Positions 1 through 64,000 of a stretch of DNA of 64,000 bases are shown here, piece after piece (the first letter of the stretch is position 1; the number at the start of each line of letters is the position of its first letter). The DNA is from Falciphora oryzae (Eukaryota > Ascomycota > Sordariomycetes > Magnaporthales > Magnaporthaceae): assembly GCA_000733355.1 (NCBI GenBank), contig JNVV01000043.1, positions 129,392-193,391 on the forward strand, in the 5' to 3' direction. The notes beneath the pieces are model-generated. The model saw only the letters and a list, made by a program, of their open reading frames with translations, was not told the DNA's origin and searched no databases. The position numbers and the translations under genes were made by a program.

Positions 1-3000
1 CCTATAGCGCCGATCTACGAAATGATTATAGACGTGATGGTAGGTGTCGGGGATCGGTCGTTTGACAGCGGAGACGAAAGGCGGACAGGCAGCTCGCTCC
101 CCCTTGTCTTCTCTGCCCAGGGAATCGGAAGCGAGGCCCTGGCCGACATTCAAGCGGGCATGCAGAAGGTTCCGAATCAGGCAAGAATGTGAGAGGGAGG
201 CGGGAGCGGGGACTGCACCCATGGGTGGATGTCGTCCCGGGACTGGTCAGCACGCACCGGCGGAGCTGAGGGAATGTGTGTGTGTGGGTTGGGTGGAGGT
301 TGGGTGGTTGGGTGGTTGGCACTGTTGGCCGCCACCAACCCCGGCCCAGCCTGGCCCGCCTCCCCATCCCATCTCTGCTGACCTCCTGGCCCATCTCGAT
401 CCCGATATCCATCCTTGGTGGGGATCAGGATCGACGGCCAAGGGTGCAGTCTACGATCAGGAGGAGAAGTGAACGGACGGACGGGTCAGGGCCATCGGGA
501 AAGGACTGTGTGGTCCTGGGGGAACAGAGATCCAGACATGCCTACCATGATGCAGACAACCCAGACCTGGCTTTCCCATCGCCCACACACGCAAACCTGC
601 GGCAGATACTCCAACCCTCTGGTTGGGCAGTCTACCATCTTCTCATTTCCTGTTCTCCCCCGCGTCCCCGTGATGCGATTGGGCGGGCCTTTGCTCCCTT
701 ACATACAAGCTAGGTCCACCACCCAACGCCAAAAAGTCTCGACTGACCCGGGCTGGGCTGGTCGCGCTACCTGCGCATATTGGCAGTGGATGTTGGTGTG
801 CGCATCGGTAAAAAAGAGCAAGAAAACAGCACACCGGCCACGCACCAACGGCAGCCATACAGAGGGCCTGAAAAGCGCCGCAGCAGGCGAGAATAGGGCG
901 TCCGGCCAACACATTTCATGCAAATGCTCTTCACACCTCGGTTTCCGCCAAGGACACCGAGGCGACGAGGGCTTGCTCGCTAGGTCATCCAAACCTAGCT
1001 GCTAGTTTCGTGCGTAAGCCTACCTAGCCGGGCGCTTATCATCCGCGTGATGAGACTTGCATGAGGGGGATGCTCCGTCCATTATCCCCAGCAATGCATG
1101 GTCTTCTTGCTTTTGTCCTAAAGAAAGAAAAGCGTTTGTCATCTCATGAAAGAGGAGAAGCAGCAAAAGGACCATGCAGCTGCAGCATGAATCCCATATA
1201 ACGACAAGCGGCCATAATGCTCTTTTGGGTGCTAGCTTCATTTTGCAGGACAAGGGTTCTGTATGGACCGGACCAGCCGTTCGGGACGATGCGTTGGTCG
1301 CCCGGGGTTACATCGCCTTCTTCTCGCCCGTCTGCCTGCCTACCCAGGTAACCAGGCGGTAATCAGATGGGGAAATCTCACAAAGGACGGACTCCTCTCC
1401 CCAGCGCGGACGGGCGGATGGGCCCTGCCCGCTAGGGGTAGCATTGGTAGTGAAGGGATAGGGATCGAAGTTGATGGGGGTCTGTCGGATGTTGGCAGGC
1501 CGGGCCCCGATCGGGGTCTGCTAGCTCGCCCAGCCTCGAAGGCCCTAAGCCTTTTAGTCTGCCCCGGCTGGTAGCTCTGGGCAGCCGTCAAGAGAGGGAC
1601 TTCTCGCATCGTGGACAGACCTGATCTTGTCCGCCCCCATCACCCCATGTTGTTTGTGGTGCATACAGCCCCGATCACAGGACCTCTCCAGCTAATTAAT
1701 TCCAGCCTGGCTAACACTGCCGTCCAATGGGAGGCTGCTGGACTGTCAGTGATGACACATTCACAACCCCCAACCCGACTAGCGCGGTCTGGACGATCCT
1801 CCATTTTGCTTTTCTTTTTTCTTTTCCTTTTGCCATCTGAACAAACCAATCCCTGTGCACGAAAGCCGGCAGCCGGCAACCAGGAGCCGACAGCCCAGGC
1901 CAGCCGGTAATCAGCAGCCCTGCTTGGCGTCGCCTTGGTCCCCGAGTCCCCCCAGCCCCAGCGAACAGGACCGTCACCCGGTCTTTTTGCTCCTTAGCGT
2001 GCTCACCGGCCTCTAAACCTTACGGTGTTAATTTTGAACCGGTCTGGTGTCAGCGTCGAAGCTTTTATCCCCGACAACCACGAGCAGAGCCTCAAACTCA
2101 ATTAAATCCTGTTCCAATCTCCTGTGAATTTGCCATATGGCAGGCAACACCGATCACCGCCTAACGCAGTGTGCTGCCTGGGCAGTGACGGATCCGTTGA
2201 TATCGAAACAATGCTTGCGATGTCAGCTCTGAGACAGGAAGGAGGCAGAAAACCAGCCGGTGGCGCATTTTGCCTGGACGCGCCGGTCCAACAAAAAAAC
2301 CATCTTCCTCCCCCACCCCCATACTTTTTTCTTCTCTTTGCTTTTTTTTTCCCTTCTCCTCTCCCTCATGGCACCTGGTACTCCGTTGTATCGATCCAAG
2401 TATCCAAACCACACCAGCCCATGCCACATTCTGCCACGATACCGCCAGACACGGGCACGATACTCCTTCTCTGGAACCGAAACCCGCTCTGCTAATGCAA
2501 CTATTGCCAGCCGGCTCCTCTTGGCAGCTATTCTTGGCCCGCAGTAGGGAGTCTGTCTTTCTCAGAAAGCGGCGCTACGACATTACAGGCTAGTTTGCGG
2601 GGGTCCTGGGAGGCTTTCCAATGGTCGTCTGAGGCTGCACCACTTGCGTCCGTAGCGTCCCCTGGGGCGCATCATCATCAGAGACAAAAAGAAAGCAAGC
2701 AAAGCCTTCCAGGATGTGGAGATCGTGGCCAGTAGGATAACCACCTTCATCACGTATGAAGTGCTAGTACGCATTAGACTAGCTCGGACATACTGTCAAA
2801 CCTCATTGCCGTGTTCCTGTGCCTTTTTTTTCATTCATCCCCCGGGCTCTGTGGCTCTTTGCTTTTTTCTTTTGGCCATGGCTTCGATGATCGTCCTCGC
2901 GCCATGCCCTCCTCGGAAGCCCCTATGCTATTAGTATGCCATCGTGGCTTTTGGGCTGTGGTGTGGTGGTTGATATCTTCCTGTGGCTACCAAGGAGCAA

Positions 3001-3043
3001 AAAGAGGCTGGCTACAATGAGACAACGAGAGACAATTCGCGTC
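1..3043. other. long non-coding stretch
   Basis: I see no gene here. The open frames on both strands are short, overlap each other, lack splice-extendable partners and show no recognisable motif. Pyrimidine-rich patches near 1800-1830 and 2325-2360 look like fungal promoter or UTR sequence. The last part is presumably the promoter of the gene starting at 3285. Confidence 0.5.
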
Positions 3044-3051
3044 TATAAAGA
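3044..3051 (+). promoter_or_regulatory. possible TATA box of the 3285 gene
   Basis: A TATAAAG-type motif lies about 235 nt upstream of the ATG at 3285 and is followed by a pyrimidine-rich stretch, as is common around fungal transcription starts. Position is accurate to about 1-2 nt. No transcript evidence is available from sequence alone. Confidence 0.3.
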
Positions 3052-3284
3052 GTCTGATATCCTCCCTCTGGAACTCATCCCTTTTTTCACTTGACGGACA
3101 CAAGTCTCATCCCAACTGCCAAGCTCATAACCTATCCCTTGCTCCCGATATCCAGTTTTGCGTTCCCTCAAACTACCCTTTGGCCGCTACCTAGCCCGAG
3201 ATTGCCAAATTCTCCCTGCTTTTCAATCTCTTCCCCACTGAAAAATCCGTCAACAAAGCACCGGCTTCCGAGAATCGCACCAAC

Positions 3285-4098
3285 ATGACCTCGGGTGGAC
3301 CAGGCATGCCTCCTTCCGACCAGGGGCAGGGCCAAGGCCAGGGCCGGCGGCAGCCGCCGCCGAGGCGTTACCGCTACACTATCAACGGACAGACGAGATA
3401 CTCGCCCCTGATGCCCTTCTACGGGCGGCGTCAGCCGCGATACATCCCCACTGACGGCCTGCCCATCCACCCTGCTGCCGGCGACGGCCAGTCATCGCCG
3501 CCCCCGCCCTACGGCGCCGGGGATCCGCAGTCGCTGGAGGTGCGGGCCGGCGCCGGCGGTCCCGAGGAGGAGGTTGTGCTACCCCCCGCCCGGACGTACC
3601 TGTTCATCATTGGCAACGAGCTGTGGTGCTACTGCCCGGAGCCCCGGCCGCACTCCTTCTTCGTCGGGCACGACCCGGTCCTCGTCGAGGACGAGGAGGA
3701 GTTCGAGATGTTTCAGCGAGCTGCTGGGGCTGTGGCCCAGGTCATGTTTTTTGGAGACGGAGGCGGGTATGCCCAGGGCGCCCCTCCGCCCGCGCTCGTG
3801 TCTGTCAACCAAGACGTCTGGCGCTGCGACCGCTGGGCCAGCGGGATGTGTCCGTACGACGGCTGGACCCTCTTCGCTGGGACGAGCTGCTACGGCTGTG
3901 CGGTAAGTGGACAACTTGGTACTTGCGATGAGACTTGACGAAGCCTGAATCTACGGGGGCTTCGTAGTTGATAGACCAACCAATACTAATCAAAGCGAAA
4001 CAACTCAACTGCAGACCGGCGGACGGTTTGACTACGACCCCAACCAGGGATACGGGCCCAAGTTTCTCGGGAACGGACCGGATCAGGCAGGACTCTGA
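3285..4098 (+). CDS. hypothetical Pro/Gln-rich protein, 233 aa
   Basis: Two exons, 3285-3902 and 4015-4098. The 112-nt intron has a GTAAGT donor, a TACTAAT branch-like motif near 3984 and a GCAG acceptor, and both exons are phase 0. The first ~75 residues are low-complexity (Gly/Gln/Pro/Arg). A globular-looking segment follows (residues ~100-205) with several Trp and Cys residues, including a WCYC motif and a C-terminal cluster of four cysteines split by the intron. There is no signal peptide or membrane segment. I recognise no family. The clean splice junction extending the frame to a stop at 4098 is the main reason to believe the gene. Its 3' side runs into ~870 nt with no other supported gene. 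Confidence 0.7.
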
Positions 4099-4973
4099 TC
4101 AAAATGTCGGAGAAGAACGGCTTGAGGGTATGGACGGGATTTATCTGCTCGGTGGCTGAACTGGTTTTAAGGAGGCATTGGGTATCTCTTGTGGCTTATT
4201 CCCTTTGTGTTTCGATTATTCTGACCGGCGTCGAATATTCACTTCGGCAGCACTCTGTGAATGTACCTGGTCTGGACGTGCGAACCCGTCGCCGCTAATA
4301 GCGCTTGACTCAAAACACGGCATGAGAATGAAGAAACGTGATTCCCAGGTCAGAGTGTGAAAGCAGGCAATGAGATGATGAACGGTGAGAGTTGGGGAAG
4401 GGCTGCATTGAAGATAGTCACTTGGTTTCGACAATAAAGGTACGGATGGACAAAGCCCAAGGAAAATACCAGAAAATGTAGAAAGAAAAGGGAAGGATAT
4501 TCTTGACAGCCAGCCATGAGGAAGTCGTCGTTGGATTATGCATCGACCATCTCAGCCTCAAATTGAGACGTGCAATGAATGAGTGTCGGCCAACCAAATT
4601 TTCGCCAGTCCGTTCACGCACACTGTGCCACAGTATTCGGTTGCTCATACAGCACGGTATAGAAGATTCGGTGCGCGCAGCTAGCATTTGGGGCTTTGTT
4701 CAAGGGTAAATCTACAAATACTTGTTACTAGAATAGGTATTCATTCGGTCACGCTGGATTCTGAAGGCGGGAGGCGGAAAAATGGGAAAAAAAAATATTT
4801 GGTGACCCGGGGTGCCGTCCGAGAGACGGTGTCTAGCGTTCAATCAACACTGTGCCATGCAGTCTCCAGTCAAAGCAGCCGTGATCCTAAAAATTCTTCG
4901 ACAATTGAACCGGACGACAGCTTCAAGCAACAGTCGACATCGGCACGGAAAATAAACAAGGGGCCCAATCAAC

Positions 4974-6238
4974 ATGGCGCTCTTACGGCAGAGGGCCCTG
5001 CCTCTGCTGAAGCAGGCCCGCGTCCCCCGTCCAGGTAAGGGGTTAATTGATCGGTGCTTGTGACCTACCGCGATCGCGTCGGCGGCAGCACCCACGTGCT
5101 GAGCCTCACACACCACTACGCTTGGGATCAGTGCCTTCCGCTAACGGATATTGCAGCGTTATCAACCTGCCTACGCACCATCAATGGCACCCGCTTTCTC
5201 ACCAGTGCTGCCACGCCTGCAGCCTCCCATGGGGAGCAGCAGCACGGCGACGTCGCCCAGGGCGGCGGCCCGAGGCGGCAGCACCACGCAAAAGGCGACG
5301 GCGACGACCTGGCCGGCCTCCGCAGGCGCCGCTTCCGGGACGGCGTTGGCAGCGCCGAGGCCACTTTCCCGAGCCGCCTCCTGGTCCAGGACAGCGTCGA
5401 GGTCATCCGGCGGCGCCTGTCCCAGCACGACGCGCAGGCGCGGCTGTTCTCGAGCCGTCTCCCCACGGACGATGGCGTTGTGGAGGTGGTCGCCCCCGGC
5501 AGCAGCAGTTCTCCCGAGGGGGCAAATGAGAGAGGGGCAGCAGGAGCACCCACGGGTATCCCGTCTGAGCTGACGAGGGAAGTGGGGGAGGCCGTGGCTG
5601 CGGTAAAGCACGCGGCCGAGGCGATCTCGCGAGCGTCCGGGGCCATGGCGAGGCTGGCCGAGATGCTGGAGAGAGCGACGGTGCGGGAGGCGGAACAAGT
5701 GACGGAAGTATATGTGGAACAAACGACTGAGGCGGAGGTGGGACAAGTCGTGTTTCACCGTCAAAAAGCCAGCACGACGGAAAGGACGCCCGGGGTGAAA
5801 GAGATGAACAGGAAAGCCAAGAGGAGGGCGGAGAGGTTGGCAAAGGCGGAAGCCAAGAAGGCACGCAAGGCGCGCAAGCTGGAGCTCAAGACGCAAGCCG
5901 AGGAGAGGCGGGCCGGGAAGACGCAAGCCGGGAAGACGCAAGCCGAGGAGACAAAAACCGAGGTTGATCAGAGCGGCTTGCTGAGCTATGGCGATCTGGT
6001 TGATCAGCCAAATCTGTTGAACGCCGCAACCGAAGAGATTGAAGCGGCGAGGCCAATGACCAGGGCGGAGAGGAACAAAGCCAGGAAGGCGGCCGTGGAG
6101 GCAAGAAGGGAGGGGCCTAGGCTGGCGGCCAGGGAGGCCAGGGCGGCCAGGCGGGCGGCCAGGGAGGCTGAGCGGGCCGAGCAGGCTGAGCAAGGCTTGT
6201 TGGATGCCGCAAAGGCAGAACTTGAAGGGGGGAAATAG
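4974..6238 (+). CDS. predicted mitochondrial Ala/Arg/Lys-rich coiled-coil protein, 380 aa
   Basis: Two exons, 4974-5034 and 5157-6238. The 122-nt intron has a GTAAGG donor and a TTGCAG acceptor, phase 1. The first exon gives an Arg-rich, acid-free, amphipathic N-terminus that resembles a mitochondrial presequence, and a second basic stretch follows the junction. The middle is low-complexity. Residues ~180-220 form a predicted helix rich in Ala, and residues ~245-375 are a highly charged Lys/Arg/Ala/Glu helix or coiled coil. A short tandem repeat of a GKTQAE-like unit sits near residue 290. No enzymatic motif is visible. Mitochondrial localisation is inferred only from composition. The antisense frame at 5171-6256 is a compositional shadow. 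Confidence 0.6.
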
Positions 6239-8947
6239 TCGAGCCGACGGTGACACGCATTACGTAGCTGTCTCCGAAAACCTCCCTTCGCCTCGTGTAT
6301 TTATTATACAGCCGTGGTTCGTGTCGATTTACAGAGTGGTTTACGGGCTCACAAAAACGGTATCACATCAGCCACGGCACATGAAGATCGAGAATCTTTG
6401 ATTTCTACGTATCTGCTAACGCAAGAGGCGGCTGTTGAGGTGTGAACCGGCCGCCTCACCATCAGGCACCACCTACATCTAGAACCCCGGCAGTGTTAGC
6501 ATATCCAGTACCCGAGAGGCAGAAAGAAGAGCGAGAGGGGAGGGTGCCACTTATCCCCAGAGAGCAGGGGGGTTGTCCTCCCGTCATTGCTGAAGGGAGA
6601 ACAACCTGGGCTGCCATGCCATCTTGCGGGCCCATGTCTTCTTGCCAGCAGCCCAACCCGCTCGAGGGTCCCCCATCGAGAACGAACCGCCATTTCCCGT
6701 CGGCGGTTCCGGACAAGCGCGAAGCTTTGACTCCAACTCTAGATGGGTCCCGGAACCAGAAAGAGGAAGTGCGTCTGGTCAACGGACGGTCCAGGCTCGA
6801 GGCGGGGGTCTCCGCGGTGGCTGATCTCTGGCTGGGTTGTCGTATTACCGCAAAGAACCCTGATTTCCGAATCGGCAAGCTTTACGCCTGCACCCGCCGC
6901 CGTTCTCCGGTGCTGCCGAACCGCCCACAATATGCCGCCACACCCCAGCGGGAGCGCAGTCGTGATCGATGAGCCCGCCCGCGGCGCCGAAGTCGTGGAA
7001 GGCGAGGAACCGGAACCACAGCTATGCTCTCTCCGTGTTGCTTTTCGTAAAGAAAAGGCGCTGCCAACAAGGACTGGTTTTTCGTTTGGGTCCACGAGCA
7101 CGGGAGACGCAGGGCGCCTCGCGAGACTGGACGGGGGTGAAATACATCCACAAAAAGTCCCCGGGAAAATCCGCTTGCTTCTGGCCCAGTTCGTCGGCGT
7201 CCGTTTCCGGCCACGTATCAAAAAGGACACGGCAGAGGCGGACAAACAGAACACTCGTTGCCCCTCCAATGGAGGGGAAGGAGGCTGTGGGTGTGGCGTT
7301 CTGTCCGCCGTGGGACCGGAGCCCACAGCGGGTGATTAATGCGCCTGGCCGGGACCCCATGCTAAGCATGGCGCATCGAGAAGACGACACGTCTCGGGAG
7401 TTGGGGAGCGGAGCCTGGAAGGGGTTGGATGCCACGAGGAAACTGAAAGAGAGGGTGGCATGACTGCGGCACAGAGGGTGCAGAGGGCGTGACAATGAGG
7501 CAGAAGAATCAGTTCCACGGCTTCTGTGTATAGCCCATCGATCCTCGCTCACAAAAGTGACAGAGGTCGACTCAGTGATTCCGGCGAGGTGAATCGAGGG
7601 CAGGAGTGAATGCCGGGAAGCTGATCGTGGCGAGCCATCATTGCGCCCTCCCTCTGTGGCCGCAGGACGACGGACTTCTCCGGAGAGAAGCTCAGCGTCA
7701 TATCCGTGGGATTGGAGCAAAAGCTTCCTGGTCCCAATGGGTTGCTCGTCTCGTGGCATCTCCCAACCGTAGGCCCATTGTGTCTCCAAACATCCTCCGA
7801 GAAATCCAGATTGACCGGAGTAACTGATTCCAGGTGTCGAGGCTGAAGAGCGCCCTCAGGCCAGAGGGTCTTCCCAAATAGACTCTAGCCTCGCCGGTTG
7901 CCCACCTGGTCCTCCCGAGGAAACGGGAGGGGGTGCCTGGATGCCGCTCCCAAAGGCCGGTCCGCACCTCACTCGCCACGCTCAGCCTCCGCACTTTCCT
8001 GCTCGCCGGCCCGTTAGGGCAGCAAGCTAGAAGCGCAGAAAAAGCAGTCGCATGCAACGAGATTCGGGCATAGAAGGGGGAGACGAGCGGACTCGCGAGA
8101 CGCAAAACCTTTCAAGAGAAATTTCCACGGTCGAACTTAGGGTTAAGTTCCGAATCCCATTCCCCCCGCCCGGGCCGGTCGCGAAGAGCGCGAGTGCCAC
8201 AGCAAAGCAAAGAAACCTCACGCGGCGATCATTGCATGGTACCCGATACGGGAGCGAAGATGCGACGGTTTGCTGTGGCAGGTTCGCCGTGCCCGGGCGG
8301 GGAGGGCGCGAAGCACATCCCCGTCGAGACGGGGACAACGTGGAGACGGATTACTGTAGGGGAGGCGACGCGCAAGAGAGATGGGGCACGGCTAGACGGA
8401 GTGCTGGGGCTCCGACGAGCGGGCGAGAGAGCAGTAGCCATGGCCAGGTCCGGGTCTTCACACGGTCTTCATTGGCGTCGCGGATTCGCGGTGGCTGTTT
8501 GGGGGCAGCCTTGCTCGACGACTCGACTATGCTTTCTGGGGCGAGGGCGTGGGTTAGGAAGGGTCTAGAAGAAGACGTGGGTGCTGGGCATTGTGAGGCT
8601 TGATTCTCAGTCCGGAGTGCATCGGTGTTTGAGCAATGGGTGAGGTTGGAGGAGGAAGGTTCAAGCACCGCGACGGGACGCGGGAACCTTTATGGCACGG
8701 ATTTGGGACGACGCGCTTGGGCGTGATTAGGTAATATGCGCGCTCTCGCGGTGTCACGCGCACGACCCCAGTGCTCGACCCACCTGCCGGAATTGGATCT
8801 CGTCGCTACCAGACAAGCAGAAGGCAGGGATTTCTAGGAGCTTCTACAGCGGGTGAATGATTTCTCAGGTCCCGTTTATCCAGGGCCAGCTTCAGCACGC
8901 GCTTTGAACATGTACAATTTCACAAGTTCTAGCTGCGACTGAACAAG
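6239..8947. other. intergenic, no supported gene
   Basis: Open frames of 100-255 codons exist on both strands (for example 6743-7339 plus and 7022-7789 minus). They overlap one another, lack recognisable motifs and cannot be extended convincingly by splicing. They look like by-products of GC-rich sequence. The last part is the likely promoter of the gene starting at 8948. Confidence 0.45.
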
Positions 8948-11820
8948 ATGGCCTCGACAGACTCTCAGAAATCGTCCTACGATGAGCTGCTGGAGGTGCT
9001 CGTTGACCTGGGCACAAAGGCCTTCGACCCGAGCCTGCCCGAGAGCACGCGAGAGCCGGCTCGACGAGAGTTTGACGAATATGTCCGGAAGTAGGTGAGA
9101 GGCGGTCGCTTGGGTACATAATTGTGAATAAAACATCGTTTTCTGACTCGAAAAAGAGCCGGCACCGTCCCCATCATCCCGGCCCTAAACACCCTGATCC
9201 AGCCCAACAAGGTGCCGCCGTGGCTGCGCGCCAAGTTTGTGGGCCTGCTGGCTGCCGTGCCGCTCCGGCGCTACGGCGTGCGCGCGACCCTGGAGTTCGT
9301 CTTTGCCGTCCATCCCACCACCGTCCCGGGCGGCGCCGCACAAGCCACAGCAGCAGGGGGTTCGCGGGCTAAGGCCGTTGGCGAGCAGCAGAAGCGGCGC
9401 AATGCGACCATCACCCAGGAGGCCATGGCCATGGCGTCGCGGCTCCTGTCCACGCCGCCCGCCTCTGTCTCGGCCGACGCCTGGTTCGCAGGCATCGCCC
9501 CGCAGCTGATGGAGATCCTCGACGGCGACCACGGCCTGGAGCTGACCAAGGTGGCGGCGTATGTCGTCGGGTTTGGCATCCTGGGCCGTAGGCAGTTTGG
9601 CGCTCCCGGTAAGCTTTACCTGGAACCTGTCTCGGAGGCTCTGGCTGATAAAGGTCCGATATTCCAGGCACCGCCGGATGGCGCAGCTTCGTCGAGCCAA
9701 TGCTGAAGGCGATCAAGCCTGGCCCGGAAGAGATAGCATCTCTGAAAATGGCAGGCTCAGATGGAGTCGTCGACCTCAGCAAGCCCTCCGTCCTAGTTTC
9801 GCCGACTGATCTGGCCACTGGCCTCCGTCGGCTCCATCATCTGGTTGTGTCTCACCCTAACCCCGGCCTCGCACGGCGTTTGATCAGTCCTGTCCTCCTT
9901 CCTCTATGGTCTCTCACTTCGAGAGGAAGCTCTGATACGAAAGAGTCGGACGAGGATGACTACTTCCGCCCGGCGCAAAACCTGCTAACCATTTACCTGA
10001 AAGTCGCTGGCTCCCTAGACCCAGTCACTACTATCATCCACAACCTTCTTTATAACGGGGAGCGGGATAGTGAAAAACTGATATGGGCGTTCGAGGACGT
10101 GCCTGGGAGAAAGATGCAGATCGTCGTTCCTCCTCGGCAGCAAGCGATCCGCCTAGCTGCCGAGGCGATCAACCTGCCCCAAGCCGAACAGCGAGGCCAG
10201 AAACTCCTGGACCTCCTCGGTTCCGTCTTCACAGACGAAGAGATATCTACGATGTTTTTGGATTTGTTCAGCCGATGGGCTAAGCCTGGCGGGCACCGGG
10301 AAGCTTCGCTCCTGTCACCCAAAGGCGAGGGCGATACCGACCAGGACCCAACACATTTGCTGCTGGAGAATCAGGTTCTCCAAGCCATGATGCTGAAGTT
10401 TCCCGAGAGGTTGGCCAGTCAGCCGGGCCACATCCTCAAGCTCGTTGATGAAATTCTAGCTCAGCCCGACGGCGTGCAGCAGGACGACGAAGTCATATCC
10501 GTGGCGCTCAGTTTGCTCAATATGATTGCGACAACACCAAACTTCCGCAGGAGTATCGTGAACAAGGAGCTGATGGAATCGATCGAGCAGGCGCTGGACA
10601 AACTGAGTAGGCATGGGAGCGGCGATGTCTCGACAACAGCCGCGAACCTCGCGCTCTTCCTCAAGTACCGAGACGGATTCGAGCCCGAGGATTTAGCACC
10701 TAGCCAGACAGACCGGCAGGTGCAGGACCGCAAGACGTACGCGCTGGCGGTATCGTACATCACCGACACCGACTCCCCGCCGCCCGTGCGGTCCGAGGGC
10801 CTGAACCTAATCCAGAGCCTGATCTTGGCCAACAGCCCCGTCCTGGACATCTCGGCGGTGCTGGTGCTCCTGTCGAAGCTCCTGGCCGAGGACGAGGACT
10901 ACATCAACCTGCGCGTCGTCAAGATGTACACGCAGCTGGCCAACAAGCACCCGAAGTCAGTCACGCGCGAGCTCGTCGACCGCTATGTGGACGCCACCGA
11001 GCTCGCCGCCGTCGACACGCGCCTCCGCTTCGGCGAGGCGCTGCTGCAGGTCGTCGAGCGGCTCGGCCAGACCTTTGCGGGTGAGGCCGCGCGCCAGGTC
11101 TGCGAGGCGCTGCTGTTGCTGGCGGGCAGGCGTGGCCAACGGCCCAAAACGGAGGCCAAGCAGGCCCGGGATGAGAAGTTGAGGAAGATGAAGGCTGAAA
11201 AGGGAGAGCTTGACGATGACGATGACGACGAGCCGGGCAGTGCAGAGCTGTCGGAGAGGCAGCGGGAGGACAACGAGATCCTGGCCCGCATCGTCGAGGG
11301 CTGGGGCAGCAAGCGCGGCGCCGAGGACGTGCGCGTGCGGGCGTCGGCGCTGTCGATCTTTGCGAACGCGATCGAGACGAACGTAGGAGGAGTCGGCCCG
11401 GAGCTGGTGTCGTCGGCCGTCGATTTGTGTCTGCAGGTGCTGGCGCTCGAGCCGGAGCCGGAAAAGGGCATCCTGCGCCGGTCGGCGGTGCTGCTCGTTC
11501 TGTCGTTTGCGCGCGCGCTGGACGCGGCGAGGAGGGAGAAGCGGCGGCTGGGGTTCGGGCTCACGGACGAGAGCAGGGCGGACATGGTGCGGGTTTTGGG
11601 GTATGTCGCGGACACGGATGGGGATGGGTTGGTCAGGCAGCATGCGAGGGATGTGGCGGAGAGTCTGGAGAACTTCCAGCTGGGGATGGTGTTGCCCGAG
11701 GTGGATGAGCGGGGTGGTGGCGTCCCGCCCATCGCAAGCCTGGCGGGCATTGGGTTGGATCTGCGGAATGTTGGAGGCGGAAACGCGGCGACGAGGCCGG
11801 TTATTGAGGAGATTGAGTAG
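8948..11820 (+). CDS. RTP1: Rtp1/TANGO6-family protein, 915 aa (RNA polymerase II import/assembly)
   Basis: Three exons: 8948-9090, 9157-9608 and 9668-11820. The introns are 66 and 59 nt, and both junctions keep the frame. The protein is all-alpha and HEAT/ARM-like. Two family-defining C-terminal blocks are visible. Residues ~560-650 hold a conserved helical block with an LNLIQSLI core and a DEDYINLRVVKMY element, matching the RTP1_C1 type. Residues ~800-870 hold a second block with RRSAVLLVLSFARAL, matching RTP1_C2. An acidic run (Asp repeats near 11210-11230) separates them. In yeast Rtp1 helps import RNA polymerase II into the nucleus, and animal TANGO6 is linked to secretory-pathway organisation. 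The family length (~900-1000 aa) fits. Confidence is high that it is a real gene and fairly high for the family. Confidence 0.85.
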
Positions 11821-11912
11821 GGTTTTGGATAGGCGGCATTCACAGAGCATTTTGGTTGCAAGATCAAAAGTTCACGCGGCTGACGATTCAATAGATGTCT
11901 CAATATTCGGTA

Positions 11913-11975
11913 ACGTGGTTCACAAGCGAGTGCCACACACAAGCGAGTGCCACACTTGAAAATCCCATATTAAAC
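11913..11975 (+). repeat. left terminal repeat of the MITE with duplicated 17-bp motif
   Basis: The left terminus begins ACGTGG and carries the CACAAGCGAGTGCCAC unit twice in tandem before the AT-rich interior. Its reverse complement is found at 12280-12342 with the same duplication, which shows the duplication predates or was copied with the palindrome. Confidence 0.8.
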
Positions 11976-12342
11976 GCGATTTTCGATACCCTTGCTAACT
12001 CAGCCAATATAAGCCTAAATTTAACCAAATTTAAACAAGTTATATTTACTTAAATAAGAAATTTAATTTAATTTTCTTGGATTTTTATTATTACCTTTTT
12101 AGGGTTAGTTCACAGCACTGTATAATACACTGTGTAAAATATTTAATTTAACCTAAAAGGGTAATAATAAAAATCTAAGAAAATTAAATTAAATTTTATA
12201 TTTAGTTAAATATAACTTGTTTAAATTTGGTTAAATTTGGGCTTATATTGGCTGAGTTAGCAAGGGTATCGAAAATCGCGTTTAATATGGGATTTTCAAG
12301 TGTGGCACTCGCTTGTGTGTGGCACTCGCTTGTGAACCACGT
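11913..12342. mobile_element. 430-bp palindromic MITE (pogo/Tc1-mariner type) with TA target duplication
   Basis: Nearly the whole element is an inverted repeat: two arms of ~200 bp meet near 12118-12124. The termini read ACGTGGTTCACAAGCGAG inward from each end and are flanked by TA dinucleotides at 11911-11912 and 12343-12344, the classic Tc1/mariner/pogo target-site duplication. Inside each terminus an ~17-bp unit (CACAAGCGAGTGCCACA) occurs twice in tandem, a possible transposase-binding duplication. The interior is very AT-rich against GC-rich flanks and has no coding capacity, so it must be mobilised in trans. It sits ~90 bp after the RTP1 stop codon. AT-richness could be native or RIP-derived. 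Confidence 0.85.
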
Positions 12343-12344
12343 TA

Positions 12345-14636
12345 TCTTTGGCATATTCTTCCGGCTTATCGGTCCCTTTCGACAGTCTCCTTTTCTTGTT
12401 TGTACTCATGCTCTTAGCTAATGCCACGCAATGAGCAAGCACCGTACACAGACCCATGATTATGGCTGTCGAGTGGTACAGAGGCATGGACTATCCAAAC
12501 ATGTTAGTTTTCACTCAACGCTAGTTCAGAAGAATCAGCCGGGAAGGATGGGTGGACGCACCGTATAGTATACGTCGGTGGTTCAAGGTCGGGGAGGCCC
12601 GATGCGAAGCCCCCAGCAACCGTCTGGTCGTATCGGCCCTAACCCATAGCCGAGCCCTTGGGCAGGCCGGCTGGTGACCGAGGACTGCTAGCAAGATACC
12701 GTTGCTGTATTTTGGGCGGGCTGGCCTGAGGTGGAGGGTCAGTAACACGTCGTCGTTGGGAGCCCCCCGGAGCCGCTCGGCCAATCCATCTCTTCGGGGA
12801 ACAGGTCCCCAAAGACGATCTTGTGGGATGTTAATGCCCTAACAGCCGAGAGGGCAATTCCCGTGTAGCAGAGATCTTTGAGATGATCCACCGCGTCCCG
12901 GTCCTCGCCAAGCACAAATGGCCCACCCCCGTTTCGGCCCCATTGTTGGCCGCCGAAAAAGGTCGGCCGGCACCCTCCTGCGTGGTAGGGCGTATGATGT
13001 TGGCATACGCAATGATTCCGAGCAGGGGAGGTCCGGTCCGCCACCCCGGACGAGGCCGCCGAAGCAGGTAGCTCGCGGGGGCGTCTCTGGCGGCTGTGCT
13101 TCGAGACGCAAATAGCTGCTGCCACGGCTCAGACACTGTTGCTCTAGCCGACTCGGCAGTCCGGCCCATCCGTGCTGCTGCTGCTGCGAGTTGCCTGGCT
13201 CTCTGGGAGCCGGGGGGTGCGGCGGAGGCGGCGGGCTGTCCCAGCAGACCTTGTCCCGGAGCGGGGAGTGTTTGTCTTGTTTTGGGACGACGGCTTGGGC
13301 GACATCGCGTGCCTTCTCGGTGATGATCGGTGATGAAGGGTCGTCTTGGCGCAAGTACGATGTAGTCGTTTGGCATATATAGATATTGTTTGTGCTTTGG
13401 GTGTTCGTCTTGTTTGGGGGGTCTTCGTCTTTGATAACGTGTAGGGCGGTGCTCTGTGGAGTTCTTCTCTGTAAGTATACTAGGTTAGATGGATCTGGGT
13501 AGGGCGCTTGATGATCTGAAGAGGATAAAATAAAAAGGGAGACTCGCAAGTGATCCCTGGTGTAATAAGGCGGTAGGACGAAGACAAAGACGGAGAGAGC
13601 ATCAGATGAAAGGAGGAGTGGTCGCGGGCCTCGCGTCGAACAAGTGTTCTGATGGAGACGATGTATCACAAGCCGAGGACACTGTGTAGCAGAAGAGAAC
13701 GTGGTGAGAAAGTAGGAAAAACAGCTCCTCTTCTGTCTCGCAGTCGCAATGGAAGCACGGGGTGGCGTTATCTTCTATCTTGAAAAATGTGTGGTTGTTG
13801 GTGATAGCAGGGGCGTGATGCCTTAATTCAGTGAAGTACCTAGGTTTTCTTCGTTCCTGGCCGGGGGCACCTTCGCCTGCGTCCGGCTCTAGCGGTCCGG
13901 CAGCTTCAACGCCAGTGGCCTCTCCAGGCCACAGGCACTCCTTATGCTCGCCGGATGTTGTTGGATCTTAGGTTTGTTCTTGCGGTGCTCGGCCACCATG
14001 GTCTCGCCGCAGTCCTCCATGGATGCCCGCACGGCTTTGGTGCCCGGCCGCCAACGTGCTGGTTCTCGGCTTCCGCCACGCCCTGCTTACCGTGTGCTGC
14101 TGATGCTCCGAGTCGTCGCTGCCTTTCTGCAGCGGGAGTCTGGGATGCAAGGGTTGTCTTCCCCCCTGTCCTGGGTCGTTCTGGGAGAGGGATATGTACA
14201 CAAAGTGACTGAAGTGAATGCATATACATGTCTGATCCTAAGGCGTCCTCCTCGCTCGATGTTTACCGCGGGCGGCCCCCTTGAGCCTATTCTTGATCGA
14301 AGACGGCGATAGCTTGGCATCAAGGCTGAAGTGCTGCCTAACAGGTGGACTCGCGTCGACGAACAAGGCGTTAGATCGTCGGCCCAGCTGGCGATAGCTA
14401 GGGGGTGGTTATTGTGATCGAAGGCGCATGGGCCCTGCTTGGAGATGAGAAAGTTAGAGAAGTCCACTCGTCTTGGGCCGCGGGCGGAGTCACAAGCAGG
14501 GCGGCGGATCCCGGTGAAGGAGTACGGCGAGACTCACCTTGGTCCACGTCTTGCGGCGGCTGTTGTGTTGGTAATATGTCTCGGCGCCAATAATCCGCAT
14601 GTCCATTTCGACGCCGGCAAGTCCATGTGGCTTCCC
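12345..14636. other. mostly non-coding region between MITE and kinase relic
   Basis: No intact gene is supported. A minus-strand frame at 12739-13125 has a protein-like stretch (around residues 70-118) and a minus-strand frame at 14087-14467 could be a distal piece of the kinase relic at 14637-15272 joined by a GTGAGT...AAG intron. Neither has a recognisable domain. The rest is short overlapping frames. Confidence 0.4.
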
Positions 14637-15272
14637 TCATGGGGGCTTGATCCTCGCCATGTGTGCTACGAGCCTATCGGCTTCGTCGCCGCCCTCCCGC
14701 GTGGCCCATGTTGCGGCTGCTTTTGCCACGACGTCACACCAGCCGGTGCGGTCGGACTTGGAGGCTATCCGCGGAGGCTCGGCCGGGAAATTTCGCCGGA
14801 GCTTCAGGATCACGACCCCAGGAGACCATATGTCGACGGCCGGTGTGCATCTGCCAGAGACAAGGTCGATTTCCGGTGCCATGTAGAGAGGCGTGCCGGA
14901 ATAGGTCTTCATGCTGTCGTCCGGCCAGGGCAGCACTTTGGCGATTCCAAAGTCGGCGATCTTGACGACAAATGGTGAGAGCGATGCCACGAGGCTAGAG
15001 GACGATCTAGACGCTGCCTGGGCGCGTTGAATGACGATGTGATGATCAGACTGCGTGACGTCGATCAGCCGGCCATCGAGGATGTCGTAGGTACGGTCAC
15101 TGGCGCGGTGACCACGAATCGTGAGACCAGGAGGATCCTCGTTCGAGGCTGGTGCCACAGCGTTGAGATTGTGTTGGGTTATATATAGGTAGTGTTTTAG
15201 TAGCCTGGCGCGTTCCTCGAGCTGGTAGAACAAGCTCAATCTGCCGGTGTAACAGTTGTGATGCAATATCAA
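14637..15272 (-). pseudogene. protein kinase relic: C-lobe activation segment without N-lobe or HRD loop
   Basis: The 211-codon frame contains an unmistakable kinase activation segment. VVKIADFGIAK (DFG at residues 107-109) is followed by a GTPLYMAPE motif (APE at 132-134) and an AVDIWSPGVV element (subdomain IX, residues 146-154). The part before DFG should hold the HRDxKxxN catalytic loop but instead is Ser/Ala-rich and has none, and no glycine loop or VAIK lysine is found upstream on this strand. The frame ends soon after subdomain IX. A downstream exon may exist near 14400-14600. I read it as a truncated or chimeric kinase remnant; a highly divergent pseudokinase is the alternative. Coordinates mark the open frame only. 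Confidence 0.55.
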
Positions 15273-15299
15273 CTGCGGATCGATTGGGGGTGATCACTA

Positions 15300-15814
15300 G
15301 GAAAAAGTGGAGCTAATCAGGAGGGCAGGACATGGGAGTTGCTAAAAATGAACGTTAGATGCGATTTACTAGACCTGGGCATCGTAAAGATTCCCTTGAA
15401 AAAAATCCAGGTTTCGTTGAGGGGGCGCGTCTTCTTCCTCAAAGTTGGATATGGGGCTCGGTTGCTAGAGTGTCCTTATCGGGTTAAGCTGTGGCCTTTG
15501 AACTTGTGTGACAGCTTGATATATAGAGATAGGAAATGGGGCAGTCGACGTATCGCCTCCTCTTGTCTCCAAGAGCAGATAGTCACCGAAGGAGTAGATG
15601 ATTTTTTGCTAGGTTGGCCTATTGTAGAATAGACAGAATTCCGGTTGGGGACATATGGAACTTATAACCAAAAGCGAATGGAATTGGAGTTGAGAATTTG
15701 TAAACGGGTATCAAGACGCTTGTATACAGACTGAGGACAAACGCGAACAGCAAGTCATTCTAGCAGAGCAAAAAGACAGTCACCAGGGCAAACAGGCTGG
15801 CACAGAGTCATCCA
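15300..15814. other. intergenic, no supported gene
   Basis: One plus-strand frame (15339-15632, 97 codons) is present but has no family signature and no splice partner. It probably contains the 3' end of the hydrolase gene that terminates at 15815. Confidence 0.4.
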
Positions 15815-16939
15815 TCACAGCTGCTTGTAAAACTCAAGCAGCTTCTTCGCGCCAACCTCCCACTGGACGTCGTTTTGGAGATGGTGACCCGCTCCAGGGA
15901 CGATGCAGTACCTCACCCCCTGGCCCGCGTTGTCGAGACCACCCTCTCCAGCCAGCGGCACCACCGCCGCAGCCTCCTCCCCAGCCTCGATCTTCTTGGC
16001 CTTGACTTCGTCAACAACCGCGGCGCGATAGGTCGCCGCGAGATCACGCATGACAGGCGGAGTCATCAGCTTGTCCCCATCACCGCTCATGACCAAGATC
16101 TTCTGACTGCTGCTACTGCTGCTGCCACCGCTGCTTCCCCAGCCGCAAACACGGCGCAGCAAACGCACCGGGTCGACGAAGCGCCGCATCATGCTGATGG
16201 GCCAGAGGAAGCTCTCGTAGGCGCTCGTGCGCGCCTGGAACTTGAGCACGTAGTCGTCGTCCACGCCGTCGCTGAAGAAGATGCGCTTCGTCAGCGCCGG
16301 GTGGGATAGCGGCGAATTGGGGTGCCAGCCGTGGAACAGCATCCTGATGGTAAACAACGGGTCCTCGCGCCACCAGTTCACGTAGACGCCCATGCTGCCG
16401 AACCCCGGCACGGCGCCGAGCAGGGCCAGGCCGCGGACGCGGGGCAGGCCGTAGTCGCTAAACCAGGGGGCCTGCAGGATGTACTGCGACAGGCCGCCGC
16501 CGCTGGAGTGGCCGACCAGGACGACCTCGGGGGCAGCGTCGACGGAGGCGTCGCGGAAGAGGATAAAGCGCAGGGCCGAGACGACATCGTCTGCGAGATT
16601 CCGGCGGGTCGTGCCGTACACCATGCGCAGGTAGCTGGGGTGCCAGGACTCGCCGTGGCCGCGGAGCGAGACGGCGTAGCAGGGGACGCCGCGGGCGGAG
16701 AGATACTGCATGTACTCGAGCCAGACCCAGGCGCTGCCCATGCCGCCGTGTACGAAAAGGATGGGTGGCGACGGCGGGGACAGTTTGTTGCCGGCGGTAA
16801 CGGGCGCGGCGTACAGGATTTCGAGGTCGCCCGAGGGTGTCTCGGTGAAGAAGCGCTCCACGCCGTCTGGGAGGGGAGGCGGAGGGGATGTTGGGCGCGT
16901 CCAGCGCAGCCACTTGTACGTTAGGTGGAGGTTGAACAT
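15815..16939 (-). CDS. alpha/beta-hydrolase fold protein, 374 aa
   Basis: A single-exon gene with a complete alpha/beta-hydrolase signature. The oxyanion-hole HGGMG motif is at residues 64-68, the nucleophile elbow GHSSGG has Ser145, the acid is probably Asp289 in SGDGDKLMTP, and His352 or His353 in GAGHHLQND is the catalytic histidine. The SLRGHGES element at 91-98 is typical of lipase/esterase and epoxide-hydrolase-like members. A Gly/Ser-rich linker (268-278) separates core and cap-proximal parts. There is no clear signal peptide, although the N-terminus is hydrophobic-aromatic. Substrate cannot be told from sequence. It is transcribed divergently from the DBR1 gene across ~800 bp. Confidence 0.85.
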   Translation of the reverse strand: MFNLHLTYKWLRWTRPTSPPPPLPDGVERFFTETPSGDLEILYAAPVTAGNKLSPPSPPILFVHGGMGSAWVWLEYMQYLSARGVPCYAVSLRGHGESWHPSYLRMVYGTTRRNLADDVVSALRFILFRDASVDAAPEVVLVGHSSGGGLSQYILQAPWFSDYGLPRVRGLALLGAVPGFGSMGVYVNWWREDPLFTIRMLFHGWHPNSPLSHPALTKRIFFSDGVDDDYVLKFQARTSAYESFLWPISMMRRFVDPVRLLRRVCGWGSSGGSSSSSSQKILVMSGDGDKLMTPPVMRDLAATYRAAVVDEVKAKKIEAGEEAAAVVPLAGEGGLDNAGQGVRYCIVPGAGHHLQNDVQWEVGAKKLLEFYKQL

Positions 16940-17747
16940 GACGACTGTTTGGATGTGGGAGATGTTGTTATGTGTAGAGTTGATTGTTGAGGAAGAGGCT
17001 GTGGTTGCTTTTGTTTGGAGATGGGGACGGTCTGGTTGGGCGGGAGAAAAGGGGGTAAATAGGACGGCCCCTTTATACGTCTTGATTCTTTGCTCTCAAT
17101 ACTTTTTCAGCCCACAGGTTGGACAGAAAATAACGAGACAGTCATAGACGCCGTCTTAGCCCTAGCAGGCCTTGGTCTCGTGCGCATGTGCATGGCGGCT
17201 CTAGACGGCTGGATGCTGTGAGGCTCCCTAAAAATTATCGGGAGCTGAGCTGCGTTCCGATGTTGCGCGGGAATTTCAGGGTGCGTTGGCTGGGTGCAGT
17301 CTTTTGTTCCAGCGATTGGACGCCCCAATTCGGAAGTCCCGAGAGGTCATGAATAACATAATGAATTCGCTCGGCACTAGGAAATGAATGACATCAAATG
17401 TCGTTCTGGATCAATTCGGCGAGATCCATCTTGATCAGATCGGCGCACCAAGTCCCCGAGGCGCTTCCAATTGATGGCTCAGTGACAGGCTGTCAGCCCT
17501 ACAGCTCCCACTCAGTGCTGCAACAGCCCCTGGAGATCCGCTCAATGGAAGCACGCCCCACATTGACTCATCATGGCCGGGATTTAATGCGCCTGCCAAA
17601 TTGAGCCAGGATACGCGATCAAAGCCATCTCAATATCAAGGACAGAATCCGATGCTCCATCGCCAAAGGTGCCTAAGATTCTTTCGAGCCGCCACGAAGG
17701 GTTTTTGGCGATCATATAGCAGGCGTCGAAAACCACCTGTCGCTAGG
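16940..17747. promoter_or_regulatory. divergent promoter region (hydrolase / DBR1)
   Basis: This ~810-bp interval separates two divergently transcribed genes and contains only short, motif-free frames. It is presumed to hold both promoters and 5' UTRs. No individual binding site can be defended. Confidence 0.4.
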
Positions 17748-19671
17748 ATGACCGTCGAAACCCTCACCGACCAGGGAGGGGTGCGGGTTGCCATTGAAGG
17801 CTGCGTACGTTTTTTTCACACATCACCACTAAAAGAACCATCTGCTGAACAACCCCCAGGGCCATGGCACGCTCAACGCCATCTACGCCGCCGTCGAGCG
17901 CGCCAGCAAGGAGCGCGGCTGGGGCGGCGCCGTCGACCTGGTCATCATCTGCGGCGACTTCCAGGCCGTGCGCAACCCCGCCGACCTCAACGTCATGTCC
18001 GTCCCCGTCAAGTACCGCGCCCTGGGCGACTTCCACGAGTACTACGCCGGCGCCCGGGCAGCCCCTTACCTGACCGTCTTCACCGGCGGCAACCATGAGG
18101 CCGCCTCGCACCTGTGCGAGCTGTTCCACGGCGGCTGGGTCGCCCCCAACATCTACTACCTGGGTGCCGCCTCCGTCGTGCGCCTGGGCCCGCTGCGCAT
18201 AGCCTCCATGGCCGGCATCTTCAAGGGCGTCGACTACAACCGCCCGCACACGGAGCGCCTACCCTTTGGCGCCCACGACGTCAAGAGTGTGTATCATGTG
18301 CGCGAGATCGACGTGCGCCGCCTGCTGCTGCTGCGCTCGCAGGTCGACGTCGGCATCAGCCACGACTGGCCGCGTGCAGTTGAACGTCACGGTGATGAGA
18401 ACGCGCTGTTTCGTACCAAGCCCTTCTTCAAGCAGGAGTCGCTCGACGGCACGTTGGGGAACCCGGCTGCGACCTACGTCATGGACCGCCTCAGGCCCGC
18501 CTACTGGTTCTCCGCGCACATGCACTGCAGGTTCTCTGCTGTGAGGCGATATGCCGACGGCGAGGGCCGCGCTGCGGCGTCAGGGGGTGCTGAGGAACCT
18601 GCCGCTGCTGCTGCCGTCTCTGCATCCAAGACCGGGCCGGCGGTTGGAGGGGGCGGTAGCATACCAACAGAGAACCCAGATGAAATCGACTTGGACATGG
18701 ACGATGCTGACGACGACCAAGGAGGCGCCGAGACACAAGACGCCAAGCCCGCCGAGGGCGAGCAACATGAGGCTCCGGCACCCAACCAAGACGAAGAAGG
18801 CACCAAACCAGATCAACAATCACCCGGCAGCAAACACGCCTGGGAGATATCTGACGACCTCCGCGCCCTCCTCCCCGCATCATTCCGCCAGCCGCCCCCA
18901 ACAACCGATGCACCAGCACCTGCAAGGGGAGGCAGGCGACCCACGCCCGGCCAGCCGGTGCCGCCGGGCATCACCAACCAGACGGTCCGCTTCCTCGCGC
19001 TGGACAAGTGCCTGCCGGGCCGCGGCTTCCTGCAGCTGTGCGAGATCCACCCGCTCGACCCGTCCCAGACGGCCGCGCATCCTCCCCTCCCCTCGTCTGA
19101 TGCCGACGCCACTCCTACTACCGCTACTGCTACTCCCACCAGCAAAGTCTACACGCCCAGATACAAGCTCGAATACGACCCGGAGTGGCTCGCCATCACG
19201 CGCGTCCTGTCCAAAGACCTCGCCGTCGGCCTCGGCGACCCGTCCGTGTCCCGCGTCCCCGCCGACAAGGGCGAGGCGCACTACGCGCCCCTGATCGACG
19301 CCGAGCGCGCCTGGGTCGAGGAGAACGTGGTGGCCAAGGGTAAACTCCAAGTGCCCGGCAACTTTGTGCACACGGCGCCGCCGCACGCCCCCGGGCGGCC
19401 CGAGGCGGTCGGTGGGCAGCCAGACGAGTACACGAACCCGCAGACGGCCGCGTTTTGCGAGCTGGTCGGCATCGAGAACTTGTGGGACGCGAGCGAGGAG
19501 GAGAGGAAGGCGAGGAAGGCCAAGGGGCCGCCTGCGAGGCCGCCTGGGAGTCAGGGTGGTGGGAGGGGCGACGGCAGCGGTTGGGGCCGAGGGGGGAGAG
19601 GCGGCGGGAGGGGAGGGCGAGGGAGAGGTGGAGGTAGGGGAAGGGGCGGACGAGGTCGGGGGCATCATTGA
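17748..19671 (+). CDS. DBR1: RNA lariat debranching enzyme Dbr1, 622 aa
   Basis: Two exons, 17748-17804 and 17860-19671. The 55-nt intron has a GTACGT donor and CCCAG acceptor. The first 19 residues end in the EGC of the family start motif, and the second exon begins GHG, rebuilding EGC-GHG. Metallophosphoesterase motifs follow: IICGDFQ (48-54), GNHE (96-99), HDWP (187-190) and SAHMHCRF (237-244). The enzyme hydrolyses the 2'-5' branch of excised intron lariats in the nucleus. Residues ~250-340 are acidic and disordered. The conserved DBR1 C-terminal domain follows, and the tail (residues ~575-622) is a dense Gly/Arg RGG run. The GC-rich tail generates long antisense frames, which I ignore. 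Confidence 0.93.
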
Positions 19672-20278
19672 GATGCCGACATGGTACTTCAATATGCTAG
19701 GAAGTTCCTGGTGCTAGATACGAACTTCACATGCGCGCTAGCTCGCTCTGCACCGGAATGCTCGTGAAGGGAAGCCGAAGACAAAAAGTTATTCATATTT
19801 CTATGTAGTCGGTCTCGGTTGGCAAATGCCACTGAGGACGATAAGTCGATTACCCAAAAAGGCCAAATGCTATGATGATATGTATCCCCGCCTAAAAAGC
19901 TAGATCACCGCGAGGGCAAACGATCCAGCAGAGTGTGGGGGATGTAAGTAATCTTCCATCCGTATTAGACGAACAACTCACAGACATGAAGTCTAGTTGA
20001 ACGCATATGCTAAGATGGTGGAGTGCCATCACAAGATCCCAGGGAAGGCATGCTTTCGAGGGCGAGGGGAGCAAAATGAGAATACCCCAACTGGGGGTGT
20101 TGGCTTGCTGCCTGATTGCAGCCAGCCCATAGCTGATTGTTTACATCTGACACGACATTGCTCGACTCCGGAACTCCTGCTGGGCAGCTGAGTATACTAG
20201 CCCATGGATGGAGGCCAATATCCCAAACGCCTGTAACCAAATCATGAAACGCATGGACAGATAGCCGGCCTAGCCTCT
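19672..20278. other. convergent 3' region between DBR1 and Elongin C
   Basis: This ~600-bp interval lies between the stop codons of two convergent genes and should contain both 3' UTRs and terminators. No gene or discrete signal is seen. Confidence 0.4.
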
Positions 20279-20567
20279 CTAAGCCTCTGTTCAGCAATCA
20301 GTATGATGGTGACAGTGGCAGGATACGAGGGGTTCGGGGGAAACACACTATGCATCCCGAGGTAGTCAGCCGCCATCAAGATCTCGAGGCAGAGTTCTGT
20401 AGGAATCTCCATGTCCGGGACGTCTTGGTCGTTCTGGAACCGGTGCCAGTAGTGGAAGTAGTCAACCACCTTGCCCAGGACCACCCCGCTGTAGCCGAGA
20501 TGTCAGTCGACATCAACAAACGAGGGATGACAACCTGGCCGGTTCATAAGGAGTGACAAAAGGAGAG

Positions 20568-20598
<31 letters not shown>

Positions 20599-21039
20599 GT
20601 TGACAGATGCGGTGCAATGTGGGAAAGACAAAGGGAGTCAGATCAAGTGTAGTTACAACTCCATAGAGGCCCGTCATGTCGAAGCATGCGTTGCTCGTCA
20701 GGTAGTAGCAAAACAGTTTTCATCATCCAGGGGTGTTGGTTGCCCGGCGAAGATGAGGGTTGCGGGCGCAAAAGTCATAGCGGAAGACCAGGACAGGGCG
20801 ACCCCAGGCAGGTGGGCTGCCGACAGCGTGTTGGTCCGCGCAGGGAAACAAACCCACCTCAGCTCTTCGAGCGTGCACCTGGCGGCCACGGCCTCTGCGT
20901 ACTGGCTCTGGGGGTTGACCATGGTCTTAATGGTAGGGCTGGCCATAGCAGCCTCCCTGAGGACGACGAACTCGAAGCCATCGCTCGAGATCAGGGTGAT
21001 GTACTTGCTGGGGGTTCTGGTGCTGCCATCGACATCCAT
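20279..21039 (-). CDS. ELC1: Elongin C (SKP1/BTB-fold), 109 aa
   Basis: Three exons on the minus strand: 20858-21039, 20349-20488 and 20279-20286. Exon 1 encodes the start of the fold (YITLISSDGFEFVVLREAAM) and ends in CTLEEL. After a 369-nt intron (GTGGGT...TACAG) exon 2 gives SGVVLGKVVDYFHYWHRF and PTELCLEILMAADYLGMH. A 62-nt intron (GTGTGT...AACAG) then leads to a two-codon terminal exon with a TAG stop. The length matches the ~110-aa family. Elongin C bridges Elongin A or SOCS-type receptors to cullin in ubiquitin ligases. A (TG)14 microsatellite lies in intron 1. The last exon is the least certain: without it the frame reads on to 20242. Confidence 0.85.
20571..20598. repeat. (TG)n microsatellite in Elongin C intron 1
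   Basis: Fourteen perfect TG units occur here, read as (CA)n on the coding strand of Elongin C. They lie inside the 369-nt first intron, ~80 nt from its acceptor. Confidence 0.9.
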
Positions 21040-21909
21040 CGTGTACGCTTGTATGGCGGCGAATGTCGGGAAGGTGCAGTAGATGCGATAGCAAATGTGA
21101 AGAGAGAGGCAGAGGCAGAGACGGAGTGTAAGATGAAGAACTTCCACTTGGGTGCTGGTGAATTTTTTTTTTTGTTTTGTCGAAGAAGGAGTCGAGAAAA
21201 GAAAAGACAGAAAATTGAAGGAGCTCGGTGGAAAAGCTTTGCAGCACCCTGGCCCCTGCAAGCAAGGGACAAGGTTCGCGGAGCACGTGCCATCTCCTGC
21301 ATCGAAACAAAGTGCGGGCGGGGCCGAAGGTTGAGCGCGCCTTGTTCGTGACTGGGCGACCGCGGGGCAGGGGTTTTCCTCGCCTGGGCGCGCTCGGCCA
21401 TTTAACAAAACGGTCGGAGCGTGTTGATTGGGAGCCCCACCCTTTGCATCATCCGCCCGTGGTTCGTAGTTGCCGTGCCGACCGTTGACAAAACGCTGCC
21501 ACCTGCGTCGACAGGCCCAGAACCTGGATTTTGACTGCGGCACCTCCCTTTTGCGCCTCGCCGTTCCGCATCAAATCTCGCGGCGCCTCGTTTTCTTCCT
21601 TCTCCTCTCCTGATCCAAGAAAACATCCACCACTTTGAACCAAGCAGCTTCATTCCACCGCACCACCTTATTGTTCATCTTCGACCCGGCTTGAGGCCTG
21701 CAGGACATTCATCCGTACACCGCCGTTATCGTTTCTGCCAATCTCCAGAAAGCGCCGGTTGCTGTTTGTTTGTCTCGTCTGGACGGCGATCGCTTTTGCC
21801 TCAACCAAGCCACCACCCATCACCCACATCCTGTCTAGCCGCTTCCTTCTTTCGTTTGGAAAAAAACAATCCGACAAGCAAGCCACACCGCAAACGAAAG
21901 CCGCGGGCC
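21040..21909. promoter_or_regulatory. divergent promoter region (Elongin C / Rho4)
   Basis: This ~870 bp separates the start codons of Elongin C (minus) and Rho4 (plus). A T-tract lies near 21166-21178. The Rho4 side is C/T-rich (21540-21880), as in long 5' UTRs of fungal signalling genes. No gene is supported here. Confidence 0.4.
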
Positions 21910-22948
21910 ATGGCGTCCTCATATCAATACCGCAACTCCTACTACAACAACAACAACCACAGCAGCGACAACCACCGCCAGTCTTCGCAGGAGAAGTACG
22001 AGCCGTCGATGCAGCGCAGGTCCACCATTGAGCGACGAGAGAACCGCGGGACCCGGTCGAGCGATGGCACCGTCAGCACAATGATGAGCTCGTCGACAGG
22101 TAGAGAGTCGTCGGCGACCCACATGACCGAGGCTCCCGCCTACTCCAAGAAGATCGTCGTTGTCGGCGATGGTGGTTGCGGCAAGACATGCCTACTTATC
22201 AGCTACAGCCAAGGATACTTTCCAGAGGTAGGCGAAAACGGCTCTCCTTTTCCTTTCTTGGACGACAAAAGCTGATGCCAATCTCTCCCAGAAATACGTC
22301 CCCACCGTCTTCGAGAACTACATCACCTACCCGACACACAACCCCAGTGGTAAGACCGTTGAGCTTGCCCTGTGGGACACAGCCGGGCAAGAGGAGTACG
22401 ACCGCCTGAGGCCGCTCTCCTACCCCGAGACCGATTTGATCTTTGTCTGCTTCGCCATCGACTGCCCCAACTCACTAGAGAATGTTATGGACAAGGTTTG
22501 TTGCCCTCTTGGTCTTCCATCTCCTTGCCCATCTTGACTTTGGCTAACGAGCAACAATTCAAAGTGGTACCCTGAGGTCCTGCACTTCTGCCCCTACACG
22601 CCGCTCATCCTGGTCGGGCTCAAGTCGGACCTGCGCTTCCGCAAAACCTGCATCGACATGCTCAAGGCCCAGGGTCTGACGCCTGTGACAGCCGAACAAG
22701 GGCAGGCTGTGGCGCGCAAGATGAACGCTCAGTACATGGAATGCAGCAGCAAGGAGATGCGCGGCGTGGACGAGATCTTCGAGCGTGCCATCGAAACAGT
22801 CGTCTCCAGCGACCGCAAGGTTCTTGAGGCCCAGGCCACGTCTGGAGGCGGTGGCGGCGGCAGCGGCGTCACCTACTCCTCTGGTGGCAGCCACCTGCCT
22901 GGGTTCGGTGTGCCCAAGAGGAAGAAGCGAAAGTGCAACTTCTTGTGA
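21910..22948 (+). CDS. RHO4: Rho4-type small GTPase, 301 aa
   Basis: Three exons: 21910-22227, 22292-22495 and 22565-22948. The two introns are 64 and 69 nt, both phase 0. A ~75-residue Asn/Ser-rich N-terminal extension, typical of Rho4, precedes the G domain. The P-loop GDGGCGKT is at 86-93, switch I has VPTVFENY, switch II has [17 protein letters not shown], the G4 region reads GLKSD and G5 is CSSKE. A Gly-rich hypervariable region ends in a polybasic PKRKKRK stretch and a CNFL CaaX box, so geranylgeranylation and plasma-membrane targeting are expected. Rho4 controls septation and cell-wall synthesis in filamentous ascomycetes. Confidence 0.93.
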
Positions 22949-24197
22949 GGGGCTTGAAGTGGAACACCGGTGCTTGCTGCCTGCTGCTACCTTGAATATC
23001 CTCTTGTCGCCAAGTGGTGCCGGGAGCGCTTTTCGTACTTCCTTCGACTCTCCATGCTTGTTTTCTTTTGCTATATCCTTTTCTTCTAGCTCCCGGTTCC
23101 CCTCCACACACACTACACAGCACTCCACACCCACACACCAAGCAAACAGAAGAAACATGGAGACGGTCCCGCGAAGGACAAGTTGGATGAGGGTGCATAG
23201 CCCAGCATGAGCCGTGCACCAGGAGGCCGGGAGGAGGGGCGGAGGAGTATGAGGGAGAAGACAACCTAATGAACGACCTACTGCACGATTCGGGACGACT
23301 TTTGTTTTCTATTTATCTCTGTTTGCCCCTGTTTGCTTCTTATTTCCCCTTATTATTTCCTTTCGTTCTCCCGCAGGAAAGGGATGCCTTTTGGAGATTC
23401 CGGCAGGGATGCAAGCATACCACCATCCCCACGCCCCTTCTCTCAGAGTACGTTGTTACCGCGAGCGCGAGCGACGATTTATCGAACCTTTGTTTCCTGT
23501 TATCTTTTTGTCTGCTTCCCGGAGATGCGCCATGTTAAACGGCGAATGACTTTGTCTGTGGTCATACGAGATGAGATCTTGAGGAGATTGGGAAAACGTT
23601 GCAGGGCGGTTCGAAAGAAAAAAAAAACGAAGGCCAAGAGGAGGATCCATCTTTGGACGAGGTGGCGGTGGGTGGTGTCTGGCATCACATCGAAACGGAA
23701 CCCATTGCAAGGCGCAAACCGTCGCCGCAGAGGATGGAGGGTCTAGTGTTCTTACAAGTCCCCTCCCTCCTCCATTCTCGTTTCTTTTCATGCTTGACGG
23801 ACCCTTTCCGGCGGCGATGGGTACGGCGACTCCTGTCTTCTCCCTCTCCCTCTTCCCTCCCAGCCCACCACACCCCTGTGTTTTTCTCTTCGCGTCGCCT
23901 GTGTTGTTTAGAAGGGACTTGTTTGTCATTGGCTCGGAGTGTATGTCCCCTTTTTTTGTATCATTGCAATCACTCTGTTTTTTTCCCGCCAGATATCTTT
24001 CTTTTGTAGCATGGATTTCCCAACTCATCAGGGAATGGGAGGGTAGGACACATACACAAAGTCATATTATTCTCAAAAATCAAAGCAAAAGCACGCGATT
24101 TTTTATCTACTTCCATGTGCGTTGTCGTGATATAATGTAGGGGTATCATTCATTTATTGATCAGAAACGCAGCTAGGAGTCGGTATAGATATTTGGT
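22949..24197. other. convergent 3' region between Rho4 and Dad1
   Basis: About 1.25 kb between two convergent genes. It is T-rich in several places (23300-23360, 23940-24000) and consistent with long 3' UTRs. The open frames on both strands overlap and carry no motif. Confidence 0.4.
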
Positions 24198-24644
24198 TCA
24201 CCTCTTGGCGCGATCACCGCCCTTTGGCCGACCGCTGTTGTCGTCGTCACCGCCGCTCCCCGCGGCCCCCTCGCCCTCGCCCTCGTCGGGCTCGTCTTTG
24301 GCCATGACGTTCTCGAACTGCGACCAGAGCGCCTCGACGGACGAGAACTCGTTGCCGACCTTGGGTTTTATCACATCAGCAACCGCGGCGAGGGGCTGCC
24401 CAGAGACAGATGGATGAAACGCATACCGTGATGACGGCCTCGAGCGACCGGTTCAGCTTGTTGATGTTGGCCAGGACGTGCTCGAAGCTCTGCGTCTTCT
24501 ATCAGTCTCGCGACGTCCCCTGTCTGCTGTCGGGTGGAACGCACGCACCATGGCGATCTCCCCGATGAGCGCCTCGCGCTGCAGCTCAAAGGCCGACTTG
24601 TCGCCCGCGCCGCCGGCCGCGGAGAGTGGGCGGTTCAGCGACAT
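24198..24644 (-). CDS. DAD1: DASH complex subunit Dad1, 106 aa
   Basis: Three exons on the minus strand: 24549-24644, 24427-24489 and 24198-24359. The introns are 59 and 67 nt. The joined core reads [14 protein letters not shown] then [19 protein letters not shown] then [18 protein letters not shown], the diagnostic Dad1 helix pair. The first acceptor was chosen at ACGCAG because it gives a gap-free match to the family pattern; two nearby AGs would add two or four residues. The C-terminus is acidic then basic and disordered. Dad1 is part of the ten-protein DASH/Dam1 ring that couples kinetochores to microtubules. Confidence 0.88.
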
Positions 24645-25211
24645 TTTTTTTTCGGTATTGTTTTCTGGCTGGCTCTGGCTGTTTGGGCTCGTCGTCGCAG
24701 CCCCCGAGACGCGGACGGGTCTGTCGTCTGGTTGTGGGTTTGGTGATTTTCAACATACCCCACAGCGCGTCGACGTCACCGACGCGGGGACCTCTCAGTC
24801 CCAAAACGGCACACGCACAGTCTTGCTCTCTCATTCTCACTACCCAAACATCTTGACCAGCACTTCCACCAACCAAGAAGTCGGATCTTTTTCTATTGAT
24901 ACAATGAGTGAGTCTCACGGTCAAATCAACAGAGGACAGGTACAAATGAGGGTATTCGGGCACTGTTTCCATTCATGCCCACGTCATATCTGCCAATTCC
25001 AGAGCCGTGGAAAGAGATGTAATGTACAGTTTGGGAATTAACTAGGCCGACCTAGCGTACTTCCTCCATCATAAAAGTTCCGACGTTTTCAGTCAATCTG
25101 GCTCATGGTACACCTGGCCAGATGCAAAATTTGTGCCCCTTTTTACTCGGGCAGCCGTGTAAACACGACAATCTTTTCCTTCTCCGCCTCCATCGCCTTG
25201 TGCGACAACGC
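24645..25211. other. region between Dad1 start and aldehyde dehydrogenase stop
   Basis: It contains the Dad1 promoter and the 3' end of the aldehyde dehydrogenase gene. A tiny spliced reading frame is possible on the plus strand: ATG at 24904, an intron with GTACAA...TTCCAG, and a stop near 25041, giving ~24 residues. It has no homology that I can recognise and may be chance. Confidence 0.3.
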
Positions 25212-27003
25212 TTAGAACAGAGCGCCGCCGAGACGGATGGCGACCGACTTGTTTTGCGTGTAGTTGGCAAGGGCAGCCTCGCCGAGCTCGCGGCCGATAC
25301 CGGACTCCTTGAAGCCCTATAAAGCAGAAATGGATCAGCATGATGGTCACAGCCGAGATGTACAATGTGGCAGTGACAACTTACACCAAAGGGCAGCTGG
25401 TGGTGCACTGTAATGATTTAAACGCATGATTAGCAAACACTGTCATACCCCCACATCCCGGGAGGGCAATAGGCTTACGCATGTTGTAGCAGTTGACCCA
25501 GACAGTACCCGCCTTGAGCGAGTTGCTGACGCGGATGGCCGTGTTGAGGTCCTTGGTGTGGACGGCGGCGGCCAGGCCGTAGGTGGAGTCGTTGCCCATC
25601 TGGATGACCTCGTCCTCCGTCTTGAACTTCGCGATGGCGCAGACGGGACCAAAGATCTCCTCCTGCATGATCTTCATGTCGGAGCGCACATTGGTAAAAA
25701 TGGTGGGCTGGATGAAGTAGCCCTTGCTGCCGTGGCGGTCGCCGCCCGTCTCGACCGTGGCGCCCTCGTCTTTGCCGGCCTTGATGTACTCCATGATGCG
25801 GTCGTACTGCAGCTGGCTGACCTGGGGCCCCTGGAAGGTGTCCTCCTTGAACGGGTCGCCGACCGCGTTCTTCTCGGCCCGGGCCTTGAACGCGGCCACG
25901 AACTTGTCGTAGATGCCCTCCTGCACGTACACGCGCGAGCCCGCGCAGCAGCACTGGCCGTGGTTGTAGTAGATGCCAAAGTTGACCCAGCTGACGGCCT
26001 GCTCGATGTCGGCGTCGTTGAAGACGATGTTGGGCGACTTGCCGCCAAGCTCGAGCGTCACCTTCTTGAGGTTGGACGACGCGGCCGCCTTCATGATGGT
26101 GCGGCCGACCAGGGTCGAGCCCGTGAAGGCGACCTTGTCGACGTCCATGTGCGACGAGATGGCGGCGCCGGCAATTTTGCCGAAGCCCGAGATCACGTTG
26201 AGCACGCCGGGGGGGAAGCCGGCCTCCTTGACGAACTGGGCCATGACCAGGGCCGAGAGCGGGGTCTGCTCGGCGGTCTTGAGGACGACGCAGTTGCCGG
26301 TGGCCAGGGCGGGGCCGATCTTCCACGCGAACATCAGGAGGGGGAAGTTCCATGGGATGATCTGACCGCAGACTCCGATCTGTTGCGTACATGATAGCAG
26401 TCCATTAGCCTTCGTGTCGTGGCACATGAGGGACGACCAGTTTTGCTCTCTTCAACTTACAGGCTCTTGCCTGGTGTAGTGGAACATGTCAGGAGCGATA
26501 TCGATGGTCTTGCCCTCGATCTTGTCGGCCCAGCCGCCGTAGTACCTCAGGCAGCCGACGACGGCGCCGACGTCGCCCTTGGCGATGGAGAAGGCCTTGC
26601 CATTGTCGAGCGATTCGACGGCGGCGAGCAGGTCCAGGTTCTTCTCGGCGAGGTCGGCGAGCTTGGTCAGCAGGATGCCGCGCTGTTGCGGGGTGGTGTG
26701 CTTCCAGTCGCCCTCGAAGGCTTTGCGGGCGGCCTTGACGGCCAGGTCGACGTCCTTCTCGGTGGCCTCGTGGACGGAGCAGATGACCTCCTCGGTGGCG
26801 GGGTTTATGACCTCGAAGGTCTTCTTGTCGACGCCCTCAACCCACTCGTTGTTGATGAAGCTGGCAGAAAGTGGGTGGTAAGGTTAGACTTTGGCTCGGC
26901 TAGGATCGGTCTAATGCGGCAGCGCGGGCGGCACTTACAGGCCGGTCGGCTGCTTGTAGGCGCCGGTGGCAGGAGTCTTGAGCTCCGTGAATAGGTTCGC
27001 CAT
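25212..27003 (-). CDS. NAD(P)+-dependent aldehyde dehydrogenase (ALDH1/2-like), 497 aa
   Basis: Five exons on the minus strand: 26939-27003, 26461-26860, 25479-26379, 25385-25407 and 25212-25316. All junctions keep frame and give the usual family length. The cofactor-binding FTGSTLVG, the ELGGKSPN motif with the general base (about Glu265) and the [11 protein letters not shown] motif with the catalytic Cys (middle of three, Cys299) are present. The C-terminus ends in the usual [20 protein letters not shown] region. It oxidises acetaldehyde and other aldehydes to acids, cytosolic by lack of a presequence. The fourth exon is only 23 nt and encodes the LHHQLPFG turn before GFKESG, so gene finders may drop it. 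It is divergent from the Tbf1-type gene across ~2.6 kb. Confidence 0.95.
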
Positions 27004-29599
27004 CCTGCAGCTTCTGGAGATGTGTGTGTCTTGGGTCGGTGATTCGATGAGAGGGGGTATCTGGTTTGTAGCTGGAGCAGGATGGGTGGATTGAGGAGGT
27101 GCGGGAAGATGTAGAAGTGACAGGACAAGAACAGGAGCGCAAGAGGGAACGAGAGTAGGAGGGCCGAGTGGTCTATTATAAAACAAAGCGGGGTTTGGAC
27201 GGACAGCAGGCACGGTACTGGCAGCTCAGAGCTAGCCCACCCCCATCCCGGGCCACCTCGACCCGGCCAGTCCATGTGAGGGGATGTGGGAGGAGGTGGC
27301 GGCGGCCATCGGCGGCAATGCTTGGAAGGCGGGGACCCTACGTCGCACAGGGCCAGCCTCGGGATCCAAGGGTGGAGGCAACGAGCTGTGTAAGGAGATG
27401 TCCAAGTCATCCCCCCACCCAGCCGGGAGCAATACCAGGAGTGAATCGGCCTGCGTCCACATCACAGCTCCACGCCGAGTTCCACTATCGAAGCCACTCT
27501 CTCCTGGATTCCGACATGGCGTTCCGAGTTGGCGGACGCTGGCCCAGCTGGCCCCGTGTCGGTGTTTGGAGGCGTTTGCCTCTGCCTGATGCAGACCAAA
27601 GAAAACTCAAGTCGGCGCCCGTCTCGCCGCCTTCCCCGCACTGGGTCAGTCAATATCAATCATGACGACGAGCCCCGTGCAACGTCGCGCCCTGATTGGG
27701 CAACCCCTCCAAGACTTGCCTCGCGGTGCACACCACATGCGCCATTACCAAACCGCTTGACCATCGAACCGGCCTTCTTGTCTCCCATCTCGGCAGTGAA
27801 ATGCCCTAGTGTCTTCCCGTTGACCCTAGAGTGATCTAACGGATCGAAGGAGAATCCTATGGACTAGCCGCATGTTGAATCAGGGACGCATTTTGCGCTT
27901 GAGACGCTGTCCATCTCGTCCAGTGACATGTCAAGGTTCAGTCCAAATCGATCCGGTCATTTACCTGATGGCAGCCGAACTTCCCGCTGGGCCTTTGTGG
28001 CACATCCGACATGGCGTTTAACGTCGGGGTTCTATTAGCCTCCCCCATGGGGCTCCTCATTCTCTTCCCCCACACAGCGCATCCCGTTTCTGGGACTCAA
28101 AAGATGAAACCCTACGGGGACAATTCCTGGACAAAGGAGCTGCGCGTGGCGTGATCATGGATGTCGTCGTGGAGGGATAGGCTGTCCGTCGTGGGAGGGG
28201 GAACTCAATGCTACCATCCTTCGCGGAGAGGATTACCCCGCGTTGTTGCCGTCATTGGCCGCGGCGAGCCCGCATGTCGCCGCCAATGATGTCCCGACCA
28301 AAACTCCACAGAGCATTTGACAAAGACATGATGGCAGAATAGTGAGGGGATCTTTTATGTCTGGAGGCAGCATCCTGGGTCAACATAGTAGCAACCTTTT
28401 GTCAGCAACTCCATTTGGTTTGCTGCTCTTGGGTCCAAGCTGTCCCGGCCAAACTGATGCTGTTTTTTTCGTCTGTCTGCCCCTGAGCTCTGGTTCCCCA
28501 CGCAGCTCCAACTCCTCGGCCTAAAAGCTAGCGAGGGTCTAAGACGACGCGGTTGCTCCATACTAAACATGGATGACCCCCAAACCGTCGGTTCGTCGTT
28601 CCAGGCCGCGTTGACCTTCCGGGCTGCCGGATGGCTTTCCATTCCACCGAATTCCCACTGGAGAGCAGGCCATGCAGCTGATGGCCTCCACGATGCCAGG
28701 CAGGCCTGCACCTAGCTGCTAGGGCTTCTGCGAGCCCCACATTCTGGAGCTCCTCCTGACAGGTCGTGAGACCAAACGGGAGGTCGCACTTGAACAAACA
28801 ATAGCCATGTCCCTGTCTCTGCAGACGAAGCTTCTGGGGCTGGTGCATCCATCGGAGGCTGAGAAAACGGATGCAGCGCAGCGGGATCTGCCTGGCTTGG
28901 CTTCTTGTTGGCTCCGTTTTCCATCTGCCGATCTCGGCCTGCGGTGGTGCTGTGCTCAAGCCGTCCAGTCATCCCCTTGAGCCAGCCTGGTTATTGTTAA
29001 TGCCTGAAAAGCTAGGCACCCAACTGACAGATGCAAAAAGCAACTGACGAGCCGCCAAGGTAAAAATACATGAAGTGATCATCATCCAAATCTGAAAGGC
29101 TGGATGGAAAACTTTCCAATTGCGGCCTTTTCTCAGTCGCAAATTTGGAGGGTGCAGCTATGCCATGTCACTTTCTCGCATCTCCAGTGCCACTCGACAT
29201 TCTCAAAAGACGGGAAGGAGCACAAGTCTGAACCAGCTTTCTTGTTCAGCTTTTGCTTGTTGGATTCAACTCTTGTAGATTATCACGGGAATTTTTGCAA
29301 ATAAAAGTGCTGGCATCGCCTCCTTTCTTCGCTGCTCTCCCAATAAAGAAGCCTAATATTGAATTTCCAAGGCTGAAAAATTTGTGCCGACCGCGAGTTG
29401 TGTATCATGTTGCTGGGGCAAGAAATAAGGGCAGCCTCGGCCGCCTTCTCCGCAATTTTTTTCTCGACAAGTGCCAAGCCCAGAGAATCACATCGCGCCT
29501 CGCAGCCACGCCGCCCTCAGTGGTCTGATCGGATCGAAACAGCCGCAATCCCATGATAGAAACGGCGCTGAATACATATAACCCCTCAGCGGCACAGCA
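27004..29599. other. 2.6-kb divergent intergenic region (ALDH / Tbf1)
   Basis: No gene is supported. The first ~200 nt hold the ALDH 5' UTR and a possible TATA motif. The remainder has only short overlapping frames. Length and position suggest a large shared regulatory region. Confidence 0.4.
27174..27183 (-). promoter_or_regulatory. possible TATA box of the aldehyde dehydrogenase gene
   Basis: TTTTATAATA on the minus strand lies ~170 nt upstream of the ALDH start codon in otherwise GC-rich DNA. It is positional evidence only. Confidence 0.3.
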
Positions 29600-32500
29600 A
29601 TGGCAGAGCCCGTGCTGAGCGCCGCGGCGACAGCCCCGGACACCGCCGCCCCGGAGCCCTTAGTCGGTATGCTTGATCCCGCGCCAGCCTCCCTTGTCGT
29701 AGCCTCGTGTCCGCCCTGCGGTGATCTCTGTACGGAGGGTTCGGAAATGCTAATGGATGCGCTCTGCAGCCAACAATGTGGTCAAGACCGAACCACCTCG
29801 AGCTCCCGCGCCTGCTCCTGCCGCAGCGCCCGTCTCGGTTCCTACCGCAATGTCTGCAATCCCTGCCGCAGCGCCTGCGATCCCTACGACCACGCCTCCA
29901 ATCGCAACAACGACGGCGGTATCGGCGCCAACTCCGGCGCCAGCGCCAGCGCCAGCCTCCGACCCAACACCAGCAGTCGCGCCGACAACAGCGGGGCCGA
30001 TATCAACCCCGACTTCTACCCCAGCACATGCCCCAGCCGCTCCGCTCCCGCCAGTCTCAACACCAGCGCCTGCGCCAACGTCGACTCCCGCTCCGGCTCC
30101 GGCTGCCGTTGCCGTTCCTGCCTACATACACACACCAGTCTCGGCACCGGCACCGGCCCCGGCCCCGGCGCTCGATGATATGTCCTTCAACATTGCAGAT
30201 GGCATCCTCAATGCTCTTAAGCGGCCTAGGAGTCCCGAGCCTGGAGATGCCGTGGGTGGGGATGAGAAGAGAGTGAGGACAGACGCGGCACCGCCCCTGC
30301 CAGACGCAAACCCGTTCGATATCGGCGCCCTCCTCGAGTCGGCTCTCGGAAATCTGGACGAGCACCTTAACGACCTTCTCCCACCGATACCTGACCTTAG
30401 CGCCAAGCCCGATGTCCAGGCGCCGCCGGTGTCAGCGCCACCCCTCGCGAATGTGTCCGCGGCGGCGGCTGTGCCTAATGCTGTCGCTGGCCTCACCCCG
30501 CAGATCAAGCAGGAGCAGAAGAAGATGAAGTTCTTTCAGAACGCCACTTATATCGTGCGGTCTATGGGGCTGCCATTACTCGGGACACTGGTGAGCCACC
30601 CGTCTTGACACTACCCTGCCCCATAGAGCCGATCCCTCTGCTAACCACGGCTGGCGCGCGTGATCTAGGCGGTGCAAGTGCTCCTTGCGCTCTCCGAAAA
30701 GCCACGCGCCGAGACGGTCGCGGCGATACGCAGCTCCGACTCGGAGATCGGCAAGGCCTACAACGCACTGAGCGCAACTTTCAAGCAGGCGCGCAGGATG
30801 TTTTCCGAGACATCCTCAATCCTCCACCCGGACGAGCTTGAAATCAAGGAGTCGGGCGACCTTGAGACCATCCAGATGGCCAACATGGCGACCATCTGCT
30901 CGACCATCTTCGAGTCGGACGACGCGTCTCTGGCCGAGGCACACGACGCCTTCCTGCGCACCTTTGTGCCAGAGTACGGGCCCCTCAGCGACGATTTGAT
31001 CAAGCTTTTCCTGAGCCTTAAGACGCAAGCGTTCCTGCGCGCGTGCCCAGAGAACGTCGAGGAGGGACGCATGAGGGAAATCCTTGCGGGCTTCTTCCCT
31101 GCCGATGCCGAGGCGCCCCTGAAGCAGCTCCACCCGGACCTACCACTGACCCAGACAGAAAAGGTCTTTGTGAGCGCATCAACAAAACGAGGCGAGCGCT
31201 TTGGCAACGAGATCAGGGACGCCATGAAGAGGAGTATGTGCTAGTGAGCTGGGCCGTCTGGGTCTTCGCCTCCGCCCCGATACCTTGGCCTGACCGCAGT
31301 GCTGACGTTGCTGGACTACCAGGGATGCTTTCTATCGAGTACCCAGGAGAGGGGTTCTTGGATGAGATGAACAAGTACCTGAGGGACAACCACGACACTG
31401 TCCTGCGCTACGCGGAAAGCCAAGGCATCGAAATCCCGGTCGACGAAGAGCCGATCACGGATGTACCGCTGGACGGCGCATTAGATTTTGATCTGTCTGC
31501 GCTGCAGGCCCCTGTCAAAGCAGATACGGGCGGAATTACCGACTTGGGAGCACCAGATCTGGCCTCGTCCCTATCGGAGAGCCTTGGTCTAGGTAAGCTC
31601 ATCCAGGACTCGCTCGAGAAGGAGAAGCCGCCAGAGACGGAGCCAAAGGGCCTCGCGTCTCTGATAGCTGAGAAGCTTGGCGCGGGCGCTGGCGCTTCTC
31701 CATATCACCAGGGCGGCATGCAAAATGCCTACATGCAGTATCAGAACTCGCCGTATGCAGCGGGCTATCAGCAAAACGCGGCGCCGGCGGCGTCGGGCGG
31801 TCACGCGGTCGATCTGCCGCCCCACCAAAGCTCACCGACAACAGTCCTCTACGAGCGGGCGCGCCAAGCCGCTGTGGCCAAGTCAACAGCACATGCCCGT
31901 AGGGAAGGGCTGCACAGTACTCGCCGCCCCTGGACGCCAGAGGAGGAGCGGGCCCTGATGACGGGTCTTGATATGGTCAAGGGCCCTCACTGGAGTCAGA
32001 TCCTCCAGCTGTTTGGCTCCAACGGCACAATCAACGATATACTCAAGGACCGCACCCAAGTGCAGCTCAAGGACAAGGCGCGCAATCTCAAGCTCTTCTT
32101 CCTCAAGACCAACTCGGAGATGCCCTACTATCTCCAGTGCGTCACAGGCGAGCTCAAGACGCGTGCCCCAAGCCAGGCCGCGCGGAAGGAGGCGGAGGAA
32201 AAGGCACGTATGAACTCGGAGGAAGAGAACGCGAGGATCCAGGGAATCATGACCCTGGCCAGCGGCCTCCAAAACAACAACGCTGCCAACAACAATAGCA
32301 CCAACAGCAACGGCAACAACGGCAACGGGAACAACAAAGGGGCCAGCCCTGTTCCCAGCGCGCCAGCCTACTCTCCACTTACACCCGGCGGGTCTGTGTA
32401 TGGCGGCGCCGGGGCCAGGACGGGCAGTCCGTCGACGCCAGTCCACACGCCTGTCATGGGGCCGGCCAAGGTGGCAATACCACCGGCAACATCTACGGCA

Positions 32501-32741
32501 TCGATGACACATGCTGCCCTCGCACCGACCCCGCTGGCCCTCAACGGGGCGGTTGCTCGACCTGCTGGGGGTGCGCCTCCTACTATGACGCCGTCACCTC
32601 ATGGGCACTCAAGCCCAGCGAGCGCCACGGCATCTGTGCACCACCAGATTCATACCCAGCAGGCCCAGCAGCGTCTTCCGCAGAGTAACCTGCAACACCA
32701 GCAAACGATGCAAAAGCAGCAGCCACCGCAACAACAACCGC

Positions 32742-32778
<37 letters not shown>

Positions 32779-33529
32779 CTATGCCCCGCCACAGAGAACC
32801 CCACAGCCCTATCCCCAGCCCCGGCTGCCTCAACCCCTTCAACAAACCCAGGGGCAGCGACCGCCGTCACAGGCACACGTGCCCGTGCAACAACGGACTA
32901 CTCCTCAGCCACAACCAGCGCCGACGATGCCGCCGGCCGGCTACCAGGTCCAGCAAGCCCAGCAGGGCCGACTGCCGCCGGGACACCCTCAGTACCAGAC
33001 ACAGTCGCAGGCGCGACAACAGGCTACTCAACAGCAGCAACGGACCGCGACGCCCCCGACACAGGCCCAGCAGGCTCAAGCCGCAAGGCCCCAGATGCCC
33101 GTGGGTGGGCAGCAGCAGCCCCAGCACTCGCTGACTCTGCCGCAGTCGCCTAGACCCCAGGTACAGCAGCAGCAACAACCGCAGCAGCAGCAGCAGCAGT
33201 ATCTACAACAGGCGCAGTACCCACCACATACACAGCCTACTCAGCAACAAGCCCAGCATCCGCAGTCTCAGCAGCAACCTGCTCAGCAACCTCAAGCCCC
33301 GCAACCGCAAGTCCAGCAACACCTCCAGCAGGCGCAAGCACAACAGGCTCAAGCTCAGCAGCCACAGGCGCAGGCGCAGCCACAGCCTCAGCAGCCAGCG
33401 CCGGCAGCAGAGATCACACACAACGGTTTGCCCACCAACCCGGTGGCGGAGCTGGACATGTTGGAAACGAACTCGGACGCCGCGCTGCTGCGTACACTGC
33501 AGGCCGCCATCTCGGGTGTTTCCAACTGA
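29600..33529 (+). CDS. TRFH/Myb telomere-repeat-binding factor (Tbf1/TRF type), 1219 aa
   Basis: Four exons: 29600-29666, 29770-30590, 30669-31233 and 31323-33529, with introns of 103, 78 and 89 nt, all frame-consistent. Residues ~25-185 are extremely Pro/Ala/Thr-rich. Residues ~275-510 form the helical TRFH dimerisation domain, split by introns 2 and 3. The Myb/telobox domain starts at [12 protein letters not shown] (Trp688), continues GPHWSQIL and ends [16 protein letters not shown] (~745). The rest is disordered, with a (CAA)n-encoded polyglutamine run (~32735-32776) and a long Gln/Pro tail. Such factors bind TTAGGG repeats at telomeres and at some promoters. Family is clear; whether it is the Tbf1 or Taz1-like orthologue is inferred from the telobox. 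Confidence 0.9.
32731..32776 (+). repeat. CAA trinucleotide repeat encoding polyglutamine
   Basis: An almost uninterrupted run of CAA codons (with one CCG) encodes a polyglutamine tract inside the Tbf1-type protein. It is likely to vary in length between strains. Confidence 0.85.
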
Positions 33530-35409
33530 GATTCGTTGTTTATATAAAGCATTGCTGGCGTTGGTTCATCTTAATATTTTTGGGACCTCATTTTTTCTAT
33601 ACCATTTTGTTGTTGAATCTGCACTCGAGCATTTTTATCTGCATAGGAAAGCAAACTGTGTTTGGCGTGTTGGGCACTTTGTTGTTGGGCTGCATAGACG
33701 GTTTGCTCGCACGAGGCCTGCTTGAGATTCCCTATGACCTCGTTCCGGTTTTCCCGGGCTCTTATGTATACATTATACTATACGTGGCAGTCATACCCAA
33801 ACACTCCTGGGTATTGTGGCATGCGCTGCCACCTTCTGGTCCCAGATAGCGATAACCTACCTTTTTTTTTTTTTGCTGGGCCCTGCCACCTGCTCCTCTC
33901 TGGCTCGTGCTTACTCGTTCTCCAGAACGCTTGCTTAAACTTGGGCCGGTGGATATGCGTCCTTCCTGCTGACGTATCCGTGGCAGGGCGGCAAACGAAT
34001 ACAGGCACCCTTCCGGAGACTCATGTTGTGCTTGGTAGCACAGGTGTGGGAGGGGTTTTCACTCTGCTGACATAGGCGGCTCTAGGCTCGGGCAAAGGGA
34101 GGTCACAACAAAGGGAAAGAGGAATCAGGACAACGGTGGGAAGGTAAGACATTATACTAACACCTCTTAGAAGAGGCGCCTTGTTTTGTCCCCTCCCGCC
34201 GGCGTCCGCCCGACGCCACAACACTCGCCCGCCTCCTCACTGTTACCATGCAGCTGGCGGAAACAGCCAGGAGGCTAAACACGCACCACCAACACTGCAC
34301 TGCAGGTTGGTTGCCTGCCTACCTAGGCATGCAGGGTCCAATCTTTTCCCCTCCTCGCACCCGTTTGGTCTTGGCAGTTGTTCATTTCCGTTCTATGCAG
34401 ACACCCGGTTTCGGCCTGACGAAGCGGGAAACGACCGGCGTGCTCCTTCGGAGGCCGAGGCTCCCGCCGTCTTTGTTGCCCAGAAGATGGATCGCAAACC
34501 GAGGCTAAGAACATCTAGTTCAAGCGCTCTGGGTGCGGCGAGTGACTCCGCTCCCAACTGACTTGATTTCTGGCGAGCGCCGTAGGCAGCCGGGGACACA
34601 AGAGGTTCGCCCTGTGCCTGGAAAAGTCATCGCATCACCCAACCCAGCCTCGTCATACAGCAGCACCAGCCCGGTCGGCGGCCACATGGAAGCGTCGCAC
34701 GGAGCCGCACCCTTTTCTCCGATGGTGTACTCACAATTTTTTTCTACTTCCAACGCCCACCTAGAAGACAAGGCATGCGTCCGGGCCTTCAAAGGAGGCG
34801 GCCCACCATGCGGCCCAGCCGCCTTGATGTTTTCCCTGCCAACTCCAGTTCCAGGTCATGACTGACAGCAGTGAGGCTACACAGAATAGTCAAGCATGGA
34901 TGATGATGTGTGCTTATGAGTGCCGGCTGGGGACTTTCGCAAACCGCACAGCCCCCGAAGCACTGCCACCGAAAGCATGTCACTGAACCACGGGGTGCAA
35001 CTTGTCCTCATACTAGTCTGAAGAGAATACCCGGCCAGGTGGTTACAACGGCCCTGGGGTAGGCTTCTCGCCTGTTTAATTTTCCACCGATGCCTAGTCG
35101 AGGTAGTAGATGCGCTCGCCGCCATCCTGCCTTCGCTGTTACGGTCGCTGCACCTGAGACGCTGTGCGTCACGCAAGTATTTATTCTCGACTCCGTCAGC
35201 CTTGAGCCGCCGCTAGAAATACGGACAAGAGGAGGATATTTAAGTGAAAAGAGCAAGCATAAGGACAACAGAGGTGAAAAAAACATCAGGGATAAACGGA
35301 TGAGGATGGGCAAGGAACTCCACCATTGCCCATCATCCTAAACGCAACAAAGCGAGAAAAAAGAGCCCGGAATCTCGCAAGAGAGGGAGCAGTAGACAGC
35401 AGAGGGGCC
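33530..35409. other. intergenic, no supported gene
   Basis: It contains the 3' UTR of the Tbf1-type gene and the promoter of the Cys-rich gene at 35410. Frames of 60-126 codons exist on both strands but are overlapping and motif-free. A T-tract lies at 33862-33874. Confidence 0.4.
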
Positions 35410-37523
35410 ATGTTCGGATTCTCGTCGTGCAACAAGAAAGCCGCAGCGTGCACCAAGTGCCAGAGCTGCAACAGAAGCTTCAACGGGCGCCTCAAGGTCA
35501 ACGGCCACCACCTGCGCACCAAGTTCTGCTCAAAGTGCTTCTGCCGCCACATCGCCGGCAGCCGGGCGTGCCCGAACCCGCGCATCAGCGCCCTGCGCGG
35601 CAACGGCCTGACCTACGCCGGGGACGTCATCCGGGACATTCCTTGGTGTTTTGAGCGTGAGTCTTGGTCTATCTATCCCCTTCCTTGTTGCTGCTGGCCC
35701 TGGCTGACACACAGCGGGCCTTGCAGACGTCGCCTGCACCGACCTGAGCGACGCCGGGAGCCACTGCCGGCGCATCGTCAAGCAGGGGAACCCGACCAAG
35801 TTTCCCTTTTGTGACGCCCGTAAGCCACTTCCCTGATACTCCTACCCAGCCACAAGCCATCTAACCTAATATCACCCCACCAGACGGCTGCGCATCCCCC
35901 GACTGCCCAGCCCCCAAGCCCGCCGATCACCCCTGCTGCCCGGACCACCGCTGCTCGACCCCCGGGTGCGTGACCGCCCGCGCCCCGCGTCCCTTCCGGC
36001 ACTGCGCCGCCCACACCTGCGAGGTTGAGGACTGCACCATGCCCTGCGACGGCGGCGGCCCGCCCGGCTCCCCGACTCGGCGCTGCACCGTCCACCGCAG
36101 CTGCGCCGTTGACGGCTGCGGGCGCGTCTGCCACCGGCGCGACGACGGGCGCACGGGGACGTTCTGCGGCGCCCATTACTGCCGGTACCCCGGGTGCTCG
36201 GCGCCTAGATGCGCGCTGATGGGCGGGGACTACGCGTACTACGGCGACGGGGAGGAGGCGGCGGCTGCGCTGGTTGTGAGGGTGTTGCCGGCGGCGGAAG
36301 CGGCGGTGGAGAGGGGTTTGGGGTGGGGCGCGTATTGTGAAAACCACATGTGTAGATGGAATGGATGTGGGCAGGCGAGGGCGGCGCCGCCGGGGATGCA
36401 GGGGATGTGGTGCTCGGGCCACGAGTGTGCGGTCGAGGGGTGTAGGGAGCGGAGGAGGAGGGGCGGGAGCTGGTGCTTTGAGCATGTGTGCGAGAGGAGG
36501 GGGTGTGCGAGGCAGGCGGTAGTGGGCGGGGAGGGGTATTGTGAACGGCATCGGAGGTGCGATATTGTGAACTGCAATGAGGACCGGTGGGCGGAGGGGG
36601 AGAGGGTTGATGAGCGGTGTGGGAGGCGTGAGTTTTTGGCTTTGCTTCTTTTCCCCGTTGCCCCTTTTACTAGAGGCAAGGCAGGTGCTGACCGGCCTTG
36701 ACAGACAACTACGTCCCCTGCCGCTGGGACCGCTGCGACAAGCGCTGCATCGCCGACTCGTCCCACTGCGAGGACCACGTCTGCAGCCACAGATCTTGTA
36801 CCAACGGCCGCCTCCCCGGCGGCAGCATCTACTGCGGCGCCCACAAGTGCGCCCTCGCCGGCTGCGACGCCATCCGGCGCGACCCGGACGGCGCCGCGGC
36901 CCCGACCCCGGGAGCGATGCCGTACTGCGCCGACCACGGTTGTCACGCTGCGTGCTGTGGTGCGCAGGCCAGCCAGCCGGACAGGATGTACTGTGGGGCG
37001 CACGAGTGTGCCGCAAGGGAGTGTAGGGGGATGGGGACGGTGCCGGCGCCGCCGGGGCATCCGGCGCTGGGGGGTCGGGCGGGGAGTGGGCTGGTGCTGT
37101 GTGAGAGGCATTANNNNNNNNNNNNNNNNNNNNNNNNNNNNNNNNNNNNNNNNNNNNNNNNNNNNNNNNNNNNNNNNNNNNNNNNNNNNNNNNNNNNNNN
37201 NNNNNNNNNNNNNNNNNNNNNNNNNNNNNNNNNNNNNNNNNNNNNNNNNNNNNNNNNNNNNNNNNNNNNNNNNNNNNNNNNNNNNNNNNNNNNNNNNNNN
37301 NNNNNGGCCGGGGCCGTGGATTCCGGATGCTGGGGGAGGAGGGGGGAGGGGAGGTGGTGGCGATCGGTTTGGGGATTTCTTGGGTGGGATGTTTGGCGGC
37401 GGCGGCGGTGGTGGCAGGCCGCCGTGGGATGGTGGTGGGAGGCGGCCGAGGGGGGTTCATTTGTTTTTCGACGAGCCTGTGCCGGATGGGTTGGGCTACG
37501 GGCCCCCTAACGGGATCCAGTGA
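35410..37523 (+). CDS. Cys/His-rich tandem zinc-binding-like repeat protein (interrupted by assembly gap)
   Basis: Exons 35410-35656, 35727-35819, 35884-36627 and 36705 onward into a run of N at 37114-37305; a Gly-rich end with a stop at 37523 probably belongs to the same protein. Introns 1-3 are 70, 64 and 77 nt, all with the same phase, and each junction rebuilds a His codon (C+AC). The protein is a string of about ten or more short units with the spacing C-x3/4-C-x(n)-C-x2-H-x-C, suggesting serial zinc-binding modules. Introns fall at unit boundaries, as if units were duplicated with them. The frame before the gap differs from the frame after it, so gap length or an intron there is unresolved. 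I do not recognise a named family with confidence. Confidence 0.7.
37114..37305. other. assembly gap (192 N)
   Basis: A run of N interrupts the Cys-rich gene. The flanks are G-rich (GGGG-containing glycine codons), a usual cause of short-read assembly breaks. Confidence 1.
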
Positions 37524-37653
37524 GGGCACTTTCTCGAGTTGTGCCTTTTGCTAATGCTGGGGAACGATGTATGATATAACGCTGAAGGGGTGGCCTGGGT
37601 TCTGACCGGCCGCCATATCGTCGCCGTCCTCGCCTTCGTCGCCCTCACAGAAG

Positions 37654-38304
37654 TCAGAACCTGAAACTGATCAGCTCGTTGGCCTCGACGACGACCTGCT
37701 GGCGCCCACCGCGCTGGCGATTAATACCACCTTCCAAAAGGCGCGGAAAATAACCCGCCGAATCTTCTTCCTCCTCGTCGGGTTCAGGCCGGTAAGCCGG
37801 GTGGCCCTGGCTGTGCTCCCACGGCTGCGGTGGCGTGCATATGATGAATCTGCTGCCGCACTTTGAGCAGTGATGGCAGAATGCTGCCTCGGTGCCGCTT
37901 AGCTCCATGGCATCGGCGGGCATCGCGGCGAAGCTCTCGAGTTTGAGCGAAAGGACCGCTTACCGGGACGGCGTGCGACGTGACGACGCAGCTGCTGCAC
38001 CGTCAAACCCCGACCGGAATATGGGCGAGTGCACCATTTGGGCTTCAAGTTGCTGGAATTTGATGTTGCATTGCCGCGCACCAGGCCACAGGTTCCCAGA
38101 AGCGGCTGCGCCGATCTGAAAAGGCAGAGGAGGAGGAAACTTCATCGGAGGATGAGGCATTATCTGAGAAGGCATCAACGGAAAAGAATATGCCTTGCGC
38201 CTGGGCGACTTTCGTCGGGAGGCGTGCGGTGGGCTCATCTCTTGACTGACTACCAGCGACGGTGGTGATGCTGGCGTGGAGAGACGGCGCTCATCGCCAG
38301 TCAT
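37654..38304 (-). CDS. hypothetical Pro-rich protein with CxxCxxC motif, 194 aa
   Basis: Two exons on the minus strand, 37964-38304 and 37654-37897, separated by a 66-nt intron with GTAAGC donor and CTAAG acceptor that keeps frame (195 codons including stop). The N-terminal half is basic and Pro-rich. After the junction comes FCHHCSKCGSRFIIC, which looks like half of a zinc ribbon or a similar metal site, then an acidic stretch. No family is recognised. It is convergent with the Cys-rich gene, stop to stop ~130 nt apart. The acceptor is weak, so this model is only moderately supported. Confidence 0.45.
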
Positions 38305-38510
38305 CTCGTCATGTTGCCCGTTGCAGCTTTTATCTTTGTTCTTGTCCTGCTCATCCTTTACTACTCGTCTTTCAGAATCTAGCCGGATGCGAGGAGGGGG
38401 CTCAGGGGTTGTCCAGCGCGTCGCCAGCTAGAGGCGCGGGAGCGCCGAGTTCAGGCTGTCTCTCCGACCTCTATTAACCAGGGCTGGAAGGCCATTCAGG
38501 TCGAGGGGGT

Positions 38511-39492
38511 ATGCCTCGTCGCCGCCCGGTTGGTGAATGCCAAAGGGCCAGCGGCAATGACAGCGATGGCGAAACCGAGACGCCCACGGCGAAGCGGAGA
38601 CGGAGGGAGGCGGCTGTTCGTTGCGAGAGCCGTCGTGCGCCGAGCACTTCCATTGTCAATTCCGACGGCGAAAACGAAAGCGGCCAGCAATCTGGCACTC
38701 GCGGCAATCTTTAATACAGTCCTGGCAGCCGCCGGCACGACCATGGGGGTGACGACGCTTACCACCTTCGGGAGCGAAAGCGACCAGAAGGAAGGCACTC
38801 GGCTGCCGCTACGCAAACGCCGCAGAAAAAGCTGTTTCGCTTCGACGCCACGCAGAGCGGCCGCCGAATAGCAGACGGGTTCGCACTGCGGCGACCGCCG
38901 GCGACGATAAGTCCAAAGACCGAGCCCATATCAAAGGCGCCGGAGCCGGCACGGCATTTCCAGCCCCCCATTTTTATAAGGTCCGGGCAAGGAAGTAGAG
39001 ACCGTGGAGGCCCATTTCGTAGGGTTTGAGCAATGGCCGCTCCAAAACGCGGTCCTTAAACGCACGACGGTTAACGGCGAGACGACGCTCCAGGTCGAGT
39101 TCAGCTGGGGCCCTTGCGCAAATCACAAACGTAGAGACGCTTTACTCTGCCGCTAGCAACGAAGGCCGCCGGTTGAGAGATACCACCCGGCAGGGCAAAG
39201 CACCGCATTGATAGCGGGTGCCCCCATGCCCGCAGATGAGGAGGAATGGGAGGTTCAGGAGATACTAGCTTTACGCACCTATTATAAGAAGCTTTAATAT
39301 TAGGCTAAGTGGGTCGGTTGGGAAAACAACCAGACGTGGTACTACGCCGCCGGATTCAGGGGGAGCCCTCACCTCCTCAAACAATACCACTAGGATCATC
39401 CGAAGATGCCAGGAGCCCCTGTCCGACTCGAGCAGTGGCTTGGGGCCCACGAAGACTGTGTAAACGCTGCTCATCATCCCGACGACAACAAG
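38511..39492 (+). pseudogene. RIP-scarred chromodomain gene relic
   Basis: From 38989 a frame reads VETVEAHFVGFEQWPLQNAV and continues through single stop codons into a chromodomain at 39244-39393: EEEWEVQEIL, then KL-stop-Y-stop-AKWVGW, then QTWYYAAGF and HLLKQYH. The three in-frame stops (39295 TAA, 39301 TAG, 39391 TAG) are each one C-to-T change in a CpA context away from a glutamine codon, and LQYQ/AKWVGW is the expected chromodomain core. An Arg/Ser-rich frame at 38511-38714 may be the disordered N-terminus. I read this as a dead member of a repeated chromodomain family inactivated by RIP. Outer boundaries are uncertain. Confidence 0.6.
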
Positions 39493-39806
39493 CCAAGCCG
39501 GTAGGTCCCCTTTGAGGCCCGTCGGCGACGACTAGGAGATAAACCGGGCAGAGAGGTGCGGGGACGGAGACGGGAAGCCGGAGCTGTATCTTGAAAGATT
39601 TGTATGTAATTATGCATGAGGTCTTGGCCGTACGGAAGTGGTTTGTTAGAACGTGTAAGCAAGCCTTTCCTAACGGACTGGCATTCCCAGCCGACGTCTC
39701 CGCCGAGGTGTTGAACGCAGGGATGACCCGCACGTTCCAATAAAAACACCGAGGTGAGGCACATTTTGCAGTTTGACTATGTTCGTGCACCTCCAGGCCG
39801 GCGACG

Positions 39807-39856
39807 AGAGTCGACGGCTAAGAGCCGACGGTTAAGAGCCGACGGTTAAGAGCCGT
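39807..39856. repeat. 14-bp tandem repeat, about 3.5 copies
   Basis: The unit AGAGCCGACGGTTA occurs in tandem (first copy slightly diverged, AGAGTCGACGGCTA). It lies between the chromodomain relic and the Myb-like relic. Confidence 0.85.
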
Positions 39857-39889
39857 TCTTCAACAGGGCAAAGCCCCGTATCGAGGAGG

Positions 39890-40093
39890 ATGACAATTAC
39901 ACCTAAGGAAGACGAGCTTCTCAAACAACCGAAGGAGAAGCGCGCTTTGCCGTGGAGTGGGATCCACCAGCGGTTCACGGAGGCCTTTCCAGGTCAGAAT
40001 CTGAGTTTCGGAACACTGCAGGTGCATTATTGCACCAAGTTGAAGAGAATGCAGTCGAGCCCAGTAGGGATAGTAGGGCGGACCCGAGGTTAA
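39890..40093 (+). pseudogene. Myb/SANT-like domain relic
   Basis: The 67-codon frame encodes a compact Myb/SANT-like unit: PKEDELLKQPKEK, ALPWSGIHQRF, EAFPGQ and GTLQVHYCTKLKRMQ, matching the pattern of a first acidic helix, a W-S-x-I second helix and a recognition helix ending YCTKLK. It is isolated, with no upstream activation or partner domain in frame. Its position ~400 bp after the chromodomain relic suggests they derive from one gene family or one repeated unit. It could be a decayed exon of a larger gene. Confidence 0.5.
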
Positions 40094-40149
40094 CATGCGA
40101 CAGGCGGAACATATTATGTCCGGTGAATTTTTGTTGGCTTTTCGGGGAC

Positions 40150-40926
40150 GGGGAACGATACCTTGAAACGATTTATATGTAGGTTATGCATCCTCCTGAC
40201 CGGCGTTCTAGCCAACAACTCCGCCGAGATGGCGCACGCTAGGACGACCCAATTCGAGTAGCGAGGTGTGCGGAGCATCTTTTGCGCATCGTGCGGAGAA
40301 TCGACCCCGTCCTCCACCAACGCGTCAGTTAAAAAAGACGCCATGCTCTTGCGCCAGCACTCTCGCCAACCAGAGTTCGGGCCTCATGTTCTGTAATGGT
40401 TTCGGGGTTCGAAGCCCTCGTCTTCTACCTTCCTCTTCTCGTAGCCGTCTTGGTAGTTTGCGAACTAGCTAGCCGGGTAATACGGAGACTTGGCGAACCA
40501 GTAGGTGGGCACCCCGATAACATCCTTATAACCATTTCCAACCATTTCTATCCCGGTGGTGACGATGCTCGGGACGGGTGCAAAATAGAGCCAAAAATTG
40601 AGAAAAATGTTTATGCCATCTGGGTCATCCTCGTCGATGGTAGTAGCGCTCCGGCCACCGGAGCTAGACATTGTCGACAAGATACCACGAGCTGAAGTTC
40701 CAAAAACAACAAAATGTTTGATTGATAATCCTAGGTTATGCTATTCTGACTCACTAGAAAAGCAAGCCGTTAATTGAATGAGTGGCACAGATGTTGGATT
40801 ACTTCGTGTAGAAGCTTCGACGATATTACAAACATTGGGGTGGCAAAACAGCTAAAAATAAAAAAAAAGTCGCTTCCCCTAAACCCATCCGTTAAATAGA
40901 AGTATTAAAAATACTATCCTAAATTC
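40150..40926. other. decayed sequence, partly a duplicate of 39580-39780
   Basis: Segment 40155-40290 resembles 39580-39780 in two blocks: a CTTGAAA...ATGTA...TTATGCAT block and a TCCGCCGAG...CACATTTTGC-like block. No intact frame is present. AT content rises towards 40700-40920, just before the 3' end of the ankyrin gene. Confidence 0.45.
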
Positions 40927-43900
40927 TCAAGAGGAATTTCCAGGAAGTTTTGCGGCGATAATCATCAACTTTTCTGTGACCTTGACCTCCTCGCCTCGTC
41001 GGTCAAGCAGCAGCTGCATCACCCCCTCGCTAAACTTCCCGGCGATAATCTTCGTTAGCTCTTCTGTGACTTCAACCTTTGCTCGTCCGTCAAGCAGCAG
41101 CCGCATCACCCTCTCGCCAGACTCCCTATTCCCTGCGGCCGCTTTAATGACCTCTTTTGTAACTTTAACTTCCTCGCCTCGTCGGTCAAGCAGCAGCCGC
41201 ATCACCTTCTCGCCCTCTTCGCCATACCCTTCATTCCCTGCGGCCGCTTTAACGACCTCTTCTGTAACTTTAACTTCCTCGCCTCGTCGGTCAAGCAGCA
41301 GCCGCACCACCCCCCCGCCATACCCTCCATTCCCTGCAGCCGCCTTAACGACCTCTTCTGTAGCCTTAACCTCCTCGCCTCGTCGGTCGAGCAGCAGCTT
41401 TATCACCTCTTCGCCAGACCATATATTCCCTGCGGCCGCCTCAACGACCTCTTCTGTGACCTTAACCTCCTCGCCTCGTCGGTCGAGCAGCAGCTTTATC
41501 ACCTCTTCGCCAGACCATATATTCCCTGCGGCCGCCTCAACGACCTCTTCTGTGACCTTAACCTCCTCGCCTCGTTGGTCAAGCAGCAGCCGCATTACCT
41601 TCTCGCCCTCTCCGCCATACCCTTCATTCTCTGCGGCCGCCTTGACGACCTCTTCTGTGACCTTGACTTCTTTTCCCAACTGGTCCAGTAACAAGCCAAT
41701 TATTTTGAACCCCATGTCGGCATTGAAACCAAGCTTCTCGATTGTTGTGCTCCCCTCTCCTTGCTCGCATATCCATGCTGCTACGTCGTATTGACCAGCA
41801 GCAGCGCGTTGTACCGTTTCCGCCGTAACGTCCGTCCACGTGCCATTCTCGGCAACCACGTACGCCGTAACTTCGGTTTCAAAGGCAGCCCCTTCTGGAA
41901 CTGAACCGACTTCGTCTTCAAATAACACCACAATAACTGCCCTTCTTCCTGTGCCTTTTGGATTGGACTGCCTCAGCAGGAATGCAGCACATGCCCATTC
42001 CCCATTCTCGATCGCCCACCGCCACGCCTCGGTCTCTCCGATGGGAATGTCGAACTTTGCCCCATTCTGCACGAGGAAATTCGCTGTGGGTGTCTGGCGG
42101 TTTAACAGCGCAGCAATCAAGGGGGTGTGACCGTGCTCATCGAGACGGTTTAGTGTCGCCTTGGCCCCGTGCTGCAACAGCAGTTTGATTGCGCCCTCTT
42201 TCCCCTTTTCCGCTGCCCAGTGCAAGGGTAGGCGCTCACTTTTGTCCTTCGTGAATACAGTCACACGACGATCGTTCAACAAGATCTCCATCGTAGGAAT
42301 ACAGCCTCCAGCAGCAGCGTACGATAGAGGCGTGCGACGGGATGAATCCTCTATGATGGGGAGTGCCCCACTCTTCATCAATATCCCCACGACCGCAGCA
42401 TGTCCATGCTCGGCGGCATAGCTTAGCGGGGTTCGTCCCGAATGGTCTTCTGAGTCAATCGCGGAGCCGATCTCGAGAGCTGCTTTGACGATTTCCTGCC
42501 AGCCTCGCTGGGCGGCCCAGGAAAGAACGGTGCGGCCGTCATGGTGTGCAGGCAAAATGTCGTCGACCCGGCTGATCAGCCAAAGGCTCTCCGTTCGGTC
42601 GTCTCTTGATATTGCGTCGATAACACCGCGGGCGTTCGGTTTGGGCCGAGAATGGTCCGCCGTCCTTTGCGTGAGGTCGGCGTAACGACGCGAGATGATA
42701 GCGACCGAGCTGTTAGGCGGCTGCTTATCCGTCTCTTCCTTCATCCAGGAAATTCCTTTGCTGCTAAACTCTTCTTGGGGTCCATCTTTCCAGAAACGAG
42801 CACTCCGGTAGAGCTCGCCCAACTCCAGCATGGTCGCATCCAATACTCCATTGCCTTGTCCGTCACTTGTTCCTAGTGCGGTCTCCCATGCCTGCTTGAG
42901 GATGGTCTCGGCCTCTTGGAAGTTCCCCTCTTTCCTGCTATTTTCAGCGACGCCGAAAACAGCCGGAAGAGCATCTGTCAAATACAGCTTCGAACGACAT
43001 CTCAAAGCTGGGATGATAACCGAGTACGCATCTTGGGTGGAGCCAAGGCCACTCTCCTTGAAGCACTCCGCAAGACGGGACACCACTTCGTTCGTGAAGC
43101 GAGAGCCTCTGCTTCCTGTCAAGGGTTTTGTTTGCCCTCCGATGGAGTCAAGGCGGGTCGCGATTTCGCAGAGGAAGGACTGATACACGTCGTGGGCGCA
43201 TGTGGCAGAGATGGAATTGCTAACGGTCGTGGTCAAGGCAAACATCTCGGTCGGTGTCTCGGCCGGCGTCTCGGCCGGTGAATCATGAGGGACGATTGGC
43301 CGCCCGTCGTGAGGGGCAATTGGCCAGCCAAAAAGCCGCAGCCGTGATTGATTCGGGCAAGGATTAAGTGAGTCCGCTGTTGTGGTCAAGTGGCGGACTG
43401 TCTCGCCGACTTTTGTCTCCTCGCCTCTTGTCTTGTCGACTCGCGTCTCCCACGGGGTATTGGGGCCTTGTTTCGTGGAATCCGGTCTTGCCGTCCATTT
43501 CTCTGTTGACATCGACCAGGAGAAGTCTTCGATCCAAAGTTTCAAGTCCGTTCTCGCGTTTTCTATGTCCTCTTGAGTGGCTCCAACGGCCACAATCCTG
43601 GACATCGCCACATCTGGTGCCGTCGGCTCCCGGAGTTTGGATTTATGGTCCTCCCCCGTGCGAGGATCTGAAACTATTGACCAAGCCCATAGGCCTACCA
43701 CAGCTTCGAGGTATTGCTGACTCACTTCCCATGCCGTAGACTGCCTGTTATCCTTCGGCCTGTGTAGGGAAAGATCGATTTCGGAAGCCCCCTTGAGGAT
43801 GAGACAGGACTCCGAGTGGTTGTGTTCTGCCGCCTTGGAGAGACAGGACTCTGATTGGTTGTATTCTGCCACATGGATGGTCCAAGGGATGGTGTCGGGC

Positions 43901-45622
43901 TTCCAGTCGGACTTGACCTTCGCGTGAGCGAAGAGAGCATCGGCACTAGACTCGATAGCCTTCTTTAGTTGCCGAGCTTGCTGTCGCACATGCACATGAC
44001 GGTCGTCCCACGCTGTCGATGACCTTGATTTGACTCGCGTTTGCCGGCTCGTCAACTCTGCAAGCCAGGATCGGTAGAAAAATGCTCGTCGAGGATCCGT
44101 GTGGGGCTTGGGCTCGCGATCGACCGGAGGGGAGAAGTGCTTCACCGGACCGGCAATTACCGACCAGAATGTCCTTCCCTCGTCTTTTCCCCCTGGTTTC
44201 TCTTTGGCCATTTCCAAGGCAAGCCAGTCCAGCTCATGGCCCTCAACCTGGTCAAGGCAATCGCGCAAGAGATTTTGCTCCTTGCCCAGACGTTGCGTCC
44301 TCAGGCCCGCGCGGATGATGCTCATAAGTAAAATCGCTCCAAGTTGGAGAACCGAGACGGCCGAATGCATTGCTCTCAGGCCAACGAACTGAAGAACGAA
44401 GCCGGACATGGTGGTGCCAGCAGCAAGCCAAACTCCAAGTTCGGTCTGTTGGTGTACCTTCCACGACGTCGTGTATTTGCGCAATGGGTGTGAAGCATCC
44501 GTGAAGGAAAATGAGTCGAAGGTTTGGTCGCCGACAGTTTGGTTCCCTGGCTGTACCACATAAACGGGAACGGGTCGATCGTTGTCCCGGTCCCTGCCGA
44601 ACACTCTCTCCTCGGTGCTCTTTTCTACCAGCAATGCGCAGGAAAACATGCCGGCACACAGGAGCACGGTTCCGAGCGACATTAAAGGAAAGGCCCAAGG
44701 TTGCGGGAGGCCGTCTTCCTTTGTCCAGCCCAACGTGTAGGTGACAAGACAACCAAACACCACAACGGAAGCTTGTGCGAGGAACCCAGCGGTGGCTGCC
44801 AATCGAATGATGTATTTGGGCGGCTCTCGTATGCCTATGTTGAAGGAGAGATTGGGGTTTAGGGCAAACGTGTCGTCGGAGGTCGGATTCTCCTGCAGAT
44901 TCGCGGCTTCGGAGTCGACCTCATGACGCCTCCGAAGCACCCCCCTTCCCGCCTCCACCAACCCCTTCCACGCCTCCCTAAGCCGCTTCCATGTCACCTT
45001 CGCCCGGTGCTTCCATTCCGCCTCCTGAAGTTCCTTCCACGCCTCCCCGAGCCACTTCCATCCCGCCTTCGCCAGTCTCTTCCATCCCGCCTCCTTAAGC
45101 TCCTCCCATTTGGCCTCCTTGGCCCAGTCCGTTGACGTATTCTTGAAAGGAGTAGATGCCACAGTCGGGCGGCGTTTCGCTGTCGCCGTTCGGAAGTTCT
45201 GCCTCGCGGTCGTGAACAATCTCGAGGATCTTGGGGCGTCCAAACACCCGGACGATGGCGCCGTTGTGGTAGAGTTCGCAGACATCCCGGCTCGTGGACG
45301 AGCACAACTCTGCTTCGGCAATTCCTCCTCCCTCCTGCGCTCGACCGATGAAGGCACGCAACGACGGCCCACCGCATACGCGAATCGCAGACACAACAGC
45401 GGTGAGGATGCCAAGGGGCGCCATTGCGAAGATGAAGTTGTCCCATATTGTTGTCGATTCGCTCAGGAACTGCTTTGTTGCTTGTTCACCGAACAGGGCG
45501 AGAAGCGGCGCAAGATCTGTGACCAAGTTGTTGGCGAAGTCGTCCCACCCATCTGCCTTTACGGTTGCGACCAAGCACGCCAGCAGGAACAGGCGAAGGT
45601 GGATGGAGCTGATTTGCAGCAT
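40927..45622 (-). CDS. large membrane-associated ankyrin-repeat protein with high-identity C-terminal repeats; apparent frameshift near the N-terminus
   Basis: The gene starts at 45622 with a signal peptide (MLQISSIHLRLFLLACLVATVKA), DWDDF-like N-terminus, a membrane segment (NFIFAMAPLGILTAVVSAI) and GGIAEAELCSSTSRDVCELYHNG. That frame closes at 45095. The coding frame continues in a second register, open from 45414, from about TDWAKEAKWEEL onward, so a one-base shift (real or assembly error) lies near 45130-45170. The second register (to 40927) has several hydrophobic segments (44620-44830, 44280-44420), a long middle without a P-loop, ankyrin repeats (42050-42560) and at least seven 30-33-residue repeats of the LLLDRRGEEVKVTEEVVKAA type (40936-41700). 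The architecture resembles fungal accessory proteins related to self/non-self recognition, but no NACHT or effector domain is seen. Confidence 0.75.
40936..41700 (-). repeat. tandem ~96-105-bp coding repeats of the ankyrin protein
   Basis: Seven or more units encode LLLDRRGEEVKVTEEVVKAAAGN-like modules of ~32-35 residues. Two neighbouring units, 41367-41462 and 41463-41558, are identical across 96 bp, while others differ by a few bases. Such identity points to recent duplication or gene conversion. Confidence 0.9.
44944..45125 (-). repeat. 21-24-bp coding minisatellite (W-K-x-L-x-E-A units)
   Basis: About seven units encode 7-8-residue modules of the form WKRLAKAG / WKELQEAE in the ankyrin protein, right after the suspected frameshift. 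Unit lengths of 21 and 24 nt keep the frame. Confidence 0.8.
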
Positions 45623-47349
45623 GGTTGTTGACAGCCGAGAACGGTGTGGCGCAAGGAATCGAGTATTGACTGATTGTGTGAATTATTTTGTCGGCATCGC
45701 TGAGAGATGGGCCGAAGGCAAAAAGTCCGCCCGCGGCGGGCATCCGCATGATCAACAAGAAGACACGCGATGGGGGATGACCCGAGGTGCTCGGAACGTA
45801 GAATGTGCGGCGGCCGGGATACTTCCCAAAACTGGGGGTTTGCTGCAGGCCGGGGTTAGGCAAGGCCATTGATGTCTATTTGGATGGTCACGTTCAGCAT
45901 CATGGCAAATTAAATAACACGCGGGGAAAGAAATGGAATTGCCGACAGGATGGCGCCAGCTACATTGAACAATACATCAGGACTTCGGTGCGAGAGGACT
46001 CACGAAGGGGTGCCCGACCATTAGGAGAGCGATAATAGACAGCATAAAGCGGCAGATTACCAGCGGTGGCGGGTCAACTCGCCCGACTTCTCCGCGGCTC
46101 TTGCAGATTTGGGATGCAGGACAGCTGGCCTGCGTCCGTTGCTGCCAATCGAATGCAAACGGAAACAGCGAAAATGGCCGTCCTTAAGCAGCTGAAGGTA
46201 CATACGAGTACTCCGGTCCCTAAAGTGACGCGAAATGCTCACAGCATGGGAACAGACCTTCGCATCTTGAAGCACGCGTCCGAAAAGCACGCGTCGAGCC
46301 ACCGCAATAAGCTGGAAGGATTCTATTCCTGCGCGAACTTCTAGCGCGGTGCGGGCCGCCCCGCGCTTGACCGAACCTCAACCGAAATTGGTGGTCTTTG
46401 TGAGTGCCGCGAAGGTGGAAACCGCACCGTCATGGTCCGGCACTTTCAGACATAGGGAGGTACTGAGACGCAGCTTGAAGTCGCGACACCTTTATTCCAC
46501 GCTACCATCTCTCGGACCTAGCGATTACGGCATGGGTAGATGCAAGGACTCGGGCTGGGGTTTTGCGCTGCAACCCGACGGACTGTAAATCATTGGTCCG
46601 GGGGTCAGCCTTGAAAAGTGGGTACTCCTTCCTAATTGGGTAGTGGGCTCAAAAAAGCTGACCGCAGGTTCCAGCTGCCGCCAAGGACAAGATCCTCGAC
46701 ATCCGCTGCAGCTACAAACCAGCTTAGCCGCCAGCCTTACCGCCTCGATTGCGTTGCGGCCCTCGCTTCCTCGGCCCTGTTTCGGCGAGCTGGCCTCCGA
46801 CTCTAAGAGATGCGAGTGTCGCCAGCCAGTTATTTGCTGCCAGTCTCGAGTAACAAGCCACTGGGAACGAAGCCTCGACTTTCTGCGCGCCTGGGATTGC
46901 AGACGGATGTAGAAGGGGGGGATAGAGAATGCGTGACTGCTTGGTGTATACGAAAACATGCATGTTCCTCGGCCGGTGGGCCGACTGTCCTCTTTCCATT
47001 TGCCGCATACATGCATCATATGGATCCTCCATGACAAGGCGTCCTTGTGTTTTCCATACATGTGATGGTGGCGGCGGACGCCAACAGCAAGGTGTTCGCC
47101 TCCGTCTCGGCCTCAATAACAAACACCAATCTTCTGTGCTCGGTCCTTGAGGCGCTGGAGGTGGGCCTCAGTCAGAGCCGCGGGCAAATTCTTTGTGAGA
47201 CTGGAAATCCTGTCCAGCATCTGGGGGCCGGGACTGCAGTCTTGGTGGTCGTTATACTTCCCATTGCCTCCATCGTGTCTTGCGTTGTGGACCATGATTC
47301 CTTTAGGAATCCTCCTAAGCCTTCTCTCTAAATCTTGCAAGACAAGGTC
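45623..47349. other. intergenic, no supported gene
   Basis: This region holds the promoter of the ankyrin gene and the 3' end of the BTB gene. Several overlapping frames of 60-178 codons show no motif. A tRNA-Tyr-like anticodon loop was checked near 46575 and rejected. Confidence 0.4.
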
Positions 47350-48342
47350 TTAGTCGACATATGTGAAGCCCGTGCGGTGCAGGAGGTTTGCGACACATAG
47401 AGCGCGGGTAAGGGAGCCGATGACGGCCGCATCACAGGCATTCCTCTCTCCAGCACTCGGCTGTATGTCGCCACCGTAGATACGCGAGTAATGACACTTG
47501 CAGCGAGGAGGGGGCGACACTCTCCTAACCAACGAAAGCCAAAACTCTTGGATGAAGTCGATGAGCGATTCCGCAGTCTGCAGACGGATTGTTGAGATAC
47601 GGTCTGGTGGGCGAGGAGTCAGAGTTAGCGTCGTTCGATTCCGGCGGAACGCGAGCCAGTGCCACTTACCAAGGATTCCGGTCGAGTCCAGGTGAACCAA
47701 GTGTGCTTTACGAGGAAGGGTTATGGTAGGGCCAACAGAGGATAATGGGGGCTCCTGTGGCGCTAGCGACGGAGATTTCCAAAGCAAATCTTCGGCTGAC
47801 TTCTTGAGCAAGACGTGATTCCCGAGGACCCAGGCTATCCAAGCGGTGAGGGCATTGTCGATGGTCCCCCCCTGATTCTGGCTCTCGGCAGACTGGCACC
47901 AGGCTTTGGCCCAAGGTCTCAGAGGCTCGGTAATGTCGTACTTGTCGACACAGACACAGAGTTGGTGAAGAGCCGCAAGGCTCATGGAGTCTGGGACATC
48001 CTTGAAACGAGAATGGATGATGCTCAGAATGATCTGGAAAGCCTTTGGGGAGTCTTGGGGAAGCTTCACGATCCAGTCGCCGGCATCTGGTCGCTTTTCC
48101 ACCCACGGCCCATTCAGCATTGAGTTGAACACGGGCGACGTGCGCGAGAGCGTCCGGGAGCAAACCGTGAATAGGGCTTGGTCCGGACCGTCGGCGCCGA
48201 CGAGGAGCTGGAGATCCCCGAGGCCGTCAAATGGCACTACCGTTGCTGGCCGAGCTTCAACAACGCCGCCCGTTGAAGGTGTAGCCGCTAAAGGCGTGGC
48301 TTCCGCCGGGGATTCCTCCCCTTGGCTGTCAGTGCCTGCCAT
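47350..48342 (-). CDS. BTB/POZ domain protein, 308 aa
   Basis: Two exons on the minus strand, 47670-48342 and 47604 excluded to 47669 as intron, then 47350-47603. The 66-nt intron (GTAAGT, internal GCTAACT branch, CCACCAG) is a multiple of three and open, so it can be misread as coding; splicing joins G|AC to give DRISTIRL. Residues ~40-145 form a fungal BTB domain: DLQLLVG, a FTVCSRTLSRTSPVFNSML helix, WIVKLPQDSPKAFQIIL and the ADKYDIT-like CVCVDKYDITEPL. The C-terminal half is a poorly conserved helical region common in Sordariomycete BTB families. These proteins form dimers or recruit cullin-3, but no BACK or Kelch domain is visible. Confidence 0.75.
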   Translation of the reverse strand: MAGTDSQGEESPAEATPLAATPSTGGVVEARPATVVPFDGLGDLQLLVGADGPDQALFTVCSRTLSRTSPVFNSMLNGPWVEKRPDAGDWIVKLPQDSPKAFQIILSIIHSRFKDVPDSMSLAALHQLCVCVDKYDITEPLRPWAKAWCQSAESQNQGGTIDNALTAWIAWVLGNHVLLKKSAEDLLWKSPSLAPQEPPLSSVGPTITLPRKAHLVHLDSTGILGKWHWLAFRRNRTTLTLTPRPPDRISTIRLQTAESLIDFIQEFWLSLVRRVSPPPRCKCHYSRIYGGDIQPSAGERNACDAAVIGSLTRALCVANLLHRTGFTYVD

Positions 48343-48725
48343 CGTGGGGAGCAGTGATCGGCCGCGTGGGGGAGTGGTATATCGCGCGCAGTTGTTTACG
48401 TGTCAAGACACCGCGAGGCTGCTGAAAAGCACATTTGGCTTTCTGGTGTGGCCCCACAATTTTTTGTTGGCTTGAGGACAGAAGGCCTTCGACGCATGCG
48501 ACGAGCTTCGCAACGAATCGAGACCGAACCGGTGACAGGAGCGCCCGGTAAACCGAGTTCCCCATATCTTCATCGGAAAAGTCGCTTCCGGCAACGCCGT
48601 TATAAAGTCGGGCAAATATCGTAACGAGGCCGTTGTACAGCACAAGCTGTCCGGTATCCACCCTTCCCATCTATCATCCACGCTCTACTTCCGCACGATT
48701 ACCATCTCAATTGAAACGGCATACA
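48343..48725. other. promoter side of the BTB gene, no supported gene
   Basis: Only short overlapping frames are present between the BTB start codon and the dynamin relic. Confidence 0.35.
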
Positions 48726-49428
48726 ATGGCTCCATTAAAACTCCAATCGAAAAATAGGCTCCGCCCCAAGGGTATAAGAAAATATATCGACCTGCCGGAA
48801 ATCGTCGTTTATGGCGACCAATCCCCCGAAAAACCTCCGTTTTCGAAGCTATCTCGGGGATGTCCTTCCCCGCCAAAAACAACCTATGTACGCGGTTCGC
48901 AACGGAACTGGTTCTTCGTCGGGATGCAACCCCTGGGATGAAGGTCTCCATCATCGCAGGCCCCGAAAAATCGCTGGATAAAAAGGTCCAACTCTCTCGT
49001 CTCCATCTTGGAATTAACCTCGCTAAACCTAACATCGGGAGCGTGGTCGAACAAGCTAAAAGTAGTAATGGGGCTCTCTGATACCAAAACCTTCAGCACT
49101 AACACCCTTCGCGCGGAACTTTATAGACCTACCCAGCGGCGTCTCACCCTCGTCGACCTTCCGGGCCTCTTCCGGGCGAGCAACAGTAACCGGTCGGTAG
49201 CGGACGCCACTGCCGTCAGGAAAATGGTCTGCGGTTACATGAAAAAAACCACGAAACGTCATCCTAGCCGTCGTTTCGGCGGAAAACGATTTCGCGCCTC
49301 AAGAGGTGACTGAATTGGCCCGCACACTTGACCGGAAGGGAACCCGCACCCTAGGGGTCATCACGAACATCGCGAAAGCGGTGCGACTCACCCTTCGACC
49401 AATGTGGCGAAGAAACATCGCCCCCTGA
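48726..49428 (+). pseudogene. dynamin-family GTPase pseudogene (G domain remnant)
   Basis: The dynamin G domain can be followed across at least four reading-frame segments. 48726-48850 gives LRPKGIRKYIDLPEIVVYGDQS, with the P-loop wrecked (GDQSPEKPP instead of the GDQSSGKS type). From ~48846 a second frame gives MSFPAKNNLCTRFATELVLRRD and a stop at 49081. From ~49058 a third frame gives GLSDTKTFSTNTL and the switch LTLVDLPGLFRA. From ~49253 a fourth frame gives VILAVVSAENDFAPQEVTELARTLD and GTRTLGVIT, with the TKxD motif lost, then a stop at 49426. Frameshifts plus loss of G1 and G4 make it non-functional. Confidence 0.8.
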
Positions 49429-51087
49429 GCCTTGAAACTGCTGATCAAGGCCCCTAATACGGCGCCCTCGACTTCGAGCAGGCGGCAGACGTTCAACTAT
49501 CTCGGCTGTGATGGGATCAAATTCCGCCACGGGACGTGTACTGATCTTCAGGTTGGCTTATGGGCTGTTGTTCTCATCTCTCTGCCAATAAAAGGTCGAA
49601 AGGGATGGTCTCAATTTAGTTGTTCTCAGGCCCTTATGCCCCTAATTGCATAATGATTCTAAACCCTCTCCGCTGGATTACAAAGTGGAATATGCCAGCG
49701 CGTTTCTAAAACGGTCAGGAGACTCCGCCGGTGGACGGCAGCAACCAGCGTCGCCGTGGCCGCGTCGACCTTTTCCAACACCGGATCGTCGTCGTCAAGA
49801 AGACAATGGCGCAGGCCGACGACCTTACCCTGGCAGCCCAGCTCGCGAGCCTGAACGCGACCGCCAAGTCCACAGACGCGGCCGTCGTGGCCCTCAACGC
49901 CGCCAAGGGTACCGCGAAGGTGAGGCAGGGCGAGGCCGCCGCCACCACCGCCGTCGTATCCGCCGAGGGGCGCTCGCGGAAATCTCGGCCCTCACATGCC
50001 TCAAGGCCGTCTACACCACCGCCCTAAACGGCGCGAGGCTCAGGCCGTGGCGCACATGCTGAAGCAGCCGGAGGAGACGGCCAAGAGGCTCGTGGAGATT
50101 GAGCTCGAGGAGGCAACTTTTCGCGATCTACACGGCTTGCAGCTTCGCGACCGTCGGCCGTGGTCGCCGCGGGCATCGCTGCGCAACTGCTGGGCTTTTC
50201 CAGACACCGGGACGTACGGGACAAGATCAGACACTGCTCGTGGCTGAAGAGGGCCGAGGGTATGAGCGCGGTGTTTGAGGCCCCGTCCAACAGAGGACTG
50301 GATTGCGGGCTCCGCTGTTTGGCGCCGTGGAAGGAACGGCGCTAAGGCTTCCTTCCCTCGTCGACGCCGGTGCCCATCTCACAAAGCGGATCTTTTGGAG
50401 GATGGCACCTTCTGTGATGAGCACCCTTCCTGAGATGGAGAGAGGGATCTTCTCCGAACTGGGTCGCAATCCCACGCTCGGTTCTCAGCCTCGTAGGCTT
50501 CGTCCCGCCTCCTCGAGGAGCCGGAAGCGTCGCAGTACCAGCCGTTCCTCCGGCTCATCGTGTCGGCCGGGAAGCCCTCCCAGTCCGGGACCTACGAAGG
50601 TAGGCCGCTGGGGCTGCCGTCGTAATAGTCCGACCTCGCCGCCTCGTACAAAAGGTCCTCGCTGCTTCCCCTGTCGACTAAAGAGGCAGCGGCGTCCAGA
50701 TAAGAGCTGCTATCGCACAGGCCCTGGAGCACATACACCTTGTCCACGGCCAGCGTCGCCCTCGCGGACCGGAAAATGCGCAGCATCCGCAGCAGGGTCT
50801 TACTTCGTCTGATCTATACGAGTGTGACCGGCCAGTAAGAGACGGCGAAATACTTTCATCGTCGAGTGCCTGGTGGGACGCGGAAAAGAAAACCACCCAA
50901 AGAACAATGGGATTTAAATGGAAGGGACCTGCCCTACATATTCTGGGGGTGGGACCACCAAGCCGTAACCTTCACCTCGCCGACTACCGCCAGTCGCTAA
51001 TACAAGACTAGCTCAGACACAAGAGTATCACAGCGGCCACCAGATATTTCCAAATCATCCAAAGCCAGTTAGCCAGCCATCCTACCA
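49429..51087. other. decayed region, possibly more pseudogene
   Basis: Protein-like segments appear in different plus-strand frames without an intact gene. One Ala-rich helical stretch lies at 49806-49965, another at 50040-50145 (LKQPEETAKRLVEIELEEA), and a third, open for ~70 codons, at 50793-51014. They are broken by stops and shifts. They could be the decayed tail of the dynamin-like gene or another dead gene. Confidence 0.35.
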
Positions 51088-53029
51088 TCAGACACGCAAG
51101 TTCTGCGAATTTGCCAGCAGAAACTCAAAGCTCGCATTCCTGAAGTCGTCTGTCATCAGGGTGGCCCCATCCCCTGTAAAGTTTAACAACATGTTCCCCT
51201 GGCTCCATCGCGGCCAATCTATAAGCTGGACTTGCTGCGACCGGGGCCTGCCGCCCGTGCTGTTGTTCGGGTCAAGGTTGTAGACAAAGTTGAAGTAGTA
51301 CTGATGGATCACCTTTCTGATCGCGTTGTCTGGAAAGCCGTAAAACACCTGAGCAATGTCTGTGGCATGGAATGTGCCGAGTATGGGCGTACCATGCGCG
51401 TACGTCGCAAGGTAAGACCAAGACGGCGTGTCTGGGCTGTTGAGGCTGGTGAACTTGAGCATGGCCCGTCGCGGCAAAGTGAAGGTCATATCGCCAAGGA
51501 TGGCGGCCAAACGCTTGAACTGAGGGTACAGGTTGTTGCCCGCGCCGGTGCGAAAAGGAGATCCCGCGGCGGGGTCGTCGGGGTATGTAGCCACGAGACC
51601 CCGTATCTGCTGGGGGGAGGCCCCGCGAAAGAACTTCGCGGCCAAGTAGCTCTCGACGTCGACTGTCGTACTAAGATTGCTTTGGAACAGCGCAAAGAGT
51701 GTCCCTTCATCTTCCTGGTCTCCAACGATAAAGGGCACCTTGGCAACCTTGCCCGTCGCTGCAAGAGTCTCGGGCGACTGTGTTAGGACTTTGCCATCGG
51801 GACGCGGGAGATAGGACAGGGCGATCGAATCGAAAGACAAGACGCTGGGCACCGAGTTTGTCGCGCTGAGGAGTTTCTGCCATGGGTGTTAGAGGAAATA
51901 CACCGAACAGAACCAAATATATCTCCGAAATGGCTACGCCTTACCTTGAAGTCCACGCATCGCAAGCATGCCAAAGTGTCTTTTTGGCCGCTGCAGCCGG
52001 CGTTCCTGACGACTGTGTCATACACCTCCTGTCCCTTGGCCGTGTCCACTGGGTCGGCGGGCACAATGGAGCCCGAGTTCATTATGGCGCCGTGAAAGAG
52101 GGACTTTCCTTTGTAGGTGATGTCGCCATCAAACATGATCATCTGGTCGAAGATGGAGATGGCGCCAGCCGACTCTCCCCACAATGTAACCCGGTCGGGA
52201 TCGCCACCTGTGTCGCCAGGGTCGGAATGTTAGCATCGCCGGTCGGCTGAGGTGAAGGCACAAGTCGTGCTCAGGGGGCCGCCTCGGCGAAAATGCTCGA
52301 CACGAAAGACTCACCAAACTCGGCGATGTTGTCCGCCACCCATTGCATCCCAAGTCGTTGGTCCAGAAGCCCGAGATTGGCGCTCCCATCCTGCAGGATC
52401 TCCCTCCCGGGCATGAATCCGAAGCCGCCCACCCTGTAGTTGACGGCGACTACGACCATGGGCTTGCCCACGGCCATCGCATTGGCCAGCAGACTGCTGG
52501 CATCATACATCTGCGTACCTCCCAGCTCAAAACCGCCACCGAATATCCATAGCAGCACAGGCAGTTTGCTGTCCCTCGTCGTGCCTGCCGGTCGCTGCAC
52601 GTTGAGGGTCAGACAGTCCTCTTGGCCGTTCAACGCGGCCATAAACAAAGGCGAGCCCCGCACGAGGTCAATGATGGCGCCGCCTAGACTGGGTTCGTTG
52701 ATGCTTGGGAGGACGAACTGCGGGCATGCCGCTGGAAGAGCGGCCGTGGCTTCAACCCTGCCAAGCGAGCCGGCTAGGGGCTGCGGTGGCTTGAGCCGTA
52801 GCGCACCGACCGGCGGCTGCGCGAACGGAATTCCCTTGAAGGACTCGGTCTTGCCTGGAATGATGCCGAGAAAGGAGTCGGAGCTGCCCACGATGGTGGC
52901 CGCTGGGCTCCGGATAACAACCGTCGGAGAGCCGCCATCGAAAAGCCCTCGTCTGCCAACGCTGCCTGACACCGCAACCGCGGCGCCGCAGAACCACGCG
53001 TACGCCCAAACGAGACACGAAGCCTTCAT
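51088..53029 (-). CDS. secreted type-B carboxylesterase/lipase (Candida rugosa lipase-like), 588 aa
   Basis: Three exons on the minus strand: 52315-53029, 51945-52207 and 51088-51876, with introns of 107 and 68 nt. The start at 53029 was chosen because it gives a standard signal peptide ([22 protein letters not shown]); the frame is open upstream. The oxyanion-hole element [10 protein letters not shown], the [11 protein letters not shown] motif, and GESAG with Ser251 identify the family. Glu383 (QEDEGTLF) and His496 (GTFHATD) complete the triad, so the enzyme looks active. It should be extracellular and hydrolyse carboxylic esters such as lipids. Possible N-glycosylation sites (NNS, NLS, NFT) are present. 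Confidence 0.92.
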
Positions 53030-53689
53030 AACACTTTTAGCTATACTGGGAGAAACGAAGGACGAAAACAAAGAGGCTTTGTGATGGCTTACACGGGCAG
53101 AGGCGCTTGGCAAAAATTAAAAGCTTGGCCGATCATAAGGTGCTTCATTTTGCAAAGCCGCCGGATTCCAAATCTGCTGAGAGGCTGGTTGCGATTGGTG
53201 CTCCGTAACTGGAAGTGTGATGGGTCTGGAATCGCTCGCAAGTCTCTATCTCCAAACAGCTGCCTACCTTATGATTACACGCCTGATGCTGGGATTTGCT
53301 TCACCTTGCTCAGCCATCCGGCCACAAACCGATGTGCTAGGAATTGTACTCGAACACGAGTATGATTCGTGCCTTTTTCCTTCTTTTTCTTTTTCTTCCC
53401 TCTTTGGCGCCTTAAAATCAAAGGGCACGTCTCGTCTGAACTTCCCAGCCAACCGTTTGCTCAGCAAAGCATTGTTATCATGCGCGGCCTCTGCTGCTGT
53501 CTCAAAACCCACCGCCCGCACAAAATATGTTTCGCGCCGACTTCGCCACATCTCGCCGGCCGCACCAGCCCCTGGCCGCAATGCTGGAGGTTGGCCAAGC
53601 AAGTCGACCGGGCCCCCGCCTGCGCGCGCTGATGGTGCACGGCAGCCGGCTGCTGCTGACGGTCGACAAGGACTGCAATCCGCTCGATT
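53030..53689. other. lipase promoter side, no supported gene
   Basis: It contains the promoter of the lipase gene. Plus-strand frames at 53217-53891 and 53527-54213 are likely shadows of decayed minus-strand coding sequence and have no motif. Confidence 0.35.
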
Positions 53690-54300
53690 TAGAGGGCGTC
53701 CTTTTCAGCTTCGACAAGGTATCCGAACCGGGGCCACAGCTGCGCGCGTACAAGCACGACGACGCCGGCTCGGCGCTGGCGCTGCAGCTGTATTATGTCG
53801 GCAGGGGACGGAAAGTGCGTCCCCGCCCCGCCGACATGATGGAAGGGGTACTGCCAGAAGTACATCGATTCGCGCTGCGACCGGTCCATGAGCTGCCGCT
53901 GCCGCTGCCGGATGGTGTCCGCCGACTTGAAGGGAAGGTGGAAGCCGAAAACGCGGACTGGGCTCAGCGGGAGCGGGGTGGGAAGGGAGATGAGCGCCAG
54001 AGCGTGCAGGAGCGCGGTCCGCTGCAGGCGCCGGCCATAGGTGATCTCCGTGGCGGCGTAGGACCGCAGCGAGGATACGGAGGGGCAAGGGGACGGGTTG
54101 CTGGTGGAGTCCTGGAGCTGCGCGTCGGTGTAGGAGAAGGGGAAGCTAGCGTTCTCAAAGGTCGGCTACGCTGTCTGCGAGGGAGGGGAAAGCGTTTGGC
54201 AGCGAGGAGATAAGGCCTGGCTCCGTGACGGGCTCGTGGAGTATCAGGAACCCGCCATAAAGCTCTTGAGGTGGCGGACGGTTGGGGCGTTTCGGGCCCG
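53690..54300 (-). pseudogene. possible broken unknown gene
   Basis: Minus-strand frames read as natural protein but in pieces. A segment from ~54265 (FLILHEPVTEPGLISSLPN) loses frame near 54155. The next segment (FENASFPFSYTDAQLQDS to the FWQYPFHHVG area) runs to a stop near 53690. A segment upstream of 54265 lies in yet another frame. No family is recognised. Codon use and amino-acid composition suggest past coding rather than chance. Confidence 0.35.
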
Positions 54301-55704
54301 CGCAGGAGTAGGGTTTCTCTCCACCACCCTCTTCCGGCGAGTTTGATTCTTGCTCGACCGGCCGCCCCGCAGGGTTTTAGCGTCCTGCCCCTGACCGGTC
54401 TTATTGCTATTGGGCTGAGACGTGGGAGCCGGATCGTTCTCGTTGCCGTGTCCGCTCTCGGCTGATCTGCGCGCTAGGGCCCACTAACTCACCTAGCACT
54501 CCTCGCGCACTTTGCTTTACCAAGTCGCTATTTGAAATATACTGCGCCCCTTTTCGCAACCCTATCCTCCTCTCTCGCTCCCGCTTCTTCGGCCCAGGCG
54601 GATTGCTCTGCGGCGCGGTTGCCGCTGGGCTTCTGACGCTGAAGCTCGATTTTGCCGCCGACGTAACCGTGTGGTCCAGTCCCGGCAGCTCGCCCTCCTC
54701 GCCGGACAGCGATTGGTCGCTCGCCGTGCAGCCGCCGCCTCGATACCGCGCCCGGCTCTCCGATATTGCTTTAGGTCCAGGTTCCTGTCGAGTTCGGAGC
54801 CGTCATCGTCGTTATCGAACCCCCATACATTTTTTTCCACTATTTTGGTCCCGCCCGCCCTATTTCGATAGCGAGCGCTTTTTAGGGCTGACGGTGCGGG
54901 CTTTGACGCGGGTCAGCCAGAAAATCTGCAAGGCGGCGCGGATGTTAACGCAGTCGAGGGCAGTACAATTGAGGGAGCAGAAAGATGGTATTCGGAGTAG
55001 GTTGGGCCTGACCCTGCAGAGATTCGGGATATCTCTGGGGGATCCACCTTGTGGAGCCTCCTCCCTTATCTGGCGATAAGGGTCCATCTGCCGTGACAGC
55101 GATCTGTTTTGTGGTAAGGGATTTGGTTCCGAAGGTTAACGTTTTAAGGTTAAAAAGCCGGACGGCGAAAGCGTAAAGGCGTGTTAGGAAACGCATAATC
55201 TCGTTTTAGAAGAGGGCAAAGGCGAAGCGGGCGAAAAGGAGCTCGGGGGCGAGGCTTTGGAAGGTTTGGGAGGCGAGGTGTCACGTCCAGTAGGGCCTCT
55301 TACTGCAGATAGAGAAGTGTGAGGGTCCAAGACGTGTTTACAACGAGCTGTTCCTACTCTACGAGTACTTCGAATCTGAGGAAAAAGGAGAAAGAAAGCA
55401 AGTGCCAGGCGCGTGCCAGGCGTCTGATCGGGGCAGTCCTTGGCCCGTGCGATCGCTCCATGGACCTGTGGGTCCGGCGTTCCCCGGGCCGGCCCCGGCC
55501 CGTTGGGTCGGGCTCTGTGCCTGGCCGAGGCCGCCGAAGCCCCTCAACCGGGCCATAGCCCGTTGCATCCAGAAACTTGAACTCTTTCCAGTGGATTACA
55601 TCAACCACCAAAGGTTCCACAGATAATGTTAGTCCGTCTCCAGTTGTCTGGGAGTTGAGCTCAGACACCCTTCACCTCAGCAGCTATTTACATGATGTCA
55701 ATGG
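54301..55704. other. no supported gene; probably decayed repeats
   Basis: Mixed GC- and AT-rich patches with short frames on both strands. Part of it (55450-55560) is a GGCC/CCGG-rich stretch. I see no coding or structural signal that I can defend. Confidence 0.35.
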
Positions 55705-57339
55705 TTAGCCGAGTTCGATCTCTAGCGCCTTAGCAACTTCGCTTGACCCCATCTGAGACGCATCCGAACAGATTGCCAGGGTAGCCATGGTTAAGAGCAA
55801 GAGTTCACAGGCAGCGACAGCCTGGTTCGCGGGGTCCGGCATGTTCTTTGGCAGCCCTGGGCGCCGGATCTTTGTGGCAAACACGTGAAGCTTCCAACCC
55901 TGGAGGATCTTGAGCAATAACATGTGCTGCCCGTACGGGAGCGATGGGTGTGGCCCTATGCCGCTAGTGCCTGCGCCGGCTTCCGCAAATCCGATGCAAG
56001 CAGTCCAGGCATCGGCATCCACAGGAATCCTTTTGCGGTTCTTGACCGTCTGGCACCAAGCCATTGCTTGAGAGGTCCCGGTGATGAATTCGGAGCTGAT
56101 GTGGACCGTGTCTGGCAAAGGGAGCTCTGGGCGATCCGCAATAACCGTGGCACCGTTGGGACCCTTTCGCTGCAGTGTCTGATAGGGATCGCGCCACCAG
56201 TGTCTGATGCACCAGAGGAGAGCTGCAGCACATGCGCCGTTCTGCTCGTTGGAGAGTTCGTTCCTGGGGAAGGTCCGAACACACGATACCAAGCAAGGCT
56301 CACGGTCTTGGAGCAGTCGAAAGAAGGAAACCTGTCCGGCGTCCAACTGTCCTTGCAGGGCGGCATCGTTGCGAACAAGTTCTTCCGCCCAAGAGGTGAA
56401 TCTTGCCTCGTCCTCCTCGTCGTTGAGGACAAGGACGGGAGGACTGAGTTGCCGAGGCCACGCTATACGTCTCGAGCTTGAACCGCCATCAGGCGTTCCG
56501 CCGACAAGGTCGAGCTCGAGCCTGCCCGGAGAAGGGACACAACCACTGCTCCACACGGCATCGGCGTAGATGGACTGGGCTGTCTGCTGCGACATCTCCT
56601 CGAGGATGTGGTACCGGCCGTTGGGCGAGCCGCTGAAATGGGCTAGCCGTGTGGGTCGATCGACGCCGGCATACTGATCTAGGTAGATGGAGGCACCGCC
56701 ATTGGTCATGGTGATTCGCGTCCCGCTGATCTCGATATTCCGCAAGCCCATTGCTCGGGCAAATCCCCACAGCGAGTGTAAGTTGGTCACCGCGTTGGCG
56801 GGCCGGATCGCGCCGTCGCAGGCTAGAGCGCTGGCTCCTGTCAGGAGAGGCCAGTATGTACGGGTTATGCCGCACATATCCATTGCGTCGGACCAACAAG
56901 CCTCGGACCTCTTTCTTGTCGTCCCGCGAACGGCGTACATGCGCCCCGTAAAGCGGCCTCCCCCTGTGGCGATGGATTGCGTCGCCGATTCGACAAGCCG
57001 GTCCCTCACGCGGCGGTCGAGGGTTCCACGCCCTTCCCCCGTCGCCTCGCGGCGAAGGCAATCTTCTAGTGCACCAACCGTGATAAAGGGCACCGTGAGG
57101 ACCATTGGATCTCCGAAGGGCGAACGGATGCGGAAGAAGCCGAGGATCTCGAAGGCTACGCCCCTCAGTTGCGGCCATGTGATGGCCCATGTTCCGATCG
57201 CCAGTTTGTCCGTCTTGCCCTTTCTTCTCGCCTCGATAGATTGTTGGATGTTCACTTGGGCGAGAGCAGCGAATAAGGCCAGGATAGAGATTGCCATGGA
57301 CGCTGTGGCTATAGCCGTCCCGGTATCCATGTTGACCAC
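55705..57339 (-). CDS. hypothetical protein with N-terminal membrane anchor, 544 aa
   Basis: One uninterrupted frame of 544 codons starts MVNMDTGTAIATASMAISIL; residues ~8-30 form one hydrophobic segment, followed by a basic stretch (EARRKGKTDK), so the bulk is probably cytosolic. The remainder is soluble, with an acidic DDEEDEARF-like run (NDEEDEARF) near residue 310 and a Cys/Trp-rich part (ALLWCIRHWWRD) near 375. No catalytic motif or named domain is recognised. It may be an accessory protein specific to filamentous ascomycetes. The next gene on the right (IspE) is divergent from it. Confidence 0.7.
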   Translation of the reverse strand: MVNMDTGTAIATASMAISILALFAALAQVNIQQSIEARRKGKTDKLAIGTWAITWPQLRGVAFEILGFFRIRSPFGDPMVLTVPFITVGALEDCLRREATGEGRGTLDRRVRDRLVESATQSIATGGGRFTGRMYAVRGTTRKRSEACWSDAMDMCGITRTYWPLLTGASALACDGAIRPANAVTNLHSLWGFARAMGLRNIEISGTRITMTNGGASIYLDQYAGVDRPTRLAHFSGSPNGRYHILEEMSQQTAQSIYADAVWSSGCVPSPGRLELDLVGGTPDGGSSSRRIAWPRQLSPPVLVLNDEEDEARFTSWAEELVRNDAALQGQLDAGQVSFFRLLQDREPCLVSCVRTFPRNELSNEQNGACAAALLWCIRHWWRDPYQTLQRKGPNGATVIADRPELPLPDTVHISSEFITGTSQAMAWCQTVKNRKRIPVDADAWTACIGFAEAGAGTSGIGPHPSLPYGQHMLLLKILQGWKLHVFATKIRRPGLPKNMPDPANQAVAACELLLLTMATLAICSDASQMGSSEVAKALEIELG

Positions 57340-57759
57340 TCCTTTTTTTCAGTCGGCTCGGATAGTATACAAATAATAAGGAATCCAATGATTCTGGATT
57401 TTTTTCTCCTAATATACGCAGCCGCAGAGGAGAGAGGCTGCTCCAGGCGAGTACCACCTCTGGCCTTATCAACCAAGCCAGGGAATGGTACGAGTACTAG
57501 GAATTCATGGTAAGGCTGCCGGAACGCCTCTCACAGGCTGGCGATAATCGACTGGCTCCCGGCTGAAGCGCAGATATGTGAAATTTGTTCATGTCATGCT
57601 TCCCGATTGGATTGCAATTGTGAAGCACGCGGGCGCAAATGTGCAATTCTTCTTGCGGGAGGTGGCTGCATGAAGCTGCCCTCCAAGTTCACCGCCACTT
57701 CTCAGCTAAAATCAGGCAACGACCTCCATCTCAGTAGAGCCGTCTCAGGCGAGCAGATC
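57340..57759. promoter_or_regulatory. divergent promoter region (544-aa gene / ispE)
   Basis: About 270-420 bp separate the two divergent starts, depending on which IspE start is used. It presumably holds both promoters; no discrete element is identified. Confidence 0.35.
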
Positions 57760-58725
57760 ATGGCAACGAAATCGAGCGAAAGCCGTACGCAAGGTCCTCG
57801 GGACATTGTCGTCCGTGTCCCGGCAAAGGTCAATGTATACCTCCAAGCCGGCCCGGCCCGCGATGACGGCTACCACGACATAACCACAGTCTACCAGGCA
57901 GTTTCACTCTACGACGAGCTGCATATCGGTTTCGCCAGCACCGCACCCAGCCTGTTCATGACGATAGCCGGTGAGGGGGCAGAGAAAATTCCGACAGACG
58001 GCCGCAATCTCGTCCTCAGAGCTGCCCAGGCGCTTGCGGCCGAAGCCGGGATCGAGGCTCGCGCTCGCTTCCACCTGCAGAAGTCCATCCCCGTCGAAGC
58101 CGGGCTCGGTGGAGGCAGCGCAGACGCCGCCGCGGCCCTTGTCGGTTGCAATTCGTTGTGGCGGCTAGGGTTCTCGAAAGAGTCATTGATGAAAATCGGG
58201 GCCCAGATCGGGGAGGACGTCCCTTTCTTGATCCATGGCATGATGGCGTTCGGCAAGGGGCATAAGCAACCGTTGGAGAGCATCTCAACCGGAGACTCTA
58301 CTTGGTATTGGGTCCTGGGAATGCCGCACTCGGGTCTCGCTACGAAGGACGTCTTCGTGAGGTTCGACGAGCTGACGCGTGAGGCCGAGGACGGCGACGA
58401 GTACGGCAGGCGCCTCGAGGCGTGCCTGACGACGGATTGGGGACGCAGAACTCCAGAGCAGTTGGCGGGGCTCATGTGCAACAACCTTGAGGCCCCGGCG
58501 ATCTCCTTGCTATCCGATATTGCTTCTGCTTTGGCGGCTGGTCATGCGGCGGAGGCTCTGTCCAGTGTCATGACAGGGTCCGGGTCGACTTGCATATTCC
58601 TAGCCAAGGACGAGAAGCACGCCGAAGACCTGGCTACCCGCCTCAGGTCGACCGGTCTGTTTCGCGACGCCATCAGGGCAGCCGGCCCTGTTTCCGGAGC
58701 ACTGATTCTGGATGGACAAGACTAG
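57760..58725 (+). CDS. ispE: IspE-type 4-diphosphocytidyl-2-C-methyl-D-erythritol kinase (GHMP family), 321 aa, bacterial origin likely
   Basis: A single exon. GHMP-kinase signatures are complete: VRVPAKVNVYL with Lys23, the ATP-binding PVEAGLGGGSADAAAAL (Gly-rich loop 115-125), GEDVPF with the catalytic-type Asp153, and the C-terminal MTGSGSTCIFLA (271-282). The details (DDGYHDITTVYQAVSLYDE, the WYWVLG...GLATKDVF...FDEL block) match actinobacterial IspE. IspE phosphorylates CDP-methylerythritol in the MEP isoprenoid pathway, which fungi lack. The frame stays open upstream to ATGs at 57670 and 57607; I chose 57760 because it gives a bacterial-size enzyme. Absence of introns and of fungal homologues of the pathway points to horizontal transfer. 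Native substrate is unknown: another phosphoryl acceptor is possible. Confidence 0.88.
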   Translation: MATKSSESRTQGPRDIVVRVPAKVNVYLQAGPARDDGYHDITTVYQAVSLYDELHIGFASTAPSLFMTIAGEGAEKIPTDGRNLVLRAAQALAAEAGIEARARFHLQKSIPVEAGLGGGSADAAAALVGCNSLWRLGFSKESLMKIGAQIGEDVPFLIHGMMAFGKGHKQPLESISTGDSTWYWVLGMPHSGLATKDVFVRFDELTREAEDGDEYGRRLEACLTTDWGRRTPEQLAGLMCNNLEAPAISLLSDIASALAAGHAAEALSSVMTGSGSTCIFLAKDEKHAEDLATRLRSTGLFRDAIRAAGPVSGALILDGQD

Positions 58726-58830
58726 AAACACACCCACAAACGGACAATTCACATCGCTACCCTTCCTCTGGATACACGAGGGCTACGGATTCGCCGTGCC
58801 CTCATAGGCTTTCAATGAATATTCACCTAT

Positions 58831-59926
58831 CTATGACCTGGATGCGGGTGATACAGGCACGGGCAGCTGCATCGTCAGCCTCGTTACGATCTGGATGTAA
58901 TCCGCCTCGGTCTCCGGCGTCAGAATCCCATGCCTCACAAAAAAGTCAATCATGACCAGCGCGCAGTTCGGCTTGAACTCGCCGCCCTCCAGCGCATCCC
59001 GGACCTGCCCCACCGTCCACAGATAGAACGCGGCTACCTCTCCATCGTGACCCGGTTCGAGCTTCATGTCCTCGGGCACCTCGGCATCGTACACGTACAG
59101 CACCGTCGGCGCGATATACCCGGCCTCAGGGTGCCTCCTTACGTACGAGACGAGCCCCCGGGGGCGGGCGTGATGCCTCGTCCAGGAGGGCGGGAGAGAA
59201 GCCTCCTCCTCCGCCTCAGCCAAAATGCAGTCGAACGGCGTGTCAGCGGCCTTGACGCCCCCGGCCACCGAGGTGTCCAGCATGTTGGGATACGTGAAAA
59301 TGTGTGAGTTGCGGCGCGCGATCCAAATCCGGAGCTCTGGCGCGGACTCCGCTTCGCCCCCTTGCCCGCCGGCCCCAGACTTGCATGGCGTGAGGGCCGC
59401 AGTGTTGGTCCGACTATAGGTGTAAGCGACCAAGTGGGCTCCCCGCGAGGCTACGCCAAACAACGGCGTCGGGAAGCGCTCCACGTGCACCGGCTGGTCG
59501 GGATAGTTGGCTCCCAGGATGGGGTACAGCTCGCTGTGCTCGCCGTGCACGATAGCGAAGACGTTGGCATCGATGGCGGCGGATACCGTCTTCGCGAACG
59601 CTTCGCTACACGCCCTGCCTGTGTTTTTGCCGCTTGAGCTGTCGTGAAGCTGAACGGAGCGAGACGCGGTGTCGATAGTAAACTCTCCGGCCCATGGCAT
59701 CTGAGCGACCACTGACGGGAGCATGAAACCGTGTGCCCGGTTGTCGTGAGGCAGGAGGAGCCGGAATAGGTTATCATACTCGAAATCCTGAGGAACGCTA
59801 GAACCGGAGACTCCGTGAGTAACGAGGACAGCGGTAGTGCTGGGTTATGCGTGAGTTTGCTTACTTGCTCACGGCGTTTATCAAGTCGAGAAACGTCAGC
59901 CGTGCCTTTGGCGCTTGCGAATCCAT
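58831..59926 (-). CDS. Nudix hydrolase, thiamine-pyrophosphokinase-related type, 342 aa
   Basis: Two exons on the minus strand, 59865-59926 and 58831-59797. The 67-nt intron (GTAAGC donor, TTCTAG acceptor) restores the expected N-terminus: LTFLDLINAVSN then VPQDFEYDNLFRLLLPHDNR and HGFMLPSVVAQMPW. The Nudix box is at ~195-220: AGGVKAADTPFDCILAEAEE, slightly atypical because Asp and Ala replace the usual Glu and Arg, but the EAEEEA core is intact. Relatives of this type (yeast YJR142W-like) hydrolyse damaged thiamine diphosphates. The gene is convergent with ispE, with ~105 nt between stops. Without the intron the frame starts at an internal Met (59724) and loses ~45 residues. Confidence 0.85.
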
Positions 59927-61697
59927 TCCTACCTTGATCTACCATGAGCCAACTGGTAGCATCCAGGCGTTTGAGAGTTTGTGACCGCGTTCGGGGATGT
60001 GACGCCGAAAACCTAGGTGCCTGCCTAAGGTACTTGTCACTTTCTTCGACATTCACGACAAAAGTCGGGGTTGGCCGGGGACCCTCAAGAGCTCCGTTCG
60101 CGGAATCCCCCGGGTATGGCGGGACTGGCAGGGCGAACCGTGGGGGCCCCGCTAACCGCCGGTCCGCTCCCCAGCCAAACCTTTAGAGTGGGGCACCCGA
60201 ACTTGGCCATTCCCCCGTCTTGGTCGTCAAAAAATCACACAGGCGGCCACAGGCAACGATACCACCTTTCCTTTGTACTACCCGGACTAACAGTAGGCTC
60301 GTTGGTTCCCCGCAACCCCGGCCGGGCCCAGGGGNNNNNNNNNNNNNNNNNNNNNNNNNNNNNNNNNNNNNNNNNNNNNNNNNNNNNNNNNNNNNNNNNN
60401 NNNNNNNNNNNNNNNNNNNNNNNNNNNNNNNNNNNNNNNNNNNNNNNNNNNNNNNNNNNNNNNTTTCCGGCACACTCGCCGGCCGAACGCACTACTACCA
60501 CCCGCAGCGCTCACAACGCCGGCGTATATACGCCCTGTTGCCGATCGCCCGCTCACCAACAAGGAGCGCCGGAATGCGGCCCGACCTCCGTGTGCCTTAG
60601 GGTTTAATTTGTTAGCCGCCTCGATAGCAGCACTATAGCCTCGTGCAGATAAGCTTAGGTAGCGCTAGCACGCTGTATGCCCCTAGGGAGGCAGGGACTG
60701 GTAAATCCCGACTAAACGACGTTAAATATACTCGCTCACTCACTCACTCACTATGAGTATAGGCAAAACAGGCAAGCAAGGCCCCCTAGAAAGCAGTTAG
60801 CTGCACCTGACCATGCGTTCCCCCGCCCGCCGCCTCTTCAAGCCGGGAAATCCGGTGTGTGCTGCTGCATCTGGGTCCAGTCAAACGGTCGCAGCTGGCG
60901 TGGTAACGAAGCCGGGAATACGGAGCCCTGGAACCCTGCGACCGGCCACCAGACGTTGTGAAGCACCGCCCGCAACCCTTGATGGCGAAGCCATTTTCCC
61001 ACTAGACGTGTTTGGCCAAGCAGCTCCGCCACGTCTACTCTTTCGGCCGGCATCGAGGTGCATGCTTCCACGCCCCTACACTGTAACGTTTGGTCCCTAC
61101 TTTGAATTAAAATGTAGATGATTCCACGGGCACCAGGGTCTTTCCCGGCTACGCAGTTGCTGTTGGGGTACAGTGTCAGGGGAATGGAATCCAAATATTC
61201 GCCAACTTGGAGTTCTCCTATCGTTTGAGCCGAGCTTCTTTGCGCGGGAAGAGAGTCGCAGGCAATGGCGCTATATGAATCTCGCTGGGGTGGGGCAGGT
61301 CCGGCCCGCGCGGGCGTTTCAGCCATGCTGCCCCACCCCCGCACCTTAGAAGGGCCCCATAGTGGGGTCAGGCTGCCCTGTTGGGAGGATCGAAAAGGCT
61401 GGCGCCTGATCATGGTTGAACGCTTTTTGGTTCCCACCCTAAAACACTCAACCATCACATTCCCCCCATATTCCAGGCGCAAACAGACAACGAGCCACGT
61501 TTCCTGAAAGATTTTCCGTGGCTTATTTCACTGAAAAAGTTCCATCCCAGAACCAAAACGCCACCTAGGTATTTAAGCTGCTGTTAAGCGGCCTCGCCCT
61601 AGAAGTTATCCGAGAACCCGCACTGAGGTAGCCGTTTGGAGTTCTCGTAGTCTTCGTTAGATAACGGAATATCGTGGTGCCAGCCTCATACAGCAGC
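59927..61697. other. intergenic with assembly gap, no supported gene
   Basis: It contains an N run, a (CTCA)n stretch near 60732-60752, and a 214-codon minus-strand frame (60838-61482) without any motif, which I do not accept. The last part is the promoter of the BTB gene at 61698. Confidence 0.4.
60335..60463. other. assembly gap (129 N)
   Basis: A run of N in intergenic sequence. The left flank is CCCCGG-rich. Confidence 1.
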
Positions 61698-62603
61698 ATG
61701 GATCTTGATAACCCCGATCTACCGTTCTCTAAGTCCGAAAAGAAGGCGAAGAAGGCAAAGAAGGCAGCAGTGGAAGAGGAGCCGGCCCCAAGCACCACGT
61801 CGTATGGTATGGATAACCCGTCAAAGGAGCTCATGGGAGCCTTGAAACGGTAAGGTCCTATTTTTTTCCTATACTCACCCGAATTTGTCCCGCAAGTGCT
61901 AAAAAAAAAAAAAAAAAAAAAAAATCTCGCCTTTAGGCTTCATTTTAGCGGAGAATGGTCGGATTTGACCATCTCGTGCGGCGGAAAGCAATACTACGTG
62001 CACAAGTCAATCATATGCCCACGGTCCAACTTTTTCGCCGCAGCGTGCCGTGGCAACTTCAAGGTGGGAATTGTGGCTTCGAATCTCGACTGCTTGATGG
62101 CATCAGCTAATGTTGCTTTACTATCGTTCCTTTCCCAGGAGGCGCAAGAAGGGAAGATCAGCCTTCCAGACGATGACCCCCAAGCCGTCGATTTGATGGT
62201 GTTCTACTTCTACCACCTCGAATACGATGTCTTTCGATCGCGAACAGAAGTCGGCCCAGATGGAGGTCCCGATGCCGATAAAGGCTGGGAGCTTGTTGTC
62301 CATGTGAGGGTTTACGCCCTTGCGGAAAAGTACGGTGTCGCTGGCCTCAAAGACCTCGCTTTTCGCAATTTCACGACCGCGGCCCAGGCCTATTGGAACA
62401 GCGACAGTTTCCTTAATGCGGCACGTGAGGCGTATGCATCCACCCTGGAAACTGATCGGGGACTGAGGGATGTCATAACGACAACTTTCTATATGCACAA
62501 GGAACTGCTGAGCAAGAAGGAGGCACAGGAGATGATCAAAGAAGTGCCTATGCTATCGTTCGACCTGCTCATGCATGTACATCGGGAAAGAAGTTACTGG
62601 TAG
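61698..62603 (+). CDS. BTB/POZ domain protein, 247 aa
   Basis: Three exons: 61698-61849, 61937-62063 and 62139-62603, with introns of 87 and 75 nt, frame-consistent throughout. The N-terminus has a Lys/Ala-rich run. The BTB domain starts with FSGEWSDLTISCGGKQYYVHKS, then SIICPRSNFFAAAC, and continues after intron 2 with KISLPDDDPQAVDLMVFYFY and a VYALAEKYGVAGLKDLA helix, which is the standard fungal arrangement. Intron 1 holds a ~21-nt A-tract next to its acceptor. No second domain is visible. Function is unknown: such single-BTB proteins are expanded in filamentous fungi. Confidence 0.85.
61903..61924 (+). repeat. poly(A) tract in intron 1 of the BTB gene
   Basis: An almost pure adenine run, which is prone to length error in sequencing, sits 12 nt before the intron acceptor. 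Confidence 0.85.
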
Positions 62604-63747
62604 GCTGGGGAATTCTCGCATACAGGGAGCCAACAGCTAGAGGATCCCAGATAGGTAGGCATGCTCTTTCGAATTTCCTCCGCATTTTCCTTCCAAGTAC
62701 TTGCTAAATGAGATTCCAATGTTCTAACTATACACCACCAAGCTCGTTCAAAAGCTAGAGTACCGGGGCAAGGCCGGATGGGGAGCGCTGTAGGACATCG
62801 GTGTTCCGAGCAAGCGTGAAGGCATTGTCCAGCAGCCACAGGCAGGAGATCGCAGAGAAGAACAAGCAACCAATTTGGGCCAGAAAAGATGCCCAGCGTT
62901 ACGCCCAGTGCGGCAGTGCGTGTTCAGGCTTCGTCCATCTGGGACGCAGTTGGTTCGCATGCCATCGTCAGACGCCCCTGGAGCTGGTGGCGCCAGTCGT
63001 CATCAGCGCAGTCGTTTATGGCCGCGCGGCGGCCTTCTGCCCTGATAATGCTGCCGGCCGGAAGGGCCAGTTTTCGGCTCGCTGGCCGGGATTCGTCAAT
63101 CAGACATACTGTACTATCTTAACCCATGAAGGGCCCGATCCGTCGACTTTGCCAACGCGATAGGCCTTCGTATGATCTGGATCGACCAGGAGTGCGTGCC
63201 GCAGCCGACCGAGGAGAGCCCGTAGAAGGGAAGCTACCAGCGGATTGGCGTCCAGGCAATGGATATTGTTTACAATAGGGTTGTAATAGCGGTGGGTTTC
63301 CATAAAGGGCCCGCCGCCGCTCCTCGGCCGCATGCAGGTCCTGGACGTCGCCTAAACCCTGCACCCGACCTTGTCGGCCAACAAAAACATCCTCAAAAGT
63401 TGCTACACAGATTTGCCCGGACGGTTCGGCAAAGGACACGCCATAAACGCCGCAATAGCACTTACGCTGCTCAAACACGGGAATGTCGCGATACGTGCAA
63501 CCGAATCACTATCGTGTGTGCTGATATGTGCCGCTACGAGGTCCGCACGATACGGCCAAAGTGGCGGCGCGCTACGCTTCGCTACGCACTGGCGCCCTTC
63601 CGCCCGCCGTACTTAATTCGGACCTGTCCCTACTTATTCAACAAGGGCTAGGAACGGTGGTGTCCGCTTGCACCTAGACGGTCGACAGGGAGCTGGATCT
63701 CAGTAACGTCCGGGACCAGTACGCCGAGAAGTGGTACAGTCTGTAGA
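62604..63747. other. probably decayed coding sequence
   Basis: No intact gene. A plus-strand frame at 63371-63616 includes DLPGRFGKGHAINAAIALTLL and GNVAI, reminiscent of a degraded Walker A plus following helix (GPPGTGKT type) of a helicase or other P-loop ATPase. The match is weak and the motif itself would be broken. Confidence 0.3.
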
Positions 63748-64000
63748 TGGTTTGCGTGAAGCCAGAGACCAAGACCGCTAAAGACCCACAGGGGCAGGCC
63801 GTACTTCTCGATCGGCACTTGATTAATACCGACGACGAAGGATTTCAGGCCAGGTTCTTAACGGAGCTCGGCCGCAACGGTGGCGTCTTGCCGGGGACTC
63901 GCCGCGGGTTGAACCCGGATCGCATTGCATTTAAGATGCGTCTCGATGCCGACTACATCGAAAATAATCCGGACCTGCGGCGGCGCCTGGCCGAAATCGT
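63748..64000 (+). CDS. partial open frame running off the window end
   Basis: From the ATG at 63748 the frame stays open to the last base (84 codons). The residues look like genuine protein: VLLDRHLINTDDEGFQARFL, ELGRNG, IAFKMRLDADYIENNPDL. A TAG stop lies immediately before the ATG in the same register, and the region upstream (DRELDLSNVRDQYAEKWYSL) reads in the same frame, so this could be the 3' part of a larger broken gene rather than a new start. Family not recognised. Confidence 0.35.

Follow-up and report, generated by a model that had tools for sequence, protein, structure and literature searches.

IspE, the CDP-methylerythritol (CDP-ME) kinase, is regarded as diagnostic of the MEP pathway and, because hosts lack it, as an antibacterial and antimalarial target. 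For the Escherichia coli enzyme, Lys10 and Asp141 are said to contact the methylerythritol part of the substrate, and Asn12 lies near the CDP-ME contact site (PMC11541488, PMC12902931), with the cytidine held by His26 and a Tyr25/Phe185 stack (PMC11541488). The Plasmodium falciparum IspE, a true MEP enzyme, is reported to be without an equivalent of His26 (PMC11541488).

Many fungal proteins are already annotated automatically in databases as IspE, and entries from Penicillium, Aspergillus and Lojkania labelled either IspE or "Ribosomal protein S5 domain 2-type fold" belong to the clade described here. In the open-licence literature, to the extent that its text was available, no account was found of a fungal IspE clade, its origin, its pocket or a linked neighbour. 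The one paper found there to mention such a gene in a fungus states that the endophyte Aspergillus sp. Gbtc_2 has a contiguous CDPMEK and MECPS (IspE and IspF) unit (PMC8301071, 2021); the part available mentions this fungal gene and contains no analysis of origin, pocket or gene neighbours.

An IspE-family gene among fungal genes

The window, by which is meant the whole 64,000-nucleotide stretch of Falciphora oryzae DNA that was analysed, contains an ispE-like gene lying between two neighbours on a 368,281-base contig:

55705..57339, minus strand: orphan gene of 544 aa, divergent from ispE
57331..57759, no strand: divergent intergenic stretch of 429 bases that separates the start codon of the 544-aa gene from that of ispE
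57760..58725, plus strand: ispE-like gene, 321 aa, intronless
58831..59724, minus strand: Nudix hydrolase gene, 297 aa, convergent with ispE

The ispE reading frame runs from 57514 to 58725 uninterrupted by stop codons, bearing out the first-pass annotation of an intact, intronless gene, and the four motifs quoted there (PAKVN, GLGGGSADAAA, GEDVPF and GSGSTC) are all present. That annotation had the frame right in placing the ORF at 57607-58725, but its start, the first TTG of the frame, is not favoured. The ATG at 57760 is preferred as the probable start because the conserved sequence of the homologues begins at about residue 16 of the resulting 321-aa form, and because an A sits three bases before this ATG; an in-frame ATG at 57670 may be an alternative. 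The codon use of ispE (GC3 0.71) is inside the range of nine other host genes (0.62-0.82), and against a pooled host reference its z is -3.8, with six other host genes at -1.8 to -18.9.

Judged by score and predicted fold, the product is a member of the IspE family. It exceeds the curated cut-offs of both NCBIfam models, PRK03188 (306.5 bits against 286) and TIGR00154 (165.6 against 138.7), and the locus is the sole TIGR00154 match in the 50.2-Mb genome. The Pfam GHMP N- and C-terminal domains are present, as is the glycine-rich ATP loop GLGGGSADAAA. The top solved structure by sequence is the Mycobacterium tuberculosis IspE (3pyd, E 9.1e-64), with the M. abscessus enzyme also among the best, and a fold search with an AlphaFold model of the 321-aa protein (pLDDT 93.6) again places Mycobacterium IspE structures at the top, including the CDPME complex 3pye (TM 0.86/0.91).

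The likeness to the actinobacterial enzymes (3pyd/3pye and M. abscessus 4dxl) extends to full-length homology, at about 38-41% identity in the fold search, a common fold and common pocket residues. Actinobacterial IspE has GSGP in motif III, whereas the fungal clade has GSG[ST]; GSDVPF is replaced by GEDVPF in the window protein; on the cytidine side, the residue after Thr is P in the actinobacterial enzymes and K in most of the fungal clade; and positions 168-169 are RG in the former and HK in most fungal rows. Unlike its actinobacterial counterparts, the fungal protein also occurs in a host without detected MEP partners.

Other genes of the window are of fungal type, with matches to RTP1, DBR1, Myb, BTB, ankyrin and carboxylesterase proteins. 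Two BTB/POZ genes flank the locus (47350-48402, minus strand; 61854-62603, plus strand), and 40927-45462 (minus strand) encodes an ankyrin-repeat protein of 1511 aa in which several DUF7104 repeats occur. No tRNA was found in a search of the window, and an Rfam search of 50000-64000 returned no matches. Runs of N, whether gaps in the assembly or sequence that was withheld, are located at 37114-37305 and 60335-60463, the second starting 0.6 kb past the Nudix gene, and ispE and both neighbours are within the N-free sequence between them.

An assembly chimera or bacterial contamination is barely conceivable as the source of the gene. The second N gap, 1.6 kb to the right of ispE, is the one feature that would fit such an origin, but the sequence that joins ispE to the genes on either side is free of N. 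Moreover, among the matches listed, the protein is 56-60% identical to its fungal relatives and at most 46% identical to bacterial rows, and the 544-aa gene is found on the IspE contig in other fungi as well. Bacterial DNA joined at either flank, which the first-pass annotation had named as a danger to its proposal, is contradicted by the N-free sequence through both neighbours, which are fungal genes. Chimerism and contamination were rejected on the basis of the N-free flanks, the fungal type of the sequence and the linkage to the neighbour.

Probable actinobacterial origin and pathway context

The closest named relatives among the best 120 matches are from Lojkania, many Penicillium and Aspergillus, Stipitochalara, Orbilia, Cladophialophora, Cladorrhinum and Mytilinidion. 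Identity of the fungal-clade rows to the window protein is mostly 45-60% among these 120 matches, with most of the named ones at 46-60%, and the best named bacterium listed is Actinoallomurus, at 46%. The gene is therefore a member of a clade spanning several named fungal genera, and not the oddity of a single fungal chromosome that it had been taken for.

A careful tree was built from 48 rows: 45 of the rows left after 13 near-duplicates of the 120 had been dropped, the window protein and two outgroups (WOR-1 and Clostridia). In this tree, 27 fungal-clade rows form one clade (support 100/99), and in a larger tree 56 fungal rows do so (SH-aLRT 98). Only where rows carry a source name is this result firm, as metagenome rows were assigned to fungi by tree position. 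No named bacteria fall inside the clade. Its sister is a pair of bacterial-type rows (92/93), and it lies inside actinobacterial diversity at 88/59, where the bacterial rows are those among the best 120 matches and the outgroups are two loci (L004 and L005), both distant and the only IspE relatives returned by a scan of genome contigs.

The placement of the fungal clade inside actinobacterial IspE thus has moderate support. Together with the family scores, it upholds the initial description of an actinobacterial-type IspE, and the nesting of the clade among actinobacteria supports the horizontal origin proposed with it. The gene does sit in an old fungal GHMP clade, which had been named as an outcome that would count against transfer, but that clade is of IspE type and is itself found among actinobacteria. 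The tree is most simply read as one old transfer from an actinobacterium, after which the gene may have been inherited with many losses or passed between fungi. It is classed here within the IspE family, in a branch found in fungi, and not among the MEP-pathway enzymes.

A whole-genome check for ispD, ispF, ispG and ispH, as the first-pass annotation had suggested, was extended to DXS and DXR; none of the six gave a match at E <= 0.001 in the 50.2-Mb genome, and so no other MEP enzyme was detected. Of 14 control genomes, 9 to 13 gave matches in each of these searches. Weak matches to single exons could be missed on account of introns, but HMG-CoA reductase, which is present in the genome, was found by a like search. 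With the partner enzymes undetected, the genome does not present an MEP pathway in which this IspE would operate.

Five further GHMP loci were detected, with galactokinase, homoserine kinase, mevalonate kinase, phosphomevalonate kinase and mevalonate-diphosphate decarboxylase as their best names, some of these matches covering one exon and falling short of the curated cut-off. The fungal ERG12, ERG8, ERG19 and GAL1 proteins have the GHMP superfamily fold in common with IspE, but are separate genes in this genome. Since all five loci are accounted for and there are no detected MEP partners, IspE appears to stand alone, and its use as a replacement for a native GHMP kinase is unsupported. There are three matches to CTP_transf_like domains in the genome, and therefore some cytidylyltransferase chemistry is available.

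The substrate pocket

Residue numbers of the E. coli enzyme were mapped to the window protein through an alignment. Conservation was counted in a set of 56 fungal-clade and 52 bacterial-type rows, from which 13 near-duplicates of 120 had been dropped. Each column is counted over the fungal-clade rows that have a residue at that position. The codons concerned are:

57826..57834, plus strand: K23 to N25 (K23 = E. coli Lys10, N25 = Asn12), methylerythritol/substrate motif
57871..57876, plus strand: Y38 and H39 (E. coli Tyr25 and His26), cytidine pocket
58216..58218, plus strand: D153 (E. coli Asp141)
58354..58356, plus strand: F199 (E. coli Phe185), cytosine stacking position

Equivalents of all the CDP-ME contacts (Lys10, Asn12, Tyr25, His26, Asp141 and Phe185/Tyr) are present in the window protein. 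Throughout the fungal clade, K23 and N25 are each conserved in 54/54 rows, Y38 and H39 each in 55/55 and D153 in 55 of 56, and the F199 column holds Phe in 51/56 rows and Tyr in the other 5/56. His26 is reportedly missing from the working P. falciparum enzyme, yet its equivalent is kept in fungi, which argues for a CDP-linked substrate. As judged from the alignment, the conservation of the pocket as a whole argues for such a substrate over a free sugar or prenyl alcohol.

Several positions beside these contacts are changed in the fungal clade. S152E is fixed in 55 of 56 rows and P196K occurs in 48 of 56; GG/T at 161-162 is mostly M/M; R168 is mostly H; and A117G is also found. In motif III, GSGP has become GSG[ST] in 55/55 rows (49 Ser, 6 Thr). 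The window protein has GSGS and so departs from the GSGP pattern, whereas all 52 bacterial rows carry the Pro; this residue is, to our knowledge, not catalytic, and its loss was not treated as grounds for exclusion. The fixed changes beside the active site could reflect an altered substrate.

Linked neighbours and possible functions

The 544-aa neighbour probably starts at ATG 57330, judging from the starts of its homologues, giving 541 aa. It is single-copy in the genome, and 25 relatives were detected at E <= 0.001 among the candidates scored. The protein gave no matches in Pfam, NCBIfam or the PDB sequences and no clear match among PDB folds, and a scan of viral contigs with the family gave no relative. 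Its N-terminal helix is hydrophobic, as is another stretch near residue 507, and it is probably membrane-anchored. The family core is rich in conserved Cys, Trp, Asp and His, and the family also occurs in five named basidiomycetes.

Among the matches listed, 7 of 66 fungal-clade IspE rows are on the same contig as one of the 25 orphan-family rows, as compared to none of 54 bacterial-type rows; these calls are based on equal "longest contig" values, which show a shared contig and not adjacency. The seven contigs are from Lojkania, Mytilinidion, Cladophialophora, Cladorrhinum, Orbilia and two metagenomes. All five named species that are in both match lists appear to have the two genes on one contig, which seems to be a new observation; for Orbilia, adjacency is indicated by successive locus tags (TWF730_009040 and 009041). 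For eight paired loci, the IspE and orphan gene trees agree on two groupings (support 91/95 and 95/96; 88/87 and 100/99), with most other branches open, so the two genes have long moved or remained as a pair. An obligate pair is argued against by the matches listed, in which Penicillium and Aspergillus have IspE without an orphan row and the five basidiomycetes have the orphan protein without IspE.

The Nudix neighbour matches PF00293 (25.4 bits against a cut-off of 21.1), and the catalytic glutamates of the box are present. Its Nudix box, of pattern GGVKAADTPFDCILAEAEEE, has Ala at a position where the consensus has Arg. The domain is shared with the YJR142W-type/DUF4743 fungal Nudix hydrolases; many of its homologues carry PF15916, whereas the window copy has no PF15916 match. 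The genome has two further copies, at C56 and C18, which match it at 44% and 35%, and the window copy is a diverged third; the nearest named row among the matches listed is from the fungus Thozetella sp. (59%).

In a count that took 58 of the 120 listed Nudix rows, Nudix and orphan genes share a contig at three other loci (contigs of 6901, 7329 and 127052 bases), and Nudix and IspE do so once, on the 127052-base contig of Lojkania, the only listed case with all three genes. When 51 of the 120 listed rows are placed in a tree with the window copy, the window and Lojkania copies are not sisters, and the case for the Nudix gene as part of an IspE-orphan unit is weak. The 6901-base contig (orphan row P0241, Nudix row P0121) holds the nearest relatives of the flanking genes, at 80-85%. 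Neither it nor the 7329-base contig has an IspE among the 120 matches listed; on the former, ispE may have been lost, broken or not called, and this relative may be able to do without an intact copy.

The interpretation that we favour, at somewhat better than even probability, is that the product is a functional kinase of GHMP type whose substrate is a CDP-linked polyol, acting outside the MEP pathway and captured once from an actinobacterium by an Ascomycete ancestor. An ancestor of several Ascomycete lineages would have taken up ispE long ago, in a single event. The enzyme would move the gamma-phosphate of ATP onto a hydroxyl of an alcohol held through cytidine diphosphate, and this alcohol would be CDP-methylerythritol or a similar CDP-linked C4 or C5 polyol supplied by a different cytidylyltransferase, and so may well be something other than CDP-ME. 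The orphan protein would act in the same process, and the adjacent Nudix hydrolase might cleave the product; enzymes of the Nudix class cleave nucleoside diphosphates linked to another group. Against this interpretation, the genome search found no enzyme known to make CDP-methylerythritol. A larger proposal, in which the captured IspE, the new membrane-anchored orphan family and a Nudix hydrolase present in certain lineages form an Ascomycete CDP-polyol pathway unrelated to isoprenoid precursors, is rather improbable.

The same missing source of CDP-ME would be explained if the kinase had been repurposed for a free alcohol (a sugar alcohol or isoprenoid alcohol) or for isopentenyl phosphate, leaving the cytidine pocket as a relic. 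Isopentenyl monophosphate is reported to be a substrate for bacterial IspE, a kinase with a Nudix enzyme beside it would suit the balancing of a monophosphate against its diphosphate, and the fungal-specific S152E, P196K, R168H and motif III changes point in this direction. A relic pocket should drift, however, and the equivalents of Tyr25, His26 and Phe185/Tyr are nearly invariant over 56 rows, making repurposing unlikely. Repurposing towards a sugar alcohol, a terpene or a prenyl intermediate, as suggested at the outset, is similarly unsupported, given near-invariant cytidine and methylerythritol contacts, although the fixed changes next to those contacts may still signify an altered substrate.

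Conservation of the pocket is equally compatible with CDP-ME scavenged from plants or bacteria, or with a partial MEP route in species that have IspF, whose product, methylerythritol cyclodiphosphate, would serve as a signal or intermediate. We know of no fungal uptake of a CDP-linked compound, and no IspF match was found in the F. oryzae genome, so that this is quite improbable here; the CDPMEK and MECPS stated for Aspergillus sp. Gbtc_2 speak for it (PMC8301071), and an IspF in a fungus would change the reading. Finally, the patchy occurrence of the gene among the matches listed, and the 6901-base contig of the nearest relative for which no IspE is listed, would fit a non-functional passenger undergoing loss. 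This is highly improbable, as the catalytic and pocket residues are nearly invariant though most rows are only 45-60% identical, and the frame is intact in F. oryzae.

Because the cytidine pocket has been kept and an orphan protein is a frequent neighbour, without the rest of the pathway, the fungal IspE probably has an unrecognised job. A captured IspE with an intact cytidine pocket in mevalonate-using fungi would mean either a second natural role for this enzyme or an overlooked fungal CDP-polyol. The presence of IspE alone is then not evidence of the MEP pathway, and the linked orphan gene would offer a direct genetic handle on the process in which IspE takes part.
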